Of a stretch of 64,000 nucleotides of DNA, positions 1 through 64,000 are shown piece after piece. The notes beneath the pieces were generated by a model. It was not told the origin of the DNA. It searched no databases and saw only the letters and a list, made by a program, of their open reading frames with translations. Numbering within the stretch: the stretch's first letter is position 1; each line of letters opens with the position of its first letter. Origin of the DNA: Clostridia bacterium (lineage in GTDB: Bacteria; Bacillota; Clostridia; Christensenellales; Borkfalkiaceae); contig JAFTWU010000004.1 of assembly GCA_017465145.1 (NCBI GenBank), positions 58,403 through 122,402 on the forward strand. The letters run 5' to 3'. Made by a program: the position numbers and the translations under genes.

Positions 1-1095
1 CATGGGGTAAGAGCCGGAAAAGATTTTTTTATAGAAGGGTTTATCGTCTATTTTGCCGTCTAGAATAAGATTTTCTTTATCTAAAGTAACTTTAGCGCTC
101 CCTACGGGCACGTACTTATGCTTTTTATCGTTAATCATATGCACTTCTGCATCTAAATCAAGCTTAAAATTTTGGTCGTTTTTAATTTCTTCAGCGTAAT
201 CTTCAATAATCTTGTTGTACATTATAGATGCATACTTAAAGTCGGGGTTATTGCTACCCGTAACGTTAAATAAACCGTATTTGTCGGCGGTAAGCGTAAG
301 CCCACATGCATCACAAATAAGAGCGTTGTCACCGCTAACCTTCAAGCCGTATTCCTTTCCACATTTGGGACAACGGAACAAAACGTGTTCTAAACCTTCA
401 ACGTTATCACCATTTTTATATTCAACGCGGTTAATTTCGTTATTTTTATAGGCGTCAAAATATAACGCGTTTGTAACTGCCGTCTGCATTTCTTCGTTAG
501 AAATAGCCTTAACTTGTTCGCGGTCCATAAACTTAGTTATGTCTATAGTGATTTGCCCTTTGCGTTTTACCGCGCTCCACTTGGGTTTAGTAAGGTAGCT
601 ACCGCTAATTTTTGCTAAATAAATGTCGGCGTCAAGCCATTTTAACGTTTTACCGGTAGCGTGGGGAACGAGCGTTGCCTCACCAGACTCCGTCATAAGC
701 CCTGCGGGGTATAAAACTAGTGGGCGTTCACTTTCAACCGCCTGTTTCATAAGGCGCATATCGGTAAGGGAAGTTTGAAATTGATTTTTAGGAATTACGC
801 CACATCTTTTTAATAGCGGATACATACTAGGTACCGATTGATAAAAAGAACTGCTTATAACCATGTGTGCACTTTCGCGAAGTGCTGCGCCAACGAATAT
901 AAAATCTATTGCAGATTCGTGGTTAACGATAAGCACCCTGCGACCTTTAGAGCCTTTAAGTTCGTTTTTTCCTATTTTGCAGTTGTATAAAAACTTAGCG
1001 GCAAACCTTGATGCCGTTTTGAAAAGCCAAAAAACAAATCTGTTTGGTTTTTTTAGCGTATTCAAGTTTTCTTTTTTTAGGTTGTCTTTTTTCAT
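1..1095 (-). CDS. 1-acylglycerol-3-phosphate acyltransferase-like protein with zinc ribbon (partial, 3' end outside window)
   Basis: 365 codons are visible and the frame is still open at base 1, so the C-terminus is missing. Residues 58-64 read NHESAID, the HX4D catalytic motif of the PlsC/LPLAT family (H59, D64), and about 50 residues on there is a second PlsC-like block around LVLYPAG. Near residue 240 a zinc-ribbon pattern follows (CPKCGKEYG ... CDACG). The complete gene at the other end of the window has the same order of domains. Family knowledge gives transfer of an acyl group to lysophosphatidate at the membrane; the zinc ribbon and C-terminal part have no function I can name. The ATG chosen lies about 45 nt downstream of a near-consensus promoter; the ribosome site is weak, so the start is less certain than the family. 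Confidence 0.8.
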   Translation of the reverse strand, partial: MKKDNLKKENLNTLKKPNRFVFWLFKTASRFAAKFLYNCKIGKNELKGSKGRRVLIVNHESAIDFIFVGAALRESAHMVISSSFYQSVPSMYPLLKRCGVIPKNQFQTSLTDMRLMKQAVESERPLVLYPAGLMTESGEATLVPHATGKTLKWLDADIYLAKISGSYLTKPKWSAVKRKGQITIDITKFMDREQVKAISNEEMQTAVTNALYFDAYKNNEINRVEYKNGDNVEGLEHVLFRCPKCGKEYGLKVSGDNALICDACGLTLTADKYGLFNVTGSNNPDFKYASIMYNKIIEDYAEEIKNDQNFKLDLDAEVHMINDKKHKYVPVGSAKVTLDKENLILDGKIDDKPFYKKIFSGSYPM

Positions 1096-1145
1096 AATAA
1101 GTCCAGGTCGTTCTAGTTGTTTTGTAGTGTATAACACTACAAATT

Positions 1146-1174
1146 ATTTTAGCACTATTAATATTCGTTGTCAA
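1146..1174 (-). promoter_or_regulatory. Sigma-A promoter of the partial acyltransferase
   Basis: On the minus strand TTGACA (1169-1174), a 17-nt spacer and TAAAAT (1146-1151). The second acyltransferase, at 63.9 kb, has the identical box pair and spacing. Confidence 0.75.
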
Positions 1175-1233
1175 TACTTGCAAAAAAATAGACCATACGG
1201 ACAAAAAAATTTTGCACCCGCACTATATAATTG

Positions 1234-1263
1234 TTGCAAATTTAATTAAAACGGGTGTATAAT
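1234..1263 (+). promoter_or_regulatory. Promoter of the DUF554 gene
   Basis: TTGCAA (1234-1239), 18-nt spacer, TATAAT (1258-1263), 26 nt upstream of the start codon. It is divergent from the acyltransferase promoter. Confidence 0.6.
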
Positions 1264-1289
1264 TTCATTGTAAAAAGGCAAGGTGAATT

Positions 1290-2024
1290 ATGATAGGACT
1301 TGGCACTTTAATAAACGTTGGCACGATTTTGCTTGGCGGTTTGCTTGGTATTTTGTGTAAAAAAGTTATAAGCGAAAGGTTACAACAAGCGCTAACTAAA
1401 GCGATAGGCGTTTGCGTGCTTTTCGTTGGTATTTCAGGTGCAATAGACAATATGTTTACCATAAGTGAAACGGAAGGGCTTGTGTCCGCTGGTTCACTTA
1501 TGATGATTTTAAGCATAGTTATCGGCACGCTTTTAGGTGAATTAATCAATATAGAAGGCGGTTTAGAAAAGTTTGGCGCATTTTTAAAAAGAATTTCTAA
1601 AAGCGAAAAAGATAATAGTTTTTTAGACGGATTTTTAACTGCGTCTTTCACCGTTTGTATAGGCGCAATGGCGGTAATCGGCGCACTAAACGACGGTCTT
1701 AATAAAGATTACAGTTTGCTTATTATTAAATCTATTTTAGACTTCGTAACCGTGCTTGTATTAAGTTCTACCATGGGGAAAGGTTGCATTTTCTCTGCTA
1801 TTCCCGTGCTAATTTTCCAAGGTTTAATAACCTTGCTTGCCCGCTTTGTTGGACCGGTTATGACAGAACTTGCAATTACAAATTTAGGTATCGTTGGCTC
1901 TGTGTTAATATTCTGCGTAGGCTTAAATTTAGTGTGGGGCAAAAAGATAAAAGTGGCAAATATGTTGCCCGCGCTTATCTTTGCAATAGCCTTTGCTTAC
2001 GTTCCTTACGTGTCGGGTATTTAA
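1290..2024 (+). CDS. DUF554 family membrane protein (YdfK-like)
   Basis: 244 residues, close to the usual size of DUF554 proteins. The N-terminus MIGLGTLINVGTILLGGLLG is the family hallmark. About six to seven hydrophobic segments alternate with short polar loops, including a glycine-rich segment near residue 110 (VCIGAMAVIGAL). The role of DUF554 proteins is not established; a transport function is only guessed. AAGGTGA precedes the ATG at good spacing. The gene stands alone between its own promoter and a strong terminator. Confidence 0.85.
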   Translation: MIGLGTLINVGTILLGGLLGILCKKVISERLQQALTKAIGVCVLFVGISGAIDNMFTISETEGLVSAGSLMMILSIVIGTLLGELINIEGGLEKFGAFLKRISKSEKDNSFLDGFLTASFTVCIGAMAVIGALNDGLNKDYSLLIIKSILDFVTVLVLSSTMGKGCIFSAIPVLIFQGLITLLARFVGPVMTELAITNLGIVGSVLIFCVGLNLVWGKKIKVANMLPALIFAIAFAYVPYVSGI

Positions 2025-2107
2025 GGTTTATAAGGGGAAGAAAAGCTCATTTAAACAGCCATAAATTTACCCTACTAAAAGTTGTAAAAATTCATTAAAA
2101 AAATATT

Positions 2108-2140
2108 AAAAGTGTGCATATGAATCTATGCACACTTTTT
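2108..2140. terminator. Bidirectional intrinsic terminator
   Basis: A 13-bp perfect stem (2108-2120 with 2127-2139), 6-nt loop, A-run on one side and T-run on the other. It closes the DUF554 gene and could also stop the convergent DeoR-type gene. Nothing else is seen in 2141-2244. Confidence 0.85.
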
Positions 2141-2244
2141 CATTTTACATTTATACCGTTAATCGCCTACAGCGTGCAATTAAACGGGGGTAAAGGGGCG
2201 TATTAACACAGGCTTAGCGCCTTAAATTGTCGTTAAAATCTATG

Positions 2245-2997
2245 TTATTTTTCGCAAATAAACTCTGCGCTAATTTCGCTATCAAAATAGTCCTTTTTGT
2301 CGCTATCTGAAATTATAAAATCAACGTCGTCTACGTCGCAAATTTTATATTGACCACTACCGCCGAACTTAGTGCTATCGCAAAGTAATACAACTTTACT
2401 TGCATTTTTAATAAGGGAACGACGCGATGAAACTTCTTCTTCAAAACAGTCGAAAACGCCACCGTCTTTAGTGATAGAAGAAGTAGATAAAAAGGCGATA
2501 TCCGCGCGGTAATTATTAAAGGCGTTTGCCGTTTGTTCACCCACTAAAACCGAACGGTTGGTGGGGGATATCTTTCCGCCGGTAGAGTATGCGGTAACGT
2601 TGTTTTTAGAAAGTAGCGATAAGGTGTCAATGCCGTTTGTAACAACGCGAATATCATTAAATTCTTTAAGGTATTCGGCAATATAAAAAGCAGAAGTAGA
2701 GCCGTCTAAAAAAATCAAATCGCCGTTTTTAATAAGTTTAATAGCGGCAAGTGCCATTTTCTTTTTTTCAAGGCTGTTTTTATGCGAACGGAAAGTAAAA
2801 CTAGGAAAATAATTGTTGGTGTCGTTAAGTTGAACTCCGCCGTGCGTACGAATAACTAAACCCTTTTCTTGCAAAGCGGAAAGTTTGCGCCTTACGGTAG
2901 ACGTAGAAACGTTTAACGCGCTTGCAATATTCTCTACTTTTGCAAATTGCTTTTCTTGTATAAACTCAAAAATAAGTTGTTCTTGTTTTTTGCTCAT
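2245..2997 (-). CDS. DeoR/GlpR-family transcriptional regulator
   Basis: 250 residues, typical for the family. Residues 1-60 form the winged HTH (ENIASALNVSTSTVRRKLSALQEKGLVIRTHGG, the DeoR signature); the rest is the sugar-phosphate-sensing DeoR C-terminal domain with GDLIFLDGSTSAFYIAEYL and VVTNG. Members repress catabolic operons until a phosphorylated sugar or glycerol-3-phosphate binds. It is transcribed away from the glpA-like operon across a 183-bp gap, so control of that operon (a GlpR role) is the natural inference. It could instead answer another sugar phosphate. Confidence 0.85.
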   Translation of the reverse strand: MSKKQEQLIFEFIQEKQFAKVENIASALNVSTSTVRRKLSALQEKGLVIRTHGGVQLNDTNNYFPSFTFRSHKNSLEKKKMALAAIKLIKNGDLIFLDGSTSAFYIAEYLKEFNDIRVVTNGIDTLSLLSKNNVTAYSTGGKISPTNRSVLVGEQTANAFNNYRADIAFLSTSSITKDGGVFDCFEEEVSSRRSLIKNASKVVLLCDSTKFGGSGQYKICDVDDVDFIISDSDKKDYFDSEISAEFICEK

Positions 2998-3085
2998 AAA
3001 ACCCTGCCAAATTGATTATAATGCGCAATATTTTCTGCATAGTTACCGATATAAGCGTCAAAAAGAAAAAATCGCGCAAAAACTT

Positions 3086-3113
3086 TTGTTTATTTGCTTA
3101 TTTATATTATAAT
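3086..3113 (+). promoter_or_regulatory. Probable promoter of the glp-like operon
   Basis: TTGTTT (3086-3091), 16-nt spacer, TATAAT (3108-3113), with a second TATAAT directly adjoining (3114-3119). Downstream, AAGGTATA occurs twice 14 nt apart (about 3151 and 3165), a possible operator or only leader sequence. The regulator gene diverges from here. Confidence 0.5.
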
Positions 3114-3180
3114 TATAATAGCAAAAAAGTCAACGACTTTGAAAAAAATAAGGTATACGAAAAAGGTATAGGAATTAAAC

Positions 3181-4611
3181 ATGTTTGATATAGCAGTAAT
3201 CGGTGGTGGAGTAATCGGTGGCACGATACTTCGCGAATTAACTAAATATCAGTTAAACGTATGCGTGCTTGAGAGTTGCGACGACGTAAGTATGGGGCAA
3301 AGCAAGGCAAATAGCGGTATAGTGCACGCTGGCTACGATGCAAAACCCAATTCGTTAAAGGCAAAGTTCAACGTTTTAGGCAATAAAATGATGAGCGCAT
3401 ACGCTAGTGAACTTGGCGTTAAATATAAAAACAACGGCTCTTTAGTTTTAGCGTTTAGTGAAGAAGATTTAACCGTTTTAGAAGAACTTAAAACACGTGG
3501 CGAAACAAACGGCGTTGAACGTCTTAGCATAATTGATAGGGCGGAATTAAATAGGCTAGAACCAAACGTAAGCGATAACGCTGTAGGCGCACTTTACGCA
3601 CCAACGGGCGGTATTATTTGCCCTTACGAATTAACGATTGCATCTATCGGCAACGCTATGGATAATGGTGCAAAACTCTATTGCAATTTTGAAGTAGCGT
3701 CGGCTAAAAAACTAGAAAACGGCTATGAAATAATCTCAACTGACGGAAATAAAGTTAGCGCAAAAATAGTAATCAACTGTGCGGGTATTAATAGCGGAAA
3801 GGTCGCGTCTATATTCGGTGACGACACGCTTAATATCAAAGGCAGAAAAGGTGAATATATCTTACTTGATAGGGAAAGCGGAGATTTCGTTTCACACACC
3901 CTATTTTGCACCCCGTCTAAAGCGGGCAAGGGTATACTTGTAACGCAAACGGTAGACGGTAATATTTTGCTTGGGCCTACCGCAACCGAAGTTGAGAACC
4001 CCGCCCCCGTAACAACTGCGCAAGGCTTGGCGTTTGTCGTTGATAAGGTTAAGTCAATGTGTAAAAATCCACCCCTTTTTAATAGCATAACGTCTTTTGC
4101 TGGGGTAAGGGCATATAGCGATAAAGGTGACTTTATCATTGAAAAAAGTGCGATAGCGGAAAACCTTATAAACGTAGCGGGCATAGAGTCGCCGGGGCTA
4201 ACTTCCGCACCCGCGATTGCTAAATTCGTTGCAGAAGAAATCGTTGCCAAAATGACTAGTTTAGTCAAGAACGAAAAGTTTAACGGCAAGCGCACCCCCG
4301 ACTATTTTTTCAAAAATTTATCCATTGAAGAAAAGAACGAATTGATAAAAAAAGATAGCACCTATGGTAAGATTATTTGCAGATGCGAAGGTATTACCGA
4401 AGGGGAAATTATCCGTGCCGTGCGCGAAAACCCAAAGGCTATGACCATAGACGCGGTAAAGCGTAGAACAAGGGCGGGCATGGGTAGATGTCAAGGCGGT
4501 TTTTGTCAACCACACGTGGCGGAAATCATTGCGCGCGAACACAATATCGCATATGAAAAAGTTCAAAAGGGTGGCAAAAATTCCACCTTGTTAGTAGGTA
4601 AGGTAAAATGA
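3181..4611 (+). CDS. GlpA-type FAD-dependent glycerol-3-phosphate dehydrogenase with BFD-like [2Fe-2S] domain
   Basis: 476 residues. The N-terminus has the FAD-binding Rossmann motif (AVIGGGVIGGTILREL) and the DAO fold with the signature SGIVHAGYDAKP. The C-terminus from about residue 398 is a BFD-like [2Fe-2S] domain: CRCEGITEGEI followed by RTRAGMGRCQGGFCQPHV. This is the arrangement of anaerobic GlpA, which oxidises sn-glycerol-3-phosphate to dihydroxyacetone phosphate. The next two genes complete a GlpA/GlpB-like/DUF1667 set common in Clostridia. Its stop overlaps the next start (ATGA), implying translational coupling. The ribosome site is weak (AGGAAT). Confidence 0.85.
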   Translation: MFDIAVIGGGVIGGTILRELTKYQLNVCVLESCDDVSMGQSKANSGIVHAGYDAKPNSLKAKFNVLGNKMMSAYASELGVKYKNNGSLVLAFSEEDLTVLEELKTRGETNGVERLSIIDRAELNRLEPNVSDNAVGALYAPTGGIICPYELTIASIGNAMDNGAKLYCNFEVASAKKLENGYEIISTDGNKVSAKIVINCAGINSGKVASIFGDDTLNIKGRKGEYILLDRESGDFVSHTLFCTPSKAGKGILVTQTVDGNILLGPTATEVENPAPVTTAQGLAFVVDKVKSMCKNPPLFNSITSFAGVRAYSDKGDFIIEKSAIAENLINVAGIESPGLTSAPAIAKFVAEEIVAKMTSLVKNEKFNGKRTPDYFFKNLSIEEKNELIKKDSTYGKIICRCEGITEGEIIRAVRENPKAMTIDAVKRRTRAGMGRCQGGFCQPHVAEIIAREHNIAYEKVQKGGKNSTLLVGKVK

Positions 4612-5864
4612 AAAACAATTACGATTTAGTCATCATTGGCGGTGGCCCTGCAGGGCTTGCTGCAGCCCTTTCTGCATATGATAACGGTGCTAAAGATATT
4701 TTGATTATAGAGCGCGAAAACAGAACGGGCGGAATATTAAATCAATGCATACATAACGGCTTTGGTTTAACTAGGTTTAAGGAAAGTTTATCAGGTCCCG
4801 AATATGCTGCACGCTTTAAAACTGAAGTAAATAAACGCGGTATAGAAATCTTAACGGAAACCACCGTTTTGGGCTTTAATAAAGATAAAATCGTTACGGC
4901 AACAAGTCCCGTTTACGGCATATTTACCGTGCAAGCAAAGGCGATAATTCTTGCCATGGGTTGCAGAGAACGTAGCCGTGGCGCGTTAAATATCCCCGGC
5001 AGTAGACCTGCAGGTATTTACTCGGCGGGAACGGCTCAAAAATACGTTAACGTAAAGGGCTATATGCCTGGCAAAGAAGTCGTTATTCTAGGCTCTGGCG
5101 ATATAGGTTTAATTATGGCGCGCCGTATGACGCTAGAAGGTGCTAAGGTGCACGCCGTATGCGAAATAATGCCCTATTCAAGCGGGTTAAAGCGCAATAT
5201 CGTGCAATGTTTAGACGACTTTGGTATTCCGCTATATCTAAACCACACCATAACGGAAATTCGCGGTGAAGGTAGAGTTACGGGTGTAACCATTTCTCAA
5301 GTAGACGAATTCAAACGCCCCATACCCAACACGGAAAAGAGTTTTAACTGCGATACCGTGCTATTTTCCGTAGGTTTAATCCCTGAAAACGAACTTGCAA
5401 AAAGCGCGGGCGTACCCTTATCTGCAAGAACGCGTGGTGCTATCGTTTATCAAAACAGAGAAACGCTAACTAGCGGTGTATTTGCGTGCGGTAACGCTTT
5501 ACAAGTGCACGACCTAGTAGATTTCGTTTCAGATGAAGCGGAACTTGCAGGCAGGTCGGCGGCGGAATATATCATTAAAGGAGCAACTATTCACGATGCT
5601 TTCGATTGTGAAAATGGCGCGAATATAAACTACGTTCTTCCGCAAAAAATTGATAAAAACGCTAGCGAAAACGTAAAACTATTCTTTAGGGTGTCAAATA
5701 CCTTTAGAAACTGCACTATTAAAGCCGTTTGTGGCGATAAGGTTATTGCGACCAAAAAACGCTTAATCGCAACGCCGGGCGAAATGGAAACGCTTATTAT
5801 CCCCACCGAAAAACTTAAAGAAATTAACGGCACTCTAACGCTATCTTTGGAGGTAAACGAATAA
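4608..5864 (+). CDS. NAD(P)/FAD-dependent oxidoreductase, GlpB-like partner
   Basis: 418 residues with two dinucleotide-binding motifs: GGGPAGLAAALSAYDNG near residue 12 for FAD, and VVILGSGDIGLIMARRM near residue 165 for NAD(P). AMGCRER and a C-terminal FACGNALQVHDLVDFVSDEAELAG segment are typical of this pyridine-nucleotide-disulfide oxidoreductase subfamily. It overlaps the GlpA-like gene by four bases and the DUF1667 gene by one, so all three are probably made in fixed ratio. By context it passes electrons between the flavoprotein dehydrogenase and NAD(P) or another carrier; the acceptor is not visible from sequence. Confidence 0.8.
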   Translation: MKNNYDLVIIGGGPAGLAAALSAYDNGAKDILIIERENRTGGILNQCIHNGFGLTRFKESLSGPEYAARFKTEVNKRGIEILTETTVLGFNKDKIVTATSPVYGIFTVQAKAIILAMGCRERSRGALNIPGSRPAGIYSAGTAQKYVNVKGYMPGKEVVILGSGDIGLIMARRMTLEGAKVHAVCEIMPYSSGLKRNIVQCLDDFGIPLYLNHTITEIRGEGRVTGVTISQVDEFKRPIPNTEKSFNCDTVLFSVGLIPENELAKSAGVPLSARTRGAIVYQNRETLTSGVFACGNALQVHDLVDFVSDEAELAGRSAAEYIIKGATIHDAFDCENGANINYVLPQKIDKNASENVKLFFRVSNTFRNCTIKAVCGDKVIATKKRLIATPGEMETLIIPTEKLKEINGTLTLSLEVNE

Positions 5865-6214
5865 TGGAAAAGATATTGCTTACCTGTGTTGAATGCCCTA
5901 TGGGGTGCCAAATTCAAGTAGAAGTAGAAAAGGGTGAAGTTTTATCGGTTACGGGTAACACCTGTCCGCGTGGCAAACTTTACGCGCAAAACGAAATAAA
6001 GTGTCCTATGCGCGTTTTAACGACTACCGTAAAGACTTATGACGGCAAAATGGTTGCTGTTAAAACGGATAAACCCGTAAAGAGAGAAAGTATGCTTTCT
6101 CTAATGAAAAAAATTAACGCAATAACTATTGACTTGCCCGTAAAAATAGGCGATATTATTATAGAGAATTTAGAAGGCGATGCTAACCTTATTGCAACCG
6201 ACGATTTGCAGTAA
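5864..6214 (+). CDS. DUF1667 domain protein (small cysteine-rich GlpC-position partner)
   Basis: 116 residues. Cysteines cluster in CVECPMGCQ, CPRGKLYAQ and CPMR within the first 50 residues, the DUF1667 pattern thought to hold an Fe-S centre. It sits where a GlpC ferredoxin subunit would sit in enterobacteria, and its start overlaps the stop of the upstream gene (TAATG). A role as small electron-transfer subunit of the glycerol-3-phosphate dehydrogenase is inferred from this constant neighbourhood; there is no membrane segment. Confidence 0.8.
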   Translation: MEKILLTCVECPMGCQIQVEVEKGEVLSVTGNTCPRGKLYAQNEIKCPMRVLTTTVKTYDGKMVAVKTDKPVKRESMLSLMKKINAITIDLPVKIGDIIIENLEGDANLIATDDLQ

Positions 6215-6275
6215 GTTTTAGCAAAAAAATTATCTAAAAAAGCAAACTTAAAAGCAAAACTAAAAGGGGAAAGTA

Positions 6276-7097
6276 ATGAACGATTATTTCGGTAAACCCG
6301 CCGGCACACTTAACGGCAAAAAACTTTTTCTATTCGATATGGACGGAACTATTTATCTAGACGATAAACTATTCGACGGCATACTAGAAGTTATGCAAAA
6401 AATAGTTGACCGCGGTGGTAGATACGTTTTTATTACTAACAATTCTTCTAAATCGGTAGAAGATTATATTAAAAAAATTAACAAACTTGGAATAGAAGCG
6501 GATGAAGAAAACTTTTTCACGTCTACCCAAGCGTCTATTATGATTCTTAAAGAAAAATTTGGCGACAGCCTTATCTATTGCCAAGGTACGCGCTCTTTTA
6601 TAAAAGAACTTAAAAAGGGTGGCTTAAACGTTACCGAAAAGTACGATAATACCGCTAAAGCCGTGCTAGTTGGGTTCGATAACGAACTAACTATGGAAAA
6701 ACTTCGCACAACTTGTAAAATGCTTACTGAAAACGACGTAGAGTATTACGCTACTAATCCCGACTGGGTGTGTCCCGTGGACTTTGGGTTCGTGCCAGAT
6801 TGCGGTTCTATGTGTTTCGGTATAGAAAAGGCAACGGGCAAAAAACCTATATTTATCGGCAAGCCCCAACCCACTATGATAAACACGGTAATGAAAAAAT
6901 TCGGCTTTGATAAAGAAGAAACCGTAGTTATAGGCGACAGACTTTACACCGATATAGCGTCGGGCGTTAACGCGAGGGTAGATACCGTTTTAGTTTTATG
7001 TGGCGAAAGCACGCTAAAAGACCTTGAAGAAAGCCCCGTTAAACCAACCTTCACTTTTGAAGAAACCAAAGTGCTATTACATTTAGGTATCTTTTAA
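6276..7097 (+). CDS. HAD-IIA family phosphatase (NagD/PGP-like)
   Basis: 273 residues. Motif I is FDMDGTIYLDDKLFDG, motif II FITNNSSKS, and motif III/IV GKPQPTM followed by VVIGDRLYTDIASGVNARVDTVLVL. These mark the HAD-IIA group (NagD, phosphoglycolate and glycerol-3-phosphate phosphatases). It lies 61 nt after the glp-like genes with its own AAAGGGGAAAG ribosome site. Context favours action on a glycerol-phosphate-type substrate, but the subfamily is promiscuous and the assignment stops at phosphatase. Confidence 0.85.
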   Translation: MNDYFGKPAGTLNGKKLFLFDMDGTIYLDDKLFDGILEVMQKIVDRGGRYVFITNNSSKSVEDYIKKINKLGIEADEENFFTSTQASIMILKEKFGDSLIYCQGTRSFIKELKKGGLNVTEKYDNTAKAVLVGFDNELTMEKLRTTCKMLTENDVEYYATNPDWVCPVDFGFVPDCGSMCFGIEKATGKKPIFIGKPQPTMINTVMKKFGFDKEETVVIGDRLYTDIASGVNARVDTVLVLCGESTLKDLEESPVKPTFTFEETKVLLHLGIF

Positions 7098-7134
7098 TAA
7101 CAAAAAAAGTATAACGCAAAAAATTATTTATATA

Positions 7135-7163
7135 TTGACACCTTAACCAAAGTGTGATATAAA
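7135..7163 (+). promoter_or_regulatory. Promoter of the antiporter/MgtC pair
   Basis: TTGACA (7135-7140), 17-nt spacer, TATAAA (7158-7163), 57 nt before the start codon. Confidence 0.75.
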
Positions 7164-7220
7164 ACTAAAATATAAAATATATTTTAACTAGTAAATAGTT
7201 AACGCGACAGGCAGGGCAAA

Positions 7221-8663
7221 ATGTTAAACGGATTATATGAAAAACTAGGCGGACTTTCATCCGTTCCGGTAATTATAATTTCAATAGCCATAATTTTGAT
7301 TTTTGGTTTCTTGGCAACAAGACTAACCAAACTTTTAAAATTGCCCAACGTTACCGCATACTTGCTTACGGGCATATTAATAGGCCCTTTCGTTATGGAT
7401 TTAATTCCCGCACCCGTAGTATCGGGTATGGATTTTATTTCCGATATCGCCGTTGCGTTTATAGCATTTAGCGTGGGCGAATATTTCCGCCTAGACGTGT
7501 TAAAGTCAAACGGCAAAAAGTTAACCATAATCGCTTTATTCGATATTTTAATCGTAACCGTTTTGGTGTTCGTTTTAACCTATTTTATCTTAGGCTTAAG
7601 TTTACCCGTATCTATCGTTTTATCGGCACTAGCGTCAGTCGTATCCCCGTCTTCAACAATGATGACGATACGCCAAACTAACGCGCGTGGCGACTACGTT
7701 AACACCCTTTTATCCGTTATCGCAATAGATGATATCGTGGGTATGATATCCTTTTCAGTTGCCGTATCTATCGCTATGGCGTTTACGGGCGGCGGAATCT
7801 CTTTAGGTGCGATAGGTATGCCCCTTTTATACAACGTGATAATGGTTGCCGTCGGCGTCCTTTTAGGGTTAGTATTAAAACTCTTTTTGAAAAAGCGTTC
7901 TAACGATAACCGCCTTATTATTGCCGTATCACTTTTACTAGTTATCTGCGGTATAGGTGCTGCGCTAGACGTTTCGCCACTACTTGGCTGTATGGCTATG
8001 GGTATGGTTTACATCAACGTATCAGGGGATGACAGACTGTTTAAGCAGTTAAACTATTTTAGCCCACCGCTACTTTTACTTTTCTTCGTTCACTCAGGTT
8101 TAAACTTCCGTATAGATACGCTATTTTCGGCTGGAAGTTTCATAAACGGCGTTCCATTACTAGTCGTTGCCGTGCTATACTTTGTGGTTAGAACGGGCGG
8201 TAAATACCTTGGCGCGTTTACCGGTTGTGCCGTTGCTAAAAAGGAAAAAGGGGTGCGCAATAACCTTGGCCTTGCGCTATTGCCACAAGCGGGCGTTGCT
8301 ATAGGTCTAGCGTCTATTTGCGGGCGCGTTATCGGGGGTGCGGACGGTGAAATCTTGCAAACGATAATTTTAACGGCAAGCATCATATACGAAATAGTTG
8401 GGCCTGCGTGTGCTAAACTAGGGTTATACCTTTCTAAATCGTATGGTGAAGATGCCCCTGAACAAATTCAGCCTACCCAAAAACTTTCACAAGAAGAAAG
8501 GGTAGAACAGTTGAAAGAACAGTTATATAAAATTGAAAACGAACTGCGCGACGCTGACGGAACGTATTCTGAAGAAGAACGTGCCTTTAACGAAGTTGCA
8601 GAACAGGAATTCGGTTTTTCCGATTATATCCGCAAAAATAGAAAATTTATTAATAGGAGATAG
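7221..8663 (+). CDS. CPA2-type cation/proton antiporter (KefB/NhaP-like)
   Basis: 480 residues. About twelve membrane segments fill residues 10-395, with the family features LPNVTAYLLTGILIGPFVMD, SPSSTMM and the ion-site pair in VIAIDDIVGMISF (two Asp). The last 80 residues are soluble and charged, with a short coiled coil (RVEQLKEQLYKIENELRDADG). It lacks the nucleotide-binding RCK/TrkA-N domain of KefB. The family exchanges Na+ or K+ for H+ across the cytoplasmic membrane. The next gene starts 3 nt after the stop, so the two are co-translated. Confidence 0.85.
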   Translation: MLNGLYEKLGGLSSVPVIIISIAIILIFGFLATRLTKLLKLPNVTAYLLTGILIGPFVMDLIPAPVVSGMDFISDIAVAFIAFSVGEYFRLDVLKSNGKKLTIIALFDILIVTVLVFVLTYFILGLSLPVSIVLSALASVVSPSSTMMTIRQTNARGDYVNTLLSVIAIDDIVGMISFSVAVSIAMAFTGGGISLGAIGMPLLYNVIMVAVGVLLGLVLKLFLKKRSNDNRLIIAVSLLLVICGIGAALDVSPLLGCMAMGMVYINVSGDDRLFKQLNYFSPPLLLLFFVHSGLNFRIDTLFSAGSFINGVPLLVVAVLYFVVRTGGKYLGAFTGCAVAKKEKGVRNNLGLALLPQAGVAIGLASICGRVIGGADGEILQTIILTASIIYEIVGPACAKLGLYLSKSYGEDAPEQIQPTQKLSQEERVEQLKEQLYKIENELRDADGTYSEEERAFNEVAEQEFGFSDYIRKNRKFINRR

Positions 8664-8666
8664 CGT

Positions 8667-9377
8667 ATGGACTTTATTGCTAATCTTTTAGGCGAATGGT
8701 CGCAAGACTTTTCGGTATATTCTTGTCTTTTTAGAATTGCTCTTGCCGTTGTACTTGCTATGATAGCGGGTAGTGAACGCGCAACGAAACTTCACTCTGC
8801 AGGTCTTAAGACCTTTATCTGCGTATCTATAGTGGCGTCGCTTGCGGCAGTAGGCGATTTATATCTTATTAATCAAGCAAAACTCTCTTTTGGATTTATA
8901 GTTCCCGCAGTTATTATCGGTATTGCCATCATTTCGGGCAACACCCTTTTATACAGTTCTAAAAACCAACTACGCGGGCTTACCACTTCAGTTGCCCTTT
9001 GGGTTGTTGCACTTATAGCAATCACTATCGGCTTTGGCTTATACACCATAGGGCTTGCCGTATTTTTAATTTTTATGGTGGTAATTATGGTTCTTCCAAA
9101 GGTAGAAAAGGCGTTAAAAAAGCGTTCTAAATATTTGGAATTACATATCGAACTTAAATCGCGCGACGGTCTTGCTATGTTTATCTCTACGCTTAGAAAG
9201 TTCGGCTTAAAAGTTAAGGATATCGAAGCAAACCCCGCATACGCTAACTCTGGCTTAGGCGTTTATTCGGTAACCGTAAAAATTACGTCTAAAGACCTTG
9301 CCGAAAAATCTCACGCAGATATCGTTGCGGCACTCTCAACTTTGGAAAGCGTTAATTACGTAGAAGAAATTTACTAA
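8667..9377 (+). CDS. MgtC/SapB family membrane protein
   Basis: 236 residues. The N-terminal half is the MgtC fold: FRIALAVVLAMIAGSERATKLHSAGLKTFICVSIVASLAAV matches the family block (R-x-x-A-x-x-x-G-x-E-R ... G-L-R/K-T), then three further hydrophobic segments. The C-terminal 80 residues look like an ACT-type soluble domain. MgtC proteins modulate membrane ATP synthase and ion homeostasis; here the direct coupling to a cation/proton antiporter suggests a shared role in proton or cation balance. Confidence 0.8.
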   Translation: MDFIANLLGEWSQDFSVYSCLFRIALAVVLAMIAGSERATKLHSAGLKTFICVSIVASLAAVGDLYLINQAKLSFGFIVPAVIIGIAIISGNTLLYSSKNQLRGLTTSVALWVVALIAITIGFGLYTIGLAVFLIFMVVIMVLPKVEKALKKRSKYLELHIELKSRDGLAMFISTLRKFGLKVKDIEANPAYANSGLGVYSVTVKITSKDLAEKSHADIVAALSTLESVNYVEEIY

Positions 9378-9473
9378 AATATGACCGCGTGAACACTTGT
9401 GCATATGATAAGTAATACTTAAAGTAATTCTTGTCCACGAATAATCCACGCGATAAATTAAAAGGAAAAAAAT

Positions 9474-10583
9474 ATGAGCATTAACATCAATATCGAATAT
9501 AAAACGGCAGAAGGTATCTACCCCAAATTTTTCAGCAAAATGCAAGATAAATCGCTTGCAGTCTTGTGCGATTTTAACACCAAGCCCTTCGCGGATGAAT
9601 TAATTAAAAAACTTGAAAAAATTTGCAATAAAATTAACCTAGTTTATTTTGATGACCGCGAGCTTATCCCAAACGATTACGTTTGCGAAAAGTCAATAGA
9701 AGGCGCAACGGGTTACGACTACGTTTTAGCCGTTGGTAGCGGTAGTTTAAACGACGTTGCAAAATACGTTGGTACTACCTTAAAGATAGAAAGTGGCGTT
9801 TTAGCAACCGCGGCTAGTATGGACGGCTACGTAAGTAAAGGCTCTGCGCTAATGCTTAAAGGTTATAAGGTTACTAAAGACGTAAACACTCCCGCAGATA
9901 TCCTAATCGACCTTGATATCATAAGCGCTGCACCTAGACTTATGACGGCTGCGGGTTTCGGCGATATAATCGGCAAATTTACCTGCCTTACCGACTGGCA
10001 ACTTGGATACTACCATAACGGCGAAGAAATTAACAAAGAGGCCTTTGAACTTATGGAAAAAGCGCGTACCGAATGCGTAGACTCTTTCGACGACTTAAAG
10101 CGCTATACCTTCGATGCCGTTGCAAAACTTATGGACGCTTTGCTTATCGCAGGTTTATCAATGGCAATGTGTGGTAATTCACGCCCCGCAAGTGGTAGTG
10201 AACACCATATTTCCCACTATTTAGAAATGGATTTCGTTCGTCGTGGTGAAGTAGTTCCACCACACGGCGTAAAGGTTGCTATCGGCACGTTGGTTTCTAT
10301 CGAACTTTACAACTATCTAAAAGACAATAACGTTCAGTTTAAGGGCTGTGAAGAAGTTTATAAACTAGTTGAAAAATTGCCGTCCGCTTTAGAACTTGAA
10401 TATATGCTAGAAGAAATAGGTTGCCCTACGCGTTTTTCAGATATCGGCGTAGACAAAACCTTGCTTGCGGAAACTATAGCAAAAGCTTATACCGTCCGCG
10501 ATAGATACACCGTTTTAACCTTAATAAACGAACTTGGCTTAACCGACCGCGTTTTACCGATTATTTTAGAAAAATACCTATAG
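9474..10583 (+). CDS. araM: sn-glycerol-1-phosphate dehydrogenase (AraM/EgsA family)
   Basis: 369 residues. The NAD(P) motif is VLAVGSGSLNDVAKYVG and the family signature ATAASMDGYVSKGSALMLKGYK follows near residue 115. Metal ligands are visible as D near residue 160 (AAGFGDIIGK), H in SGSEHHISHYLE and H in PPHGVKVAIGT. AraM proteins reduce dihydroxyacetone phosphate to sn-glycerol-1-phosphate, the stereoisomer used in archaeal lipids; Bacillus uses it for a heptaprenyl ether lipid. AAAGGA lies just before the ATG. The HAD hydrolase 23 nt downstream probably belongs to the same transcript. Confidence 0.85.
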   Translation: MSININIEYKTAEGIYPKFFSKMQDKSLAVLCDFNTKPFADELIKKLEKICNKINLVYFDDRELIPNDYVCEKSIEGATGYDYVLAVGSGSLNDVAKYVGTTLKIESGVLATAASMDGYVSKGSALMLKGYKVTKDVNTPADILIDLDIISAAPRLMTAAGFGDIIGKFTCLTDWQLGYYHNGEEINKEAFELMEKARTECVDSFDDLKRYTFDAVAKLMDALLIAGLSMAMCGNSRPASGSEHHISHYLEMDFVRRGEVVPPHGVKVAIGTLVSIELYNYLKDNNVQFKGCEEVYKLVEKLPSALELEYMLEEIGCPTRFSDIGVDKTLLAETIAKAYTVRDRYTVLTLINELGLTDRVLPIILEKYL

Positions 10584-10605
10584 GATATAAGGCGGACATT
10601 TCACT

Positions 10606-11319
10606 ATGAAAAATAAAAAAAAGTTAATCGCGTTTGATTTAGACGGCACGCTAACTCAACACCGCACCCCTTTGGGTGAACAAAACCGCAAAGTACTTGA
10701 AGAATTGAAGAAAAAATATAACCTAGTTATGCTAGGTGCTGGCGGGGCGGAAAGAATATTTTCCCAACTTAACGGCTTTGATATAGAAGTCATCGGCAAC
10801 TACGGTATGCAAGAAGGCAGACTTATCGACGGAAAGTTCACTCTTACCAAAGACGAAAAGGTAACCGTTGATAAAAAGTTCTTTACCGAGCAAATTGAAT
10901 ACTTGCGCAAAAAATACGGCTATGAAACTTTTGCGGGCGAAGGGATAGAATTCCACGCGTCTGGCATGGTAACTTTTCCTTTGCTTGGAACTAAAGCAGA
11001 TATTAAAGATAAAGTTGCTTTTGACCCAACGCGCGAAAAGAGAAAAGTGTTGTATCCCGAAGTTTTAGAAATCTTTAAAGATTTTACAGTTTATATCGGC
11101 GGTTCATCATCTTTTGACTTTTCACCAAAGCAGTATAATAAGTACGACGCGTTAATGGACTACGGCAAACGCCACGGCTATGAAAAGAGCGAAATTTTAT
11201 ACGTTGGCGACGATTTTGGCGACGGCGGTGGCGATAGTCACGTTAGAATAGGCGGTATAGATTACGTTGAAATTACCGACTACACCCGCCTTGACGAAAA
11301 ACTTGCCCATTTATTATAA
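10606..11319 (+). CDS. HAD-IIB hydrolase, phosphomannomutase-like
   Basis: 237 residues. Motif I is AFDLDGTLTQHR. GNYGMQEGRLIDGKF, VYIGGSSSFDFSPKQYNKYDAL and VGDDFGDGGGDSHV follow in the order seen in eukaryotic-type phosphomannomutase and related Cof/HAD-IIB phosphatases. The catalytic aspartate pair (D-x-D) is intact. Because it follows the glycerol-1-phosphate dehydrogenase, a phosphatase acting on that product or on a derived lipid head is a reasonable guess; phosphomannomutase activity is the alternative. Confidence 0.75.
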   Translation: MKNKKKLIAFDLDGTLTQHRTPLGEQNRKVLEELKKKYNLVMLGAGGAERIFSQLNGFDIEVIGNYGMQEGRLIDGKFTLTKDEKVTVDKKFFTEQIEYLRKKYGYETFAGEGIEFHASGMVTFPLLGTKADIKDKVAFDPTREKRKVLYPEVLEIFKDFTVYIGGSSSFDFSPKQYNKYDALMDYGKRHGYEKSEILYVGDDFGDGGGDSHVRIGGIDYVEITDYTRLDEKLAHLL

Positions 11320-11356
11320 TTTTGGCAAAATTTGGCAGTTCAAAAGCGCACAAAAA

Positions 11357-11381
11357 CACTAAAAAATAGCGGTTTTTAGTG
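11357..11381. repeat. Inverted repeat in the 11.3-11.6 kb gap
   Basis: A 9-bp perfect stem (11357-11365 with 11373-11381) around a 7-nt loop, followed by A-rich sequence rather than a T-run. It may stabilise the 3' end of the upstream mRNA. The rest of the 280-bp gap holds the terminator and promoter listed next. Confidence 0.5.
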
Positions 11382-11426
11382 ATAAAACACAAAAAAACAC
11401 AAAAAAGTTAATATTTTTTACTTCAG

Positions 11427-11458
11427 AAAAAGCGTTTTCATCAAGAAAGCGCTTTTTT
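11427..11458 (+). terminator. Intrinsic terminator after the araM operon
   Basis: Stem 11427-11438 with 11446-11457 (12 pairs including one G-U), 7-nt loop, six T at the 3' end. Confidence 0.8.
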
Positions 11459-11531
11459 AATATATTAAAAGGTGATATGACGTACTTTTTTTATAAAGTT
11501 AATTTTTTTATACAAATAGTTATTTTTTCTA

Positions 11532-11560
11532 TTGTGTAATGCGCGAATTTATTTTATAAT
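11532..11560 (+). promoter_or_regulatory. Promoter of the ABC sugar-transport operon
   Basis: TTGTGT (11532-11537), 17-nt spacer, TATAAT (11555-11560), 39 nt before the first permease start. Confidence 0.65.
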
Positions 11561-11599
11561 TGTCGAAGTATAGTAGAATCTAAAAGTATAAGGAGTACT

Positions 11600-12556
11600 A
11601 TGATGAGTAAAGTAAAGGCCGACCAAGCAGTTCTTGCAACACTACCATCGGTAAACAAAAAGAAAACCGATTGGAGTGCGGTAATCTTTATCGTTAGTTT
11701 TCTAAGCATTCACATCATTTGGTTCTTAATTTATTGGGCGTGTGTTAACATTAACTCGTTCCTCTTGGCGTTCCAAGATTTTAATGGTAATTTTACACCA
11801 CAGTATGTATTAAATGTTTTAGAAGACATATTCACAAAAGAAGCGCTTACTAGTAACTTAGGTAGATGCGTAGTAAACACGTTTATTTTTGCATTAAGGG
11901 ACGCGTTGTTTATTTTCTTCCACTTAGGTATCGCGTATTTCTTTTATAAGAAAATTACAGGTTACAGGGCGTTCCAAATTATTTTCTATCTTCCTGGCAT
12001 TATCAGTGAAGTTGCGCTTGCTATGGCATTTAAGCACTTCGTAGGCGATAAAGGTCCTATCGTTGAAATGCTTTTGAACTCTGGTATAATTGAAACTGCA
12101 CCCAGTTTATTAGAAACCGAACTAGACGATAGAGGTTTTTGGACGATGCTTTTTTATACCATTTGGTTAGGCTGGGGTGGTAACATGTTGCTATTAGGCG
12201 GTGCACTAGCGCGTGTTCCGTTAGAAGTTGTTGAATCTGCTCGTCTAGACGGTGTAGGTTCTGGTAGAGAACTAGTAAGCATCATCTTACCGTTAGTATG
12301 GCCTACCATGTCAACGTTGTTCTTGCTCAAACTGACGACAATGTTTACGGCGTCTGGTCCTGCACTTGTTTTAATGGGTAATAATGCAATGAATCAGCAT
12401 GCAGGTAACATAGCTTTCTATATATATTATTATTCAGTTTATGCAAGAGATGATAATATGGTTTCTGCTGCAGGTCTAGTGTTTACGACTATCGGTGTTC
12501 CGCTAGTTATGTTCTTAAGATGGCTGGTTGAAAAAGTACCGGTTGTTGAATACTAA
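11600..12556 (+). CDS. Carbohydrate ABC transporter permease (MalF/UgpA-type)
   Basis: 318 residues with six membrane segments. The EAA loop that contacts the ATPase reads VVESARLDGVGSGRELVSIILPLVWP near residue 210. The long N-terminus and first helix followed by a periplasmic-type loop are typical of sugar CUT1 permeases. AAGGAG precedes two adjacent ATG codons; the second (11603) is slightly better spaced. It forms the channel with the next gene. No ATPase gene is in the window, so a shared MsmX/UgpC-type ATPase encoded elsewhere is expected. Confidence 0.85.
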   Translation: MMSKVKADQAVLATLPSVNKKKTDWSAVIFIVSFLSIHIIWFLIYWACVNINSFLLAFQDFNGNFTPQYVLNVLEDIFTKEALTSNLGRCVVNTFIFALRDALFIFFHLGIAYFFYKKITGYRAFQIIFYLPGIISEVALAMAFKHFVGDKGPIVEMLLNSGIIETAPSLLETELDDRGFWTMLFYTIWLGWGGNMLLLGGALARVPLEVVESARLDGVGSGRELVSIILPLVWPTMSTLFLLKLTTMFTASGPALVLMGNNAMNQHAGNIAFYIYYYSVYARDDNMVSAAGLVFTTIGVPLVMFLRWLVEKVPVVEY

Positions 12557-12575
12557 AAGGGGGGGGTAAGACTTT

Positions 12576-13592
12576 ATGAAAATATCAAGAGACGCGTTAC
12601 TTCTCCCAGTAGATGGTTTAGAACAACGAAAAATGGAAACGGTTGACTTTAAAGACGTTGACCATTACGAAGAAGACGGTGTAACCCCCGTTTTCAAAAA
12701 ACACTTAAAAGAAAGAACTATATTAACGAAACGTACGCGCGCGGATAAAATTCTATTCGGTATTGTTTTCGTAATATTCTTAATTCAAAGTATTTCACTC
12801 TTTATACCTATTGCATGGTTATTTATGTCTTCGCTTAAGATGCCAAACGAATTCTTTAGCGTTCAACCATTCTTGGGACACAGCCAAAGTGCGTTGCCGC
12901 TATTTTGGGAATTTGAAAACTATATAGAAATATTCTCTAACCCGAACTTTAAGTTCATGACAATGTTATTTAACTCTTTATGGTACACCTTGACGGGTAC
13001 AGCTTTAGAAATATTTCTTCCCACTATGACGGCGTACGTTTTAAGTAGATATAAGTTCTTTGGTAGAAACTTTCTTTACACTTTAATCGTTATCACCCTT
13101 ATGATTCCTATCGTTGGTACTACCGGTGCAGCGTTACGTTTCTTCGGTTTCCTTCGTGTTTACGATACGTTGATGTTCCCGCTCGTTGCAGGCTTAGGCG
13201 GTGGTTTTAGTGGTATCTTCCTTGTTTACTACGGATTCTTTAAGACGATTAGTGAATCTTATTCAGAAGCAGCAAGGATAGACGGAGCAGGACACTTTAC
13301 GATATTCTTTAGAATAATCCTTCCCCAAGCAGCACCCATTATCTTTACTTACGCTATTACTCAAGCAATCGGTCGTTGGAACGATTATATATCAGTTTTA
13401 ACCTATATGAAATCGCACCCCACGTTGGCTTCAGGTCTTTACGAACTTGAAAAAGAACAGATGCACAGTGACGGTGACTATCCCGTATACTTTGCTGGTT
13501 TGTTCCTTTCATTATTGCCCCCGGTAATCTTATTCGCTACGTTCTCTCAAAAGATTATGACCAGCGTATCAATCGGTGGCTTAAAGGGTTAA
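12576..13592 (+). CDS. Carbohydrate ABC transporter permease (MalG/UgpE-type)
   Basis: 338 residues. A charged N-terminal tail of about 60 residues precedes six membrane segments; the EAA motif is ESYSEAARIDGAGHFTIFFRIILPQAAP near residue 230. It lies 19 nt after its partner permease. The ribosome site is embedded in a run of eight G, an unusual Shine-Dalgarno that may tune the ratio of the permeases. The tail is longer than in typical MalG proteins. Substrate cannot be read from the sequence; the downstream GH36, GH20 and DUF4091 genes suggest plant or host glycans. Confidence 0.85.
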   Translation: MKISRDALLLPVDGLEQRKMETVDFKDVDHYEEDGVTPVFKKHLKERTILTKRTRADKILFGIVFVIFLIQSISLFIPIAWLFMSSLKMPNEFFSVQPFLGHSQSALPLFWEFENYIEIFSNPNFKFMTMLFNSLWYTLTGTALEIFLPTMTAYVLSRYKFFGRNFLYTLIVITLMIPIVGTTGAALRFFGFLRVYDTLMFPLVAGLGGGFSGIFLVYYGFFKTISESYSEAARIDGAGHFTIFFRIILPQAAPIIFTYAITQAIGRWNDYISVLTYMKSHPTLASGLYELEKEQMHSDGDYPVYFAGLFLSLLPPVILFATFSQKIMTSVSIGGLKG

Positions 13593-13622
13593 TTCTTAAA
13601 ATAAAAAGGTTAACCAAACTTA

Positions 13623-13695
13623 TTAAAGGGCAATCCCCTTTAACATTATATATAATATATAAATAAAAATCGTGTCGGGGGAAACTCCGATACGA
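13623..13695 (+). other. Two intercistronic hairpins after the permease genes
   Basis: Hairpin 1: 13623-13630 with 13636-13643, 8 bp. Hairpin 2: 13670-13678 with 13687-13695, 9 bp with one G-U. Neither has a T-tail, so mRNA processing or 3'-end protection is more likely than termination. They immediately precede the larger structured region. Confidence 0.55.
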
Positions 13696-13710
13696 CAAAA
13701 AAGGTAATTG

Positions 13711-13873
13711 ATTTACGGAAAGGGTTAGTTAAACCTTTTAGGTAAAAGCATACACTACAATAAAATTAAAACTTAGGTGTGCGCTAACTCCTTTAACTAA
13801 ATGTGGCTAAACGTTAAAGAATGTATCCGTAAATAATTTATAAATTAGTTAACATGGTTTTTTCAATAAGGAG
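13711..13873 (+). ncRNA. Candidate structured 5' leader with alternative ribosome-site pairing
   Basis: Nested helices: P1 13711-13719/13826-13834 (9 bp perfect); P2 13720-13728/13784-13793 (9 bp, one bulge at 13789); within P2 a 5-bp hairpin (13735-13739/13744-13748) and an arm 13748-13757/13774-13782 with bulges. The 3' strand of P2 contains CTCCTT (13788-13793), complementary to the Shine-Dalgarno AAGGAG (13868-13873) of the solute-binding protein gene. TTTAACTAA (13792-13800) can pair with TTAGTTAAA upstream (13725-13733) or TTAGTTAA downstream (13845-13852). The second choice places CTCCTT against AAGGAG. Mutually exclusive helices of this kind are the layout of a translational switch. 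I do not recognise a known riboswitch class, and folding by eye can mislead. Confidence 0.45.
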
Positions 13874-13880
13874 GTAAAAT

Positions 13881-15689
13881 ATGAAGAAACTTAAAAAAGT
13901 AATCGGCTTACTTTGTGCACTTACTTGTGCGGTAACTTGTACCGGTGCTTTGTCCGCTTGTGGTGATGAAGACCCAGGCCCCAGCGGTCCCCAAGGTCCC
14001 ACAACGGGTGGCGCTAGCCAAGAACTAGAAATTTTCGCAACCAAAGCAGGTTATGGTATTGCTTTCATTACTGAAGCAGTAAACCAATTCAAACAAGAAC
14101 AATGGGTAAAAGATAAATATCCTAACCTTGTTGTTAAGTGGGATGAAAACAACGCTGCTTACTATTCAGCAAGTTCATCAAATGCAGTTGATAAAGCAAC
14201 GGCAATTGGCGCAAATAAGTCTGACCTTATCTTTACTACTCAAGATGTAGCAGATAAGTTTGCAGTTCTTAACGGCACAGGATACTACGTAGAAGACCTT
14301 ACTGACGTATACTTTGGCGCAATCCCCGGTGATTCTTACTACAACGGTTCAGGCGAAGGCAGATATCTTAAAGACAAGATGTATTCTGATATTTGGAACG
14401 AACTTGACGTGGAAAATGTCAATGGTAATAAAGAGGGTGAAATTTCTTACTATACCATGCCCGCAGTAAACGGCTGGATGGGTTTTGTAGTAAACAGAGA
14501 CTACATTGAACAATATGCTGGTGCTGAAGCTGCAAACAACTTGCCCAAAACCACGGATGAATTAGTTGCTCTTTGCGATGCTATTATTGATCCTAATGTT
14601 GCAGGTGGAAAGGGTGTTGCAATTGTTTGTAACGGTGAAGGTTACGAATCATCTCAAATGCGTGTTTGGTGGACTCAATACGAAGGTATGACTGGCTACG
14701 ACAATTATTTTAATTTTAAGGTTGGCAATCGTACTGGTGCTGATAACTGGTATCAACAAGGTAGATTAGAATCTCTACGTGTATTTGAAGCGTTGTTTGG
14801 TGGCACTAACGTAAATCCTCCAAAATATTATGACGACAAGGGTACTTCGGGCGAATATATAGAACAACAAAAGACCTTCTTAGGTGGTTTAGGTGCTATG
14901 ATGTACAATGGTGACTGGATTGAAAACGAAACCAGACAAGCATTCGTTACCATTAAAAATCGTGTTGTATACTTAAAGAGCCCTGTTGTCAGCGCAGTTG
15001 TCGATAAATTCCCTGGCGCATTCACCGTTCGTTACGACGATGCAACTGTTCTTGCAAAGCTTGGCAAAAAGGCACAAGTTAACGAAGACGTTGACTACGG
15101 TTCACAAATCAATAAAACTTTAGCAGCTCAAGCAGACGCTCAACTTTCTTACTTAATCGGTTTAATCGACGAAGGTAAAGATTATGCAGCTGCAAAAACT
15201 GCTTATGATGCACAATTCAGCGCAGCAGGTGTTGCTCTTACGCAAGAAGCGTACAATCACATCGCTGCAGCACGTATCATGGAACACCGTGTAGACGGTC
15301 AAGAATGGTACATTCCTTCTTACGCTGATGGTAAAGAAGTTGCTAAAGACTTCTTAAGATTTATGGCATCTGACAAGGGTACTAAGATTCTTATGGAAGT
15401 TTCAAGCACCATGTCTGCTTTCAAAGTTGATGATGCAATCCTTGACTATATAGCTTACTCTACTACCTTACAATCACGTGTTGAAAGAAGAAATAACGTT
15501 ACTGCCCTTCCCACGTTAGCTGCATATCAAAGTTACCGTTTAGCACACTTGCGCCACTTAATTACAAACAGTGCTGTTGATAGTGTATTCTCAAACACTG
15601 GTAAGAGTGCTTGGCAAGTTTTCAAGGAAGAAATTGATTATGGTGAAACCAAGTTTACTGAATTATATTCTAAGGCTTTCCCAAATTAA
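13881..15689 (+). CDS. ABC transporter solute-binding lipoprotein
   Basis: 602 residues, large for a sugar-binding protein (usually 420-550). A lipoprotein signal peptide ends in LSAC with the lipidated Cys at residue 27. A short proline/glycine linker (PGPSGPQGPTTGG) links it to the binding fold beginning LEIFATKAGYGIAFITEAVNQF. MWYNGDW-like segments (GAMMYNGDWIENE) and an SDKGTKILMEVS C-terminal block fit family 1/CUT1 binding proteins. It has its own strong ribosome site, AAGGAGGT, possibly controlled by the structured leader. Context makes it the binding subunit for the two upstream permeases. Confidence 0.85.
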   Translation: MKKLKKVIGLLCALTCAVTCTGALSACGDEDPGPSGPQGPTTGGASQELEIFATKAGYGIAFITEAVNQFKQEQWVKDKYPNLVVKWDENNAAYYSASSSNAVDKATAIGANKSDLIFTTQDVADKFAVLNGTGYYVEDLTDVYFGAIPGDSYYNGSGEGRYLKDKMYSDIWNELDVENVNGNKEGEISYYTMPAVNGWMGFVVNRDYIEQYAGAEAANNLPKTTDELVALCDAIIDPNVAGGKGVAIVCNGEGYESSQMRVWWTQYEGMTGYDNYFNFKVGNRTGADNWYQQGRLESLRVFEALFGGTNVNPPKYYDDKGTSGEYIEQQKTFLGGLGAMMYNGDWIENETRQAFVTIKNRVVYLKSPVVSAVVDKFPGAFTVRYDDATVLAKLGKKAQVNEDVDYGSQINKTLAAQADAQLSYLIGLIDEGKDYAAAKTAYDAQFSAAGVALTQEAYNHIAAARIMEHRVDGQEWYIPSYADGKEVAKDFLRFMASDKGTKILMEVSSTMSAFKVDDAILDYIAYSTTLQSRVERRNNVTALPTLAAYQSYRLAHLRHLITNSAVDSVFSNTGKSAWQVFKEEIDYGETKFTELYSKAFPN

Positions 15690-15764
15690 AATAACATTTA
15701 GCAAAATAAACGTTAACAACTTAACTTTAATTAAATTAATTGACTATTAAGATTAAGGAGCAAA

Positions 15765-18764
15765 ATGATGAAAAAACTTACATCAAAATTTGTGGGTAAA
15801 ATCGTTGCTCTTAGCATGAGCTTGGTTGTTTGCCTCGGCGTTACCGGTTGCGGTAGCAAACCCCCGGCAGATAACCAAGTAACTATCTGGACTGCTTACA
15901 GTTCAGAAAAAATCTTGCAAGACCTTGATTATTCACACAGATATGCTAGTGGTAAAACTGTTGAAATCGACGTTTTTAAAAATGAACATGAAGGTGCTCA
16001 ACTTATGTTTACGCCTACTTTAGACGTAGCAAGTTACACCCTAACCACTTCAGATTTGAAACTTGTTGGTGACGATAGTATAACCTTACCAAAAGAAACA
16101 TTTGAAATTTTCCATCAAATGTATATGCCTGTAACGGCTATTAAAGACGTTGATACACTTACCGGTAAAGGTATGTATCCAGAAGCTTTAATGCCTTACG
16201 AAAATGCAGTTATGCACAAACTTAACAAAGTTTATGGTGGCGATAACCAAGGTATTTGGATTGAAGCTTTCCCAAGTGAAGAACAAACTGCAGGTTTATA
16301 TAAAGGTAATTGGACCTTATCCATCGACGGTGTAAACTATACTATACCCGTTGAAGTAAGCGTTTACGATTATACTTTATCTGATGCAAAACACAGCACT
16401 TCACTCTTCTTCTCGCCTTGGCAAGACGTTGCAATTTGTGAAGGCAACACGACTATTGATCTTCAAGAATCTTACGCTAACTTCCTTTTAGAACATCGTA
16501 TTGAAGTTGGTCAACTTCCCGGCAACGATGCTACTATTTACAACCTTGACGGCGCTCTTGATACTTTCATTGAACAAGCAAAAAAAGTTGCTAACGATGA
16601 ACGTTGCACTAGATACAGTTTCCCTTATTCACACACTGCTATCGATTGTGTAAGAACTATTGAAGATGCTAGCAAGAAACTTTCTCTTGTAGACGACGTT
16701 GTTACTTGTACTTCTAAGGATTATACGAAGTCTATTTTAGAAAAAATTGCTCAAGCAAGTTTAGATAGTGACGGAGTGTATAATCTTCTTGAAAAGATGG
16801 AAACCTACTACGTTTACTTCGATGAATATACTTCATCAGATAAACTTGGTGAAGCTCAATATACCAACATCGTAACTCCTATTTGGTATGCAGAAGTTGC
16901 AAACCACCTTATCATTTCTATGGCAAGGGAAAGGGGATATGATAGCGTTTTAACCACTGAAGAAGCAGAAATTCTTGACGAATATTTTGATATTATCGAC
17001 AAGGATAGATCTTTAAGTGTTGCGTTTAACGAAACGTATACTTGGGAATCTTGGGCGTATGGTCAATTCTTATTATCATTAGAATATAAACATACCGATA
17101 TCACTCCTTACAACGGCATGACGGGTAGAGAATATAGAAAACATTTGTATCGTCTTGCTGAATATAGCAGAAACTATAATCAAACCGCTCAAACTGATTT
17201 TATTGACAGTGTTACCACTTTCGGTGGCTATCAATATGAATTCAGACCTATCGATCAAATCGAACTTTTAGAAGGCGCAATGGCTAAACTTACTGCTCAA
17301 TTTAGCGATTTCGAACAAGAAGTTTTAGACGATACCAAAAACATGAAAAATATGACCATCGGTGAATGGACTGATGAGCTTGATTTCAAAACCATCTATT
17401 GTCCTACTGAACCTGACTACGGTACAAAAGCTACTCAAGAATTCTATGATGAATTCACTCACTTCTGGTACGAAGATGACGAAGCAGAAGTATGGTCATA
17501 CACCGCTATTGAACCACGTGATCCTAACCCTTCATATCACATGGAAGGCGCACTAATCACTTCTCGTTTATATAGTTGGATGATGTATGACTATGGTATT
17601 CAAGGTAACCTTTATTGGCACATTATGCTTAACCGTAACTACCAACGTGGTGAACTTGAATACGTGCAAGACTACTACACTAACCCCATTCGTTACGGTG
17701 GCGGTCGTGGTGCTAACGGTGAAGGCTTCCTTCTCTATCCCGGTAAGGTTTACGACGTTAAATGGAACGGCGTTGACGGTGCAGGCGACGATATCACCAG
17801 TCCCGTAGCATCTATTCGTCTAAAATCTATCCGTGACGGTCTTGAAGAATACGATATTATGTACGCTATCGACGAATTTGCTAGAAACAGAGCAAAAGTT
17901 CTAGGCGTTACGTATGACGAAAAGGCGTTCGACAACTTACTTGAACACCTTGTTCAAAATACTTACAGAAACGACAAGTGTATCCTTGGTTCAGACTATA
18001 CGGATTACGCTTATATTGAAAGGTTCCACGAAATTAGAAATACTATCGGTAAGCTTGTAGAATTAGTTGCAAACACTGGTGTTGCTCTTGATTCTTTTGA
18101 GATTGAAGGTGACAACGTTAAATTTAAGATTTCTGCTCCCGTTGGCGTTGAAGTTTTAGTTGGCGGTCAAGTTCCTGCAAACAAGACTACTGTTCATGGT
18201 GGAGACGGTCAAGATTACGTTGTTTACGATGCATCATTTAGCATTAACAAATCTTCTGCAACCTACCTTGATCTTAAGGTTCAAGGTAGTAGCAAGTACG
18301 GCGTAAACATCTATCTTGCTGGTGGTTATAAGCAAGCTGAAGTTAGCACGTCAACCGCCGATAAAGACTTAGACGTTGCTCACTTTGATATGCTTGATGC
18401 GGGTGAAGGCGCAACTGCAACTCCTGTTGAAGACGGAATTAAGTTCGACGTTCGTATGGTTGATGGTAGCGGTCCTGTTATCTACATTGATCTTGCTGCT
18501 ATGAACATTACCAAGGAAGATAAACAACTTATTATCAAGTTCCGTCTTGATGAATTTGATCTTAACAGTGCTGAACTTATCGCTATAGCTAGAAGAAGAT
18601 CTACTGGTAGTTATCAAGATTTGATTCTTTCATCAGTAAGAGTTAAGAAGGATGTAGGTTTCGTATACTTAACCTGTAGTTTGCGTAATGCAGTTAACAG
18701 TATTTTGATTGAAATAAACGGCGACGCGGTATTTACTATCGCTGAAATCGTTGTATTGAGGTAA
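15765..18764 (+). CDS. DUF4091 lipoprotein, putative extracellular glycoside hydrolase-like protein
   Basis: 999 residues. Lipobox GVTGC with Cys29. An N-terminal beta-sandwich region is followed by a TIM-barrel-like section and, near residues 590-720, the DUF4091 block: GALITSRLYSWMMYDYGIQGNLYWH ... DGLEEYDIMYAID. The last 200 residues look like a beta-sheet carbohydrate-binding module. DUF4091 proteins are found in glycan-use loci and resemble glycoside hydrolases, but their activity is largely uncharacterised. It follows the binding protein by 75 nt and probably trims or holds the ligand at the cell surface. The cytoplasmic DUF4091 protein at 27.2 kb is a distant relative. Confidence 0.8.
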   Translation: MMKKLTSKFVGKIVALSMSLVVCLGVTGCGSKPPADNQVTIWTAYSSEKILQDLDYSHRYASGKTVEIDVFKNEHEGAQLMFTPTLDVASYTLTTSDLKLVGDDSITLPKETFEIFHQMYMPVTAIKDVDTLTGKGMYPEALMPYENAVMHKLNKVYGGDNQGIWIEAFPSEEQTAGLYKGNWTLSIDGVNYTIPVEVSVYDYTLSDAKHSTSLFFSPWQDVAICEGNTTIDLQESYANFLLEHRIEVGQLPGNDATIYNLDGALDTFIEQAKKVANDERCTRYSFPYSHTAIDCVRTIEDASKKLSLVDDVVTCTSKDYTKSILEKIAQASLDSDGVYNLLEKMETYYVYFDEYTSSDKLGEAQYTNIVTPIWYAEVANHLIISMARERGYDSVLTTEEAEILDEYFDIIDKDRSLSVAFNETYTWESWAYGQFLLSLEYKHTDITPYNGMTGREYRKHLYRLAEYSRNYNQTAQTDFIDSVTTFGGYQYEFRPIDQIELLEGAMAKLTAQFSDFEQEVLDDTKNMKNMTIGEWTDELDFKTIYCPTEPDYGTKATQEFYDEFTHFWYEDDEAEVWSYTAIEPRDPNPSYHMEGALITSRLYSWMMYDYGIQGNLYWHIMLNRNYQRGELEYVQDYYTNPIRYGGGRGANGEGFLLYPGKVYDVKWNGVDGAGDDITSPVASIRLKSIRDGLEEYDIMYAIDEFARNRAKVLGVTYDEKAFDNLLEHLVQNTYRNDKCILGSDYTDYAYIERFHEIRNTIGKLVELVANTGVALDSFEIEGDNVKFKISAPVGVEVLVGGQVPANKTTVHGGDGQDYVVYDASFSINKSSATYLDLKVQGSSKYGVNIYLAGGYKQAEVSTSTADKDLDVAHFDMLDAGEGATATPVEDGIKFDVRMVDGSGPVIYIDLAAMNITKEDKQLIIKFRLDEFDLNSAELIAIARRRSTGSYQDLILSSVRVKKDVGFVYLTCSLRNAVNSILIEINGDAVFTIAEIVVLR

Positions 18765-18769
18765 CCGCT

Positions 18770-20071
18770 ATGAAAAAGATATTAAATAAAATTTTATTGT
18801 TAGTTCTTAGCGTGCTCATGGTAACCGGCGTGTTCGCCGGTTGCAAGAGCGAAACCGTTTATGCCGATATTGATCCTTCTAAAATCACCAACCCCGTATT
18901 CACTATGAATAACTTTGATGATTATCGTGCTTTGTGGAGATGGATACCTTCTAAAACCTTCGGTGATATCACGTTGAACACTAATCCCGAATATATTAAA
19001 GAAGGGGCAGGTAGTGCTAAAATAACCATTATTGGTCAACCCACTTACCTTTCTGGTGAAAGAAGCAATTCTACTATGAAAGCTCAAACCAAAGACGTTT
19101 TAGACTACAATACTTACGGCGACAACTGGTCAGATTTCTCATATGCAACTCTTATTTCGTTTGAAGTCTACAACCCTGGTACTGAAACTAGAAAGGTTGC
19201 AACGCAACTTCACTATAACGAAACGACCTATAGCGTACCTCTTTGGACAGATTGTCCTGCAGGTTGGTCAACCGTTTCTTGTCCTATTCAACGTGAATTT
19301 ATTCCTCACACGAAGACCGACAACTTCGGTGGCACCGCTGCTAAGGTTGAACACATTTCAATTCACTTCCAAAAAGACTACGAAGAAGATTACGTTCTTT
19401 ACGTTGACAGTATGTGCATTTACTATGCAACCGACGAAGTTGAACAAGCATCTATCAGCTTAAAGACTGATGAAATTTGTTCTTTCGACGAATATTGGCA
19501 ATTCAAAAAGTTCAGTATTCACTGCTATTCTGCAGGGTATACTCCCGACGCTGAATGGGTAACCTTACCTGATGCACAGGAACGTGGTCCCGTATTGAAA
19601 GTTATCACCAAAGACCGTACTGCTGACGTTAGTGGTACCGACTGGCCTGGTATAAGAATTCCTGAAGAATGCTATCAAATGTTCTTTGATGCAGACTTTG
19701 ATTACGACGATAACGACTTGTTCTGTATCGATATCAAAGGTCCAAAGACCAACATGATTCAATGCGTATTCTTGGAATTATACTATAGCGATAACGGTAA
19801 GTTCACCACTAAGACTTGGTATTTCGACGAAGAACATCTTGGTGAATGGCAAACTATTTCTTATACTGTTGCCGAAATGAACACTAACCACTATCAAACT
19901 TATCCTTGGGTAAACGGTGAACAAATCACCGAAAACCACACCAGCTATGCAAATAGCAGAACCGGTTACTTCTCAACCTGCCAAAAGATCAACTTAACTT
20001 ACAGATCTTCTGCTGGTTATATCAGTGAAGAAATTTACATCGACAATTACCGTATGGTAAGGGTTGACTAA
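18770..20071 (+). CDS. Lipoprotein with jelly-roll (carbohydrate-binding-like) domains, function unknown
   Basis: 433 residues. The lipobox is VFAGC with Cys25. The mature part appears to hold two similar beta-sandwich units: one with NFDDYRALWRWIPSKTFGDITLN ... EGAGSAKITI ... YATLISFEVYNPGTETRKVATQLHY, and a second with SFDEYWQFKKFSI ... VLKVITKDR ... LFCIDIKGP. This pattern (trigger sequence, G-S-A-K-I-T, S-F-E-V-Y-N) resembles CBM-type jelly rolls of surface glycan-binding proteins. It starts 5 nt after the DUF4091 lipoprotein stop. No catalytic residues are evident, so a surface ligand-binding role is inferred. Confidence 0.7.
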   Translation: MKKILNKILLLVLSVLMVTGVFAGCKSETVYADIDPSKITNPVFTMNNFDDYRALWRWIPSKTFGDITLNTNPEYIKEGAGSAKITIIGQPTYLSGERSNSTMKAQTKDVLDYNTYGDNWSDFSYATLISFEVYNPGTETRKVATQLHYNETTYSVPLWTDCPAGWSTVSCPIQREFIPHTKTDNFGGTAAKVEHISIHFQKDYEEDYVLYVDSMCIYYATDEVEQASISLKTDEICSFDEYWQFKKFSIHCYSAGYTPDAEWVTLPDAQERGPVLKVITKDRTADVSGTDWPGIRIPEECYQMFFDADFDYDDNDLFCIDIKGPKTNMIQCVFLELYYSDNGKFTTKTWYFDEEHLGEWQTISYTVAEMNTNHYQTYPWVNGEQITENHTSYANSRTGYFSTCQKINLTYRSSAGYISEEIYIDNYRMVRVD

Positions 20072-20087
20072 TAGGGAGGTAATAGTT

Positions 20088-21326
20088 ATGAAAAAGATTT
20101 TAACAGTTATTCTTTCTTTAGTTGGTTCTGTATTGCTTGCACTTGGCGCTACGGGTTGTGGTCCCACGGTTATCCCTCACGATGAAAGCAAATACACCGG
20201 TTTCAACGTTGCAGAAGCGTTAGTTTTAGAACGTGGTCAATTCTACGAAATTGCTAATCCTATCGCAATGGACGTTTACGGCAACGTTTTAGGTATTACC
20301 GTTGACGTTGTTGACAGTCAAGGCAATCCCGCTGGCAAGTTCTTACCTTCTGGTTTCTTTGCTCTTGACACTAACGGCTATACTATCACTTATTCAACTG
20401 CACTTCCTAACGGACAAAGCTTGGTTAAATCAACCAAAGTTTACGTTTTGGAATACACTAAGGATACTACCTTCCATCCCGTTGACAGATTCTTAGATTT
20501 ACGCTCATACGTACCTAGCCCCATGCCTGCTGGTTACGAAGCAGTTTACACCGTAACTCAAAAGGGTAGCGTGATTGAAGGCGCAGTTTCAGGTGGTACC
20601 GTTCTTGGTCAAAACCTTGCAGAAGGTTCTTACAGCGTTAACATTAGCTTAAGTTCTGCAACCAACACCTTTAATTTGCGTGATATGGATATCGACGTTG
20701 GCAATACCAATTCTCCCGTTTGGAGAGTAGGCGAATTAGATGCTAGCGACGTTCAAGTAGAAGACTACTACAACGTTCTAACCGATTCCGTTGAAGTTGT
20801 TGATGCAGCAAAGGGCGAAGTTCCCGGTAAATCTTCTGGTAAATACTATAAGATTGATCCTTCTGCAGAACAAGTTGCTAAATACGAACAATTCGGTTTA
20901 TGGATTAAGCCGATGTACAGCGAATCTTACTATAACAGCTTTGTTGGTCAAGGCTACAAGATTAAATTCAGCTTTAGACTTGCATTACCTGCAGGCGCTA
21001 CTTGGAAACCTTTAACCGTTTTCAGTAGAGAATTAAATGCAGATGCAGTTCAAACTTTCAGTTTATATGCACATTACGCTACGCTTGAAGAAACAATCGC
21101 TCCAGACGTAACCGCATTTGATTGGATTGACGTTGAATTATCACTTGACAAGGTTGTAGCAGATTACATGTACTTGTTCACGACCGTTACGGGCGATACC
21201 AGGGCATTCTTCCTTGACTTACCCCGTGGTCACGTAGGTGGTTACCGTAACAGCGTAACGAACGTTGACCAAACCACCCCACAAGACATTATCGTTTACA
21301 TGTCATCAGCTGTAATCGAAAAGTAA
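20088..21326 (+). CDS. Lipoprotein of unknown function, surface-binding candidate
   Basis: 412 residues from the ATG at 20088, chosen because GGGAGG lies 8 nt upstream and the signal peptide (MKKILTVILSLVGSVLLALG, lipobox GATGC, Cys24) begins there. An in-frame TTG at 20064 overlaps the previous gene and is less likely. The mature region begins with an Ig-like section (VLERGQFYEIANPIAMDVYGNVLGITVDVVD) and ends with a beta-sandwich segment containing GYKIKFSFRLALP. No family recognised. It is the last gene of the lipoprotein series and precedes a strong terminator, so it probably serves the same glycan-capture task. Confidence 0.7.
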   Translation: MKKILTVILSLVGSVLLALGATGCGPTVIPHDESKYTGFNVAEALVLERGQFYEIANPIAMDVYGNVLGITVDVVDSQGNPAGKFLPSGFFALDTNGYTITYSTALPNGQSLVKSTKVYVLEYTKDTTFHPVDRFLDLRSYVPSPMPAGYEAVYTVTQKGSVIEGAVSGGTVLGQNLAEGSYSVNISLSSATNTFNLRDMDIDVGNTNSPVWRVGELDASDVQVEDYYNVLTDSVEVVDAAKGEVPGKSSGKYYKIDPSAEQVAKYEQFGLWIKPMYSESYYNSFVGQGYKIKFSFRLALPAGATWKPLTVFSRELNADAVQTFSLYAHYATLEETIAPDVTAFDWIDVELSLDKVVADYMYLFTTVTGDTRAFFLDLPRGHVGGYRNSVTNVDQTTPQDIIVYMSSAVIEK

Positions 21327-21400
21327 TTTAGTTTAATTTCCGCATATATAAGCCTATATACATTATATATACGCGCGCTATTAAACGATAAAAGACAAAT

Positions 21401-21429
21401 AAGCCCCCGAGAAAATCTCGGGGGCTTTT
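21401..21429 (+). terminator. Intrinsic terminator of the ABC/lipoprotein operon
   Basis: An 11-bp GC-rich perfect stem (21401-21411 with 21417-21427), 5-nt loop and T-run. Confidence 0.9.
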
Positions 21430-21556
21430 GTGTTGCAATTTATTTAATTAGATACACCTTTTTGTTTTTTAATATTTAAAAATCAATAGTCCTTTTGGAC
21501 ATGAAAAATTGCCAAAAATTAACTTTTAAAAACCTTTAAAAACTTTTCAAAAACAC

Positions 21557-21585
21557 TTGATTATATATTGCTTTTGTGCTAAAAT
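21557..21585 (+). promoter_or_regulatory. Promoter of the peptide/repeat-protein pair
   Basis: TTGATT (21557-21562), 17-nt spacer, TAAAAT (21580-21585). Transcription from here would give a leader of about 280 nt before the 37-codon gene. The rest of the 21.33-21.87 kb gap is A/T-rich. Confidence 0.55.
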
Positions 21586-21611
21586 TACTATATCTAATAG
21601 TATAATTAGTA

Positions 21612-21629
21612 TAGGTATAACTATACCTA
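21612..21629. promoter_or_regulatory. 18-bp palindrome downstream of the promoter (operator or leader hairpin)
   Basis: TAGGTATAACTATACCTA: 8-bp arms around AC, placed about 20-40 nt after the predicted transcription start. A second smaller inverted repeat (TACTAT...ATAGTA) lies just upstream. The position suits a repressor site; no regulator gene adjoins. Confidence 0.45.
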
Positions 21630-21873
21630 AAAAGCGTCAAAAACGGCAAAAAGCTAGTAAAAAACAAGCGATTTTGCCCATAAAAATTGTCATTTTTACC
21701 CGTGTTTATATATATTAATATATATACTTTGTTAAAAAAGGCACTTAAAAAAGAAATAATTATTAGATAAAAAACAAAAAAAGTTAATCAGCGGTAAACT
21801 CACACGCGCTACTAATCATAAAAATACCGTTCTTTATAAACAATTTAGCAAATTTTTTAGGAGGTATGTTTTC

Positions 21874-21987
21874 ATGAAGAAAACGTATGAAACACCGGTT
21901 ATCGATATAATCGAAGTTGCAAACGACGTAATGGTTGTTTCCGTACCCGATTATAGAGAAAACATCTTCGGGGGAGGGATTATCTAA
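21874..21987 (+). CDS. 37-residue peptide of the MKKxYExPxI type, unknown function
   Basis: The sequence begins MKKTYETPVIDIIEVANDVM and ends in NIFGGGII. TAGGAGGT (21859-21865) lies 8 nt before the ATG, one of the strongest ribosome sites here, and its stop precedes the next ATG by one base, so it is very probably translated and coupled to the large secreted protein. Short peptides starting MKK-Y-x-x-P-x-(I/V) with acidic/hydrophobic alternation and a glycine-rich end are common in Clostridia and unexplained; leader peptide, secreted signal or RiPP-like precursor are all open. There is no signal peptide and no modifying enzyme nearby. Confidence 0.7.
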   Translation: MKKTYETPVIDIIEVANDVMVVSVPDYRENIFGGGII

Positions 21988-21988
21988 A

Positions 21989-24900
21989 ATGAAAGCGAAA
22001 AGATTTAATCTAGCTACAATTTTATGTGCCCTTTTCTCTGCGGCTTTCCTTTCAGTAGGTATTGTATTCACAGTACCCGCAAAGGCAGCAGACGTTACAG
22101 GTGAACAAGCTCAATCTATTTTCGTAATGGATGAAGGCGCATCAGTACGTATTGGCGAAGAAGGCACGGCAGACGTAAACGGTTTAAAATTCACCGCATC
22201 TATGACGGATGCAAACTACCAAGGCCTATTTGGCGAAAATGGTAGCGTAGGTGAAGGCAAAACCTATAGCAAAGCAACTTTCGGTATGCTTATTGCACCC
22301 GCAAGTTACGAAGACCTTAACTATGCTAACGTATTCGGTCAAGAAGCAATCTACGGCTGGTCTTTATTTAATGAAGAAACAGGCGAATGGCTTCCTTACG
22401 AAGGCGAAAAGACTGAAATCATCAACATTTACAACCAAAAATTATATCAAGTTGTAGATGCAGAAAGTGGCGTAATTTCTTGGGAATTCCGTGGCGGTTC
22501 TATCACCAACCTAGTTGGCGAATGGATTGCAACCGACTTCCAAGGTTTAGCATACGTTGAACTTACTAAAAATGATGGCACAGGCTGTGATTACATCATG
22601 GCAAACGCAGGTCAAATTGCAAACATGTATGAAGTTGCAGTTAAGTCTTACTATGACGAAAATAGTGAACTTACCGCAGACGATAAGGCATGGATTAAAG
22701 CAAACTATATCGAAGCTGCAAGCGAAGCAGTTGCTGTTAACGTTGGTTTAACTCCTGCTACTTCTATTGATTTAGCAGAATACGGTTTGCCCGCAGGCGA
22801 ATACGATTTCTACGTTCAACAATATATCAACAAGGCGAAAGATCTTGTAGAAAACAATGGTAAATTTTATATGACTTCTAAGCTAACCAAGGACTACGTT
22901 GGCGAAAAGGCTGTTGCTACCGTTGACGGCACCGTTGTTGACACCTCTTCATTAGAAGGTATGTATGCAATTACCGCAGCGTTCCCTGGCACCGAATATG
23001 GCTACACTTTCTACGTTGACCGTTATAACGAAGGCACTTTCGTTTGGAATAACGTAAACGACGTAAATGAATCCGTACGTATTTCTGACGCTTGGGGTAC
23101 TTCTTCTTGGCATATTCGTCCTGAAATTATGACCGAACTTACCTATATAGAAGATAACGAATCTGACACGGTAACGGCAGGTCGTTCAGGTAATTATTAT
23201 AAAGCCACGTTTACTTCGTACCAAGACGCTAAGTATAATACTGCTGTTGACGGCTTTGGTGCAAAAGTTCTCCCCGTACACAGTAGAGAATATTATACAA
23301 CCTTATTCGCTGGCAAATCTATCATAATGGACTACTACTATACAAAAGAAGTTTCAGAAGAACTTGCAAACCAATATATCTATTGGCAGTTCGTTATCGG
23401 TTATGGTATGGGTTATCCTGCTGGTAACTTAGACTACTCACAACCACACAATAGTTGGAACGGCAGATCTGGTTGGCTTTCGAGACAAAGCTTAGCTTTA
23501 GATACCATCGCTACTGAAGAACATTGGGTTGCTTTACTTTCAGCAAACGGCGATTCTAATGGTGGTCACGGTACTATGGTTGGCCTTCGTAATGCCGTTG
23601 GTGACGGTACTGTATTAGATTATAACGAAAAAACTGAAACCTATACGGGTGAAATCTCTTTCTACTTTGGTAACGTTCATTTAACTGATACTAACATGAA
23701 CTATACTGAAGTTGCTTACGATTTAGAAGGTAACGAAATTGCTACCACTACTAAATCTGCAGCTCTCGGTTCAACCGTAACTTATACCCCTGCAGAAATT
23801 AGTGGTTACGTATACGTTCCCGCTAACGAAAATAACGTTTTATCAGGCGCAGTTCTTGGTAATAACACTCTTACCTTAAAAGCATACTATGCACCTGCTA
23901 CTGAAGAAACTATCCCTGGCATTACTTACCAAGATAGTTATGATTTCAGCGCTTATTTAGATGACGTTGCATCTTACGCTGTTACTCAATACATTGTTCG
24001 TAGTAGTGGTAACGTTGCCGTTGATGTAACAAGCACATATGCTGATAAACTTACTGATACAGTTATTGATTTAACTTCTTTTGACGGTATCTATACAGTA
24101 ACTGCAACTGCTTCTGACGGCTCTACCCATAAAGTAAACTTTGAACGTGCTATAGAAGGCGTGTTTACTTGGAACAATATTAACTCTACCCAAGGCGCGC
24201 TTATAAGAGAAAGATATATTTATAACAATTATCTTCCTGCAAATACGACCTTAGACGTTTTAACCTATGGTTCTGGCGATGAATTAGATACCTTGTTAAC
24301 CAAGGGTGGTCAAAACGGCACAGCTCCTGCAGGCGGTACTGATGGTATATTCTATAAGGTATACGACCCAGACTTTAATACAGATTTAAAGGGCGATGAT
24401 GGTTATCAACCTGCTCTTGCAGTATTCCCAACCCACAGCTTAAGTTACTATACTGAAGTTTGGGCTGGCGCAAACATTAACTTTGACTATTTTGTAAGAA
24501 CCTATACTAGAGCATGCAATGCTACTGGTCAAGGCTACGTTAAGCAAATGCCTTATGCTACAGCTGACGCATATGGCAATGAAACGTATCACTGGAGAAT
24601 ACAAAACTGGTATACCGCATCGTTTAGCATCAATGAAAACGTTTATAATCGTTTGATTGCTGCAACGAATAAAAAGGCAGATGGCGGTTTTGGTTATTTG
24701 TTTGCATTGTCAACGAAGAATGTGGATTACGCAGATGGTCCTGTAGGTTTCTATGTTGGTAACATTCGTTTAGAAACTGGTTATAATACAGAATACTACG
24801 TTGCACAAGCCGATGGCTCTTATCAACTTAACAATACTGTATTTACTAAGGCATATGCAGGCAAAACTGTAACAGCAAATACCTCTTACGCTATTGAAAA

Positions 24901-26374
24901 TTATAGTTACGTTAAGAATGATAACGAAGTTCTAACTGGTACTGTTACTTCAGATCTTAACTACTTAACCTTAAAAGTATATTACACTACACAGGTTAAC
25001 TACAACGTAGAAGTATATTTGTATGATTCAACTTCTAAGCAATTTGTAATGAGTGAAGAATACTCAACGACAGATGCATCTGGTTTGATTGGCGATACAA
25101 TATCATTTAGTGAAATTAGTATTCCAAATTATATATTTGATCCTACGGTTGAAGGTTCAGTTCTATCTGGCACCATAACTAGCGGCTTTGCACTTAAAGC
25201 ATATTATATTCCTGCTATTACCGAAACTATTGAAGGTTTACGCAGTGAAGCTACTTTAGATTTAGGTATTGGCGAAGTTTCTGAATACACCTTAACGCAA
25301 TACGTTGTTAATACAACCAACGGAACTTCAGGACTAGGTGGTGCGGCAACCTTAAATGGTGAATCTTACACTGGTGTAGACGTAAAAGCTGCATACCCAG
25401 AACTTATCGCTAACGGCGTTGCAGATACTTCTATGCTTGACGGTATCTTTAAGTTAACTGCTAAAGGTGAATATGGTATTGCTGAATACAAGTTCGAACA
25501 ATACAAAGAAGGCGTATTCACGTGGAATAACATTGCAGAAGAAGGCACTGGTATTGTCAGTGTTGGTATGAACAGTAGATACATGTGGGATGGTGCTGGT
25601 AAATATACCGGTACTGCAACTACAAGTTACGTAACTGCAGAAGATGAAAAGTTCGCTCCTATCCACGCAGGTCAAGTATACAGTGGCACCATTGGTACTG
25701 GTGATGATAGATGGTGGAGAGCAACTGCAGATAAGCCTACTTCTAACACCACTTCTATGGGTGTAAGGGTATTCCCGTCACATACTTGGAACTACTATAA
25801 CACCTTATACAATGGTAAGGTTATGACCTTTGATTATTTCGTTGCTGATGAAAGTAGGAATCCTAAGACTCAACGTTTCGAATGTTACGTTGCTCCGTTA
25901 ACCTACGTTGAATTAAACGGTTCTGCACATACTTGGGGCTATGGTCACTATTGGATGCACGATTCATTCAAACTTACCGAAAATGCTTTCGTTGCCTTAA
26001 CGTGTACTAACCAAACTTCATCTATCCGTGGTGGCTCATTTACAACTCTTACAAACCACAACAATGGTAATTTTACTGGTCCTATGAGCGTATACGTTGG
26101 TAACTTTGGTGTTGCAGATGGTTATAATGTAGAATACTATCTAGAACAAACCCAAAAGGTAGATGGCGTAACTACAGGCTTAGGTACGTATTCTGCTATC
26201 CCAAGTCGTATTGAAACCTTTACTGCAGCTGTTGGTACAGAAGTAACGGCAAATACTGCGCTTTCAGTTTCTACTGGTTATGCATATGCTGCTAATGAAA
26301 ATGAAATTCTTACTGGCACTGTATCAGCAGATGGTTGCATCACCTTAAAGGTATACTACAAATACGGCGCATAA
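21989..26374 (+). CDS. Large secreted protein with three internal repeat modules
   Basis: 1461 residues from the ATG at 21989; a TTG 54 nt upstream in frame lies inside the peptide gene and is rejected. A signal peptide ends at AKA (residue 33) without lipobox. Three modules start at E-G-(T/V)-F-(V/T)-W-N-N-(V/I) near residues 347, 723 and 1173. Each continues with an (F/V)P(T/V/S)HS..YY....A/NGK/N...FDY segment, a (Y/F)VGN block, and an InlB/MucBP-like beta repeat (G-Y-x-Y ... LSG-x-(V/I) ... LK-(V/A)-YY). There is no LPxTG or anchor helix at the C-terminus (ends KVYYKYGA). Probably an exported surface or glycan-binding protein; no catalytic site recognised. Confidence 0.8.
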   Translation: MKAKRFNLATILCALFSAAFLSVGIVFTVPAKAADVTGEQAQSIFVMDEGASVRIGEEGTADVNGLKFTASMTDANYQGLFGENGSVGEGKTYSKATFGMLIAPASYEDLNYANVFGQEAIYGWSLFNEETGEWLPYEGEKTEIINIYNQKLYQVVDAESGVISWEFRGGSITNLVGEWIATDFQGLAYVELTKNDGTGCDYIMANAGQIANMYEVAVKSYYDENSELTADDKAWIKANYIEAASEAVAVNVGLTPATSIDLAEYGLPAGEYDFYVQQYINKAKDLVENNGKFYMTSKLTKDYVGEKAVATVDGTVVDTSSLEGMYAITAAFPGTEYGYTFYVDRYNEGTFVWNNVNDVNESVRISDAWGTSSWHIRPEIMTELTYIEDNESDTVTAGRSGNYYKATFTSYQDAKYNTAVDGFGAKVLPVHSREYYTTLFAGKSIIMDYYYTKEVSEELANQYIYWQFVIGYGMGYPAGNLDYSQPHNSWNGRSGWLSRQSLALDTIATEEHWVALLSANGDSNGGHGTMVGLRNAVGDGTVLDYNEKTETYTGEISFYFGNVHLTDTNMNYTEVAYDLEGNEIATTTKSAALGSTVTYTPAEISGYVYVPANENNVLSGAVLGNNTLTLKAYYAPATEETIPGITYQDSYDFSAYLDDVASYAVTQYIVRSSGNVAVDVTSTYADKLTDTVIDLTSFDGIYTVTATASDGSTHKVNFERAIEGVFTWNNINSTQGALIRERYIYNNYLPANTTLDVLTYGSGDELDTLLTKGGQNGTAPAGGTDGIFYKVYDPDFNTDLKGDDGYQPALAVFPTHSLSYYTEVWAGANINFDYFVRTYTRACNATGQGYVKQMPYATADAYGNETYHWRIQNWYTASFSINENVYNRLIAATNKKADGGFGYLFALSTKNVDYADGPVGFYVGNIRLETGYNTEYYVAQADGSYQLNNTVFTKAYAGKTVTANTSYAIENYSYVKNDNEVLTGTVTSDLNYLTLKVYYTTQVNYNVEVYLYDSTSKQFVMSEEYSTTDASGLIGDTISFSEISIPNYIFDPTVEGSVLSGTITSGFALKAYYIPAITETIEGLRSEATLDLGIGEVSEYTLTQYVVNTTNGTSGLGGAATLNGESYTGVDVKAAYPELIANGVADTSMLDGIFKLTAKGEYGIAEYKFEQYKEGVFTWNNIAEEGTGIVSVGMNSRYMWDGAGKYTGTATTSYVTAEDEKFAPIHAGQVYSGTIGTGDDRWWRATADKPTSNTTSMGVRVFPSHTWNYYNTLYNGKVMTFDYFVADESRNPKTQRFECYVAPLTYVELNGSAHTWGYGHYWMHDSFKLTENAFVALTCTNQTSSIRGGSFTTLTNHNNGNFTGPMSVYVGNFGVADGYNVEYYLEQTQKVDGVTTGLGTYSAIPSRIETFTAAVGTEVTANTALSVSTGYAYAANENEILTGTVSADGCITLKVYYKYGA

Positions 26375-26457
26375 AAACGCTTAATAAGTCGCAAAATTTA
26401 TCATTCTAAGCTTGTCAAAGAATCTTAAATAATCGGCTTAAAGTAAACAACAAAATT

Positions 26458-26487
26458 CAACCCCGTGGATATCCACGGGGTTGTTTT
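26458..26487 (+). terminator. Intrinsic terminator after the repeat protein
   Basis: A 26-bp perfect palindrome (26458-26470 with 26471-26483) followed by TTTTG. The remaining gap to 26745 holds a further hairpin near 26502-26533 and the promoter and repeat listed next. Confidence 0.85.
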
Positions 26488-26618
26488 GTTTTAAAATTTT
26501 ATTGCTTTGCTTTGCAATAAATTTCACTAAAATAGGGCGGACGCAGGGTATACCTTTTTATTATAAAATCATTAGAAAAAATCTATATAATTTTACGATA
26601 ATATTTTCATTTTTCCAC

Positions 26619-26647
26619 TTGATTATTGCTAACTTTCATTGTATAAT
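26619..26647 (+). promoter_or_regulatory. Promoter of the GIY-YIG gene
   Basis: TTGATT (26619-26624), 17-nt spacer, TATAAT (26642-26647). Confidence 0.55.
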
Positions 26648-26691
26648 TCTATTAAGATATTAAAATAGGTAAAGTCTGGTGTTTTTTACCC

Positions 26692-26743
26692 TATTGTCAT
26701 TCTGCGACGGACACACTTTGACGGGCAAGCACGGAATCAAAAA
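26692..26743 (+). repeat. 52-bp direct repeat, left copy
   Basis: Identical over 52 bases to 27076-27127. It begins TATTGTCATTCTGCGACGG and ends GGAATCAAAAA. The start codon of the GIY-YIG gene lies 3 nt after its end. Confidence 0.9.
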
Positions 26744-26745
26744 AT

Positions 26746-27027
26746 ATGTATTATGTTTATATTTTATCTTCTATAAATAATAAAGTTCTATACGTTGGCG
26801 TTACTAATGACTTAAAACGTAGAGTTTACGAACATAAAAACAAACTTGTTGACGGTTTTACAAAAAAATATAACGTTAATAAACTTGTATATTTTGAAGA
26901 AACTTCTGACGTTAATAGTGCTATAAAACGCGAAAAGCAACTAAAAAAATTATTGCGTGTTAAGAAAGAGCAGTTAATTAATAAGATTAATCCTTTATGG
27001 ATAGACTTATCTTTGCAATTATTTTAA
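26746..27027 (+). CDS. GIY-YIG nuclease domain protein (UPF0213/YhbQ-like)
   Basis: 93 residues, a complete single-domain GIY-YIG protein. YVYIL and LYVGVT are the GIY and YIG strands; R-R-V-Y-E-H-K supplies the conserved Arg/Tyr/His, and the metal-binding Glu is in AIKREKQLK. No ribosome site of note is seen; the start is 3 nt after the repeat, so the repeat itself is the 5' leader. Free-standing proteins of this type have unclear roles in DNA repair or mobility. Being enclosed between two perfect repeats suggests a mobile or formerly mobile unit. Confidence 0.85.
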   Translation: MYYVYILSSINNKVLYVGVTNDLKRRVYEHKNKLVDGFTKKYNVNKLVYFEETSDVNSAIKREKQLKKLLRVKKEQLINKINPLWIDLSLQLF

Positions 27028-27075
27028 TAGGCCCCGCGCAAGTCCATCAAGCAAGCACCTCACAGGGCGACACCT

Positions 27076-27127
27076 TATTGTCATTCTGCGACGGACACAC
27101 TTTGACGGGCAAGCACGGAATCAAAAA
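27076..27127 (+). repeat. 52-bp direct repeat, right copy
   Basis: Same sequence and orientation as 26692-26743, 49 nt after the GIY-YIG stop. It ends 38 nt before the next gene, upstream of that gene's AAGGAG. Confidence 0.9.
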
Positions 27128-27165
27128 CAATAAAATATATTTATCATTGATATAAGGAGCAAATT

Positions 27166-28827
27166 ATGGACGAAAATAGATGTATGCAAGTAACCGTTAG
27201 TTCTTTGGATAAAGTATTCCCCAAAGAAGGCCCCACGCTATTTCAATCATCTTACAAGATGATGAAAAACGAAATTTTCCACTTCCAAGTTGCATGTAAG
27301 GCTCAACACCTTACTCAAATGCTTTACGCAGATATTATTAGCGATTTGGGTGACAAGGTTTCTATCCGTACGGTAGAATGCATACCCGCGCGTTATGCCG
27401 TTAATCCCAACAGCGACGACTATATTATCAAGGGACACGGCAACGACGAAACTTATCCCGATTTACTTCGCCCCACCATGCAAGGTGATGAAATTTTCGT
27501 GCCTGAACAATGGTTTACTTTCTGGGTAACCGTTGATGGTACTAAAGAAAATCTTCCCGTTGGTGAACATAACATTAAAATTCACATTTACAACAAAATT
27601 GAACCTAGACGTTGGTTCTTCTATGACCAAACTTCTATCTTTAATTTAACCGTTATTGACGACGAACTTCCTAAACACGACGTTACTTATACCCGCTGGA
27701 TGCACTACGACTGCATTTGCGATAAGCACAACGTTGAACCCTTTACCGATGACTTCTATAAAATCACCGCTAAATACGTTGAAAGCGCGGTTAACCACGG
27801 TATGAATATGCTTTATACTCCCCTTGTTACTCCGTCTCTTGACACCCGTATCGGCACTTACCGTCGCACCGTTCAACTCGTCAAGGTTGAAAAAATTGCA
27901 GACGGCGATTATAAGTTCGATTTTAGCGAAGTTAAAAAGTTTATGGAATTTGCCGCATCTCTTGGCATTGAAAAATACGAACTTTCTCACTTAGCATCTC
28001 AATGGGGTGCACGTTGTACGCCAAAGGTTGTTGCAACCGTTAACGGCAAAGAAGAACGTATTTTTGGTTGGGATAACCCCATAAGCGACCCCGAATATGC
28101 AGTTTTCCTAAACCAAATGCTTGCTGAGTTCCGCCTATTCTTAATTGAAAACAACTATTTAGATAAAGTTTATTTCCATATCAGCGACGAACCGCAACCC
28201 GATGCACTTCCTAACTTTAAGGTTGTTTGGGATATCGTTAGCAAACACTTCCCCGAAGCGCGCTTTATGGACGCTTTATCTCACAGTGATTTCTACGATG
28301 CGGGTTATATAACCCACCCCGTAGTTGGGTTAGAAGTTTACGACAACTTCCCAACCAAGTGGGTTTACTACTGCGGTTGCATGTGCAAAGACTACGTTAC
28401 TAACTGCCACTTTGCTATGCCTTCACAACGTAACAGAATTTTGGGTTTCCAAATGTTCAGAAATGGGTCAACGGGTTTCTTACAATGGGCTGTTAACTAC
28501 TATCACGCTACCGATTCACGCTATAAAATCGACCCCTATTTCGTTTCAGACGCGGGCGGTGCATTAGAAGCGGGCGATAGCTACGTTGTTTATCCCGCAG
28601 ATAACGGCGTTTACGAATCTCTCCGTCACGAAGTTTTCTTCGACGCGTTCCAAGATTATTCCGCTTGTATGTTGCTTGCAAAATATATCGGCAAAGATGC
28701 CGTTATCGATATGCTAGACGACTACGGCGTTAAAAAAGGTTACTACACCTATCCGCACTCTGCTGAATGGCATATGAACCTTAAACTTAAAATTTACGAA
28801 CGTATTGAACAAGAAAAAAACAAATAA
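27166..28827 (+). CDS. DUF4091 domain protein, cytoplasmic, glycoside hydrolase-like
   Basis: 553 residues without signal peptide. An N-terminal beta-sandwich (MQVTVSSLDKVFPKEGP ... EIFHFQVACKA) is followed by a barrel-like region with KVYFHISDEPQPDALPNFKVVWDIV, and then the DUF4091 C-terminal block: FRNGSTGFLQWAVNYYH ... ESLRHEVFFDAFQDYSACMLL. The HISDEP segment carries an acid pair that may be catalytic. Strong AAGGAG ribosome site. It begins a glycosidase series with GH36 and two GH20-type enzymes, so intracellular breakdown of an imported oligosaccharide is inferred. Activity of the family is largely untested. Confidence 0.8.
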   Translation: MDENRCMQVTVSSLDKVFPKEGPTLFQSSYKMMKNEIFHFQVACKAQHLTQMLYADIISDLGDKVSIRTVECIPARYAVNPNSDDYIIKGHGNDETYPDLLRPTMQGDEIFVPEQWFTFWVTVDGTKENLPVGEHNIKIHIYNKIEPRRWFFYDQTSIFNLTVIDDELPKHDVTYTRWMHYDCICDKHNVEPFTDDFYKITAKYVESAVNHGMNMLYTPLVTPSLDTRIGTYRRTVQLVKVEKIADGDYKFDFSEVKKFMEFAASLGIEKYELSHLASQWGARCTPKVVATVNGKEERIFGWDNPISDPEYAVFLNQMLAEFRLFLIENNYLDKVYFHISDEPQPDALPNFKVVWDIVSKHFPEARFMDALSHSDFYDAGYITHPVVGLEVYDNFPTKWVYYCGCMCKDYVTNCHFAMPSQRNRILGFQMFRNGSTGFLQWAVNYYHATDSRYKIDPYFVSDAGGALEAGDSYVVYPADNGVYESLRHEVFFDAFQDYSACMLLAKYIGKDAVIDMLDDYGVKKGYYTYPHSAEWHMNLKLKIYERIEQEKNK

Positions 28828-28892
28828 TTTAATTTCTTTAATTTAACCTTTACGTTAAACAATTTGTCTACTAACTAATTTGCAGGTGAATT

Positions 28893-30923
28893 ATGAACTT
28901 TAATTTTGGTAATTTTTCCTTTACCATTGAAAATGAAAAATGCTTAATAACTTCTAACGGTTTTTGCACGTTTGGTGCGCGTCCTTTCGTTGCTGTTCAC
29001 GTTGCGGGCGACCATAAAGATAGCCACTTTGGTGTTAAGGCGGTTATAGGCTCTCAAGACCTTAAATACCTTTCGCACGATATTACGGGCGACACGTTAA
29101 TTATTACTCAAAAAAGCCCAAAAGTTCTTGTAAAAACGGTGTTTGAAAAATATAACGACACCAACGCTATAAGGGTTTATACCACCGTTCAAAACGTTTC
29201 AAACGAAGATATCGTTTTAGAAGAAGTTTCTTCACTTATTTTAGGGCTTGCTAATAAAAACGAAAACGACGGCAAGGATTTATATTTTACCCGTTTTATT
29301 CAAAGCCACCACGTTGAATGTCAACCCCGCCGTGCATCTTTTTACGATTTAGGTCTTTTTAAGGGCAGGTCGGAATGGCAAAAGAAAATTTCCTTTGCAA
29401 ATATCGGCAGTTGGTCCACTAAAGAAGAACTTCCACAAGGCATTATCGAATGTGCTAAATGTGGCAAGCAAATGATGTTCCAATTAGAGAGCAACAGCGG
29501 TTGGTACTATGAAATAAGCGACCAAAGACAAGACTATTACGCCTACTTTTCGGGTGCTAATCTTACTTACGGAGGTTGGGCTAAAAAACTTTCTTCTGGC
29601 GAGCAATATACCACCGTTGCAGTTGCCATAACCTTTGGTGCGACCGCTACTGAAGTTATAGGCGAAATGACCAAATATCGCCGTCATATCGCTAATAATA
29701 GCCCCGCAGACCAAGGTTTGCCAACTATTTTTAACGAATATATGCATCTTTCTTGGGATAGCCCCACAGCGGAAAACACCCGCGTTATTGCACCACTTGC
29801 CAAAAAAGCGGGCGTAGAATATTACGTTATAGACTGCGGTTGGCATAACGAAGAGCCGGGCGACCAAATATATCCCTACGTCGGTCAATGGATTGAAAGC
29901 AAGGCGCGTTTCCCCAAAGGCGTTAGGGAAACTACCGATTTTATCCGTTCTTTAGGTTTAAAGCCAGGTCTATGGATAGAACCTGAAATCGTTGGTATAA
30001 AGTGTAAAGAAATGTTGGATTACTACGGGGACGATTGCTTTATGCAACGTTTTGGTAGACCTATAGAAGTTGCTACTAGGCGTTTCTTAGACTATCGCAA
30101 TCCAAAGGTTATCGACTATATGACTGAAACTATTCGTCGTATGGTTGAAGACTATGGTGCGGAATATATTAAATTCGACTATAACCAAGACTGTGGCGTC
30201 GGCACGGACTATTTGTCTTTCTGTGCTTCAGTTGGTTTAGAAGATTGCGCTAACGCCTTCTTAAATTGGGCGGACGAAATGGTTAAGCGCTTCCCAAACG
30301 TTGTGTTTGAAGCGTGTGCTTCGGGCGGTATGCGTATGGATTATAAAACACTTTCAAAGTTTTCTTTGGTTTCTACAAGCGACCAAACGAACTGTTTTTA
30401 CTATCCATATATAGCAGGTAACGTTTTAGCCGGCGCGCTTCCCGAACAGGCTGCCGTTTGGAGTTACCCCGTAAACAAACTTGACGGCCCCGAATTTGAA
30501 CTTAGCGACGAAACTACCATACTTAATATGATTAACAGTTTTATCGGCCGTATGCACCTTGCAAGCGACCTTGGTAAACTTAGCGAAAGACAATTTGAAC
30601 TTGTTAAAGAAGGCGTTGATTACTTTAACTCTTTCTCTAGCGATAAAAAGACGGCACTTCCCGTATTCCCAACAGGCTTTACGGCGTTTGGGGATAAGTT
30701 CGTTACGGCAGGGCTTAAAAACGGCAAAAAAATCCGCCTTGCAGTATGGAACTTAAGTGGTGAAGACTTTACCGTTAACGCACCTTTAGAAGGTAATATT
30801 AAGGCTGTAAAGGTCGGCTATCCTGTAAATTGGGAAACTGATTATAAGGTAGACGGCAACGTTTTAAGCGTTAACTTCAAAAAAGGTCAATATGCAAGAT
30901 TTTTTGAAATAGATTTAGATTAA
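28893..30923 (+). CDS. GH36 alpha-galactosidase
   Basis: 676 residues, normal for GH36. The N-terminal beta-supersandwich is followed by the barrel with YYVIDCGWHNE, KARFPKGVRETTDFIRSLGLKPGLWIEPEIV and YIKFDYNQDCG. The nucleophile is Asp429 in KFDYN, and the acid/base Asp497 in TSDQTN. EACASGG, also typical, lies between. It hydrolyses terminal alpha-galactosides such as raffinose-type sugars or host glycan caps. It has no signal peptide, so it acts on imported oligosaccharides in the cytoplasm. AGGTGA precedes the ATG. Confidence 0.92.
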   Translation: MNFNFGNFSFTIENEKCLITSNGFCTFGARPFVAVHVAGDHKDSHFGVKAVIGSQDLKYLSHDITGDTLIITQKSPKVLVKTVFEKYNDTNAIRVYTTVQNVSNEDIVLEEVSSLILGLANKNENDGKDLYFTRFIQSHHVECQPRRASFYDLGLFKGRSEWQKKISFANIGSWSTKEELPQGIIECAKCGKQMMFQLESNSGWYYEISDQRQDYYAYFSGANLTYGGWAKKLSSGEQYTTVAVAITFGATATEVIGEMTKYRRHIANNSPADQGLPTIFNEYMHLSWDSPTAENTRVIAPLAKKAGVEYYVIDCGWHNEEPGDQIYPYVGQWIESKARFPKGVRETTDFIRSLGLKPGLWIEPEIVGIKCKEMLDYYGDDCFMQRFGRPIEVATRRFLDYRNPKVIDYMTETIRRMVEDYGAEYIKFDYNQDCGVGTDYLSFCASVGLEDCANAFLNWADEMVKRFPNVVFEACASGGMRMDYKTLSKFSLVSTSDQTNCFYYPYIAGNVLAGALPEQAAVWSYPVNKLDGPEFELSDETTILNMINSFIGRMHLASDLGKLSERQFELVKEGVDYFNSFSSDKKTALPVFPTGFTAFGDKFVTAGLKNGKKIRLAVWNLSGEDFTVNAPLEGNIKAVKVGYPVNWETDYKVDGNVLSVNFKKGQYARFFEIDLD

Positions 30924-30970
30924 TTTTAATTAAACGATATAAAAAACAAATAAAAATAAAGGAAAGAAAA

Positions 30971-32608
30971 ATGGAAAATAAAAACGTTTTTGGCGTAATG
31001 CTAGACTGCTCTAGAAACGCCGTTATGACTTTAGACAGAATTAAAAAATTCATATGCGACATGGAAAAAATGGGTTATAACAGTCTTCAACTTTATATGG
31101 AAGACACCTATGAAATCGAAGGCGAACCACTATTTGGTCATATGCGTGGTAGATATTCTAAAGCAGAACTTAAAGAAATTGACGCTTTTGCTGCTGAACA
31201 TGGTATTGAGGTAAGCGCGTGCATCCAAACGCTTGCTCACTTAAATCAAATTTTCCATTGGCCTACCTACGCTGAAATATGCGATACCGCCGATATTATG
31301 CTTGTCGGCAACCAAAAAACTTACGATTTTATCGACAAGATGTTCGCTACTTGTGCAGAATGCTTTAAGTCGCGCACTATCAATATCGGTATGGACGAAG
31401 CGGCTCTTTTAGGCTCTGGTTCGTATATGGCGGAAAACGGTTATAAACCCCGTTTTGAAATTATTTTAGAACACTTAAACAAGGTGTCTGAAATCGGCGC
31501 TAAATACGGTTTCCGTATGGTTATGTGGTCTGATATGTTCTTCCGTATTGCAACGGGCGGTTACTATTACGGTCCAAAATGCACTATTCCCGACGACGTT
31601 AAGGCTAAAGTTCCCGCAAACGTAGAACTAGCTTATTGGGATTATTATCACGAAGATAAGCAAGTTTACGACGATATGTTAGACGCGCACTTAACCTTTG
31701 ATAAAAACATTTGGTTTGCAGGTGGCGCGTGGAAATGGCTAGGTTTCCAATCAGGCAACCAAAAAACTTTCGACACGACTAAACCCGCAATGCAATCTTG
31801 CAAGGAAAGGGGAATAAAGGATATTATCATTACCATGTGGGGCGATAACGGTGCAGAATGCCCGGTATACGCTGCTCTTCCCGGTGTTTTATACGCTGCG
31901 GAATGTGCTAGAGGCAACTATGATATCGACAGCGCTAAAAAGAAATTCAAAGAACTTTTCGATGAAGATTGGGACGACTTTATGTTGCTTGATATCACTA
32001 TGCCAAGTGATATTCCCTTACACGGCGAAGATACTTGCGGTGCAAAAGAAATGCTTTATAACGACTGTTTCTTGGGCAAATACGACTATTGCGTGCTAGG
32101 TAACGGCAGAGAAGCCCAAGTTTACCGCGAATATGCAGAAAAACTTGCAGTGGCAAAAAAACGTAGCAAAAACTTTGCTTACATTTTTGAAAGTTACGAA
32201 AAACTTTGTCGTTTAATGGCTGTTAAATACGACCTTGGTTACCGCACTAAAACGGCTTATCAAGCAGGTGACAAGAAAGCGTTAAAAGATATTGCAAAAG
32301 ATTATAAAAAGGCTGTTAAACTTGCAGAAGACTTCGTTAAGTCATATAGAAAGATGTGGTATACTGATTCTAAACCCCACGGTTTCGACGTTCAAGATAT
32401 CCGTATCGGTGGCGTAATTCAACGCTTAAAAGCGTGCGGTGCAAGGCTTGACGAATATCTAAAGGGCAAGGTAGACGCTATTCAAGAACTCAGCGAACCT
32501 ATCGTTAACCCCTTTACCGGCAGCAAGCAAGATAAAGAAGGCGAAAAGGGTAAAGGCGTTCCTTGTTGGAATACTTATATCCCCAACGTTTCAGTTAACT
32601 TGATGTAA
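30971..32608 (+). CDS. GH20-type beta-hexosaminidase, cytoplasmic (copy 1)
   Basis: 545 residues. The barrel begins FGVMLDCSRNAVMTLDRIKKFI, continues LQLYMEDTYEIEGEP and IQTLAHLNQIF, and carries the GH20 Asp-Glu pair in NIGMDEA (D142, E143). There is no N-terminal GH20b domain and no export signal, as in the intracellular exo-hexosaminidase subgroup. The C-terminal 150 residues are helical. It releases beta-linked N-acetylhexosamine (or glucosamine) from imported oligosaccharides by substrate-assisted catalysis if it follows the family. The next gene is a close paralogue. Confidence 0.85.
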   Translation: MENKNVFGVMLDCSRNAVMTLDRIKKFICDMEKMGYNSLQLYMEDTYEIEGEPLFGHMRGRYSKAELKEIDAFAAEHGIEVSACIQTLAHLNQIFHWPTYAEICDTADIMLVGNQKTYDFIDKMFATCAECFKSRTINIGMDEAALLGSGSYMAENGYKPRFEIILEHLNKVSEIGAKYGFRMVMWSDMFFRIATGGYYYGPKCTIPDDVKAKVPANVELAYWDYYHEDKQVYDDMLDAHLTFDKNIWFAGGAWKWLGFQSGNQKTFDTTKPAMQSCKERGIKDIIITMWGDNGAECPVYAALPGVLYAAECARGNYDIDSAKKKFKELFDEDWDDFMLLDITMPSDIPLHGEDTCGAKEMLYNDCFLGKYDYCVLGNGREAQVYREYAEKLAVAKKRSKNFAYIFESYEKLCRLMAVKYDLGYRTKTAYQAGDKKALKDIAKDYKKAVKLAEDFVKSYRKMWYTDSKPHGFDVQDIRIGGVIQRLKACGARLDEYLKGKVDAIQELSEPIVNPFTGSKQDKEGEKGKGVPCWNTYIPNVSVNLM

Positions 32609-32645
32609 TTAAATTTTTATAAACAATTTTTAGGAGACTTTTAAT

Positions 32646-34271
32646 ATGTTACAAAACACCAAAGGCACGTCTAAACTTGGCGTAATGCTAGACTGTTCAC
32701 GCGCAGCCGTTATGAGCATTGATGAACTTAAACGCTTTATCGTATATCTTAAAGATATGGGCTATAACAGCCTTCAACTTTACACCGAAGATACATACGA
32801 AATAGATGAACCGTTATTCGGTCATCTTCGTGGAAGATATTCTAAAGCGGAACTTAAAGAAATTGACGATTTTGCTTATGAAAACGGCATTGAACTTGTT
32901 CCTTGTATTCAAACGTTAGGACACCTTACCACTCTATTTTATTGGGATAGACTTTACGATTATAAAGACAATACTAGTATTTTGTGGTGTGGTGAAGAAA
33001 AGGTTTACGACCTTATTGAGAAGATGTTTAAAACGTGTGATGAATGTTTCCGTTCTCGCACGGTAAATATCGGTATGGACGAAGCGTGGCTACTTGGTGC
33101 AGGTAACTATTACGATAAACACGGCCCCACCAAGCGTGAAGATGTTTTACTTCCCCACCTTAACCGCGTTTCAGAAATGGCTAAAAAGTATAACTTTACC
33201 TTGGTTATGTGGTCTGATATGTTCTTCCGTATGGCAGGCTATAACGAATATTACGTAAAGGGTGCGGTTATCCCTGAAGAAGTAAGAAAGAAAGTTCCCG
33301 AAAACGTTGAACTTGCTTATTGGGATTACTATACCGAAGACAAAGACCTTTACGACAATATGCTAGACTCTCACATTTCTTTCGACCGTAACGTATGGTT
33401 TGCGGGCGGTGCTTGGCGTTGGATAGGTTTTCAATCGGGCAACCAAAAGACTTTTGACACTACCCTTCCTGCAATTAAATCTTGCAATGAAAGAAATGTT
33501 AACGATATTCTAATTACCCTTTGGGGCGATGATGGTAGTGAATGTCCCGTATACGCTGCATTACCCGGTATCGTTTACGCTGCGGAATGCGCTAAGGGTA
33601 ACTACGATTTAGAAAATTCTAAAAAGAAATTTGAAGAACTCTTTGGCGAAAGTTGGGATGACTTTATGTTGTTTGACCTTAAAATGCCCGCAGACGTTAA
33701 ATTATACCGCGAAAACGCAACGGGCGCTAAAGAAATGCTTTATAGCGACCCCTTCTTAGGTAAATTTGACGGCGGTGTTTACGGCACGGGAATTGAGAGC
33801 AAAATTTACGCTGAAAAAACCGAACAAATGAAACAAGCAAAAGCACGTAGCAAAAACTACGCGTATATGTTTGATTATTATGAAAAACTTTGCCGTCTAT
33901 TATCAGTTAAATACGAACTAGGCTATCGCAGTAGATTCTTCTATCAAAAGGGCGACAAGGCTATGCTTAAAAAGGTAGTTAAAGAATACGGCTTAGCAAT
34001 TAAGTATTTAGAAGAATTTATCGAAGCGTTTAGAGTAGCGTGGTTTAAGATTAACAAACCCCAAGGCTTTGAAGTGCACGAAATTCGTTTGGGCGGTGTA
34101 ATGCTTAGATTAAAGAGTTGCAAAAAAAGACTTGAATTATATCTAAAAGGCAAGGTTGATAGAATAGATGAACTAGAAGAATCTTTTGAAAACCCATTTG
34201 TTGGCGACGTTGAAAAGGCAATTCCTATGTTTAACTGCTATCGTCAAACTGCAACCCTTAACGAAATCTAA
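32646..34271 (+). CDS. GH20-type beta-hexosaminidase, cytoplasmic (copy 2)
   Basis: 541 residues, collinear with the upstream gene along its whole length; shared blocks include GVMLDCSRAAVMS, MGYNSLQLYTEDTYEID, FLGK and GVM/IQRLK near the end. The catalytic pair is D145-E146 in NIGMDEAWLLG. Differences concentrate in loops around the active site (for example YWDRLYDYKDNTSILWCGEE against HWPTYAEICDTADIMLVGNQ in copy 1), suggesting different substrates after tandem duplication. TAGGAG ribosome site; last gene before a strong terminator. Confidence 0.85.
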   Translation: MLQNTKGTSKLGVMLDCSRAAVMSIDELKRFIVYLKDMGYNSLQLYTEDTYEIDEPLFGHLRGRYSKAELKEIDDFAYENGIELVPCIQTLGHLTTLFYWDRLYDYKDNTSILWCGEEKVYDLIEKMFKTCDECFRSRTVNIGMDEAWLLGAGNYYDKHGPTKREDVLLPHLNRVSEMAKKYNFTLVMWSDMFFRMAGYNEYYVKGAVIPEEVRKKVPENVELAYWDYYTEDKDLYDNMLDSHISFDRNVWFAGGAWRWIGFQSGNQKTFDTTLPAIKSCNERNVNDILITLWGDDGSECPVYAALPGIVYAAECAKGNYDLENSKKKFEELFGESWDDFMLFDLKMPADVKLYRENATGAKEMLYSDPFLGKFDGGVYGTGIESKIYAEKTEQMKQAKARSKNYAYMFDYYEKLCRLLSVKYELGYRSRFFYQKGDKAMLKKVVKEYGLAIKYLEEFIEAFRVAWFKINKPQGFEVHEIRLGGVMLRLKSCKKRLELYLKGKVDRIDELEESFENPFVGDVEKAIPMFNCYRQTATLNEI

Positions 34272-34320
34272 AATATAACTTAAATTAATACCGTTAATTA
34301 AAAAAATAGTTAAAAATGAT

Positions 34321-34347
34321 AAAAACCCCGAAATATTCGGGGTTTTT
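34321..34347. terminator. Bidirectional intrinsic terminator after the glycosidase operon
   Basis: A 12-bp perfect stem (34321-34332 with 34336-34347), 3-nt loop, A-run and T-run. The sequence to 34541 shows no gene. Confidence 0.9.
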
Positions 34348-34541
34348 CGTTTTATAAAACCCATATGTTGTTAATTTTTGCGCCTGAAGAATAGTAAAAA
34401 AGGCGGGATATTACTTTTACTTATAATGCTAAGCCTTTTTTCAATAATAAAAAAGGGTGTTTTTAAGCAAAATATGGGGCTATATAACAAAAGTGTTATA
34501 TAAACATAAGATTTTAATATCATAATACGGGTATCAAGCGT

Positions 34542-34570
34542 TTTACAAAAAAATTTTAATTTGCTATAAT
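34542..34570 (+). promoter_or_regulatory. Promoter of the fumC-hdr-flx-frd operon
   Basis: TTTACA (34542-34547), 17-nt spacer, TATAAT (34565-34570), about 83 nt before the first start codon. It is the only clear promoter seen before the terminator at 46.3 kb. Confidence 0.65.
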
Positions 34571-34652
34571 TATAACACGGTGAATTATAAGGGATTGCCT
34601 TGTAATTTGCCATTTAATAGGTAAAAATTTCCAACTTAAAAGGAGAATGATT

Positions 34653-36029
34653 ATGGATTATCGTATCGAACACGATTCAATGGGCGAAGTTAAAGTTCCC
34701 GCGGATCGCTATTGGGCAGCTCAAACCCAACGTAGCCACGAAAACTTTAAGATAGGCGAAGGCATTGAAACTATGCCCCGCGAAATAACCCACGCTTTCG
34801 GTATACTTAAAAAGGCTGCCGCTATTGCAAACGCTCAGCTCCGTCCCGCAAAGATGACTGACAAAAAACTTTCTGCAATATCTTCCGCATGTGACGAAGT
34901 TATCAGCGGTGCGCTCAACTCTCATTTCCCCTTGGTAGTATGGCAAACGGGTAGTGGCACGCAATCTAACATGAACGCTAACGAAGTTATCGCAAACCGT
35001 GGCAACGCTATCGTTGGTGAAAAGATTCTTCACCCCAACGACGACGTTAATATGAGTCAATCTTCAAACGACACTTTCCCCACGGCAATGCACATTTCTG
35101 CAGTTATCGCGGTAGAAGATAAACTTATCCCCGCCGTAGAACAATTAATTGCAACCTTTAAGCGTTTAGAAGAAGAAAACAAAAACGTTATCAAGTGTGG
35201 TAGAACTCACTTGCAAGACGCTACTCCCATTACTTTCGCACAAGAAATTTCAGGTTGGCGCGCAAGTTTAGAACGCGACGTAGAACTTCTTAAAAACTCA
35301 GTTAGTCCTTTATGTGAACTAGCACTTGGCGGTACTGCCGTTGGTACGGGACTTAACGCCCCCAAAGGCTTTGACGAACTAGTTGCCAAAACGGTTGCTG
35401 ATTTAACGGGTAAGCCTTTCGTAACAGCTACAAACAAGTTCCACGCGCTAACTAGTAAAGACGAACTAGTGTTCGCTCACGGCGCAATTAAAGCCTTAGC
35501 TTGCGATATGCTAAAAATTGCAAACGACGTTCGTTGGCTTGCAAGCGGGCCTAGAAACGGTCTTGGCGAAATTCTTATCCCCGAAAATGAACCCGGTTCT
35601 TCAATCATGCCGGGCAAGGTTAACCCAACCCAATGCGAAGCGGTTACTATGGTTGCCGTTCAAGTTATGGGTAACGACGTAGCCGTTGGTATGGCAGCGT
35701 CTCAAGGTAACTTTGAACTTAACGTATTTATGCCCGTTGCAGCGTATAACTTCTTACAATCTGCAAGATTACTTGCCGAAGCTATCGTATCTTTCAATGT
35801 TAACTGTGCGGTTGGTATCAAGGCAAACAAAGCAAAAATGGACTACAACTTAAAGCACTCTTTAATGCTTGTAACGGCACTCAACCCATACATCGGTTAC
35901 GAAAACGCCGCAAAGACTGCAAAACTTGCTTTCAAAGAAGATATATCTCTTAAAGAAGCGTGCGTAAAACTAGGTTTCTTAACCGAAGAAAAATTTGATG
36001 AAGTTTTCCATCCAGAAGAAATGGTTTAA
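34653..36029 (+). CDS. fumC: Fumarate hydratase class II
   Basis: 458 residues. The start at 34653 is preferred to the ATG at 34647 because AAAGGAG ends only one base before the latter. Signatures are TGSGTQSNMNANEVIANR, HPNDDVNMSQSSNDTFPTAMHI, GRTHLQDATPITFAQE and the fumarase/aspartase block GSSIMPGKVNPTQCEA. It interconverts malate and fumarate without an Fe-S cluster. First gene of the operon that ends in a fumarate-reductase-type flavoprotein, so it should supply fumarate from malate for reduction. Aspartase is the main alternative in the superfamily, but the sequence reads as FumC. Confidence 0.93.
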   Translation: MDYRIEHDSMGEVKVPADRYWAAQTQRSHENFKIGEGIETMPREITHAFGILKKAAAIANAQLRPAKMTDKKLSAISSACDEVISGALNSHFPLVVWQTGSGTQSNMNANEVIANRGNAIVGEKILHPNDDVNMSQSSNDTFPTAMHISAVIAVEDKLIPAVEQLIATFKRLEEENKNVIKCGRTHLQDATPITFAQEISGWRASLERDVELLKNSVSPLCELALGGTAVGTGLNAPKGFDELVAKTVADLTGKPFVTATNKFHALTSKDELVFAHGAIKALACDMLKIANDVRWLASGPRNGLGEILIPENEPGSSIMPGKVNPTQCEAVTMVAVQVMGNDVAVGMAASQGNFELNVFMPVAAYNFLQSARLLAEAIVSFNVNCAVGIKANKAKMDYNLKHSLMLVTALNPYIGYENAAKTAKLAFKEDISLKEACVKLGFLTEEKFDEVFHPEEMV

Positions 36030-36049
36030 CTAAATTATAGGAGACATAA

Positions 36050-36826
36050 ATGAAAGTAACATACTTTCCTGGCTGTACGTTGAAAAACAAAGCCAAACAA
36101 TTAGATATTTACGGTCATAAGTGTGCTAAAGCGCTTGGCGTAGAACTAGAAGAAATTGAAAAATGGCAATGTTGTGGTGGCGCGTTTACCACGTCTAGCG
36201 ATGAAATTGCAACTAAACTTTCTTCGGTGCGCGCGCTAAAGGAAGCCGAAAGCAAAAATCAACCTTTGGTTTCTTTGTGTTCCGCTTGCCACAACGTATT
36301 AAAGCAAACTAACCACGCTATACAAACTAACGAAACCTTTAGAGCCCGCGTAAACAACTATATGGCAGACGGCGAATATAACGGCGGGGCAAAGGTAATG
36401 CACTATCTAGAACTTTTACGCGACGTAATCGGTTACGACGCCGTTAAAGAAAAGGTAGTAAACGCCCTAAACGGCAAAAAGGTTGCGTGCTATTATGGTT
36501 GCTTGCTTTTAAGACCTTCAAAGGTAATGCAAATGGACGACCCCGAAAACCCGCAAATCATGGAAAACCTAGTTCGCGCGTTGGGTGGTGAACCGATTCT
36601 ATTCCCTTATAAAAACGAATGTTGCGGTGCTTACGTATCTTTTGAAAATAAAGATTATACCGCAGTAAAAAGTGGAAAGATTTGCAACAATGCTACATTA
36701 AACGGCGCAGATATAATTTTAACGGCTTGCCCCTTATGTAAATATAACCTAGAAAAGTGTGGCAGCGATATCCCTGTCGTATACTTTACAGAACTTTTAG
36801 CCGAAGCCTTTGGCATAAAGGAGTAA
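36050..36826 (+). CDS. hdrB: Heterodisulfide reductase subunit B-like protein (HdrB)
   Basis: 258 residues with two CCG domains: CTLKN ... WQCCGGAFTT ... LCSACHNVLK, and CYYGCLLLRP ... ECCGAYVSF ... ACPLCKYNLE. Each gives a CX(n)CCGX(n)CXXC set for noncubane [4Fe-4S] clusters that cleave disulfides in methanogens. In bacterial Hdr-Flx complexes the natural disulfide or other acceptor is uncertain. The gene begins 20 nt after fumC and overlaps the ribosome site of hdrC. With HdrC and HdrA downstream it forms a complete HdrABC set. Confidence 0.88.
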   Translation: MKVTYFPGCTLKNKAKQLDIYGHKCAKALGVELEEIEKWQCCGGAFTTSSDEIATKLSSVRALKEAESKNQPLVSLCSACHNVLKQTNHAIQTNETFRARVNNYMADGEYNGGAKVMHYLELLRDVIGYDAVKEKVVNALNGKKVACYYGCLLLRPSKVMQMDDPENPQIMENLVRALGGEPILFPYKNECCGAYVSFENKDYTAVKSGKICNNATLNGADIILTACPLCKYNLEKCGSDIPVVYFTELLAEAFGIKE

Positions 36827-36829
36827 CTT

Positions 36830-37222
36830 ATGGAAAAAAACTTAAATAACGCTAGAGAAGAAATAATTCGCCGTAGCGGTGTTAATCCTTCAAAATGTAT
36901 GAAGTGTGGTAAGTGTTCAGGTACTTGCCCCGCCTACGATGAAATGGAATATCATCCCCACCAATTCGTGTATATGGTGGAAACGGGCGATATAGAACCC
37001 CTATTGAAAAGTCAATCAATTTACCGTTGTCTTTCATGCTTTGCTTGTGTAGATAGATGCCCCCGTGGCGTTGAACCTGCAAAAATTGTTGAAGCGGTAA
37101 GACTAGAAGTAATTCGTCAGCAAGGCGCAAATCACCTTAAGGCTGAAGGCGTTGCTGAAAACTTAGATGAAGAAATTCCCCAGCAGGCAATAGTTACTGC
37201 TTTTAGAAAATACACCAAGTAA
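36830..37222 (+). CDS. hdrC: Heterodisulfide reductase subunit C-like protein (HdrC)
   Basis: 130 residues with two [4Fe-4S] motifs: CMKCGKCSGTCPAYDEMEYHP and CLSCFACVDRCPRGVEPAKI, the second being the typical HdrC C-X2-C-X2-C-X3-C-P-x-G form. It links the flavin subunit HdrA to HdrB by electron transfer. It starts 3 nt after hdrB with AAGGAG inside the end of hdrB. Soluble, no membrane segment. Confidence 0.88.
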   Translation: MEKNLNNAREEIIRRSGVNPSKCMKCGKCSGTCPAYDEMEYHPHQFVYMVETGDIEPLLKSQSIYRCLSCFACVDRCPRGVEPAKIVEAVRLEVIRQQGANHLKAEGVAENLDEEIPQQAIVTAFRKYTK

Positions 37223-37236
37223 GGAGAAATTTACAA

Positions 37237-39231
37237 ATGCAAAGAATAGGTGTTTTCGTTTGTTGGTGCGGTTCAAACATCGCTGCAACCGTTGACGTTG
37301 AAGCGGTATCACAAGCACTTGCTAAAGAACCGGGTGTAGTACACTCTGCCAACTATCAATATATGTGTTCTCAAGCGGGACAAGACCTTATCCGTGCCGC
37401 TATCAAAGAGCACAAACTAACGGGTATCGTTGTATGTTCTTGCTCACCAAGAATGCACGAAATGACCTTCCGCAAAACTGCTGAATCAGCCGGCATAAAT
37501 CCCTATATGGTAGAAATTGCAAACATAAGGGAACAATGCTCTTGGATACATAAAGATATTCTAACCGGTACTGAAAAAGCAATCGTTTTAGGTAGAACGG
37601 CTATCGCAAAGGTTAACCTAAACGCGCCCCTAACGGCAGGTGAAAGCCCAGTAACCAAGCGCGCGCTAGTAATCGGTGGCGGTATCGCAGGTATTCAAAC
37701 CGCTTTAGATATCGCAGACGCAGGTTTTGAAGTTGACATCGTTGAAAAGAACCCCACTATCGGTGGCAAGATGGCTCAACTTGATAAAACTTTCCCAACG
37801 CTAGACTGTGCTGCTTGTATCTTAACGCCTAAAATGGTAGACGTTGCTCAACACGAAAAGATTAGAATTTTCTCTTATAGTGAAGTTGCAGCCGTTAAAG
37901 GTTTCGTTGGTAACTTTGACGTAACCATTAAGAAAAAGGCGCGTTACGTAAGAGAAGACGTATGTACGGGTTGTGGTCTTTGTACTGAAAAGTGCCCTGT
38001 TAAAAAAGTTCCTAACGAATTTAACTTAGGCATGGATACCCGCCGTGCAATATATATTCCTTTTGCGCAAGCAGTTCCCAAGGTTGCTACTATCGACGCA
38101 GACTACTGTAATATGTTAAAGAACGGTAAGTGTGGCGTATGTTCAAAGGTATGTACCGCTAAGGCTATCGACTACGAACAAAAAGACACCCTTATTGAAG
38201 AAAAATACGGCGCAATCGTCGTTGCAACCGGCTTTAATCCTATCAGTATGGAAAAATTCGATGAATACGCTTACAGTCAAAGCAAAGATGTTGTAACGTC
38301 ACTTGAATTTGAACGTATAATGAACGCGGCAGGTCCTACTCAAGGTAAACTTGTTCGTCCGTCAGACGGCAAGCACCCACACACTTTGGTTTTCGTTCAA
38401 TGCGTTGGCTCTCGTTGTGCAAACTGTGCGGAAAAGGGCAAGGAATACTGCTCTAAAATATGTTGTATGTACACGGCAAAGCACGCTATGCTAACCCGTG
38501 ATAAATATCCCGATACCGACGTTTACGTATTCTATATAGACGTTCGTACCCCCGGTAAGAACTTTGATGAATTCTACCGTAGGGCAGCAGAAGAATACGG
38601 CGTTCATTACGTTAAGGGTATGGTTGGTAAGGTTATGCCTGAAGGCGACAAACTTATGGTTCGCGCATCAGACCTTATCGCAAACAAACAAATTAACATC
38701 GCTGCCGATATGGTTATCTTGGCGGCGGCTATAGAACCGGATAAATCGGCAAGAAGCATCGCTACTATGCTTACCGCAAGTATGGATACTAACGACTTCT
38801 TTACCGAAGCACACCCCAAACTTCGCCCCGTAGAAAGCCCAACGGCTGGTATATTCCTTTCAGGTGCTTGTCAAGGTCCTAAGGATATTCCCGAAACGGT
38901 TGCACAAGCGGGTGCAGCGGCAGCAAAGGTTATAGGTCTTCTTGCAAAAGATAAACTAAAAGGTAATCCTTGCGTTGCATCTTCTAACGAACTTATGTGT
39001 AACGGCTGTTCTTCTTGCGAAAGAGTATGTCCTTACGGTGCAATTTCTTACGTAGACAAAGAATTCCGTGGGCCAAACAGAACGGTGCTTGTTCGCCGTG
39101 TTGCGCAGGTTAACCCAGCGGTATGTCAAGGATGCGGTGCTTGTACCGTTGCTTGTCCTTCAGGTGCTATGGACCTTAAAGGCTTTGCAACTAAACAAAT
39201 TATGGCGGAGGTAGACGCAATATGCAAGTAA
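37237..39231 (+). CDS. hdrA: Heterodisulfide reductase subunit A-like flavoprotein (HdrA)
   Basis: 664 residues, full-length HdrA. An N-terminal HdrA domain (GVFVCWCGSNIAATVD) is followed by the FAD motif VIGGGIAGIQTALDIADAG near residue 150 and the HdrA signature TLDCAACILTPKM near 192. Ferredoxin motifs follow: CTGCGLCTEKCP near 245, a CGVCSKVC near 305, then C-terminal CNGCSSCERVCP and CQGCGACTVACP. In methanogens HdrA carries the bifurcating FAD that splits electron pairs between ferredoxin and HdrBC. All cluster ligands seen in the family appear present. Its 3' end overlaps the next gene by 10 nt. Confidence 0.9.
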   Translation: MQRIGVFVCWCGSNIAATVDVEAVSQALAKEPGVVHSANYQYMCSQAGQDLIRAAIKEHKLTGIVVCSCSPRMHEMTFRKTAESAGINPYMVEIANIREQCSWIHKDILTGTEKAIVLGRTAIAKVNLNAPLTAGESPVTKRALVIGGGIAGIQTALDIADAGFEVDIVEKNPTIGGKMAQLDKTFPTLDCAACILTPKMVDVAQHEKIRIFSYSEVAAVKGFVGNFDVTIKKKARYVREDVCTGCGLCTEKCPVKKVPNEFNLGMDTRRAIYIPFAQAVPKVATIDADYCNMLKNGKCGVCSKVCTAKAIDYEQKDTLIEEKYGAIVVATGFNPISMEKFDEYAYSQSKDVVTSLEFERIMNAAGPTQGKLVRPSDGKHPHTLVFVQCVGSRCANCAEKGKEYCSKICCMYTAKHAMLTRDKYPDTDVYVFYIDVRTPGKNFDEFYRRAAEEYGVHYVKGMVGKVMPEGDKLMVRASDLIANKQINIAADMVILAAAIEPDKSARSIATMLTASMDTNDFFTEAHPKLRPVESPTAGIFLSGACQGPKDIPETVAQAGAAAAKVIGLLAKDKLKGNPCVASSNELMCNGCSSCERVCPYGAISYVDKEFRGPNRTVLVRRVAQVNPAVCQGCGACTVACPSGAMDLKGFATKQIMAEVDAICK

Positions 39232-39656
39232 ATGAATTTAAACCCAAAATCGTTGCTTTTTGCTGTAACTGGTGTTCATATGCCGGTGCAGACCTTGCAG
39301 GTAGCAATCGTTTAAGTTACCCCGCAGACGTTAAAATTATTCGCGTTCCTTGTTCTTGCAGGGTAAACCCAATGTTTATCCTTCGCGCTTTCCAACGCGG
39401 TGCAGACGGCGTTATTATTTGCGGTTGTCACCCAGGGGATTGCCACTACACTAGCGGTAACTATTATACAAGGCGCAGAATGGCGTTGCTATTTTCTATG
39501 CTAGATTATCTTGGCATTGAAAAAGACCGTATGCGTTTAGAATGGGTATCTGCGGCAGAAGGCGCAAAATTTGCAACCACCATGAACGAATTTACCGAAA
39601 AGATAATTTCTCTTGGCGAAAATAAAAGGCTGGAGGATTTAAGATGCAAAAAATAA
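39222..39656 (+). CDS. MvhD/FlxD-type [2Fe-2S] electron-input subunit
   Basis: 144 residues, typical of the hydrogenase iron-sulfur subunit family (MvhD/FlxD). Cysteine blocks are CCNWCSYAGADLAG, PCSCRVNP and CGCHPGDCHY, each strongly conserved. In methanogens MvhD joins hydrogenase to HdrA; in bacteria FlxD joins the NAD(P)H module FlxABC to HdrA. No hydrogenase gene is near and an FlxA-like gene lies downstream, so the FlxD role is favoured. Overlaps hdrA by 10 nt and the next gene by 13 nt. Confidence 0.87.
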   Translation: MQVNEFKPKIVAFCCNWCSYAGADLAGSNRLSYPADVKIIRVPCSCRVNPMFILRAFQRGADGVIICGCHPGDCHYTSGNYYTRRRMALLFSMLDYLGIEKDRMRLEWVSAAEGAKFATTMNEFTEKIISLGENKRLEDLRCKK

Positions 39657-40633
39657 CCCGTGAAATTTTAATTGATAAAGCAGCGTTTTTACTTTCAACA
39701 GGCGTTGTGGGTAGCGTTTTCGGTTGGCGCGCAGGCGAATTCGACTATGACGTAACCCCCGCATTGTTCACCGATAAAACCGACTTAAAAAACAATTTCG
39801 TATTCGGTGATTTTTGTGGTGCAAACGTTTCTAAATATTTAATAAAAGCAACTAAAAATGCTGAAGAAAAGATTTTAGTTTTCCTAAAACCTTGCGATAC
39901 TTACTCATTTAACCAACTTTTAACCGAACACCGCTTTAACCGTGAAAAAGTTTACGTTGTTGGTATTCCTTGTGAAGGTATGGCAGACGTAAGAAAGATT
40001 AAGGAAAAAGCAGGCGAAGGCATCTTAAAAATTTCTTCTACTGAAGACGGCGTTATCGTAGACACCTTATATAACGGCACAATAAGCCTTAAAAAAGAAG
40101 ATATCTTGCTTGAAAGATGTAAAAACTGTAAAAGTAAAAAGCACGTTGCTTACGACGAACTTATCGGTGAAGACGGCACCGTTTTAGAAAACGACCGCTT
40201 TGACGAAGTTGCCGCCTTAGAGGCAATGAGCCCAGAAGAAAGATTTAATTTCTGGCAAAACGAACTATCACGTTGTATCCGTTGTAACGCTTGTCGTGAC
40301 GTATGTCCCGCATGTACTTGTGAAAAGTGCGTATTCGATAACCCCGAATCAGGTGTAGAAAACAAAGCGGCGTATAATAGTTTTGAAGAAAAGATGTTCC
40401 ATATTATCCGCGCTTTCCACGTAGCAGGGCGCTGTACCGACTGTGGTGAATGTTCAAGAGTATGTCCACAACATATTCCACTTCATTTGCTTAACAGAAA
40501 GTTTATTAAAGATATCAACCAATTCTACGGCGAATATCAAGCGGGTGAAGAAGTTGGTTCACGCGCACCTTTGGTAAACTATACCAAAGAAGATATTGAA
40601 CCTAACGACGCGGTAAACAAGGGGGATAAATAA
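39644..40633 (+). CDS. FlxB/FlxC-like dicluster ferredoxin protein with FrhB-like N-terminus
   Basis: 329 residues. The N-terminal half resembles the coenzyme F420 hydrogenase beta-subunit group (VFLKPCDTYSFNQLL, VVGIPCEGMADV, ERCKNCKSKKH); the C-terminal half has two ferredoxin motifs, CIRCNACRDVCPACTCEKC and CTDCGECSRVCPQHIP. Proteins of this shape accompany FlxA and FlxD in bacterial Hdr-Flx clusters. Whether it equals FlxB or FlxC I cannot decide from sequence alone. Overlaps the upstream gene by 13 nt; next gene starts 1 nt after its stop. Confidence 0.75.
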   Translation: MQKITREILIDKAAFLLSTGVVGSVFGWRAGEFDYDVTPALFTDKTDLKNNFVFGDFCGANVSKYLIKATKNAEEKILVFLKPCDTYSFNQLLTEHRFNREKVYVVGIPCEGMADVRKIKEKAGEGILKISSTEDGVIVDTLYNGTISLKKEDILLERCKNCKSKKHVAYDELIGEDGTVLENDRFDEVAALEAMSPEERFNFWQNELSRCIRCNACRDVCPACTCEKCVFDNPESGVENKAAYNSFEEKMFHIIRAFHVAGRCTDCGECSRVCPQHIPLHLLNRKFIKDINQFYGEYQAGEEVGSRAPLVNYTKEDIEPNDAVNKGDK

Positions 40634-40634
40634 T

Positions 40635-41660
40635 ATGCGTAAATGCAAAGTAGAAAATATTTACACCCTTTTAGGTGAAATTTCAAAAAATGCTAAACTT
40701 TATATTCCCGTTGACCAAGTAAACGGCGCAAAGTTTACTGAATATGCAGAAGGCTTAACCTTATCTAACGCCTTAAAGACGGAAAGAAGTATTAAAGACT
40801 TTTTCTTTCCCCAAACGGAAAATTTAGTTGACTTTAAGGTTTCGGGTAAAATTATTGAAATTATCGATAACCGTAGTGAAATGGAAGATTTCGTAATCTT
40901 CGGCGCACGCGCTTGCGACGTTAGAAGTATGGAAATTTTAGATAGAGTTTTTCTATCTGAACCCGTTGATACCTACTACGCTAACCGTCGTGCACACGGT
41001 ATTATAATTTCAATGGCGTGCAACCGTCCTGCTGAAACTTGTTTTTGTTCAACGTTCGGTATAGACGCGTCTAAACCCGCAGGCGATATCGTTTGCTATA
41101 AAGGTGAAAACGAATACGTTTTTGAAGGCGTAACGGAAAAGGGCAAAAACTTACTTGAAAAGTTAAATGCCGTAACGGAAAATGGCGGTGAAGATACCGC
41201 AAAAATCGTTCAAACGGAAATTAAAACTATTTTAGATAAACTTCCCTTAAAGGACGTTAAGGCTGATAAATTCGGAAAAGATAAAACGGATAAATTCTTT
41301 AACGCGCCCGAATGGAAAACGTTGTCAGAAGCGTGCCTTGGCTGTGGCACTTGCACCTTCGTTTGTCCCACTTGTCAATGCTACGATATTAAAGACTTTA
41401 ATACGAATAGCGGTGTAAAGCGTTTTAGATGTTGGGACAGTTGTATGTATTCTGACTTTACTAGAATGAGTGCAGGTCAACCAAGACCTACTCAATTAGA
41501 ACGTTTCCGCCAAAGATTTATGCATAAACTTGTATACTATCCCACCAACAACGACGGTATTTTCGGTTGTGTTGGTTGCGGTAGATGTTTATCAAGATGC
41601 CCGATATCAATGAATATCGTTAAAGTAATGAAAAAATTAGGAGAAGGTGACAATGAATAA
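40635..41660 (+). CDS. FlxB/FlxC-like dicluster protein related to anaerobic sulfite reductase subunit A
   Basis: 341 residues. An N-terminal AsrA/HydB-like region (IFGARACDVRSMEILDRVFLSEPVDTYYANRR) is followed by two [4Fe-4S] motifs: CLGCGTCTFVCPTCQCYD and CVGCGRCLSRCPISMN. AsrA-type subunits move electrons between an AsrB/FlxA flavoprotein and a catalytic unit. AsrB-like FlxA follows directly, overlapping its end by 8 nt. There is no AsrC sulfite reductase, so sulfite reduction is unlikely and an Hdr-Flx role is favoured. Confidence 0.78.
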   Translation: MRKCKVENIYTLLGEISKNAKLYIPVDQVNGAKFTEYAEGLTLSNALKTERSIKDFFFPQTENLVDFKVSGKIIEIIDNRSEMEDFVIFGARACDVRSMEILDRVFLSEPVDTYYANRRAHGIIISMACNRPAETCFCSTFGIDASKPAGDIVCYKGENEYVFEGVTEKGKNLLEKLNAVTENGGEDTAKIVQTEIKTILDKLPLKDVKADKFGKDKTDKFFNAPEWKTLSEACLGCGTCTFVCPTCQCYDIKDFNTNSGVKRFRCWDSCMYSDFTRMSAGQPRPTQLERFRQRFMHKLVYYPTNNDGIFGCVGCGRCLSRCPISMNIVKVMKKLGEGDNE

Positions 41661-42486
41661 CGTTAAAGAACCTTTAATTCCTTCAATTGGTGTTATTACC
41701 GACGTGCGTATCGATACGCCCGACGTAAAAACTTTCCGCGTAGTTACGCCCGAAGGCAAAAAAGCCTTCTTACATAAACCCGGTCAATGCGCTATGCTTT
41801 CAATCCCGGGCGTTGGCGAAGCAATGTTTTCAATAACTTCTTCACCCACAAATACCGAGTTTATGGAATTTTCCATTAAGAAATGCGGTTGTGTAACCGA
41901 ATGGTTACACCAAGCGGAAGTTGGCCAACAAGTTACTATTCGTGGACCTTACGGCAACGGTTTCCCTGTAGAAGAAAAGTTTAAGGGTAAAGACCTTTTG
42001 TTTATCGCAGGCGGTATCGGTTTAGCGCCACTTCGCTCTGTAATCAACTACGTAAGGGCTAACCGCGCAGACTACGGCAAGGTAGATATCGTTTACGGCT
42101 CTAGAAGTAAAGACGATTTAGTTGACTATAACGAAATTATATCAGAGTGGATGACGGACGACGGCATTAACGTTCACTTAACTATCGACCGCGAACAAGA
42201 AGGTTGGACTGGTCACGTTGGTTTCGTTCCCGCATACGTTAAAGAACTTAACTTTACCACCGATAAAACGGCTATCCTTTGCGGTCCGCCTATAATGATT
42301 AAGTTTACCCTTCAAGGCTTGCTTGAAATGGGCTTTGAAAAAACGCAAATTTACACTACTATGGAACTTCGTATGAAGTGCGGTATCGGTAAATGCGGAA
42401 GATGTAACATAGGCGACAAATACGTTTGTAAAGACGGTCCCGTATTTAGAATGGACGAACTTGAAGAACTCCCCGACGAATATTAA
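41653..42486 (+). CDS. FlxA/AsrB-like FAD and NAD(P)-binding reductase
   Basis: 277 residues. The ATG at 41653 is chosen: a GTG at 41647 is in frame but only 3 nt from GGAG. An FAD-binding barrel (HKPGQCAMLSIPGVGEAMFSI) is followed by the NAD(P) domain with FIAGGIGLAPLRSVINY, VYGSRSKDDLVDY and CGPPIMIKF. The C-terminus has CGIGKCGRCNIGDKYVC, a [2Fe-2S] site. The fold is that of ferredoxin-NADP reductase/AsrB. In Hdr-Flx complexes FlxA oxidises NAD(P)H and feeds HdrA through FlxBCD. Confidence 0.87.
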   Translation: MNNVKEPLIPSIGVITDVRIDTPDVKTFRVVTPEGKKAFLHKPGQCAMLSIPGVGEAMFSITSSPTNTEFMEFSIKKCGCVTEWLHQAEVGQQVTIRGPYGNGFPVEEKFKGKDLLFIAGGIGLAPLRSVINYVRANRADYGKVDIVYGSRSKDDLVDYNEIISEWMTDDGINVHLTIDREQEGWTGHVGFVPAYVKELNFTTDKTAILCGPPIMIKFTLQGLLEMGFEKTQIYTTMELRMKCGIGKCGRCNIGDKYVCKDGPVFRMDELEELPDEY

Positions 42487-42515
42487 TATTAACGGGAGAA
42501 TTAGGAGAAAAAATT

Positions 42516-43190
42516 ATGGAAAACACCGTTAGAATTTTCCTTTTTGGAAAAAAATACGAAGTACCCGATAATTTAACGATAATGTGTGCTATGGAGTACG
42601 CAGGATATAAACTTGTGCGCGGTTGTGGTTGCCGTAACGGTTTCTGTGGCGCGTGCGCAACTATCTATCGTATAAAAGGCGATAAAGAACTTCACGCGTG
42701 TCTTGCTTGCCAAACTAAAGTAGAAGACAATATGTATATTGCAACGTTGCCTTTCTTCCCCTTGGTTAAACAAGTTTACGATATTGAAAAAGTTCCGCTA
42801 AACGAACAAGTAATGATGCAATTATACCCCGAAATTTACGCTTGTATCGGTTGTAACGCTTGCACAAAGGCTTGCACTCAAGGACTTAACGTTATGCAGT
42901 ATATCGCATACGCTCAACGTGGGGATTTTGAAAAGTGTGCTGAAGAATCTTTCGACTGCGTTATGTGTGGCGTATGTTCTTCACGCTGTCCCGCGGGCAT
43001 ATCACATCCCCAAGTTGCAATGCTTGCACGCCGTATCAACGGCAAGTATTTAGCACCCGCTTGCGAACACTTAAAAGACCGCGTTCAAGAAATTAAGGAC
43101 GGCACTTTTGAAGATTTAATGCAAAAGTTAATGGGTAAACCCGTTGCCGAACTTAAAGAACTTTACAATAACAGAGAAATTGAAAAGTAG
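42516..43190 (+). CDS. Fumarate-reductase-associated iron-sulfur protein ([2Fe-2S] plus two [4Fe-4S])
   Basis: 224 residues. The N-terminal 2Fe-2S domain contains GCGCRNGFCGACATIY and a fourth Cys in CLAC. Two four-cysteine motifs follow, CIGCNACTKACTQG and CVMCGVCSSRCPAG. This domain order equals that of FrdB/SdhB and TfrB, but the last centre here is a second [4Fe-4S] type rather than a [3Fe-4S], and no quinone-site residues or membrane anchor gene are seen. It most likely carries electrons from the Hdr-Flx proteins to the flavoprotein encoded next. Confidence 0.8.
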   Translation: MENTVRIFLFGKKYEVPDNLTIMCAMEYAGYKLVRGCGCRNGFCGACATIYRIKGDKELHACLACQTKVEDNMYIATLPFFPLVKQVYDIEKVPLNEQVMMQLYPEIYACIGCNACTKACTQGLNVMQYIAYAQRGDFEKCAEESFDCVMCGVCSSRCPAGISHPQVAMLARRINGKYLAPACEHLKDRVQEIKDGTFEDLMQKLMGKPVAELKELYNNREIEK

Positions 43191-43204
43191 GAGAATAGGT
43201 AAAA

Positions 43205-44824
43205 ATGTATACGAACCCCGAAATTCTTAAATCATTAAAAAAAGTAGAAGAAACCCGTGCGCAAAGATTTGCTAATAAAGACAACATCAGGCGTATGACG
43301 GGTGAAGAAAAAGAAGAAATTCTAAAAGCATACCACCCCGACTATCGTGAAGATGCTTTCACCACCTTAAAAATCGGTGTAAATAAAGGTCAAAAAGTTC
43401 CCGTTGAACTTGCTGCTTATTTAGAAGCGCACTCAAGAATAAAGGATAAAGTCCTTGACTTGTCTAACCCCGATTACGACGTAGACGTTCTAGTTATCGG
43501 TGGTGGTGGTGCGGGTGCATCTGCCGCTATCGAAGCGCACGAAGCAGGCGCAAACGTTATGGTAGTTACTAAACTTCGTATCGGTGATGCTAACTCTATG
43601 ATGGCAGAAGGCGGTATTCAAGCGGCTGATAAACCTAACGATAGCCCCGCAATTCACTATATAGACGTTATGGGTGGCGGTCACTTTGCAAACAGGCCCG
43701 AACTTGTTTATAAACTAGTTACCGAAGCCCCCGACGCTATCGCTTGGCTTTCTAACCTTGGCGTAGAATTCGATAAAGACGAACAAGGCAATATGATAAC
43801 CACCCACGGTGGCGGTACGAGCAGAAAGCGTATGCACGCAGCAAAAGACTATTCTGGTGCGGAAATTATGCGTACTCTTCGCGACGAAGTATTTAACCGC
43901 GGTATTCCCGTAGTTGATTTTACCGCAGCGATAGAACTCATTAAAGACGACGAAGGCAAGGTTGCCGGTGCCGTATTAATGAATATGGAAACGGAAGACC
44001 TTTTGATTGCCCGCGCAAAAACCGTTGTTATCGCAACGGGCGGTGCAGGTAGAATGCACTATCAAAACTTCCCAACTAGTAACCACTACGGCGCAACTGC
44101 CGATGGTCTAGTTTTAGGTTACAGGGCAGGGGCAAAACTTTTATACCCTGACACCTTGCAATATCACCCCACGGGCGCAGCGTTCCCCGAACAAATCTTG
44201 GGCGCATTAGTTACCGAAAAAGTTCGTTCACTTGGCGCACAACTCGTTAACTGCGATGGTGAAGCGTATATTCATCCACTAGAAACGCGTGACGTAAATG
44301 CATCTGGCATTATCCGTGAATGCTCAACGCGTGACAAGGGCGTAGATACTGGCAACGGCAAGGCGGTATGGCTTGATACTCCGCTTATCGAAATGATTGG
44401 TGGCGAAGGCACTATTATGAAGCGTATCCCCGCAATGTACCGTATGTTTGCTAAATACGACATTGATATTAGAAAAGTTCCTATTTTGGTATATCCCACG
44501 TTACACTATCAAAACGGCGGTTTAGAAATTACTCCCGATGGTCAAACGGGCGTTAAAAACCTTTTCGTTGCAGGTGAAGCCGTTGGGGGTATCCACGGTA
44601 GAAACAGGCTTATGGGCAACAGTTTACTAGACATTATTGTATTCGGCAGAAACGCTGGTAAGGAATCAGCAAAAGCCGCAAAAAATACCACCGTTGGTAA
44701 ACTCACGTTATCACACGTAGATGCTTTTGAAAAGGAAATTGAAAGCGCAGGCATAACCACGGAACTTGTTTCACCGAAACTCCTTCCCGATTATACAAGA
44801 CATAGAAGTATTGAAATTAAGTAG
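43205..44824 (+). CDS. Fumarate reductase/succinate dehydrogenase-type flavoprotein subunit
   Basis: 539 residues. The FAD motif VLVIGGGGAGASAAIEAHEAGANV sits near residue 97. HGGGTSRKRMHAAKDYSGAEIMRTL, the LQYHPTGAAFPEQILGALVTEKVRSLG block with the active-site His, TRDVNASGIIRECSTRDKG and the family end block GEAVGGIHGRNRLMGNSLLDIIVFGRNAG all fit FrdA/TfrA. A helical N-terminal extension of about 90 residues precedes the FAD motif and is unusual. Placed after fumC and the electron-transfer genes, it should reduce fumarate to succinate in the cytoplasm. Another enoate substrate remains possible because this flavoprotein family is diverse in gut bacteria. Confidence 0.83.
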   Translation: MYTNPEILKSLKKVEETRAQRFANKDNIRRMTGEEKEEILKAYHPDYREDAFTTLKIGVNKGQKVPVELAAYLEAHSRIKDKVLDLSNPDYDVDVLVIGGGGAGASAAIEAHEAGANVMVVTKLRIGDANSMMAEGGIQAADKPNDSPAIHYIDVMGGGHFANRPELVYKLVTEAPDAIAWLSNLGVEFDKDEQGNMITTHGGGTSRKRMHAAKDYSGAEIMRTLRDEVFNRGIPVVDFTAAIELIKDDEGKVAGAVLMNMETEDLLIARAKTVVIATGGAGRMHYQNFPTSNHYGATADGLVLGYRAGAKLLYPDTLQYHPTGAAFPEQILGALVTEKVRSLGAQLVNCDGEAYIHPLETRDVNASGIIRECSTRDKGVDTGNGKAVWLDTPLIEMIGGEGTIMKRIPAMYRMFAKYDIDIRKVPILVYPTLHYQNGGLEITPDGQTGVKNLFVAGEAVGGIHGRNRLMGNSLLDIIVFGRNAGKESAKAAKNTTVGKLTLSHVDAFEKEIESAGITTELVSPKLLPDYTRHRSIEIK

Positions 44825-44839
44825 TTTTAGGAGTATAAA

Positions 44840-46279
44840 ATGGAAGAATTAAAACAAAGCGAACTAGGTCAAAAACAACCTAAAAAGAAAAGTCTTAAAT
44901 GGCTTTGGATTGCAATCGCATTAATAGTAGTTGCAGGTATTGCCGTTTGGTGCACCCTTAACGCTATTAAAATTGACGGAACGTTAGATTCCGACGGTAA
45001 AGTAATTCAAGGCTTAGAAAAAGCACTTACTTTAGGTGCTTTCCTTTGCGGGTTATTCTTAATTACAACCCTTGGCTATATGCTTGGCAGAATAACCATT
45101 AAGGGCGTATCACTTGGTACGGCAGGCGTATTCTTGGTTGCAATTTTATTTGGTTTCTTGTGTACCCTTATTCCAGAAGATATGCCACTACTTGGCAACT
45201 TCCACTTGCACGCTAAAGACGCCTTAAAAGGGATTTCGGCAACAACTAACCTTACGTTATATAAAAGCGCCGTTCAAAACGTCGGTCTTGTAATGTTCGT
45301 AAGTTCAGTTGGTTTTATCGCTGGTCCTAAGTTCTTTAGAAGTCTAAAACAAAACTTTAAGACCTATATTTTAATGGGCGCATTGATTATTTTTTCAGGC
45401 ACCGCTGTTGCCGTAGCGTGCAGTTTTATTCCCGCAATCGGCTCTAAATACGCAGCAGGCTTATTGTCAGGCGCATTGACTTCAACACCCGGTTATTCTT
45501 CAGCATTAGAAGCATCGGGCGATAGCGGTCTAGTTACTCTTGGTTATGCCGTTGCATATCCTTTCGGTGTAGTCGGCGTTGTACTTTTCGTTCAACTTAT
45601 GCCCAAAATCTTAAAGGCAGATATGAACTATGAAAGAAGTATGTTAAGGGCAGACGCACTCGTTACCGTAGAAAAGAAACAAGAATTATTTACTTGCGAC
45701 GATTTCGGTTTAATGCCTATCGCACTAGCAATCGTTTCAGGCTTAGTCTTAGGTGCAATCACTATTCCGCTTTCTGGTAACGGTTACCAAGAAGGTGCAC
45801 CCGTATTCTCACTTGGAACAACGGGTGGCGTACTTATTATGTGCTTAATATTCGGGCACTTTGGCAGAATCGGTAAACTCTCTTTAGAAGTTCCCGCAAA
45901 AACGGCAAAAGTATTAAGAGAATTCGGTTTAGTTCTATTCCTTGCAGGTGCAGGCGTAGACGGTGGCGTTCAATTAATCAGTCAAATCAACGCTAATGAA
46001 AGTGGCTCTATGATAGTAGTTTACGGCTTAATTATCGGTGCTGTTATGACTATCGTTCCTATGGTAGTAGGCTTTTTGGTTGGCAGAAAACTTCTTAAAC
46101 TCCCCCTTCTCAACTCACTTGGTTCTATCACAGGTGGTATGACAAGCACCCCCGCACTTGGCACGCTTATCAACACGGCGGAAACGGAAGACGTTGCATC
46201 TGCTTACGCATCAACCTATCCTATCTCACTTGTATTGATAGTTCTTGCTTGTAACCTAATGATAGGTTTAATTCCCTAA
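44840..46279 (+). CDS. AspT-type aspartate/dicarboxylate exchanger family membrane protein
   Basis: 479 residues. About ten to twelve membrane segments occur in two similar halves, with a soluble stretch near residues 255-290. Each half has the AspT/YidE duplication signature: AAGLLSGALTSTPGYSSALEASGD and NSLGSITGGMTSTPALGTLINTAE. There are no TrkA-C domains, which many AspT homologues have. The family exchanges amino or dicarboxylic acids across the membrane. At the end of an operon making succinate from malate/fumarate, a substrate/product antiport (for example malate or aspartate against succinate) is the natural inference. TAGGAG ribosome site 15 nt after the flavoprotein gene. Confidence 0.8.
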   Translation: MEELKQSELGQKQPKKKSLKWLWIAIALIVVAGIAVWCTLNAIKIDGTLDSDGKVIQGLEKALTLGAFLCGLFLITTLGYMLGRITIKGVSLGTAGVFLVAILFGFLCTLIPEDMPLLGNFHLHAKDALKGISATTNLTLYKSAVQNVGLVMFVSSVGFIAGPKFFRSLKQNFKTYILMGALIIFSGTAVAVACSFIPAIGSKYAAGLLSGALTSTPGYSSALEASGDSGLVTLGYAVAYPFGVVGVVLFVQLMPKILKADMNYERSMLRADALVTVEKKQELFTCDDFGLMPIALAIVSGLVLGAITIPLSGNGYQEGAPVFSLGTTGGVLIMCLIFGHFGRIGKLSLEVPAKTAKVLREFGLVLFLAGAGVDGGVQLISQINANESGSMIVVYGLIIGAVMTIVPMVVGFLVGRKLLKLPLLNSLGSITGGMTSTPALGTLINTAETEDVASAYASTYPISLVLIVLACNLMIGLIP

Positions 46280-46320
46280 ACCCTTTTAGAAAATAAAAAA
46301 AACAATTTAGAAACAATATA

Positions 46321-46349
46321 AAAAACTCCCAACGTCGTTGGGAGTTTTT
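46321..46349. terminator. Bidirectional terminator between the frd-type operon and the LysR gene
   Basis: A 13-bp perfect stem (46321-46333 with 46337-46349), 3-nt loop, A- and T-runs on both sides, suitable for the two convergent transcripts. Confidence 0.9.
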
Positions 46350-46373
46350 GTTTTATATCTTTAACCGCTATAT

Positions 46374-47300
46374 TTAATTAAAATACATATTTTTTGCTTT
46401 AATAACTCTATCGATAAACATTTGGTCAAGTTTAGATAGGTGATATTTTTTGCGGTGAATAAGCACGTCTTTATAAGTTTTGGTGTTAAAATCGCATTTT
46501 AATTGCACAAGATTAAATTTATCTAATAAGTCTTGGGGGATAGGTGAAACCCACATAAAAGTGTTGGGCACTTGTTCTAAAAGTGTAAACTGAACACCGC
46601 GTTCAAACACCATTATACGCTTGTTGGTAAATTGCGAAAGTTCCGCCCTTTTAACGTCAATTTGCGGAAGTGTTGGAACGTACGGGTCGCCGTGGGTAAT
46701 TTCCATAAAGTTTTCAAGGTCGCTAATTTCCACCTTTTCCTTTTTCGCAAGGGGGTTATTTTTGGATACGGCAAGCATATAAGAAAATTCGTTAATAACT
46801 TCATATTGAAATTTCTTTTCATCAAAAAGACTCTTAAAATAAATGTCAAAACCGCTTTGATAACGCACTATGCCTAGGTCGTATTCTTCTTTTGCAATGT
46901 TCAAAATGGTGCGCATAGAGTTGGTTTCTTTATACATAATTTCGGTGGGACTGTTGGGGTCTAGCGACTTTGCAAAATCAGAAATAGCGTAAGAAAAATA
47001 ACTTGCACGGGGCACGCTTACGGTAAGCCTTAACTTGCTTTCGTTACGGTTTTCGTAAATAGATTCAATCTTTTTAATTTGTGCAAGGGCGTTTCTGGCG
47101 TAAAGCAAAAATTCTTCGCCGTCAATGGTAACTTCTATACCCTTAGAAGAACGCTTAAAAATCTTAATTTTAAGGTCGTTTTCAAGGTCTTTAATCGCGC
47201 GCGATAAGTTGGGTTGAGACGTGTAAAGATTTTCTGCAGCCTTGCTCATAGAACGGGTGTTTGCAATTTCCACCGCGTATTTCATATGTTGAATATTCAT
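46374..47300 (-). CDS. LysR-family transcriptional regulator
   Basis: 308 residues. HTH in residues 1-60 with the LysR pattern MKYAVEIANTRSMSKAAENLYTSQPNLSRAIKDLE, then an effector domain from about 90 (LRLTVSVPRASYFSYAISDF). AGTAGGTG precedes the ATG. It is convergent to the fumarate-reductase-type operon and could control it from a distance; many LysR regulators instead bind next to their own promoter, where the VanW gene lies on the other side. Target unknown. Confidence 0.88.
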   Translation of the reverse strand: MNIQHMKYAVEIANTRSMSKAAENLYTSQPNLSRAIKDLENDLKIKIFKRSSKGIEVTIDGEEFLLYARNALAQIKKIESIYENRNESKLRLTVSVPRASYFSYAISDFAKSLDPNSPTEIMYKETNSMRTILNIAKEEYDLGIVRYQSGFDIYFKSLFDEKKFQYEVINEFSYMLAVSKNNPLAKKEKVEISDLENFMEITHGDPYVPTLPQIDVKRAELSQFTNKRIMVFERGVQFTLLEQVPNTFMWVSPIPQDLLDKFNLVQLKCDFNTKTYKDVLIHRKKYHLSKLDQMFIDRVIKAKNMYFN

Positions 47301-47362
47301 AACGCACCTACTTGCTAAAATTGTTAATTCACGGCGCTTTTGCCGTTGGATATAACAATATA

Positions 47363-47391
47363 ATTATAGCGTAAATTAGATATAAAATCAA
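47363..47391 (-). promoter_or_regulatory. Promoter of the LysR gene
   Basis: On the minus strand TTGATT (47386-47391), 17-nt spacer, TATAAT (47363-47368). Confidence 0.65.
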
Positions 47392-47474
47392 TGCAATTTT
47401 AATTTTTTGTCCTTTTTTATAAAAATTATATCGGTTAATATAAATAATTAAAATTTACACATACTCTACTTGTA

Positions 47475-48470
47475 ATGAAATTTAGCGTAAGGTTAAAGTT
47501 AATATTATGTGCGCTTTTAGGCGCGTTCTATATAATTTTTATTCCCGTTTTGTGTAAAAGTAATGCCGATATAAACGCGGGCGACAATAGGGGAAATAGC
47601 GAAGTTGTAACGGCTGAACAATGCGCTTATTTTAATCATACGCCCTTTTACGATTTGAATCCGCAAGAACCCGTTTTTCGCGCAAGATTTTATACTTCTT
47701 TTCCAACGTCAACAGCAGAGCGCAAAAGTAATATTTCCCTAGCGGCAAAAACCTTAAACAATACGCTAGTACCCCCTTACGAAGAGTTTTCTTTTAATAG
47801 GGTAATTGGTCCGCGCACGGAAAAACGCGGTTATAAAACGGCAAAAATTATCGTTCAAGGGCAGTTTGTAGACGGGGTTGGCGGTGGAGTTTGCCAAGTG
47901 TCTACCACCCTTTATAACGCCGTTTTGCTTGCTGGTTTAACGGTTACCGAATATCACCCCCACAGTTTGCCCGTAGGTTACGTTGCACCGTCTTTCGACG
48001 CTATGGTTAATTCGGGCAATGCAGACCTTCGTTTTCTAAATAATACGCGTAACCCCGTGATTATTAAAGCACGCGTTGAAGGGGATAGGCTCTTTGTGGA
48101 AATATTTGGAGAGCCTATGGTGGAAAAATACGTTAGGGAAAGCGTTTATAAGGGCGAAATTCCCTTTGAGAGCGAACAAATCGTTTTTGACGAAAAAGGG
48201 GAATACCCCGACCTTTACGAAGGGGATAGGCGCGTTATATCGTACGGTAAGGCGGGGTATAAAAGCGAAGGCTATTTAACTAAGATGATAAACGGCAAAA
48301 AGATATGGACTAAAAGACTAAGACGGGATAGTTATTCTGCGGTGCGCGGAAAGGTGGTTATCGGCACGGCAAAACGCCCCGTAGATATTCCTATAGAAGA
48401 AGTTGAAAACGGGCTAACTGCACCCAATATAACGGGCACAGCGGGGGATATAGGAATAATTGAAGAATAA
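47475..48470 (+). CDS. VanW/YoaR-family protein
   Basis: 331 residues. An N-terminal hydrophobic segment (residues 8-27) anchors or exports it. The VanW domain is evident in FNRVIGPRTEKRGYKTAKIIVQGQFVDGVGGGVCQVSTTLYNAVLLAGL ... RHPHS-like EYHPHSLPVGYV; a G5-like region follows near 205-290. VanW proteins are linked to vancomycin clusters and cell-wall functions, but their activity is not established. No clear ribosome site precedes the ATG, which may be read from a leaderless or short-leader transcript. Confidence 0.85.
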   Translation: MKFSVRLKLILCALLGAFYIIFIPVLCKSNADINAGDNRGNSEVVTAEQCAYFNHTPFYDLNPQEPVFRARFYTSFPTSTAERKSNISLAAKTLNNTLVPPYEEFSFNRVIGPRTEKRGYKTAKIIVQGQFVDGVGGGVCQVSTTLYNAVLLAGLTVTEYHPHSLPVGYVAPSFDAMVNSGNADLRFLNNTRNPVIIKARVEGDRLFVEIFGEPMVEKYVRESVYKGEIPFESEQIVFDEKGEYPDLYEGDRRVISYGKAGYKSEGYLTKMINGKKIWTKRLRRDSYSAVRGKVVIGTAKRPVDIPIEEVENGLTAPNITGTAGDIGIIEE

Positions 48471-48494
48471 ATTTAATAAAAGTAAAAAAATACT

Positions 48495-48523
48495 TTGACA
48501 ACGGCTTTAATTTGTGTTAATAT
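48495..48523 (+). promoter_or_regulatory. Promoter of tRNA-Ser
   Basis: TTGACA (48495-48500), 17-nt spacer, TAATAT (48518-48523). Confidence 0.7.
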
Positions 48524-48597
48524 ATCGTAGACGCTAACGAAAGTTTTTTAACTTAGCAATAGTTGGCGCAAAACTTAATAAAATAATTAATAACTTT

Positions 48598-48688
48598 GGA
48601 GAAATACCCAAGAGGCCGAAGGGGCTCCCCTGCTAAGGGAGTAGTACGTGTAAGCGTAGCGAGGGTTCAAATCCCTCTTTCTCCGCCA
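48598..48688 (+). tRNA. tRNA-Ser(GCU)
   Basis: 91 nt with encoded CCA. The acceptor GGAGAAA pairs with TTTCTCC; the anticodon stem CTCCC/GGGAG encloses CTGCTAA, anticodon GCT. A long variable arm, as in class II tRNAs, and the T-loop GTTCAAAT are present. The 3' 19 bases are the left attachment core of the element that follows. Confidence 0.95.
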
Positions 48689-50208
48689 AGAGCAACTCGT
48701 TTGAACTTTTTACGTTCAGACGAGTTTTCTTTTATTTCTTCTAGGTTTTTGCCACTTTCAATTTCCTTTAATTGCTTTTTGTTAAGGCGTTTAGTTTCTC
48801 TATCGTTTGAGTTGTAGAGAATAATAACCTTATCATCATACAAAATAACACGATTTATGAACGAGTTAATGAACTCGTTTTTTTCTTCGCCTTTTTCATA
48901 TTTCATATAGGCAAAGTAGGTTAAAAACTTCTTAACTTCATTAGGTTGTAGTGGTTTAACTTGTCTTGCTTCTTCAACGGCTATCTTGTTTTCAAGGTCG
49001 GCTTGGTTTGCTTCAAGATTTAGCAAGCGGTCTTTTGTTGTCTTTGTAAAGATGCCGTTTTCTATTGCCGTCATAATACTGTTTATTGACTTATTTACTT
49101 CTTTAAGTTCCTTTTGTAGCGATAATAAAACGGTTGGCATAGATAGTTCTGCGTTAAACTTATCTGCAACAAGTTTAGCAATTTTATCAATAACCTTTGG
49201 GCGAAGTACGTATTTTATGGTTGCTTCAAATACAAGTGTTTCAATAAAATCTTGGCTAACGTTTTTCTTGTGGCAGTCATTTGGGTTTAGTTTTTTGCCG
49301 TAGCACTTGTAGTAATGGTAAACACGCCCCGTTTTGCTCGTGCCTGTTTCTGCGGTAATTGCCGACTCGCAATACCCACAAAAGAGTTTACCGCTTAAAA
49401 TATACGGTTGTTCGTCATAGTTCTTTCTTTGTTTATGCTTATGTAAATCCATAATTAAATTACACTCCCTAAATAATTTTTCATCCACGATAGGTGGAAT
49501 TACGTTTGTATAGACTTTTCCATCCACGTTGACAATGCCCATATACTTTTCATTTCGTATAATACGGGCAAGTTGGCTCATAGAAAACTTTTTGCCTGAC
49601 TTAGTTTTAATACTCGATGCGTTTAGGCGAGCTATAATATCTTTTGCTTTCTCTCCGTTTCGGTATCTTGTAAAAATATCTCTAACTACTGTTGCCTCTA
49701 ATGGATTAATAGTCCATTTCTTGTCAACAGTATCGTAGCCTAATAGTCCGTGACCACCTATAAAATTGCCTTTTATGAGGCTTTCTTTAATGCCACGCTT
49801 AACTTTTTGAGAAAGTTCGGCGGAGTAATACTCCGCCATACTCTCTAGCATACCTTCAACGAGTATTCCGCTTGCATCGTCGGTAATGTTTTCTTTTGCA
49901 GACAAAACTCTTACGCCGTTTTTCTTTAGTTTTGCTTTGTAGCTGGCACTATCGTAACGATTACGGGCAAAACGGTCTAATTGATAAACTAAAACGTACT
50001 CAAAGTTCTTTTTCTTACTATCTTCAATCATTTTAAGAAACTGAGGACGTTTATCTGATGTTCCCGTTAAAGCCCTATCTATGTACTCGCCAACGATTGT
50101 TATGTCGCTTCGTTTTGCAAAGTCGTAGCACTCACGTAGTTGCCCTTCGATAGATTGCTCGGTTTGAGAGTGCGAACTAAATCTTGCGTAGATTACTGCT
50201 TTTTTCAT
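48667..50208 (-). CDS. Large serine recombinase
   Basis: 513 residues. The N-terminal resolvase domain carries the nucleophile in YARFSSHSQ (Ser11); the conserved block YVLVYQLDRFARNRYD follows. A recombinase domain (about 165-270, PPIVDEKLFRECN), a zinc ribbon (CGYCESAI ... YYKCYGKKLNPNDCHKK) and a coiled coil (about 345-410) complete the usual order. AAGGAG precedes the ATG. The frame ends at TGA inside the tRNA-Ser gene, its last six residues (GGERGI) being antisense to the tRNA 3' end. It overlaps the upstream 69-residue gene by four bases. Serine recombinases integrate and excise such elements; use of a tRNA site is uncommon for this class. Confidence 0.93.
   Translation of the reverse strand: MKKAVIYARFSSHSQTEQSIEGQLRECYDFAKRSDITIVGEYIDRALTGTSDKRPQFLKMIEDSKKKNFEYVLVYQLDRFARNRYDSASYKAKLKKNGVRVLSAKENITDDASGILVEGMLESMAEYYSAELSQKVKRGIKESLIKGNFIGGHGLLGYDTVDKKWTINPLEATVVRDIFTRYRNGEKAKDIIARLNASSIKTKSGKKFSMSQLARIIRNEKYMGIVNVDGKVYTNVIPPIVDEKLFRECNLIMDLHKHKQRKNYDEQPYILSGKLFCGYCESAITAETGTSKTGRVYHYYKCYGKKLNPNDCHKKNVSQDFIETLVFEATIKYVLRPKVIDKIAKLVADKFNAELSMPTVLLSLQKELKEVNKSINSIMTAIENGIFTKTTKDRLLNLEANQADLENKIAVEEARQVKPLQPNEVKKFLTYFAYMKYEKGEEKNEFINSFINRVILYDDKVIILYNSNDRETKRLNKKQLKEIESGKNLEEIKENSSERKKFKRVALGGERGI
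48670..48688 (+). repeat. Left attachment core (tRNA-Ser 3' end)
   Basis: 19-bp direct repeat identical to 58378-58396. The minus-strand reading of this core supplies the last codons of the recombinase. Confidence 0.8.
48694..48733 (+). terminator. Terminator of tRNA-Ser, lying inside the element
   Basis: 13-bp stem (48694-48706 with 48714-48726, one G-U), 7-nt loop and a T-rich tail. It lies past the attachment core, so the element supplies it, and it overlaps the antisense 3' end of the recombinase gene. Confidence 0.8.
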
Positions 50209-50414
50209 TGTTTGTTCTCCTTTCTAAAAACGTTCTTAGGTGTTAGATTTTCATACGAGTTGTTATCTCGTACAAAGTCTAACAACATATTTGCAAGCAC
50301 CGAAGCGCTTGCTGTTAGTGTTTCACCATCTAATTCAAGTGGCGAAGTTGCCACTTCGTTGGTGGAAAGGTCAATTTCCACCTTGTTAAATTCGTCTAAA
50401 TAATGTCTTTTCAA
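50205..50414 (-). CDS. 69-residue protein coupled to the recombinase, unknown function
   Basis: Starts at TTG (50414), since no ATG is available in frame and a stop precedes; AAGGAG lies very near (2 nt from the start). It is acidic to neutral, with a helical C-terminal half (ASASVLANMLLDFVRDNNSYENL). The stop overlaps the recombinase ATG (ATGA), so the two are translationally coupled, which suggests an accessory or directionality role, though no excisionase fold is recognised. The start is uncertain. Confidence 0.55.
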   Translation of the reverse strand: MKRHYLDEFNKVEIDLSTNEVATSPLELDGETLTASASVLANMLLDFVRDNNSYENLTPKNVFRKENKQ

Positions 50415-50532
50415 ATCTCCTTAATTTTTTATTTGTGCGGATACAATGTCCTCTTTCCTGATGGCAGAACACCAATAAACTACATCTCAATAGATGCGTT
50501 GTGTTTGTTAGTAAATCTTTAACCATAAACCA
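50386..50532 (-). CDS. 48-residue small ORF with strong ribosome site
   Basis: GTG start at 50532 with AGGAGG (50539-50544) six bases upstream. The product is MVYGKDLLTNTTHLLRC followed by a basic C-terminal half rich in Arg/Lys (TNKKLRRFEKTLFRRI). It overlaps the next gene (TTG 50414) by 29 nt in another frame. The strong Shine-Dalgarno without any other usable frame is the main support; no similarity known. It may be a leader for coupled translation. Confidence 0.45.
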   Translation of the reverse strand, partial: WFMVKDLLTNTTHLLRCSLLVFCHQERGHCIRTNKKLRRFEKTLFRRI

Positions 50533-50594
50533 CAATTTTCCTCCTTAATTTTTTTGGTTATGTACTGATAAAATAAATAGACACTTGGCATCAG

Positions 50595-51371
50595 TTAAAT
50601 CCAAATGTCCGAAGTTATAGGCATAACGTCGTAGTCGTCGCCTTCTTTACGATTAAAGCGTTTTATCTGTTCTTTAGACGTGTACTTTAATCTTGACAAG
50701 CTTTCGCCACGTTCAGCTCCATACCTATAAGATATTTCGTTATAAAATCTTTCTTGTAGGTCAGAATAAGACGTTAAACCGCCACGCAGTTTCCAAAATT
50801 CAGAGTGGCAAAGTAGTGGCTTTACGTCGCTATGTATTGTGCGATAAATAGGCTCGCCGTCATCATCTCGCAGTTGCAATCTGCTTCCACATTGAGAAAA
50901 TTCGTTTCCACAAACCTTTCTTTGCCAACTGTTCGTTAGTGGCAAGTAATATACGAAAAGGTTTCTTCGGTTTGGCTCGGTAACGATAATGGCGCAAATG
51001 ATGTTCGTATCAGTTTGCTTGTAGCCAATAGTTTCGATTGCAAAAGCATAGCATCTTTTGAAATACGCTAATATTTCGTATTCGTCAGGGAAATCGTCCC
51101 AAAATTCGTGGTTGCCACCAAACTGCAAACATTCTAATGCGATGTTCTTACCGCGATTAAAAAATCTTGCGTTGTGTTTGGTTTTAATTCGTATCCATTC
51201 TTGTTCAAAATTAGATGACATAGGTTTTAACCACTTCGTTTTATAAGTTTGTTCAACTTCTTTAAGATAATCGTCTTGTTCAGACAGTTCATCTTTCTTA
51301 AACGTTAGAACGGAAATAGTAGCGTGCTTGTCCCTTATAGGGGTTTCATAATATTCGTAATTCCAATTAAT
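50595..51371 (-). CDS. 258-residue protein of unknown function with apparent AUU start
   Basis: The first in-frame ATG (51221) has no ribosome site, but the frame stays open 50 codons upstream to ATT at 51371-51369, and AAAGGAGGTG (51379-51388) lies exactly 7 nt before it. No ATG, GTG or TTG occurs in frame between. The extra residues (INWNYEYYETPIRDKHATISV ...) look like real protein. The product is mixed alpha/beta, with aromatic and charged residues throughout (NRRNLFVYYLPLTNSWQRKV), no membrane segment and no family recognised. Function unknown; it lies upstream of the recombinase genes on the same strand. Confidence 0.7.
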   Translation of the reverse strand: MNWNYEYYETPIRDKHATISVLTFKKDELSEQDDYLKEVEQTYKTKWLKPMSSNFEQEWIRIKTKHNARFFNRGKNIALECLQFGGNHEFWDDFPDEYEILAYFKRCYAFAIETIGYKQTDTNIICAIIVTEPNRRNLFVYYLPLTNSWQRKVCGNEFSQCGSRLQLRDDDGEPIYRTIHSDVKPLLCHSEFWKLRGGLTSYSDLQERFYNEISYRYGAERGESLSRLKYTSKEQIKRFNRKEGDDYDVMPITSDIWI

Positions 51372-51404
51372 AGTTTTTCACCTCCTTTTTGTTTTTTAAG
51401 GGCA

Positions 51405-51441
51405 TAAAAAGAACGACAACCTGTTCATTAGGTCATCGTTC
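51405..51441 (-). terminator. Terminator of the sigma-like gene
   Basis: On the minus strand a stem GAACGA/TCGTTC with an inner CCT/AGG helix (51411-51441) is followed by TTTTT. It ends the HTH gene transcript before the AUU-start gene. Confidence 0.6.
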
Positions 51442-51505
51442 AGAATTGCTCCCTCCACTTATAAGCCACGAGAAGAAGTAAAATATTAGTAAATTTGAAA
51501 ACTTT

Positions 51506-52552
51506 TTAAAAATAATTTAATTTTTTTAGTGTCTTGCCTGAATAGAAGCGGTAAAACTGCTTTATTCGTCTAGTACGAATATTAACTATGATAGGATAAA
51601 TACGCTTTTCGTAATATTCTTCGGGTGATATATTTACACGCTTTGCAAGTTTCTCCACAGCGGTATATAAGCCGTCTGCCGCTTTATTATTACCGTGTAA
51701 TCCACGTTCTCTACGACATTCAACTTCGGTAATTAAACGGATATATACAATTTGTACCAAAGGAACTGCATCAGCATAGTTTTGTAAAAACCAAGCAAGC
51801 TCTTGGTCGCTTGCCTTTGATAGATACTCTGACTTTTCTTTTTCAAGCGCTTCCTCGTTATATAGGTAGTATCTAATAGAAAAACGGACGAACTCGCCTA
51901 AACTATAATACCAATAAAGGAAGTGGGCTATATCGTTAGGATGGAGATGTCTTAATACATATTCCATTTCTACGTCTAAGAACATCGGCATTTCCAACTT
52001 TTTAGTAAACAAGTTCCAACACTTCCAAAGGTATTCGGGACAATTAGTTTTTATAGCTGTAGTTTGCTCTGCATAATCGTAGTTGTATTGTGCTTTGGCT
52101 TTAATCATTGAAACGTAGCCTTGTGTAACGTTTAATGTTTTAGCTATATTTTTTTGAGTAGCGCCATTCTCAAGCATTTTAAGAACTTTTTCTTCATCTT
52201 CGGTCAGTTGGTTATATAGGTCTTTTTTATAGTGGTAGTTTGCCACCTTTGTATCAATAGGGGTATCTTTAACGTGGAAGTTTTCTAGTTGCTTGGAGGT
52301 TAAACTCTCATCTTCCTCATCGAGAAGCTCAGTAGTATGGCGAACGTATTTATGTTCGTTGTTATATTCAATCCTATCTAATTCAATCAAAGCTTCCCAT
52401 TCTTTTTCGGTCACTTCAATCGTGACAAAGCCACGCCCACCCATATAAGCGGTGGCGCTTTCCATATCCTCGCAGGGATAATAGTACAGATATTTACCCT
52501 CAGTTTTAGCGGGTAGTTTTTTCTTGTTGTAATGATATGCTAACTTATCCAT
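51506..52552 (-). CDS. Sigma-70 region 4-like HTH protein
   Basis: 348 residues from the ATG at 52552; an in-frame TTG at 52582 would fall upstream of the -10 box and is rejected. Near residues 125-170, LTEDEEKVLKMLENGATQKNIAKTLNVTQGYVSMIKAKA is a sigma-factor/LuxR-type HTH with the usual T-Q-x-x-I-A-x-x-L-x-V-x-Q-x-x-V-S pattern. The N-terminal 90 residues and C-terminal 180 residues are not recognised; the C-terminal part is rich in aromatics. Encoded on an integrative element next to a C-protein-controlled restriction system, it probably regulates element functions. It may be read from a leaderless transcript. Confidence 0.65.
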   Translation of the reverse strand: MDKLAYHYNKKKLPAKTEGKYLYYYPCEDMESATAYMGGRGFVTIEVTEKEWEALIELDRIEYNNEHKYVRHTTELLDEEDESLTSKQLENFHVKDTPIDTKVANYHYKKDLYNQLTEDEEKVLKMLENGATQKNIAKTLNVTQGYVSMIKAKAQYNYDYAEQTTAIKTNCPEYLWKCWNLFTKKLEMPMFLDVEMEYVLRHLHPNDIAHFLYWYYSLGEFVRFSIRYYLYNEEALEKEKSEYLSKASDQELAWFLQNYADAVPLVQIVYIRLITEVECRRERGLHGNNKAADGLYTAVEKLAKRVNISPEEYYEKRIYPIIVNIRTRRIKQFYRFYSGKTLKKLNYF

Positions 52553-52558
52553 AGTCCT

Positions 52559-52567
52559 ATTATACCA
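52559..52567 (-). promoter_or_regulatory. Extended -10 promoter of the sigma-like gene
   Basis: Minus-strand TGGTATAAT; the TATAAT (52559-52564) ends six bases before the ATG, so the expected transcription start coincides with the start codon. No good -35 box is seen. Confidence 0.5.
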
Positions 52568-52674
52568 AAGTAAAGATGACAAGGTGTGTCATATTTATAA
52601 ACTTTTTAGAAGAATTTTAGTGGTGCGTTTTTCCCGAAAAAATGGTGCGGATTTCAACGCCTAAGCAGGTTAAG

Positions 52675-52726
52675 GAAATTGCACTAAATTGCAATTTCGA
52701 CTCTTAAACAAGTGGGAAACCCACTT
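52675..52726. other. Two hairpins between the sigma-like gene and the C-protein gene
   Basis: 52675-52683 with 52690-52698 (9 bp perfect, 6-nt loop), and 52710-52716 with 52720-52726 (7 bp, loop AAA, then TT). They may insulate the divergent transcripts. Confidence 0.5.
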
Positions 52727-52786
52727 TTAGCTTATCTCCACTATAAGTATATAATTTTATTATATAAGAGTCAAGCAAATAAGTCT

Positions 52787-52832
52787 ATGTGACTTAAAGT
52801 CCGTTGTGAAAAAAGTCACTTTTTGTTAAAAT
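52787..52832 (+). promoter_or_regulatory. C-boxes and promoter of the restriction-modification C/R operon
   Basis: Two controller-protein sites: GTGACTTAAAGTC (52789-52801) and GTGAAAAAAGTCAC (52806-52819), matching the GACT-N3-AGTC C-box arrangement known from PvuII and Esp1396I systems. The promoter is TTGTGA (52804-52809), 17-nt spacer, TAAAAT (52827-52832), so the right box overlaps the -35 and the left one lies upstream. In known systems the left site activates and the right one represses. Confidence 0.75.
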
Positions 52833-52860
52833 ATATCTATAAGAATTTAGGAGTATAAAA

Positions 52861-53067
52861 ATGGATGTAAAGATTTTAGTTGGTAAAAGAGTAAAAGAAC
52901 TACGCAACAAACTAGGCATAAGCCAAGAAGAACTTGCCGACTTAGCAGAATTAGATAGAACTTACATAACAAGCGTTGAGTGTGGTAGAAGAAACATCTC
53001 GATTGTTAATATTGAAAAGCTTGCTACTGCACTTAAAGTAACATTAAAAGAATTTTTTGATTTTTAG
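52861..53067 (+). CDS. Restriction-modification controller protein (XRE-type C protein)
   Basis: 68 residues, a bare XRE-type HTH: VKELRNKLGISQEELADLAELDRTYITSVECGRRNISIVNIEKLATALKV. The E-R/D-R-T-Y-I-S/T-x-x-E-x-G-x-R-N pattern is typical of C proteins. TAGGAG lies 7 nt before the ATG. The restriction gene follows 9 nt after its stop. It should bind the C-boxes upstream and delay expression of the nuclease until methylation is in place. Confidence 0.88.
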   Translation: MDVKILVGKRVKELRNKLGISQEELADLAELDRTYITSVECGRRNISIVNIEKLATALKVTLKEFFDF

Positions 53068-53076
53068 GAGTGTCAT

Positions 53077-53808
53077 ATGAATTATACATTAGAAGAATTT
53101 ATTGAAAGATTTACTCAAATTAGAGATATGGGCTGGATTACAACTCATAGAGCAGGACGAACAGGTATCGGTAAAACTCTTGAAGATTTATTAGGTATTG
53201 CCGAAAATAATATTCAAGGGCCGGACTTCGGTGACTATGAATTAAAATCAGCAAGAAAAAATTCTAATAGCATGTTAACTTTAATTACCAAGTCTCCGGA
53301 TACTAGGTCTGCAAACTCTGTGCTTAGACTCACATATGGATATAGTAGTAGCGCATACGATAATGATGAAAAAGTATTGCATTCCACATTAAATGCTGTA
53401 AATTTTACCCCAATTGCTAATACAGGACACTATTTGAAAGTAACGCCAGTTGATGATAGAATCTATATAGAAGACGAAGAAGGATTGACTGATATTTATT
53501 GGTCTATTGATATATTAAAAAGACAATTAGATAGAAAACTTGGAAATCGCTTTTTATATGTTAAAGCAGATAGTCGTGGTGTTGGTGCTAACGAACAATT
53601 CTTATTTGAGTCGGCTTATTTAGTAGAAGGTTTTAGTGCTGAAAAAATTATTGATTTACTAAATGCGGGGTCAATTTACGTTGACTTGCGTATTGGTCAG
53701 TATCATGGTGGTAGAAATGATGGCAAAACTCATGACCATGGTACAGGCTTGCGTATAAAAGAAAAAGACCAACCATTATTATTTGAACGTATTATTAAAT
53801 TGGTATAA
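53077..53808 (+). CDS. MvaI/BcnI-family type II restriction endonuclease
   Basis: 243 residues, close to MvaI (246). HRAGRTGIGKTLEDLLGI (residues 24-41) is the family block, and the catalytic set is E36, D50, E55 and K57 (PDFGDYELKSARK). MvaI and BcnI cut CCWGG and CCSGG as monomers; the target here cannot be read but should be a related five-base CC-x-GG-type site. It is linked by 9 nt to the C protein and faces its methyltransferase tail to tail. Confidence 0.85.
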   Translation: MNYTLEEFIERFTQIRDMGWITTHRAGRTGIGKTLEDLLGIAENNIQGPDFGDYELKSARKNSNSMLTLITKSPDTRSANSVLRLTYGYSSSAYDNDEKVLHSTLNAVNFTPIANTGHYLKVTPVDDRIYIEDEEGLTDIYWSIDILKRQLDRKLGNRFLYVKADSRGVGANEQFLFESAYLVEGFSAEKIIDLLNAGSIYVDLRIGQYHGGRNDGKTHDHGTGLRIKEKDQPLLFERIIKLV

Positions 53809-53810
53809 TC

Positions 53811-53839
53811 AAAAAGGAGTAGCCGTGCTACTCCTTTTT
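53811..53839. terminator. Bidirectional terminator between nuclease and methyltransferase genes
   Basis: A 13-bp perfect stem (53811-53823 with 53827-53839) with A- and T-runs. The methyltransferase stop codon lies inside it. Confidence 0.85.
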
Positions 53840-55246
53840 CAATACAACAACGGTTTCTGCCGTCATGGTTTTTACTCGAGCGCCAACCTCATTTGTTGGT
53901 GAATTTACAGATGGCATAACTTTATTAATTATTTTGCGATTAAATGAAAACAGGTGTTTTAACCCATATTTTACAGACATTTCTTCAATAATCTTATCCG
54001 TTAATAATTTTTCTAGTTTTACTGTCCTGTTTCCAACAACCCAAAATTGATAACTGTTTTTTGTCATTTTCTTTGTTATGGAGTATAGACACTTATCTAA
54101 ATCCACATAGAAACTAAACACATCGTCAGCTCTAAACATATCCTTTTCTGCTATTTTTTCTAATGTAGCAACGAGTGTCTGGCTTTGTAAGAAGGACCAT
54201 TGTTCTTTATGAGTGTATGGTTTTCCTCCTAACAAGTTCTTATCTATATTTGAAACTTCTTGCTGTGTAGTATAATCCAAATCCAACCATTGCAACGAAA
54301 GTCTACTAAATTGACCATAGGCAACAGTAGTTCTACTATCTCCGTATGGAGGAGAAGTTATAACTAAATCCACGCTATTATCCGGAACAGTTTCAAGTTT
54401 TCTTGTGTCATCAAAAGAAATGGTTACTTTTGACTTCGTTTGTGAACAAGCTTTAATAAAATCTTGCATTTTAGCCACGTTTCTATCTAAAATTTTATAA
54501 AACTCTGCGAAAACATTTGGCATAAAAGAGGCAACCTTTTCAGCCTTCATTCTAAATAACTTAAATTCGCCATTGCGAGTATTTGAAACTATTCTAACTG
54601 TTTCACTAAAAGCTAATAGTGTAAAGTTTTGTGCATTTAAATCAGTTACTTGTTTTATCTGGTTTTTAATCGTTTGCAAAAGAATTATAACTCTTGGAGT
54701 AAACCAAAAACCCAGATTTGAAAATGACTGGTAATTGAATTTTCTATTTTTGTTCTTAAAATAGTCGTTTATATACTTATCAGCACTATCGCCCCAACCT
54801 GTTTTTGCAGTGATGTCTAGATTAAGATCGTTCTTAATGTAATTATCAAAGTCATCTGCTACTTGATTAGATTTTTCTTCTATAGACTTAAGTTTTTTCT
54901 TAAACTCTTCAATAATAGATAACTGTTCCTCGGATAAAATAGTAGTTTTAACTTTACTCATTAGAACAGCTAAAGGATTAAGGTCTGTTCCATAAATTTG
55001 AGATACATTATCAAGCATCCCTTCAACCAAAACTGTGCCTGAACCCATAAAAGGGTCCATAAGTGTTTTTATATCAACATGCTTGTTTACGATTTTGAGG
55101 ATATTTTGAGAAATAGGATACACCATTGTTGCAGGATAATAATGCAACCCATGCGTTAAGTCACGTGTGGTTGACTCCTTAAAATCCCAAAAATCTAATG
55201 GTAAATTTTCAAATTCATTTTTTAAAAGCAAATCAATGTTTCCCAT
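53828..55246 (-). CDS. Type II DNA methyltransferase (probable N4-cytosine)
   Basis: 472 residues. The SAM motif DPFMGSGTVLVEGML is at residues 64-71, preceded by the HGLHYYPATM block, and the catalytic motif TSPPYGDS at 297-302. S/T-P-P-Y is the form used by N4-cytosine methyltransferases. The two motifs are far apart (about 230 residues), unlike the compact M.MvaI type, so the subgroup differs. It has its own promoter and protects host DNA from the adjoining nuclease. Confidence 0.85.
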   Translation of the reverse strand: MGNIDLLLKNEFENLPLDFWDFKESTTRDLTHGLHYYPATMVYPISQNILKIVNKHVDIKTLMDPFMGSGTVLVEGMLDNVSQIYGTDLNPLAVLMSKVKTTILSEEQLSIIEEFKKKLKSIEEKSNQVADDFDNYIKNDLNLDITAKTGWGDSADKYINDYFKNKNRKFNYQSFSNLGFWFTPRVIILLQTIKNQIKQVTDLNAQNFTLLAFSETVRIVSNTRNGEFKLFRMKAEKVASFMPNVFAEFYKILDRNVAKMQDFIKACSQTKSKVTISFDDTRKLETVPDNSVDLVITSPPYGDSRTTVAYGQFSRLSLQWLDLDYTTQQEVSNIDKNLLGGKPYTHKEQWSFLQSQTLVATLEKIAEKDMFRADDVFSFYVDLDKCLYSITKKMTKNSYQFWVVGNRTVKLEKLLTDKIIEEMSVKYGLKHLFSFNRKIINKVMPSVNSPTNEVGARVKTMTAETVVVLKKE

Positions 55247-55267
55247 TTTACATACCTCGACTAAATT

Positions 55268-55296
55268 ATTATATAATATTTTTCATGTAAAGTCAA
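55268..55296 (-). promoter_or_regulatory. Promoter of the methyltransferase gene
   Basis: Minus-strand TTGACT (55291-55296), 17-nt spacer, TATAAT (55268-55273). It is strong and separate from the C-box promoter, as expected for early methyltransferase expression. Confidence 0.75.
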
Positions 55297-55320
55297 CCCA
55301 TGAGATACCCTATGATATAC

Positions 55321-55349
55321 TTGAAAGATTTTAATTTTTATGTTATAAT
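55321..55349 (+). promoter_or_regulatory. Promoter of the Lamassu-like pair
   Basis: TTGAAA (55321-55326), 17-nt spacer, TATAAT (55344-55349), 30 nt before the start codon. Confidence 0.75.
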
Positions 55350-55378
55350 TTAGAAAAAGTATTATAAAGGACAAGTTT

Positions 55379-56461
55379 ATGGAGAACGAAATAATTAAAA
55401 AACTTAATATTGCAAAACCTAGAGAGTTCTCCGGAGCTAATACCGTTAATGCCTATAGTTTTCAATTGGATATTTGTGCATATCTTATTTTGGAATTGGT
55501 AAAACAGAAAAAAGATTTTGTTGCACTAGTTGACTATTTAGATGATATTGTAATTCTCGACGATGAAAAAAATCCTACCAGTATTATTTTTTACCAAGTA
55601 AAAACTTCTAAAAATGAAATTAGTATATCTCAAATAATTAGCAACAACTGGCTATCTTACATGGAAACCAATTTGAACAATTTTAAAGGTGTAAATGCAA
55701 AATCTATTTTTTTAACAGATTCTACTATAGAATTTTATAAAAGAGGATTAAAGACATCTCAAAATTATTCTTTCAGTGATTACACATTAACGAAGTTACA
55801 ACAATATTTAGAATATACTTGTACCCCTGCAGACAAAGCGTTAATAGAAACAAAGATTAAATCAAATTTAACAGATTCAACCAATTATAACAATTTGTAT
55901 ATATCTCGTACCAAATTTACAACAGCGGACCACGAAAATCAGCTTTTAGCAGAATTAACAAATTATTTGCAAGAGATTGATAATCGTATTGATTTAGCAG
56001 CTTTAAAAAGCATATATGATGGTTTCGTGTCTAAACTTAGAAGTCTTTGCGGAGAATCATACAAGCCCCCACTAATTGATTATGAGGATTTAAAGTTAAA
56101 AAAAGGATTCAGGACGTCTAACCTAATGGAGATATTTAACCGAGTAAAAAGTATGATGATACCTATAGATTTTCAAAATGTTTACAACTTTGCGACAACA
56201 ACATTAAATTATTCATTTAATAAAAATTTTATAAAATTAAAAGAAGAATATAGGGACTTTGGATTATATGCACAAAAAAATCAAGCTACATACAGTCTTA
56301 TTTTAAATACAATTTCGCAAATAGATATCTCGTCATGTAATACATCAAATTTGTTTGAAACAATTTACAACGTCCTAAACTCAAACGAAACCATATCTCA
56401 ATTGGAATTATTCAAGAAATATTACGAATATATTATTATTATCTTCATTTACAAGGTGTAA
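55379..56461 (+). CDS. DUF4297 (Cap4-type) nuclease, Lamassu LmuA-like effector
   Basis: 360 residues. The N-terminal 200 residues fit DUF4297: SGANTVNAYSFQLDICAYLILELV, an acidic VDYLDDIVILDD strand and the nuclease motif YQVKTSK (Q73-x-K75). This PD-(D/E)xK-type fold is the effector domain of Cap4 and of Lamassu LmuA. The C-terminal 160 residues are helical and not recognised. It is followed after 2 nt by an SMC/Rad50-like ATPase, the two-gene Lamassu layout. No cyclic-nucleotide synthase is present, which argues against a CBASS role. Confidence 0.75.
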   Translation: MENEIIKKLNIAKPREFSGANTVNAYSFQLDICAYLILELVKQKKDFVALVDYLDDIVILDDEKNPTSIIFYQVKTSKNEISISQIISNNWLSYMETNLNNFKGVNAKSIFLTDSTIEFYKRGLKTSQNYSFSDYTLTKLQQYLEYTCTPADKALIETKIKSNLTDSTNYNNLYISRTKFTTADHENQLLAELTNYLQEIDNRIDLAALKSIYDGFVSKLRSLCGESYKPPLIDYEDLKLKKGFRTSNLMEIFNRVKSMMIPIDFQNVYNFATTTLNYSFNKNFIKLKEEYRDFGLYAQKNQATYSLILNTISQIDISSCNTSNLFETIYNVLNSNETISQLELFKKYYEYIIIIFIYKV

Positions 56462-56463
56462 AA

Positions 56464-58149
56464 ATGAAAAGAATTATATTAAAAGAAGCTGAAATAATTG
56501 ACCCTATAAATAGAAAATTTTTTTCTACTACATTTAAGGATGGAATAAATGTTATCTCAAGTGAAGAAACTTCTAGAGGAAAAAGTTCTTTAGCTCGTAT
56601 CTTATACCATACACTTGGCGCCAACGCTCCCTATGATAAAAAATTTAAGGCTCCTGAAAAAATTTTCAGCGTAATTTTGTTATATGGAGAAATAGAATAT
56701 AAAATTATTAGATATAAGTTAACATACATCTGCTATAAAAATGGTATCATCGTTGAAAAAATAAGTTCCGATTATAAAAAACTTTCTCGATTCTTTGAGA
56801 ACGAATTTGGAATTAGTGTTTATTTAACGGATAAAAATAATGATTTTGATATAGCGCCAACAGCATTTTGTTTCATCCCTTATGTATTAGACCAAGATAA
56901 AAGTTGGAAAAGCAATGATTTACCATTTAATAACATGGGACAATTCTTAGATGCAAATCGAATTGATTTGTACTACTTTCATTTAAATATATTAAACGTA
57001 GAATATTACAAAATTAACAAGGATAAGATAATAACGGAAAAAAGAATTACAGATAAGCAAACAAGCATAGAATCCATGCTTGAGGAAATTAAAACATTAA
57101 AAGAGTATTATAACGTTGACAATATAGCATTAAACGAAGATGATGCAAAGGTCAATTTGGAAAACATGCGAATAGAACTTACGCACGCCATTGAAAAGAA
57201 TGTTTCAATCCAAACTCGATTAATGATTCTAGATGAAGAACTAATAAAATTAAATTCTCAAAAAAATGAAACTCAAAATTTGCTAGAAAGTTTGGTTAGA
57301 GAGCAAAAAGACATGCTCACAAAATCTATTAAATGTCCTAATTGTGAAATTGAAATAAATTTATCGGATTATGATGAGTTGAAATCTTCTTATAGTGTTG
57401 AATATTTGAAAGAAAGTCTAAAAAGCATTGATTATGATATACGAGCAAAGCGCGAAGAAAGAGATGTTCTTAAAAAAGAATATTTAGAATCTGTTGCTAT
57501 TTCAAATGGTATTAGAGATAGATATGATGCAGATAATGAATTATTTAAAAAATATGTGAAATTAAATGCGCTTACAAAAATGCTGGAAGATAGGGAAGTG
57601 GATGTTGCAAGAGTCATTGACGAAATTAATGGTTTGGAAAATTCTCTTATTGAGCTAAAAAGGAAATTAGATAAATATTCAATAAAAAAACTTGAGATTG
57701 GTAGCGAATTTAAAGATATATATTTGTCCAACCTTACTGGCCTAGGCGTAAAAAACATAACAAAGAGAGACATTACCACTTTTAAGAAAATCATATTAAG
57801 CGGAAATCAAGACCCTCGCTCTACATTAGCATTCTTATTCGCTTTTTTACAATTAAAACGAAAACTTAATCCTACGGGATTTTTATTGCCAATTGTAATA
57901 GACTCCCCATTTGAAGGCGATCCCGACATATACAATAAAACGGATATAATAAGAGATATTGTAAATAACTGTGGAGAAAATGAACAAATAATAATAGGTT
58001 TACGAAATGCAAAAGAATATTTTAAGGATGTTACTAGACCTTATAATATAATTGAGTTGGATACAGAAAAAGATTCGTTATTATCATCCATTAAATTCAA
58101 AGAAAATTTAACAAAAATGAACGCAATAATGTCCTTGTTTGGGCTATAA
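56464..58149 (+). CDS. Rad50/SMC-like ATPase, Lamassu LmuB-like
   Basis: 561 residues. The N-terminal P-loop reads SEETSRGKSSLARIL (residues 33-47); Gly39-Lys40-Ser41 are intact but the first glycine of Walker A is Glu34. A long coiled coil (about 185-420) is interrupted at 291-294 by CPNC, a single CxxC like the Rad50 zinc hook. LSGNQDPRSTLAFLFA near 443 is a degenerate ABC signature and LPIVIDSPFEGDPD near 478 the Walker B region with Ser-Pro in place of the usual Glu. Such proteins sense foreign DNA ends and release the nuclease partner. Short for the family. Confidence 0.75.
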   Translation: MKRIILKEAEIIDPINRKFFSTTFKDGINVISSEETSRGKSSLARILYHTLGANAPYDKKFKAPEKIFSVILLYGEIEYKIIRYKLTYICYKNGIIVEKISSDYKKLSRFFENEFGISVYLTDKNNDFDIAPTAFCFIPYVLDQDKSWKSNDLPFNNMGQFLDANRIDLYYFHLNILNVEYYKINKDKIITEKRITDKQTSIESMLEEIKTLKEYYNVDNIALNEDDAKVNLENMRIELTHAIEKNVSIQTRLMILDEELIKLNSQKNETQNLLESLVREQKDMLTKSIKCPNCEIEINLSDYDELKSSYSVEYLKESLKSIDYDIRAKREERDVLKKEYLESVAISNGIRDRYDADNELFKKYVKLNALTKMLEDREVDVARVIDEINGLENSLIELKRKLDKYSIKKLEIGSEFKDIYLSNLTGLGVKNITKRDITTFKKIILSGNQDPRSTLAFLFAFLQLKRKLNPTGFLLPIVIDSPFEGDPDIYNKTDIIRDIVNNCGENEQIIIGLRNAKEYFKDVTRPYNIIELDTEKDSLLSSIKFKENLTKMNAIMSLFGL

Positions 58150-58158
58150 CTTAAATTT

Positions 58159-58202
58159 AAAACTCAATTAAGAGTTCAATGAGTGAAGCACACACTCCGC
58201 CA
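58159..58202 (+). repeat. 44-bp motif ending CTCCGCCA, copy A
   Basis: Matches 58921-58963 at about 39 of 44 positions. It begins AAAACTC, with an AACTC/GAGTT hairpin, and ends CTCCGCCA, the same end as the attachment core. Confidence 0.7.
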
Positions 58203-58237
58203 AGGAAAATGGACACCGTATGGTGTCCATTTTCCTT
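58202..58237. terminator. 16-bp perfect hairpin after the ATPase gene
   Basis: 58202-58217 pairs with 58222-58237 around GTAT. No T-run follows, but the stem ends CCTTGTT; probable end of the defence-gene transcript or a structural site of the element end. Confidence 0.65.
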
Positions 58238-58254
58238 GTTGTGATAAGTTTTGC

Positions 58255-58268
58255 AAGAGGGATTTGAA
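58255..58268 (-). repeat. Inverted 14-bp copy of the tRNA-Ser T-arm
   Basis: AAGAGGGATTTGAA is the exact reverse complement of tRNA bases 48666-48679. It lies about 110 bp inside the right attachment core. No gene is supported in 58150-58408. Confidence 0.6.
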
Positions 58269-58377
58269 GGGAGCGTTAAAAAACAGTGGACACCCACCGT
58301 TTTAGCGACTGACCGAAGTATTTTGCAAAGCATTAGTTGGAGGGTTGCGTTTTTTTGCTTTGCAAAATGCAAGACCT

Positions 58378-58396
58378 AATCCCTCTTTCTCCGCCA
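58378..58396 (+). repeat. Right attachment core
   Basis: Identical to 48670-48688. The bases before it (ACCT) differ from the tRNA, so only the 3' tRNA end is duplicated. Confidence 0.8.
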
Positions 58397-58408
58397 CGTA
58401 AAAAATCC

Positions 58409-58609
58409 CTAATTAAACATTTGATAAACTTCAATTTTAATTATCCTTGCAATTCTAAAAAGTGCAACTATTTCAAAATTGAAATTATTAGCCATAATTT
58501 TATTTAAGGTGTTAGGACTAATTTTGCACATCTTGCAAAATTTTGTTTTACTTATATTGTTTTCTAACATAAACTTTTCAATAATTTCCACCTTAATCAT
58601 GTTTTTCAT
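58409..58609 (-). CDS. Small XRE/Cro-like HTH protein
   Basis: 66 residues. IIEKFMLENNISKTKFCKMCKISPNTLNKIMANN forms a minimal XRE-type HTH. GGGAGG precedes the ATG at 5-nt spacing. Divergent from the next XRE gene across a 109-bp region with three operators; the pair looks like a phage-type or plasmid-type double-repressor switch. Confidence 0.75.
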   Translation of the reverse strand: MKNMIKVEIIEKFMLENNISKTKFCKMCKISPNTLNKIMANNFNFEIVALFRIARIIKIEVYQMFN

Positions 58610-58623
58610 ATTTGCCTCCCGTT

Positions 58624-58691
58624 TACCAAATGGTACATATATTATATATTTACCATTTGGTAAAAGTCAAGCATTTTATTACCGTTTGGTA
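58624..58691. promoter_or_regulatory. Three operator copies between divergent XRE genes
   Basis: TACCAAATGGTA (58624-58635), TACCATTTGGTA (58651-58662) and TACCGTTTGGTA (58680-58691), perfect or near-perfect 12-bp palindromes spaced 27 and 29 bp, hence on nearly the same helical face. Consensus TACC-N4-GGTA. Confidence 0.75.
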
Positions 58692-58718
58692 TACAATTAT
58701 TATAAATAAGGAGTTAAT

Positions 58719-58922
58719 ATGAATAAGTTTGCAGAAAGATTAAAAGAATTAAGAGAAGAAAGAAATCTTACACAATATGAATTGTCTAAAAAACTTAATA
58801 TAAGCACGGCTTGTATTAACCGTTGGGAAAAGAATTTAAGAGTTCCAAATATTGATAGTATAATTATTCTTTGTCAATTTTTTGGTTGTTCATCAGATTA
58901 TTTAATAGGTTTAGAAAACTAA
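58719..58922 (+). CDS. XRE-family repressor
   Basis: 67 residues: LKELREERNLTQYELSKKLNISTACINRWEKNLRVPNIDSIIILCQFFGCSSDYLIGLEN, the standard XRE HTH with the C-terminal S-D-Y-L-I-G motif of clostridial regulators. AAGGAG 6 nt before the ATG. Probably autoregulates through the three palindromes. Confidence 0.88.
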   Translation: MNKFAERLKELREERNLTQYELSKKLNISTACINRWEKNLRVPNIDSIIILCQFFGCSSDYLIGLEN

Positions 58923-58963
58923 AACTCTATCAAGAGTTCAATGGTGACGCACACGCTCCGCCA
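58921..58963 (+). repeat. 43-bp motif ending CTCCGCCA, copy B
   Basis: Near-duplicate of 58159-58202, again directly after a gene's stop codon and before a terminator hairpin. Confidence 0.7.
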
Positions 58964-58975
58964 CGATAAAGAGAA

Positions 58976-58997
58976 AAACACCCGATTGGGTGTTTTT
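58976..58997 (+). terminator. Terminator after the XRE gene
   Basis: AACACCC/GGGTGTT stem around GATT followed by TTTT. Confidence 0.8.
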
Positions 58998-59010
58998 TGA
59001 TTTTAAAAAT

Positions 59011-59077
59011 AAAAAACCGAGCCGGCTTGTGCAAGACTCGGGTTGATACGTTGCGTTGACGTATCTGTCCTATTGAC
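59011..59077 (-). ncRNA. Candidate small RNA, about 67 nt
   Basis: A consensus promoter lies just upstream. The predicted transcript has a 7-bp hairpin (59045-59051 with 59059-59065) and then a terminator stem (CCGAG/CTCGG with inner CTTG/CAAG) ending in TTTTTT at 59011-59016. No ribosome site and no reading frame of note occur in between. It converges on the XRE terminator. Confidence 0.5.
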
Positions 59078-59083
59078 ATTTGT

Positions 59084-59112
59084 ATTATATGCAATAAATT
59101 GCACTTTGTCAA
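59084..59112 (-). promoter_or_regulatory. Consensus promoter of the candidate small RNA
   Basis: Minus strand TTGACA (59107-59112), 17-nt spacer, TATAAT (59084-59089), an exact sigma-A consensus. Confidence 0.75.
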
Positions 59113-59317
59113 CATTTTTATTAGTGGTGTGAAAACGTGCAAAAAATGCCACACTTGATAGTGGGGTAAATACCATAAATGGTCATAATATACACAAGGC
59201 TACTTGTTCCTTGGGGTTATAAATGTGTTTTTTTGGGCTTATAAAATAATTAGCATAACAAAATAGGTGATTTAGCAATTCTTAAAGGGAAACTGTGCCA
59301 AAAATTCACTAAAAATA

Positions 59318-59346
59318 TTGAAAAAAGCAATCAGTTTTGCTATAAT
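59318..59346 (+). promoter_or_regulatory. Promoter of the MFS transporter gene
   Basis: TTGAAA (59318-59323), 17-nt spacer, TATAAT (59341-59346). Nothing else supported in 59113-59317. Confidence 0.75.
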
Positions 59347-59402
59347 AGGCATAGTGTTATTTTTAGCGAAACAACTTAGCATATAGGGGAAAGGAGAGAA
59401 AA

Positions 59403-60692
59403 ATGAAACTAAATTATAAAAGAGTTATATGCGTTGGTTTTGCCTTCTTTTTGATTTCAGCATTTTGGCAAGCCTATGATAAAACTATTCCACTAATTCT
59501 CACTTACAAATTCGGTATGAAACAAACTCTTTCGGGTTTGATTATGGCACTTGACAATATTTTGGCTGTATTCCTTTTGCCACTTTTTGGTGCTTTATCT
59601 GACAAGACAAAGTCAAAAATGGGCAAGCGTACAATCTTTATATTGATTGGCACAATTTTAGCAACAGTATCTTTCATCTTCTTGCCACTTATTGGCAACG
59701 TATGGGTTTTTGTTGCTGTGCTTTTGGCAACATTAGTTTCAATGGCAACCTTCCGTTCACCAGCAGTTGCGCTTATGCCAGACGTTACAATGAAACCTTT
59801 ACGTTCAAAAGGTAACGCTATTATTAACCTTGTTGGTACGGTTGGTGGCTTAATTGTTCTTGCCGTTGGCTTGGTTGTAAAAGTTGGTGAAACAACTATG
59901 CATAACCTTATGACCTACTACATTATAGTATGTGCCGTTATTCTTTTGGGTTTGATAATCTTTTTACTTACCGTTAAGGAAAAGAAGTGGGCACAAGAGA
60001 TGCAAGAAGATACTGCAAAGTATTGTCCTGAAGAACTTACTGAAGAACAAGCACAAAATAACGAAGGTTCTAAAAAACTTTCTAAAGGTGAATTAAAGTC
60101 TTTACTTTTAATACTTGCATCAGTTGCGCTTTGGTTTATGGGATATAATGCAATTACTTCAAAATATTCGCTTTATGCAGATAAAGTTTTGCACCAAAGT
60201 TATGACTTAACCTTATTGATAGCGCAAGGTGCTGCAATTATTTCTTACCTTCCCGTTGGTTTTATTGCAACCAAATTTGGTAGAAAAAAGACCATTATAG
60301 CGGGCGTAATTATGCTTGCACTTTCATTTTTCTTGGCAATATTTATTAGGGCAGATAGCAGTCCAATACTCATGTACGTGCTTTTTGCACTTGCTGGTAT
60401 TGCTTGGGCTACAATTAACGTTAACAGTTTTCCAATGGTTGTTGAACTTGCAAAGGGTGGCAACGTTGGTAAATATACCGGTTGGTATTATACCGCAAGT
60501 ATGTCTGCACAAGTATTAACACCTGTTTTATCTGGTGCTATTATGGATGCCGTAGGCAATATGTTGCCACTTTTCCCATACGCTTGCATCTGCGTTGCTC
60601 TTGCATTTGTAACAATGTTTTTTGTTAAGCACGGCGATAGCAAACCTGTTAAGAAGAAATCTATTTTAGAAAACTTTGACGTTGACGACTAA
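59403..60692 (+). CDS. MFS transporter, SLC45/GPH-like sugar permease
   Basis: 429 residues, twelve membrane segments with a charged central loop (residues 195-230). The N-terminal GLIMALDNILAVFLLPLFGALSDKTKSKMGKRTIFILIG carries the MFS loop motif D-K-T-x-S-x-x-G-K-R as in SLC45 and GPH sugar symporters. FATKFGRKKTIIAG is the equivalent in the second half. AAGGAG 8 nt before ATG. It probably imports a disaccharide or oligosaccharide with H+ or Na+. Own promoter. Confidence 0.85.
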   Translation: MKLNYKRVICVGFAFFLISAFWQAYDKTIPLILTYKFGMKQTLSGLIMALDNILAVFLLPLFGALSDKTKSKMGKRTIFILIGTILATVSFIFLPLIGNVWVFVAVLLATLVSMATFRSPAVALMPDVTMKPLRSKGNAIINLVGTVGGLIVLAVGLVVKVGETTMHNLMTYYIIVCAVILLGLIIFLLTVKEKKWAQEMQEDTAKYCPEELTEEQAQNNEGSKKLSKGELKSLLLILASVALWFMGYNAITSKYSLYADKVLHQSYDLTLLIAQGAAIISYLPVGFIATKFGRKKTIIAGVIMLALSFFLAIFIRADSSPILMYVLFALAGIAWATINVNSFPMVVELAKGGNVGKYTGWYYTASMSAQVLTPVLSGAIMDAVGNMLPLFPYACICVALAFVTMFFVKHGDSKPVKKKSILENFDVDD

Positions 60693-60770
60693 ATTATATT
60701 TAATTAACGTTAAATTGATTTTTAAGCCGTTTTTCAAAACGATTTATTAATACTTTAAGGGGTAAACACA

Positions 60771-61574
60771 ATGGTTAATTTGGTTAAAATTTTACGCCAA
60801 GTAGAAAAGGCTGTATTAAAGGCGTCTAAAATATTACTTAAAGACGATTATGCGATAATGCAAAAGGATAGCGCGATAAACCTTGTAACTCAGGCTGATA
60901 TAGACGTTCAAAACGCGCTAGTAATAGAACTTAAAAAGATATTGCCACAAGCCGGTTTTATCGGTGAAGAAAATCACCTTGACGATTCTGATAAAGAATA
61001 TTGTTGGGTAATAGACCCTATAGACGGCACTTTTAACTTTATAAAGGGAATAGCGCATATAGGCATTTCCGTTGGCTTAATTAAAGATAAACAACCTATT
61101 TTAGGCGTAGTTTATAACCCCTTTGCAAAGGACCTTTATACCGCGGCGCAAGGGCACGGCGCATATAGAAACGGCAAGCAAATTCACGTTTCTAACGCTC
61201 CGTTTGAAAAGTCTATTATGTGCACGGCAATGAGCCTTTACAATAAAGACCTTGCAAAAACTTGTTCAGATGTTATTTACGACGTATATATGCAAGCAAA
61301 CGACGTGCGCAGGTTTGGTACAAGCGCAATGGAACTTTGCTATCTTGCGGCAGGGCTTATTGAACTATACTTTGAAATACGCGTTTTCCCGTGGGATTAT
61401 GCGGGTGGCTATGCTATATTAAAAGAAGCAGGCGGGCTATTATATTCGCTACACGGCAAAGAACTTGCCTTTGACGGTCCCGTTCCACTAATCGGCGCAA
61501 ACAGTAAGGAAAACTTTGATAAACTTAGCGCAATAGTTGATAAATACATAAAGGAAATTCCTTACAAGGAGTAA
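60771..61574 (+). CDS. Inositol monophosphatase family protein (SuhB-like)
   Basis: 267 residues. The metal-site motifs are GEENHLDDSD, WVIDPIDGTFNFIKGI and PWDYAGGYAILKEAGG, all conserved. The family hydrolyses inositol phosphates, related sugar phosphates, or PAP; the substrate is not decidable from sequence. The next gene begins 2 nt after its stop. Confidence 0.9.
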   Translation: MVNLVKILRQVEKAVLKASKILLKDDYAIMQKDSAINLVTQADIDVQNALVIELKKILPQAGFIGEENHLDDSDKEYCWVIDPIDGTFNFIKGIAHIGISVGLIKDKQPILGVVYNPFAKDLYTAAQGHGAYRNGKQIHVSNAPFEKSIMCTAMSLYNKDLAKTCSDVIYDVYMQANDVRRFGTSAMELCYLAAGLIELYFEIRVFPWDYAGGYAILKEAGGLLYSLHGKELAFDGPVPLIGANSKENFDKLSAIVDKYIKEIPYKE

Positions 61575-61576
61575 TT

Positions 61577-62320
61577 ATGCAAGAGAAAAAACTTTTTGTC
61601 AGAAAAGAACTTGGCGATAACGTTAAAAAGGTTAAGCCTGAATATAACCTTGACGAATATTTTAAGAACGCGCACAAAGAACTAACCCTTCAACAAAATA
61701 AAAGGGACCAAATTATAACGATATATCTTGCAATTTTTTCCTTTTTAATTCCATTTGCGCTATCTTTAGAAAGCATTGATTGGCTATATAAAGGGCTAAT
61801 TTTTATAGCCGTGGGCGTTATAGGTATGCTTTTTGCCTTTATCGTAGTGCGCTATAGGGTATATAAGGAAATCTATTGGCTATGTTGCCAAACGTTAACG
61901 GTGCTTAATAACTATAACGAAGAAGATTTGAAAAAAGACGTTGTTCAAGAAATTTTTTATCAATGCCTTGATAAGAAGGGTAAAAAATACGTTAAAACAA
62001 GCAAAAAATCAAATGCGAAAAAGTTTGATAACCTTGCTTTTATAAAGAGAAACCTTTTCAGTTCTGAAACGATTCACTTTACTATTGAAGCATTTATTGC
62101 AAGCGCGATTACCGGTTTTGGCGTTGGGTTAATTTGCCCTGTAGCCACTCTTTACGCCGTTTTAATTGGTGCTGTTTTAGGGTTAATTATATTCGTGCTA
62201 CTTCACGTGCAATATTTTAGCCACTTAAAAAAGGTTTATAACGTGCTTATAGACGGGTTAGACTCTTCGTTTAATTGGACGTTCTCTAAAGCGTGGTTCT
62301 TGCATTTTTACGTAGACTAA
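61577..62320 (+). CDS. Membrane protein of unknown function, four predicted segments
   Basis: 247 residues. Two hydrophobic hairpins: about 50-70 (TIYLAIFSFLIPFALSL) with 76-98, and about 170-190 (FIASAITGFGVGLICPVATLY) with 193-212. A charged cytoplasmic linker of 70 residues lies between. The layout recalls SLATT-type proteins but no signature is clear. AAGGAG lies within the end of the previous gene, so the two are coupled. Confidence 0.65.
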   Translation: MQEKKLFVRKELGDNVKKVKPEYNLDEYFKNAHKELTLQQNKRDQIITIYLAIFSFLIPFALSLESIDWLYKGLIFIAVGVIGMLFAFIVVRYRVYKEIYWLCCQTLTVLNNYNEEDLKKDVVQEIFYQCLDKKGKKYVKTSKKSNAKKFDNLAFIKRNLFSSETIHFTIEAFIASAITGFGVGLICPVATLYAVLIGAVLGLIIFVLLHVQYFSHLKKVYNVLIDGLDSSFNWTFSKAWFLHFYVD

Positions 62321-62380
62321 ACGCTATAGAAAAAACGGGCGAAAAGTCTTGTTAAAGGCCTGCAAGCCCTAGCGACAAAA

Positions 62381-62462
62381 CAAAATATCAAGCAAAAAAT
62401 ATCAAGCAAAAAATATCAAGCAAAAAAATAGCAAGCAAAAAATATCAAACAAAAATATCAAA
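62381..62462. repeat. A-rich tandem repeat, about six units of 12-15 bp
   Basis: Units of the form CAAAAAATATCAAG, with one base variation in number of A and one ATAGCAAG variant. It lies between two convergent genes and before a terminator. Confidence 0.8.
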
Positions 62463-62465
62463 TAG

Positions 62466-62493
62466 AAAACACCCCGAAAAATCGGGGTGTTTT
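62466..62493. terminator. Bidirectional terminator
   Basis: A 12-bp stem (62466-62477 with 62482-62493) around AAAA. Confidence 0.85.
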
Positions 62494-62544
62494 AGTTTGT
62501 TTGTTAAAAATTTAACGTTTTAAGTGTTATGTGTGATTAACGAC

Positions 62545-63873
62545 TTATTCTTTATTTTCCTTTAAGTCTATGCCAAGTTCCATACCTTCGTACATATAGT
62601 CTTTCCACTTAAAGTTTTTATAATAGTTAACGTGGTAGCGGTGCATTTCTTCAACGAGTAGGGTAAATTTACCAACCGTTTGATTTTTGGGGAATACGTC
62701 AAAGTATTGGCCGTCTAAATAGAAAGCAAAGAAACTTGCATCAACTTCTTTAATTAAGGTGTACAAGTTTTTATAGCCGATAGTAAATTCGCACGGTTGA
62801 CCTTTACGCGTGCCTTTATAGTGTAAACCTTTGTGGTCAACCCTAATTTTGCCTTCGCCAACGATAAAACTTGTTTTGTTATTAGTAACAAGCTTATATT
62901 CGTCTAGGTTACCTATCTGGCAGTCGTCTTCAAAATAATAGTCGGGGTTAGCGCGAATTTCTTTTATGATATCCATACGTTCGCTTTCAACCCATTCGTA
63001 AGGCGATTCGGGAATAACGGCGTTTTCAAAGGGGTGGAATTGATAATAATCGTCCATCGTAGCGCCGTTGCCACAGTTAGAGCAGGTGATTTTATCCCCT
63101 TCTCCCTTCATGGTGAATTCTTTGCCACATTTGGGGCATTTATAACAAAAATCTTCTAAACGATGACAAATTCTGCCGTGAGTTTCCCACTTAATTTGCT
63201 TTTCTTTGTTCCAAGCGTATTCGTTGCGCCTAAACTTTTCGTTCATAATATCATCCATTTCTTCAACGGATAAATTAGCAACGTCTTCTTTAGAAAAAAG
63301 CAAAGACATAGTTGCAAAGGTTTCGCCAAAGCGTTCTTCTATACAAACTTTGGTGCTTTGTAAATATTGACCTTCTAAATGGCAAAAGTATACGGGAACT
63401 TTAAAATGCTTAAACATTTTGCTAGTGCCGGGAACTACCGGCTTATTTCCGCCGTAATCACTTGCTTCGCCTTCAGGGGAAAATGTTACGCAACCGCCCT
63501 TTTTAATAACTTTGCTTATTGCTTGGATGGTAAGATTGTCGGGGGAATAGTTCTTTTTGGGAATAACCTTATTTAGTGCAAAAACAAAAGAAAACTTCTT
63601 GCGGTAAAATTCGTTTCTAGCGGCAACCATGGTCGTTATTCTTGGATGGCAAGCACCCATAACGTACATATGGTCGATTCTAGATAAATGATTAAAAACA
63701 ACAAAGCAAGGACCGTCGCAGTCGTTTACGTCGTCGATAATATTGAACTTAGGTTTATATTTGCGCCCAACAAGATTTATCATAATAAACTTATATAAAC
63801 CCGCAATAATTCTAGGGGCGGGGCGATATTTTCTTTTTCTAAGTTTTTCCGTAATAGATTTCTTTTTTGCCAT
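62545..63873 (-). CDS. 1-acylglycerol-3-phosphate acyltransferase-like protein with zinc ribbon
   Basis: 442 residues from the ATG at 63873, which has GAGG at proper spacing; an ATG 18 nt upstream in frame is less favoured. The acyltransferase motif FNHLSRIDH (H62, D67) and FSPEGEASDYGG are followed near residue 265 by a zinc ribbon, CPKCGKEFTMKGEGDKITCSNCG, and a C-terminal beta-rich domain of about 130 residues (DHKGLHYKGTRKGQPCEFTIGYKNLYTLIKEV) resembling a PH-like fold. Same architecture as the partial gene at the window start. Confidence 0.82.
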   Translation of the reverse strand: MAKKKSITEKLRKRKYRPAPRIIAGLYKFIMINLVGRKYKPKFNIIDDVNDCDGPCFVVFNHLSRIDHMYVMGACHPRITTMVAARNEFYRKKFSFVFALNKVIPKKNYSPDNLTIQAISKVIKKGGCVTFSPEGEASDYGGNKPVVPGTSKMFKHFKVPVYFCHLEGQYLQSTKVCIEERFGETFATMSLLFSKEDVANLSVEEMDDIMNEKFRRNEYAWNKEKQIKWETHGRICHRLEDFCYKCPKCGKEFTMKGEGDKITCSNCGNGATMDDYYQFHPFENAVIPESPYEWVESERMDIIKEIRANPDYYFEDDCQIGNLDEYKLVTNNKTSFIVGEGKIRVDHKGLHYKGTRKGQPCEFTIGYKNLYTLIKEVDASFFAFYLDGQYFDVFPKNQTVGKFTLLVEEMHRYHVNYYKNFKWKDYMYEGMELGIDLKENKE

Positions 63874-63912
63874 TTTTCCCTCAAAGTGCATATATGTAAA
63901 AGCAACGTAATT

Positions 63913-63941
63913 ATTTTACTATTTTTGAAAAGGGTTGTCAA
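63913..63941 (-). promoter_or_regulatory. Promoter of the second acyltransferase
   Basis: Minus-strand TTGACA (63936-63941), 17-nt spacer, TAAAAT (63913-63918), identical boxes to the promoter at 1146-1174. Confidence 0.75.
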
Positions 63942-64000
63942 TTATTATAAACATTTAATCTTGGATTAAACGGTGTGTTTTTTAATTTAAATTAAAAATA

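Follow-up and report, generated by a model that had tools for sequence, protein, structure and literature searches.

Among the described systems closest to the locus analyzed here, the FlxABCD-HdrABC of Desulfovibrio vulgaris, an account of which is said to have been given by Ramos in 2015, has all seven of the subunit types that are encoded in the window, the term used here for the whole stretch of DNA analyzed (64,000 nucleotides of a Clostridia bacterium), but its operon reportedly has no FrdAB and its acceptor was reportedly taken to be a disulfide. The same gene list as that of the window is found in the 'succinate operon' of Pseudoclostridium thermosuccinogenes, for which fumarate-coupled reduction of ferredoxin was proposed (PMC7282089, citing for this a 2019 preprint by Koendjbiharie and van Kranenburg). 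In the passages of that paper available, the operon contains, in the same order as the window, a fumarate hydratase, Flx-Hdr, two fumarate reductase tags and a possible succinate transporter, and it differs in its organism and in the naming of its last gene as a hypothetical protein; the likeness is drawn from the locus-tag list, the passages giving no order within Flx-Hdr, where the span CDQ83_RS03360-30 fits seven genes as counted from the tag spacing. The operon was up ~4-fold at low CO2, a rise that was not significant for all of its genes, and the same passages describe the RNA data as ambiguous with regard to transhydrogenation (PMC7282089). In tubeworm symbionts, tfrAB is interspersed with flxABCD-hdrABC (PMC6315080), and for the rTCA cluster in which they lie (tfrAB, korABCD, flxABCD-hdrABC) direct electron transfer was proposed, a mixing of Frd with Hdr-Flx like that in the window. 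As far as the available text of these papers goes, the symbionts are unlike the window in being autotrophic Gammaproteobacteria with a TfrAB-type enzyme, ATP citrate lyase and oxoglutarate oxidoreductase, and their tfrAB does not follow the expression pattern common to the rest of the cluster (PMC6315080, PMC11636981). Both systems speak against the statement in the first-pass annotation of the window that the end point of known Hdr-Flx clusters is a heterodisulfide or an unknown acceptor (PMC7282089, PMC6315080). An arrangement different from the window operon, frdAB without an anchor plus a metVF-Hdr cluster, appears in the accessible part of PMC7325909, and the sections available of a review of complex II (PMC10238741) do not mention heterodisulfide, Hdr or bifurcation. 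The literature searched yielded no biochemical test of bifurcation by this operon type. Hence neither the operon nor the idea of linking fumarate to ferredoxin is new, both having been published for P. thermosuccinogenes in 2019-2020; what is new here is the breadth of the operon, the variable partners of the wider FrdBA family and the evidence for exchange of frdA within the operon.

In the window, 11 close-packed genes occupy positions 34647-46279 in the order fumC, hdrB, hdrC, hdrA, mvhD/flxD, flxB, flxC, flxA, frdB, frdA and aspT. All 11 genes listed in the first-pass annotation (11/11) were found where it had placed them. The features are as follows.

34321..34347, both strands: terminator-like hairpin 5' of the operon, 12 pairs
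34482..34501, no strand assigned: perfect dyad ATATAAC-N6-GTTATAT, putative operator
34542..34570, + strand: promoter-like site TTTACA-17-TATAAT, TG-extended, by consensus match alone (11/12)
34647..36029, + strand: fumC, class II fumarate hydratase (TIGR00979, 710.8 bits, above cut-off)
36050..36826, + strand: hdrB-like, two CCG domains with ten cluster-ligand cysteines (PF02754)
36830..37222, + strand: hdrC-like, two [4Fe-4S] motifs (TIGR03290, 64 bits, below cut-off)
37237..39231, + strand: hdrA-like, FAD and Fe-S, candidate bifurcating subunit (HdrA2 model, 789 bits)
39222..39656, + strand: mvhD/flxD (PF02662, 189 bits)
39644..40633, + strand: flxB, AsrA-like dicluster protein (weak model matches)
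40635..41660, + strand: flxC, HydB/AsrA-like dicluster protein (PF17179, 105 bits)
41647..42486, + strand: flxA, FAD/NAD(P)-binding reductase of HydG/AsrB type (NF006220, 238 bits, below cut-off)
42516..43190, + strand: frdB-like, [2Fe-2S] and two [4Fe-4S] motifs (model matches, cysteine motifs)
43205..44824, + strand: frdA-like flavoprotein with a 90-aa N-terminal extension (PF00890, 222 bits)
44840..46279, + strand: AspT-type exchanger, candidate succinate exporter (PF06826; TIGR01625, 149 bits, above cut-off)
46321..46349, both strands: terminator-like hairpin 3' of the operon, 13 pairs

The intergenic gaps range from -14 to +29 nt, with three gene pairs overlapping and two further pairs spaced by 1 and 3 nt, and a purine-rich sequence resembling a ribosome-binding site precedes the start of every one of the 11 genes. 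The alternative starts of fumC are 34647 and 34653, and the latter, chosen in the first-pass annotation, is favored by its better spacing to AGGAG. The two flanking hairpins are the longest stems in the region scanned. The best-scoring promoter-like site (34542-34570) lies upstream of fumC, and since 31 such sites were observed against 29.6 expected from shuffling, a single promoter for the operon can only be surmised.

The entire FlxABCD-HdrABC complement (HdrA, HdrB, HdrC, MvhD/FlxD, FlxA, FlxB and FlxC) is encoded together, and nearly all of the redox subunits of the operon miss the curated NCBIfam cut-offs. HdrA aligns over residues 3-661 of 664 with the solved HdrA 5odc_A, its HdrA2 score falling below the cut-off of 1100 bits, FlxA matches PF00175, PF00970 and PF10418 (all above cut-off), and the HydB-type models match FlxC below cut-off. 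The HdrB-like protein is the sole CCG protein of the genome, and its ten cysteines, ligands of two non-cubane clusters, were matched to those of a solved HdrB and are invariant across 14 aligned rows (the window among them). Its nearest model is that of SdhE (151 bits, versus 140 bits for HdrB, both below cut-off), a likeness to the E-type SdhABE (8-methylmenaquinol:fumarate reductase), while FrdA is nearest the TfrA model of thiol:fumarate reductase TfrAB (335 bits, below the cut-off of 718). Unlike in TfrAB and SdhABE, HdrB in the window is a separate gene accompanied by HdrC, HdrA and Flx, with no membrane attachment seen: the FrdB and HdrB-like domains are unfused (genes at 42516 and 36050), and the domain search found no CCG domain in FrdB. 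The [3Fe-4S] pattern is absent from FrdB, in which CxxCxxCxxxC occurs twice instead, so that a second [4Fe-4S] replaces the [3Fe-4S], as is reported in the part available of an account of Wolinella SdhB.

In the alignment of FrdA to E. coli FrdA, the catalytic His, Thr-Glu, Arg, His and Arg positions are present, the match to Arg362 being a motif reading, as the printed alignment is off at that point. The His of QYHPTG, TE, RDV, HY.NGG and HG.NRL are kept in 17 aligned rows (window included), and the genome has no second FrdA homologue at E <= 0.001, the sole match being FrdA itself. By hydropathy, AspT has 11 hydrophobic segments, FlxB has one marginal segment (1.67 versus a threshold of 1.6) and the other nine proteins of the operon have none. 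Neither domains nor hydropathy revealed in the operon a membrane anchor subunit of the quinol:fumarate reductase (complex II) type, and the earlier description of a soluble system without a quinone anchor thus holds, no redox subunit having a clear membrane anchor.

The best reading of the operon is NADH-driven fumarate reduction, which is probably bifurcating, and we regard it as reasonably likely that its product is a soluble NAD(P)H:fumarate reductase that works without quinone and bifurcates to ferredoxin. From the genes and their order, the cofactor motifs, the catalytic positions, co-conservation and the GTP-PEPCK, RnfC and hydrogenases of the genome, all read from sequence, we infer that the subunits form a complex in which electrons would take the following path. 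FlxA would oxidize NADH (or NADPH) and pass electrons through FlxB/FlxC and MvhD to the HdrA flavin, where the pair would be split, one branch running through HdrC, HdrB and FrdB to FrdA for the reduction of fumarate to succinate and the other reducing ferredoxin. FumC would make fumarate from malate supplied via GTP-PEPCK, AspT may export succinate or exchange C4 acids, and the reduced ferredoxin could serve ion pumping by Rnf or an NADH-type [FeFe] hydrogenase. Potentials of +33 mV for fumarate/succinate and -320 mV for NAD, as given in the excerpts available, leave ~350 mV, enough, given the potential of ferredoxin, for one ferredoxin reduction. The genome encodes GTP-PEPCK, malic enzyme, RnfC (the only Rnf subunit searched for) and an [FeFe] hydrogenase of the NADH type, close to which a NuoF-like protein is encoded, and a PYC/OADA-domain match was not found in the genome. 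The malate dehydrogenase step is unsure because the only Ldh_1_N-family protein fits the lactate dehydrogenase model better (342 bits) than the malate dehydrogenase model (307 bits), both scores lying above their cut-offs. If the proposed reaction is true, these gut Clostridia would conserve energy in the formation of succinate, an important gut metabolite, via ferredoxin and Rnf and without a quinone-linked fumarate reductase.

Conservation of the gene set was followed in related loci of Clostridia, the best 80 of 581 confirmed FrdA matches, which are therefore the closest loci and not a random sample; a further search took matches at E <= 1e-100. The HdrBCA-MvhD-FlxBCA-FrdBA block is complete in all 59 loci of sufficient length, the other 21 being too short upstream for the count, and it is also intact in 19 of the 19 relative loci (of 24) that are not cut by a contig edge, so that chance assembly of the gene set is excluded. 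Among loci that extend far enough for each gene, fumC is present in 52/55 and aspT in 37/50. Among 61 related genomes, hdrA (E <= 1e-30) and frdA (>= 62% identity) are both present in 28 and both absent from 31, in counts that take no account of kinship; none has hdrA only, and the two cases of frdA only are a contig whose start falls within flxA and a fragment from an assembly that is 61% complete. The co-occurrence and gene order proposed earlier as a check are thus borne out, and the lack of an Hdr or Frd half, named there as a refutation, is not seen in these close relatives. Gene set and conservation together support the coupling of Hdr-Flx with an FrdAB of the fumarate reductase type, accompanied by a source of fumarate and an exchanger for carboxylates, and the many conserved operons give a wide choice of enzymes for assay.

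The non-cubane clusters of methanogen HdrB reduce disulfides, and the retention of all ten of their cysteines favors a reading in which Hdr-Flx reduces some disulfide while FrdAB is separate and merely shares its promoter, or is fed by the resulting thiols. Flx-Hdr is also said, in the passages available, to deliver electrons to ferredoxin and thiols (PMC7282089). The co-occurrence of the two halves and a genome in which DsrC was not found argue against this reading, which we consider rather unlikely, and because FrdB lacks a CCG domain that could accept electrons from thiols, HdrB would be the link even here.

The wider FrdBA family (39 loci) is less uniform, with 15 loci lacking any Hdr gene within the retrieved sequence, four more also without Hdr but with <3.2 kb upstream each, and four having HdrCB only, with no HdrA. 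The 15 loci, with the four short ones, indicate that FrdBA can work with other donors. FrdBA without HdrA elsewhere is in keeping with a simple wire, in which all electrons of NADH would reach fumarate, ferredoxin would not be reduced and only NAD+ would be regenerated, and for which an identical gene set would be expected. This is unlikely: all 59 close loci of sufficient length retain an HdrA with its flavin and Fe-S motifs, and ~350 mV would be lost in an organism bearing RnfC.

Neighbors were read by eye in ten of the 19 loci without Hdr. Class I fumarase-like or malic enzyme-like genes adjoin L184, L202, L179 and L199, whereas the neighbors of L198, L204, L205, L206 and L208 do not look like either enzyme; L204 and L206 adjoin genes resembling the MmgE/PrpD type. 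Of the wider-family relatives, L174 lies by genes resembling a 2-oxoacid:ferredoxin oxidoreductase and L193 by genes resembling a succinyl-CoA synthetase. Specificity of the flavoprotein for another enoate, named in the first-pass annotation as a refutation, was not borne out for this operon type, several distant loci adjoining genes that look like C4-acid enzymes and others not. A different substrate for FrdA, in the form of another unsaturated acid, or a role as L-aspartate oxidase is suggested by a fold class to which urocanate reductase, aspartate oxidase and ketosteroid dehydrogenase belong, by the low confidence of the catalytic loops in the FrdA model and by the MmgE/PrpD-type neighbors, which hint at other acids in those two loci. 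It is nevertheless highly unlikely in view of catalytic positions that match fumarate reductases, the lack of Glu at the position that sets aspartate-oxidase specificity, a nadB score of 262.3 bits against a curated cut-off of 452.75, the prevalence of FumC in the close loci and the fumarase- and malic enzyme-like genes of the distant ones. The neighbors of L174 and L193 would also suit operation in reverse, as a confurcating succinate dehydrogenase in which succinate and reduced ferredoxin reduce NAD+, and bifurcating enzymes are reversible in principle. We judge this the least probable of the alternatives, since GTP-PEPCK, FumC and what may be an exporter give the window a fermentative context, succinate being a product of P. 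thermosuccinogenes, which has the same gene list in the passages available (PMC7282089).

The partner sets of FrdBA vary. Some loci have a reordered Hdr-Flx, the whole Hdr-Flx-FrdBA gene set being rearranged in L175/L209, L181/L210, L192/L211 and L196/L212; others have HdrCB accompanied by HdrA and an oxoacid oxidoreductase, others HdrCB on its own, and others lack Hdr. The FrdA tree requires three or more switches between Hdr-linked and unlinked states, gains and losses being indistinguishable. It is plausible, if on balance slightly doubtful, that FrdBA is a plug-in soluble fumarate reductase joined several times in Bacillota to the electron-splitting machinery of Hdr, with HdrB as a general adaptor between HdrA and FrdB. 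The architectures would then be Hdr-Flx-FrdBA in gut Clostridia, its reordered parts, HdrCB joined by a 2-oxoacid:ferredoxin oxidoreductase and either one or two HdrA, and an HdrCB-FrdBA that lacks HdrA. With HdrB as such an adaptor, flavin-based bifurcation would commonly have fumarate as its terminal acceptor. There is also evidence that the frdA of the window was exchanged within the operon, from trees of 37 chosen loci and the window in which row L050 is a 12% fragment and the clade tested was named after the identity table had been viewed. In the 76-locus table used for the correlation with FrdA identity, four pairs (L033/L060, L034/L061, L036/L108 and L037/L118) seem to be one contig each, so that the table contains duplicates, and the range of FrdA identity is narrowed because the loci were chosen by FrdA.

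The dyad at 34482-34501 is a candidate operator, perhaps for the LysR-type regulator encoded at 46374-47300. A Rex operator was considered and dropped because the half-sites are inverted relative to the Rex consensus. The stretch from L055, whose contig ends inside hdrA, does not contain the dyad; an identical dyad lies 5' of fumC in L043.

The first-pass annotation had proposed an eleven-gene operon, and this is borne out by eleven tightly spaced genes on the same strand (34647-46279) that match the expected families and are flanked by two strong bidirectional terminator-like hairpins, one at either end.

Genes of the operon at 34647-46279, in order, all on the same strand, from family searches
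fumC: above the curated cut-off
hdrB, hdrC, hdrA and mvhD/flxD
flxB and flxC: AsrA/HydB-like dicluster proteins
flxA: AsrB/HydG-like FAD/NAD reductase
Last three genes: FrdB-like protein, FrdA-like flavoprotein (frdA, 43205-44824) and AspT-type exchanger

Nearly all of the redox subunits score under the NCBIfam cut-offs of the models named, and hence their names denote kind and not equivalog. The host genome (1.5 Mb, 24 contigs) is 94% complete, and the nearest FrdA records among the best 80 of 581 confirmed matches in a GTDB genome scan are from Clostridia of reindeer, horse faeces and goat colon and from Clostridiales RUG12826. Nearby in the window are two adjacent similar genes (30971-34271; 545 and 541 aa), an apparent tandem duplication that is glycosidase-like by eye, and a large-serine-recombinase-like gene followed by restriction-, methylation- and ATPase-like genes (48667-58146, by eye), possibly a mobile defence island.

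The Hdr-Flx and Frd genes are closely associated in relatives, as a search for gene order and co-occurrence, suggested with the first-pass annotation, demonstrated. The full block, in the order HdrB-HdrC-HdrA-MvhD-FlxB-FlxC-FlxA-FrdB-FrdA, is present in all 19 uncut loci out of 24 fetched from relatives with a window-type FrdA, and the five cut by contig edges have the identical order over the stretch present. Among the best 80 of the 581 GTDB matches, it occurs in 59/59 loci whose sequence upstream of frdA spans ≥7.3 kb, accompanied in sufficiently long loci by fumC (52/55) and aspT (37/50). When 61 related genomes were scored for frdA (≥62% identity) and hdrA (E ≤ 1e-30), 28 had both, two had frdA only, none had hdrA only and 31 had neither (Fisher 2e-15, with kinship among genomes ignored). 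The two frdA-only cases are a contig starting inside flxA and a fragment in a 61%-complete assembly, while some of the 31 genomes with neither carry remoter flavoproteins (30-37% identity). In one relative locus, L050 (G047:C46), an in-frame TAG near codon 458 breaks frdA (~12004-13653), reflecting either an assembly error or a pseudogene.

The window FrdA is alignable to the complex II flavoproteins of E. coli and mycobacteria and retains the His of QYHPTG, the Thr-Glu pair, the His of HY.NGG and the Arg of HG.NRL, while the match of the RDV Arg rests on motif reading. These five positions, which we take to be catalytic, are invariant in 17 aligned rows, with the surroundings of the first His varying in locus L034. 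An Asn (GDAN) replaces the His that attaches FAD covalently in E. coli FrdA, so the FAD is probably not covalent. A 90-residue N-terminal extension lies outside the PF00890 match. FrdB has one [2Fe-2S] pattern and two CxxCxxCxxxC motifs, and therefore no [3Fe-4S] pattern. The same substitution, a second [4Fe-4S] replacing [3Fe-4S], is reported for the E-type enzyme of Wolinella in SdhB, whose partner is the HdrB-like SdhE (PMC2680327). The window HdrB retains ten cluster cysteines, and its top model is SdhE (151 bits), followed by HdrB (140 bits), both below cut-off. Given this SdhE-like score, the cysteines and the likeness of FrdB to an SdhE-partnered SdhB, HdrB would be a natural bridge from HdrA to FrdB. 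The rival in which HdrB has a disulfide-centred role is improbable. HdrB is the sole CCG-domain protein found in the genome, and model searches gave no match to DsrC, ATP-PEPCK or PYC/OADA.

The operon is likely to function in NAD(P)H-driven fumarate reduction. Transferring one more electron pair from NADH to ferredoxin costs ~100-180 mV, and butyryl-CoA dehydrogenase/Etf carries out a comparable bifurcation. Potentials of +33 mV (fumarate/succinate) and −320 mV (NAD) are listed in PMC5861303. These give a span of ~350 mV from NADH to fumarate. Bifurcation at HdrA, where this drop would pay for ferredoxin reduction, would be affordable because the span exceeds that cost, and it is a candidate mechanism. 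The other main rival, a plain wire from NADH to fumarate, is unlikely, if slightly less so than the disulfide-centred role.

The genome encodes GTP-PEPCK, malic enzyme and RnfC, the Rnf subunit looked for, and in P. thermosuccinogenes GTP-PEPCK, Rnf and Flx-Hdr are likewise reported (PMC7282089). There is an A6-type (NADH-linked) [FeFe] hydrogenase, below the A6 model cut-off and above that of general group A, with a NuoF-like protein nearby, and also a B1-type hydrogenase. For the sole Ldh_1_N-family protein, lactate dehydrogenase is a slightly better match than malate dehydrogenase, and a genome search at E ≤ 0.001 gave no second protein matching FrdA.

The operon is of a kind already published, in P. 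thermosuccinogenes and tubeworm symbionts. The first-pass annotation had held that known Hdr-Flx clusters end at a heterodisulfide or unknown acceptor, a claim of novelty that fails against PMC7282089 and PMC6315080, where they are proposed to be coupled to fumarate reductase. In the 'succinate operon' of P. thermosuccinogenes, CDQ83_RS03365 is fumarate hydratase, RS03360-30 are Flx-Hdr, RS03325-20 are fumarate reductase and RS03315 may be a succinate transporter; if tags step by five, its 1 + 7 + 2 + 1 genes equal the window's eleven in the same block order. The authors describing it assume that fumarate reductase is coupled to ferredoxin reduction via Flx-Hdr, citing Ramos 2015 and their own 2019 preprint, and report expression ~4-fold up at low CO2, some subunits not significantly (PMC7282089). 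In tubeworm symbionts, Hdr-Flx is proposed to feed a thiol:fumarate reductase and oxoglutarate oxidoreductase, and tfrAB expression departs from the rest of the cluster (PMC6315080, PMC11636981). The authors of PMC4215793 regard Hdr/flox in D. alaskensis as a system distinct from fumarate reductase, describe Hdr/flox biochemistry as unstudied at that date, and find Hdr/flox-1 unimportant in pyruvate fermentation tests, where Meyer 2014 had found otherwise.

FrdA at E ≤ 1e-100 was present in 39 of 398 genomes sampled across the phylum, including the window's own, and the other 38 (one with two copies) gave 39 loci with FrdA of 51-62% identity. FrdB adjoins FrdA in 37/39, the exceptions being L204 and L185 (cut), and HdrA is within reach in 16/39.

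Layouts of the 16 loci with HdrA within reach
All Flx subunits, near-window order, hdrC preceding hdrB: L203
All Flx subunits, FrdBA ahead of HdrBCA-MvhD-FlxBCA: L175, L181, L192, L196
Flx set incomplete (eleven loci), HdrC-HdrB, one or two HdrA, MvhD, weak FlxB-like protein, FrdB, FrdA: L174, L176, L178, L182, L186, L189, L191, L194, L195, L201, with L200 similar; L191 and L194 are cut, with HdrA onward alone visible

Next in L174 comes a gene pair that by eye resembles 2-oxoacid:ferredoxin oxidoreductase, most sister loci have downstream genes of similar length (by eye), and this second layout in Bacillota resembles the tubeworm symbiont rTCA cluster. Four of the 39 loci have HdrCB without HdrA, and 19 have no Hdr genes within reach, four of these with <3.2 kb upstream. 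Neighbors read by eye in 10 of the 19 include malic enzyme in L184 (together with class I fumarase), L202 and L179, pyruvate carboxylase in L170, a succinyl-CoA-synthetase-like gene in L193, MmgE/PrpD-like genes in L204 and L206, and cytochrome-like proteins in L179, L205, L206 and L208. Neither fumarase nor malic enzyme was seen among the neighbors inspected in L198, L204, L205, L206 and L208. Given such neighbors, distant FrdBA proteins may draw on different donors and perhaps act on different acids. A quick FrdA tree (51 rows; four short loci left out of the state count) requires at least three changes between Hdr in reach and not, with gain and loss indistinguishable.

Within the conserved operon, window-to-locus identities of FrdA correlate at −0.23 to −0.45 with those of HdrB, HdrC, HdrA, MvhD, FlxB, FlxC and FlxA, and at 0.03 with FrdB (76 loci, chosen by FrdA, with some duplicates). 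The FrdA tree unites the window with L033, L034, L062, L063 and L035 (SH-aLRT 98), while an HdrA tree forced to hold those rows together is 542 log units worse (p-AU 1e-43). The window's closest loci thus differ between the two trees, which points to an ancestry of the window frdA unlike that of its neighbors, by exchange inside the operon. On the HdrA tree L033, L034 and L063 also take other positions, and it therefore seems common for whole operons to swap parts while keeping their gene order.

A perfect dyad (ATATAAC-N6-GTTATAT) lies upstream of fumC at 34482-34501, and a two-mismatch copy (47350-47369) precedes a LysR-like gene (46374-47300), for whose product the dyad is a candidate operator. 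No dyad was seen in the sequence present of L055 (LysR 76% identical), whose contig ends inside hdrA. L043 (LysR 78% identical) has the exact dyad upstream of fumC at 3255-3274. Two matches with ≤2 mismatches are unremarkable in the window, arising in 27/100 of its shuffles, but two arose in 0/200 shuffles of L043. In L089 and L095, a Rex-like protein (redox-sensing repressor, by eye) is encoded 0.4 kb downstream of frdA.
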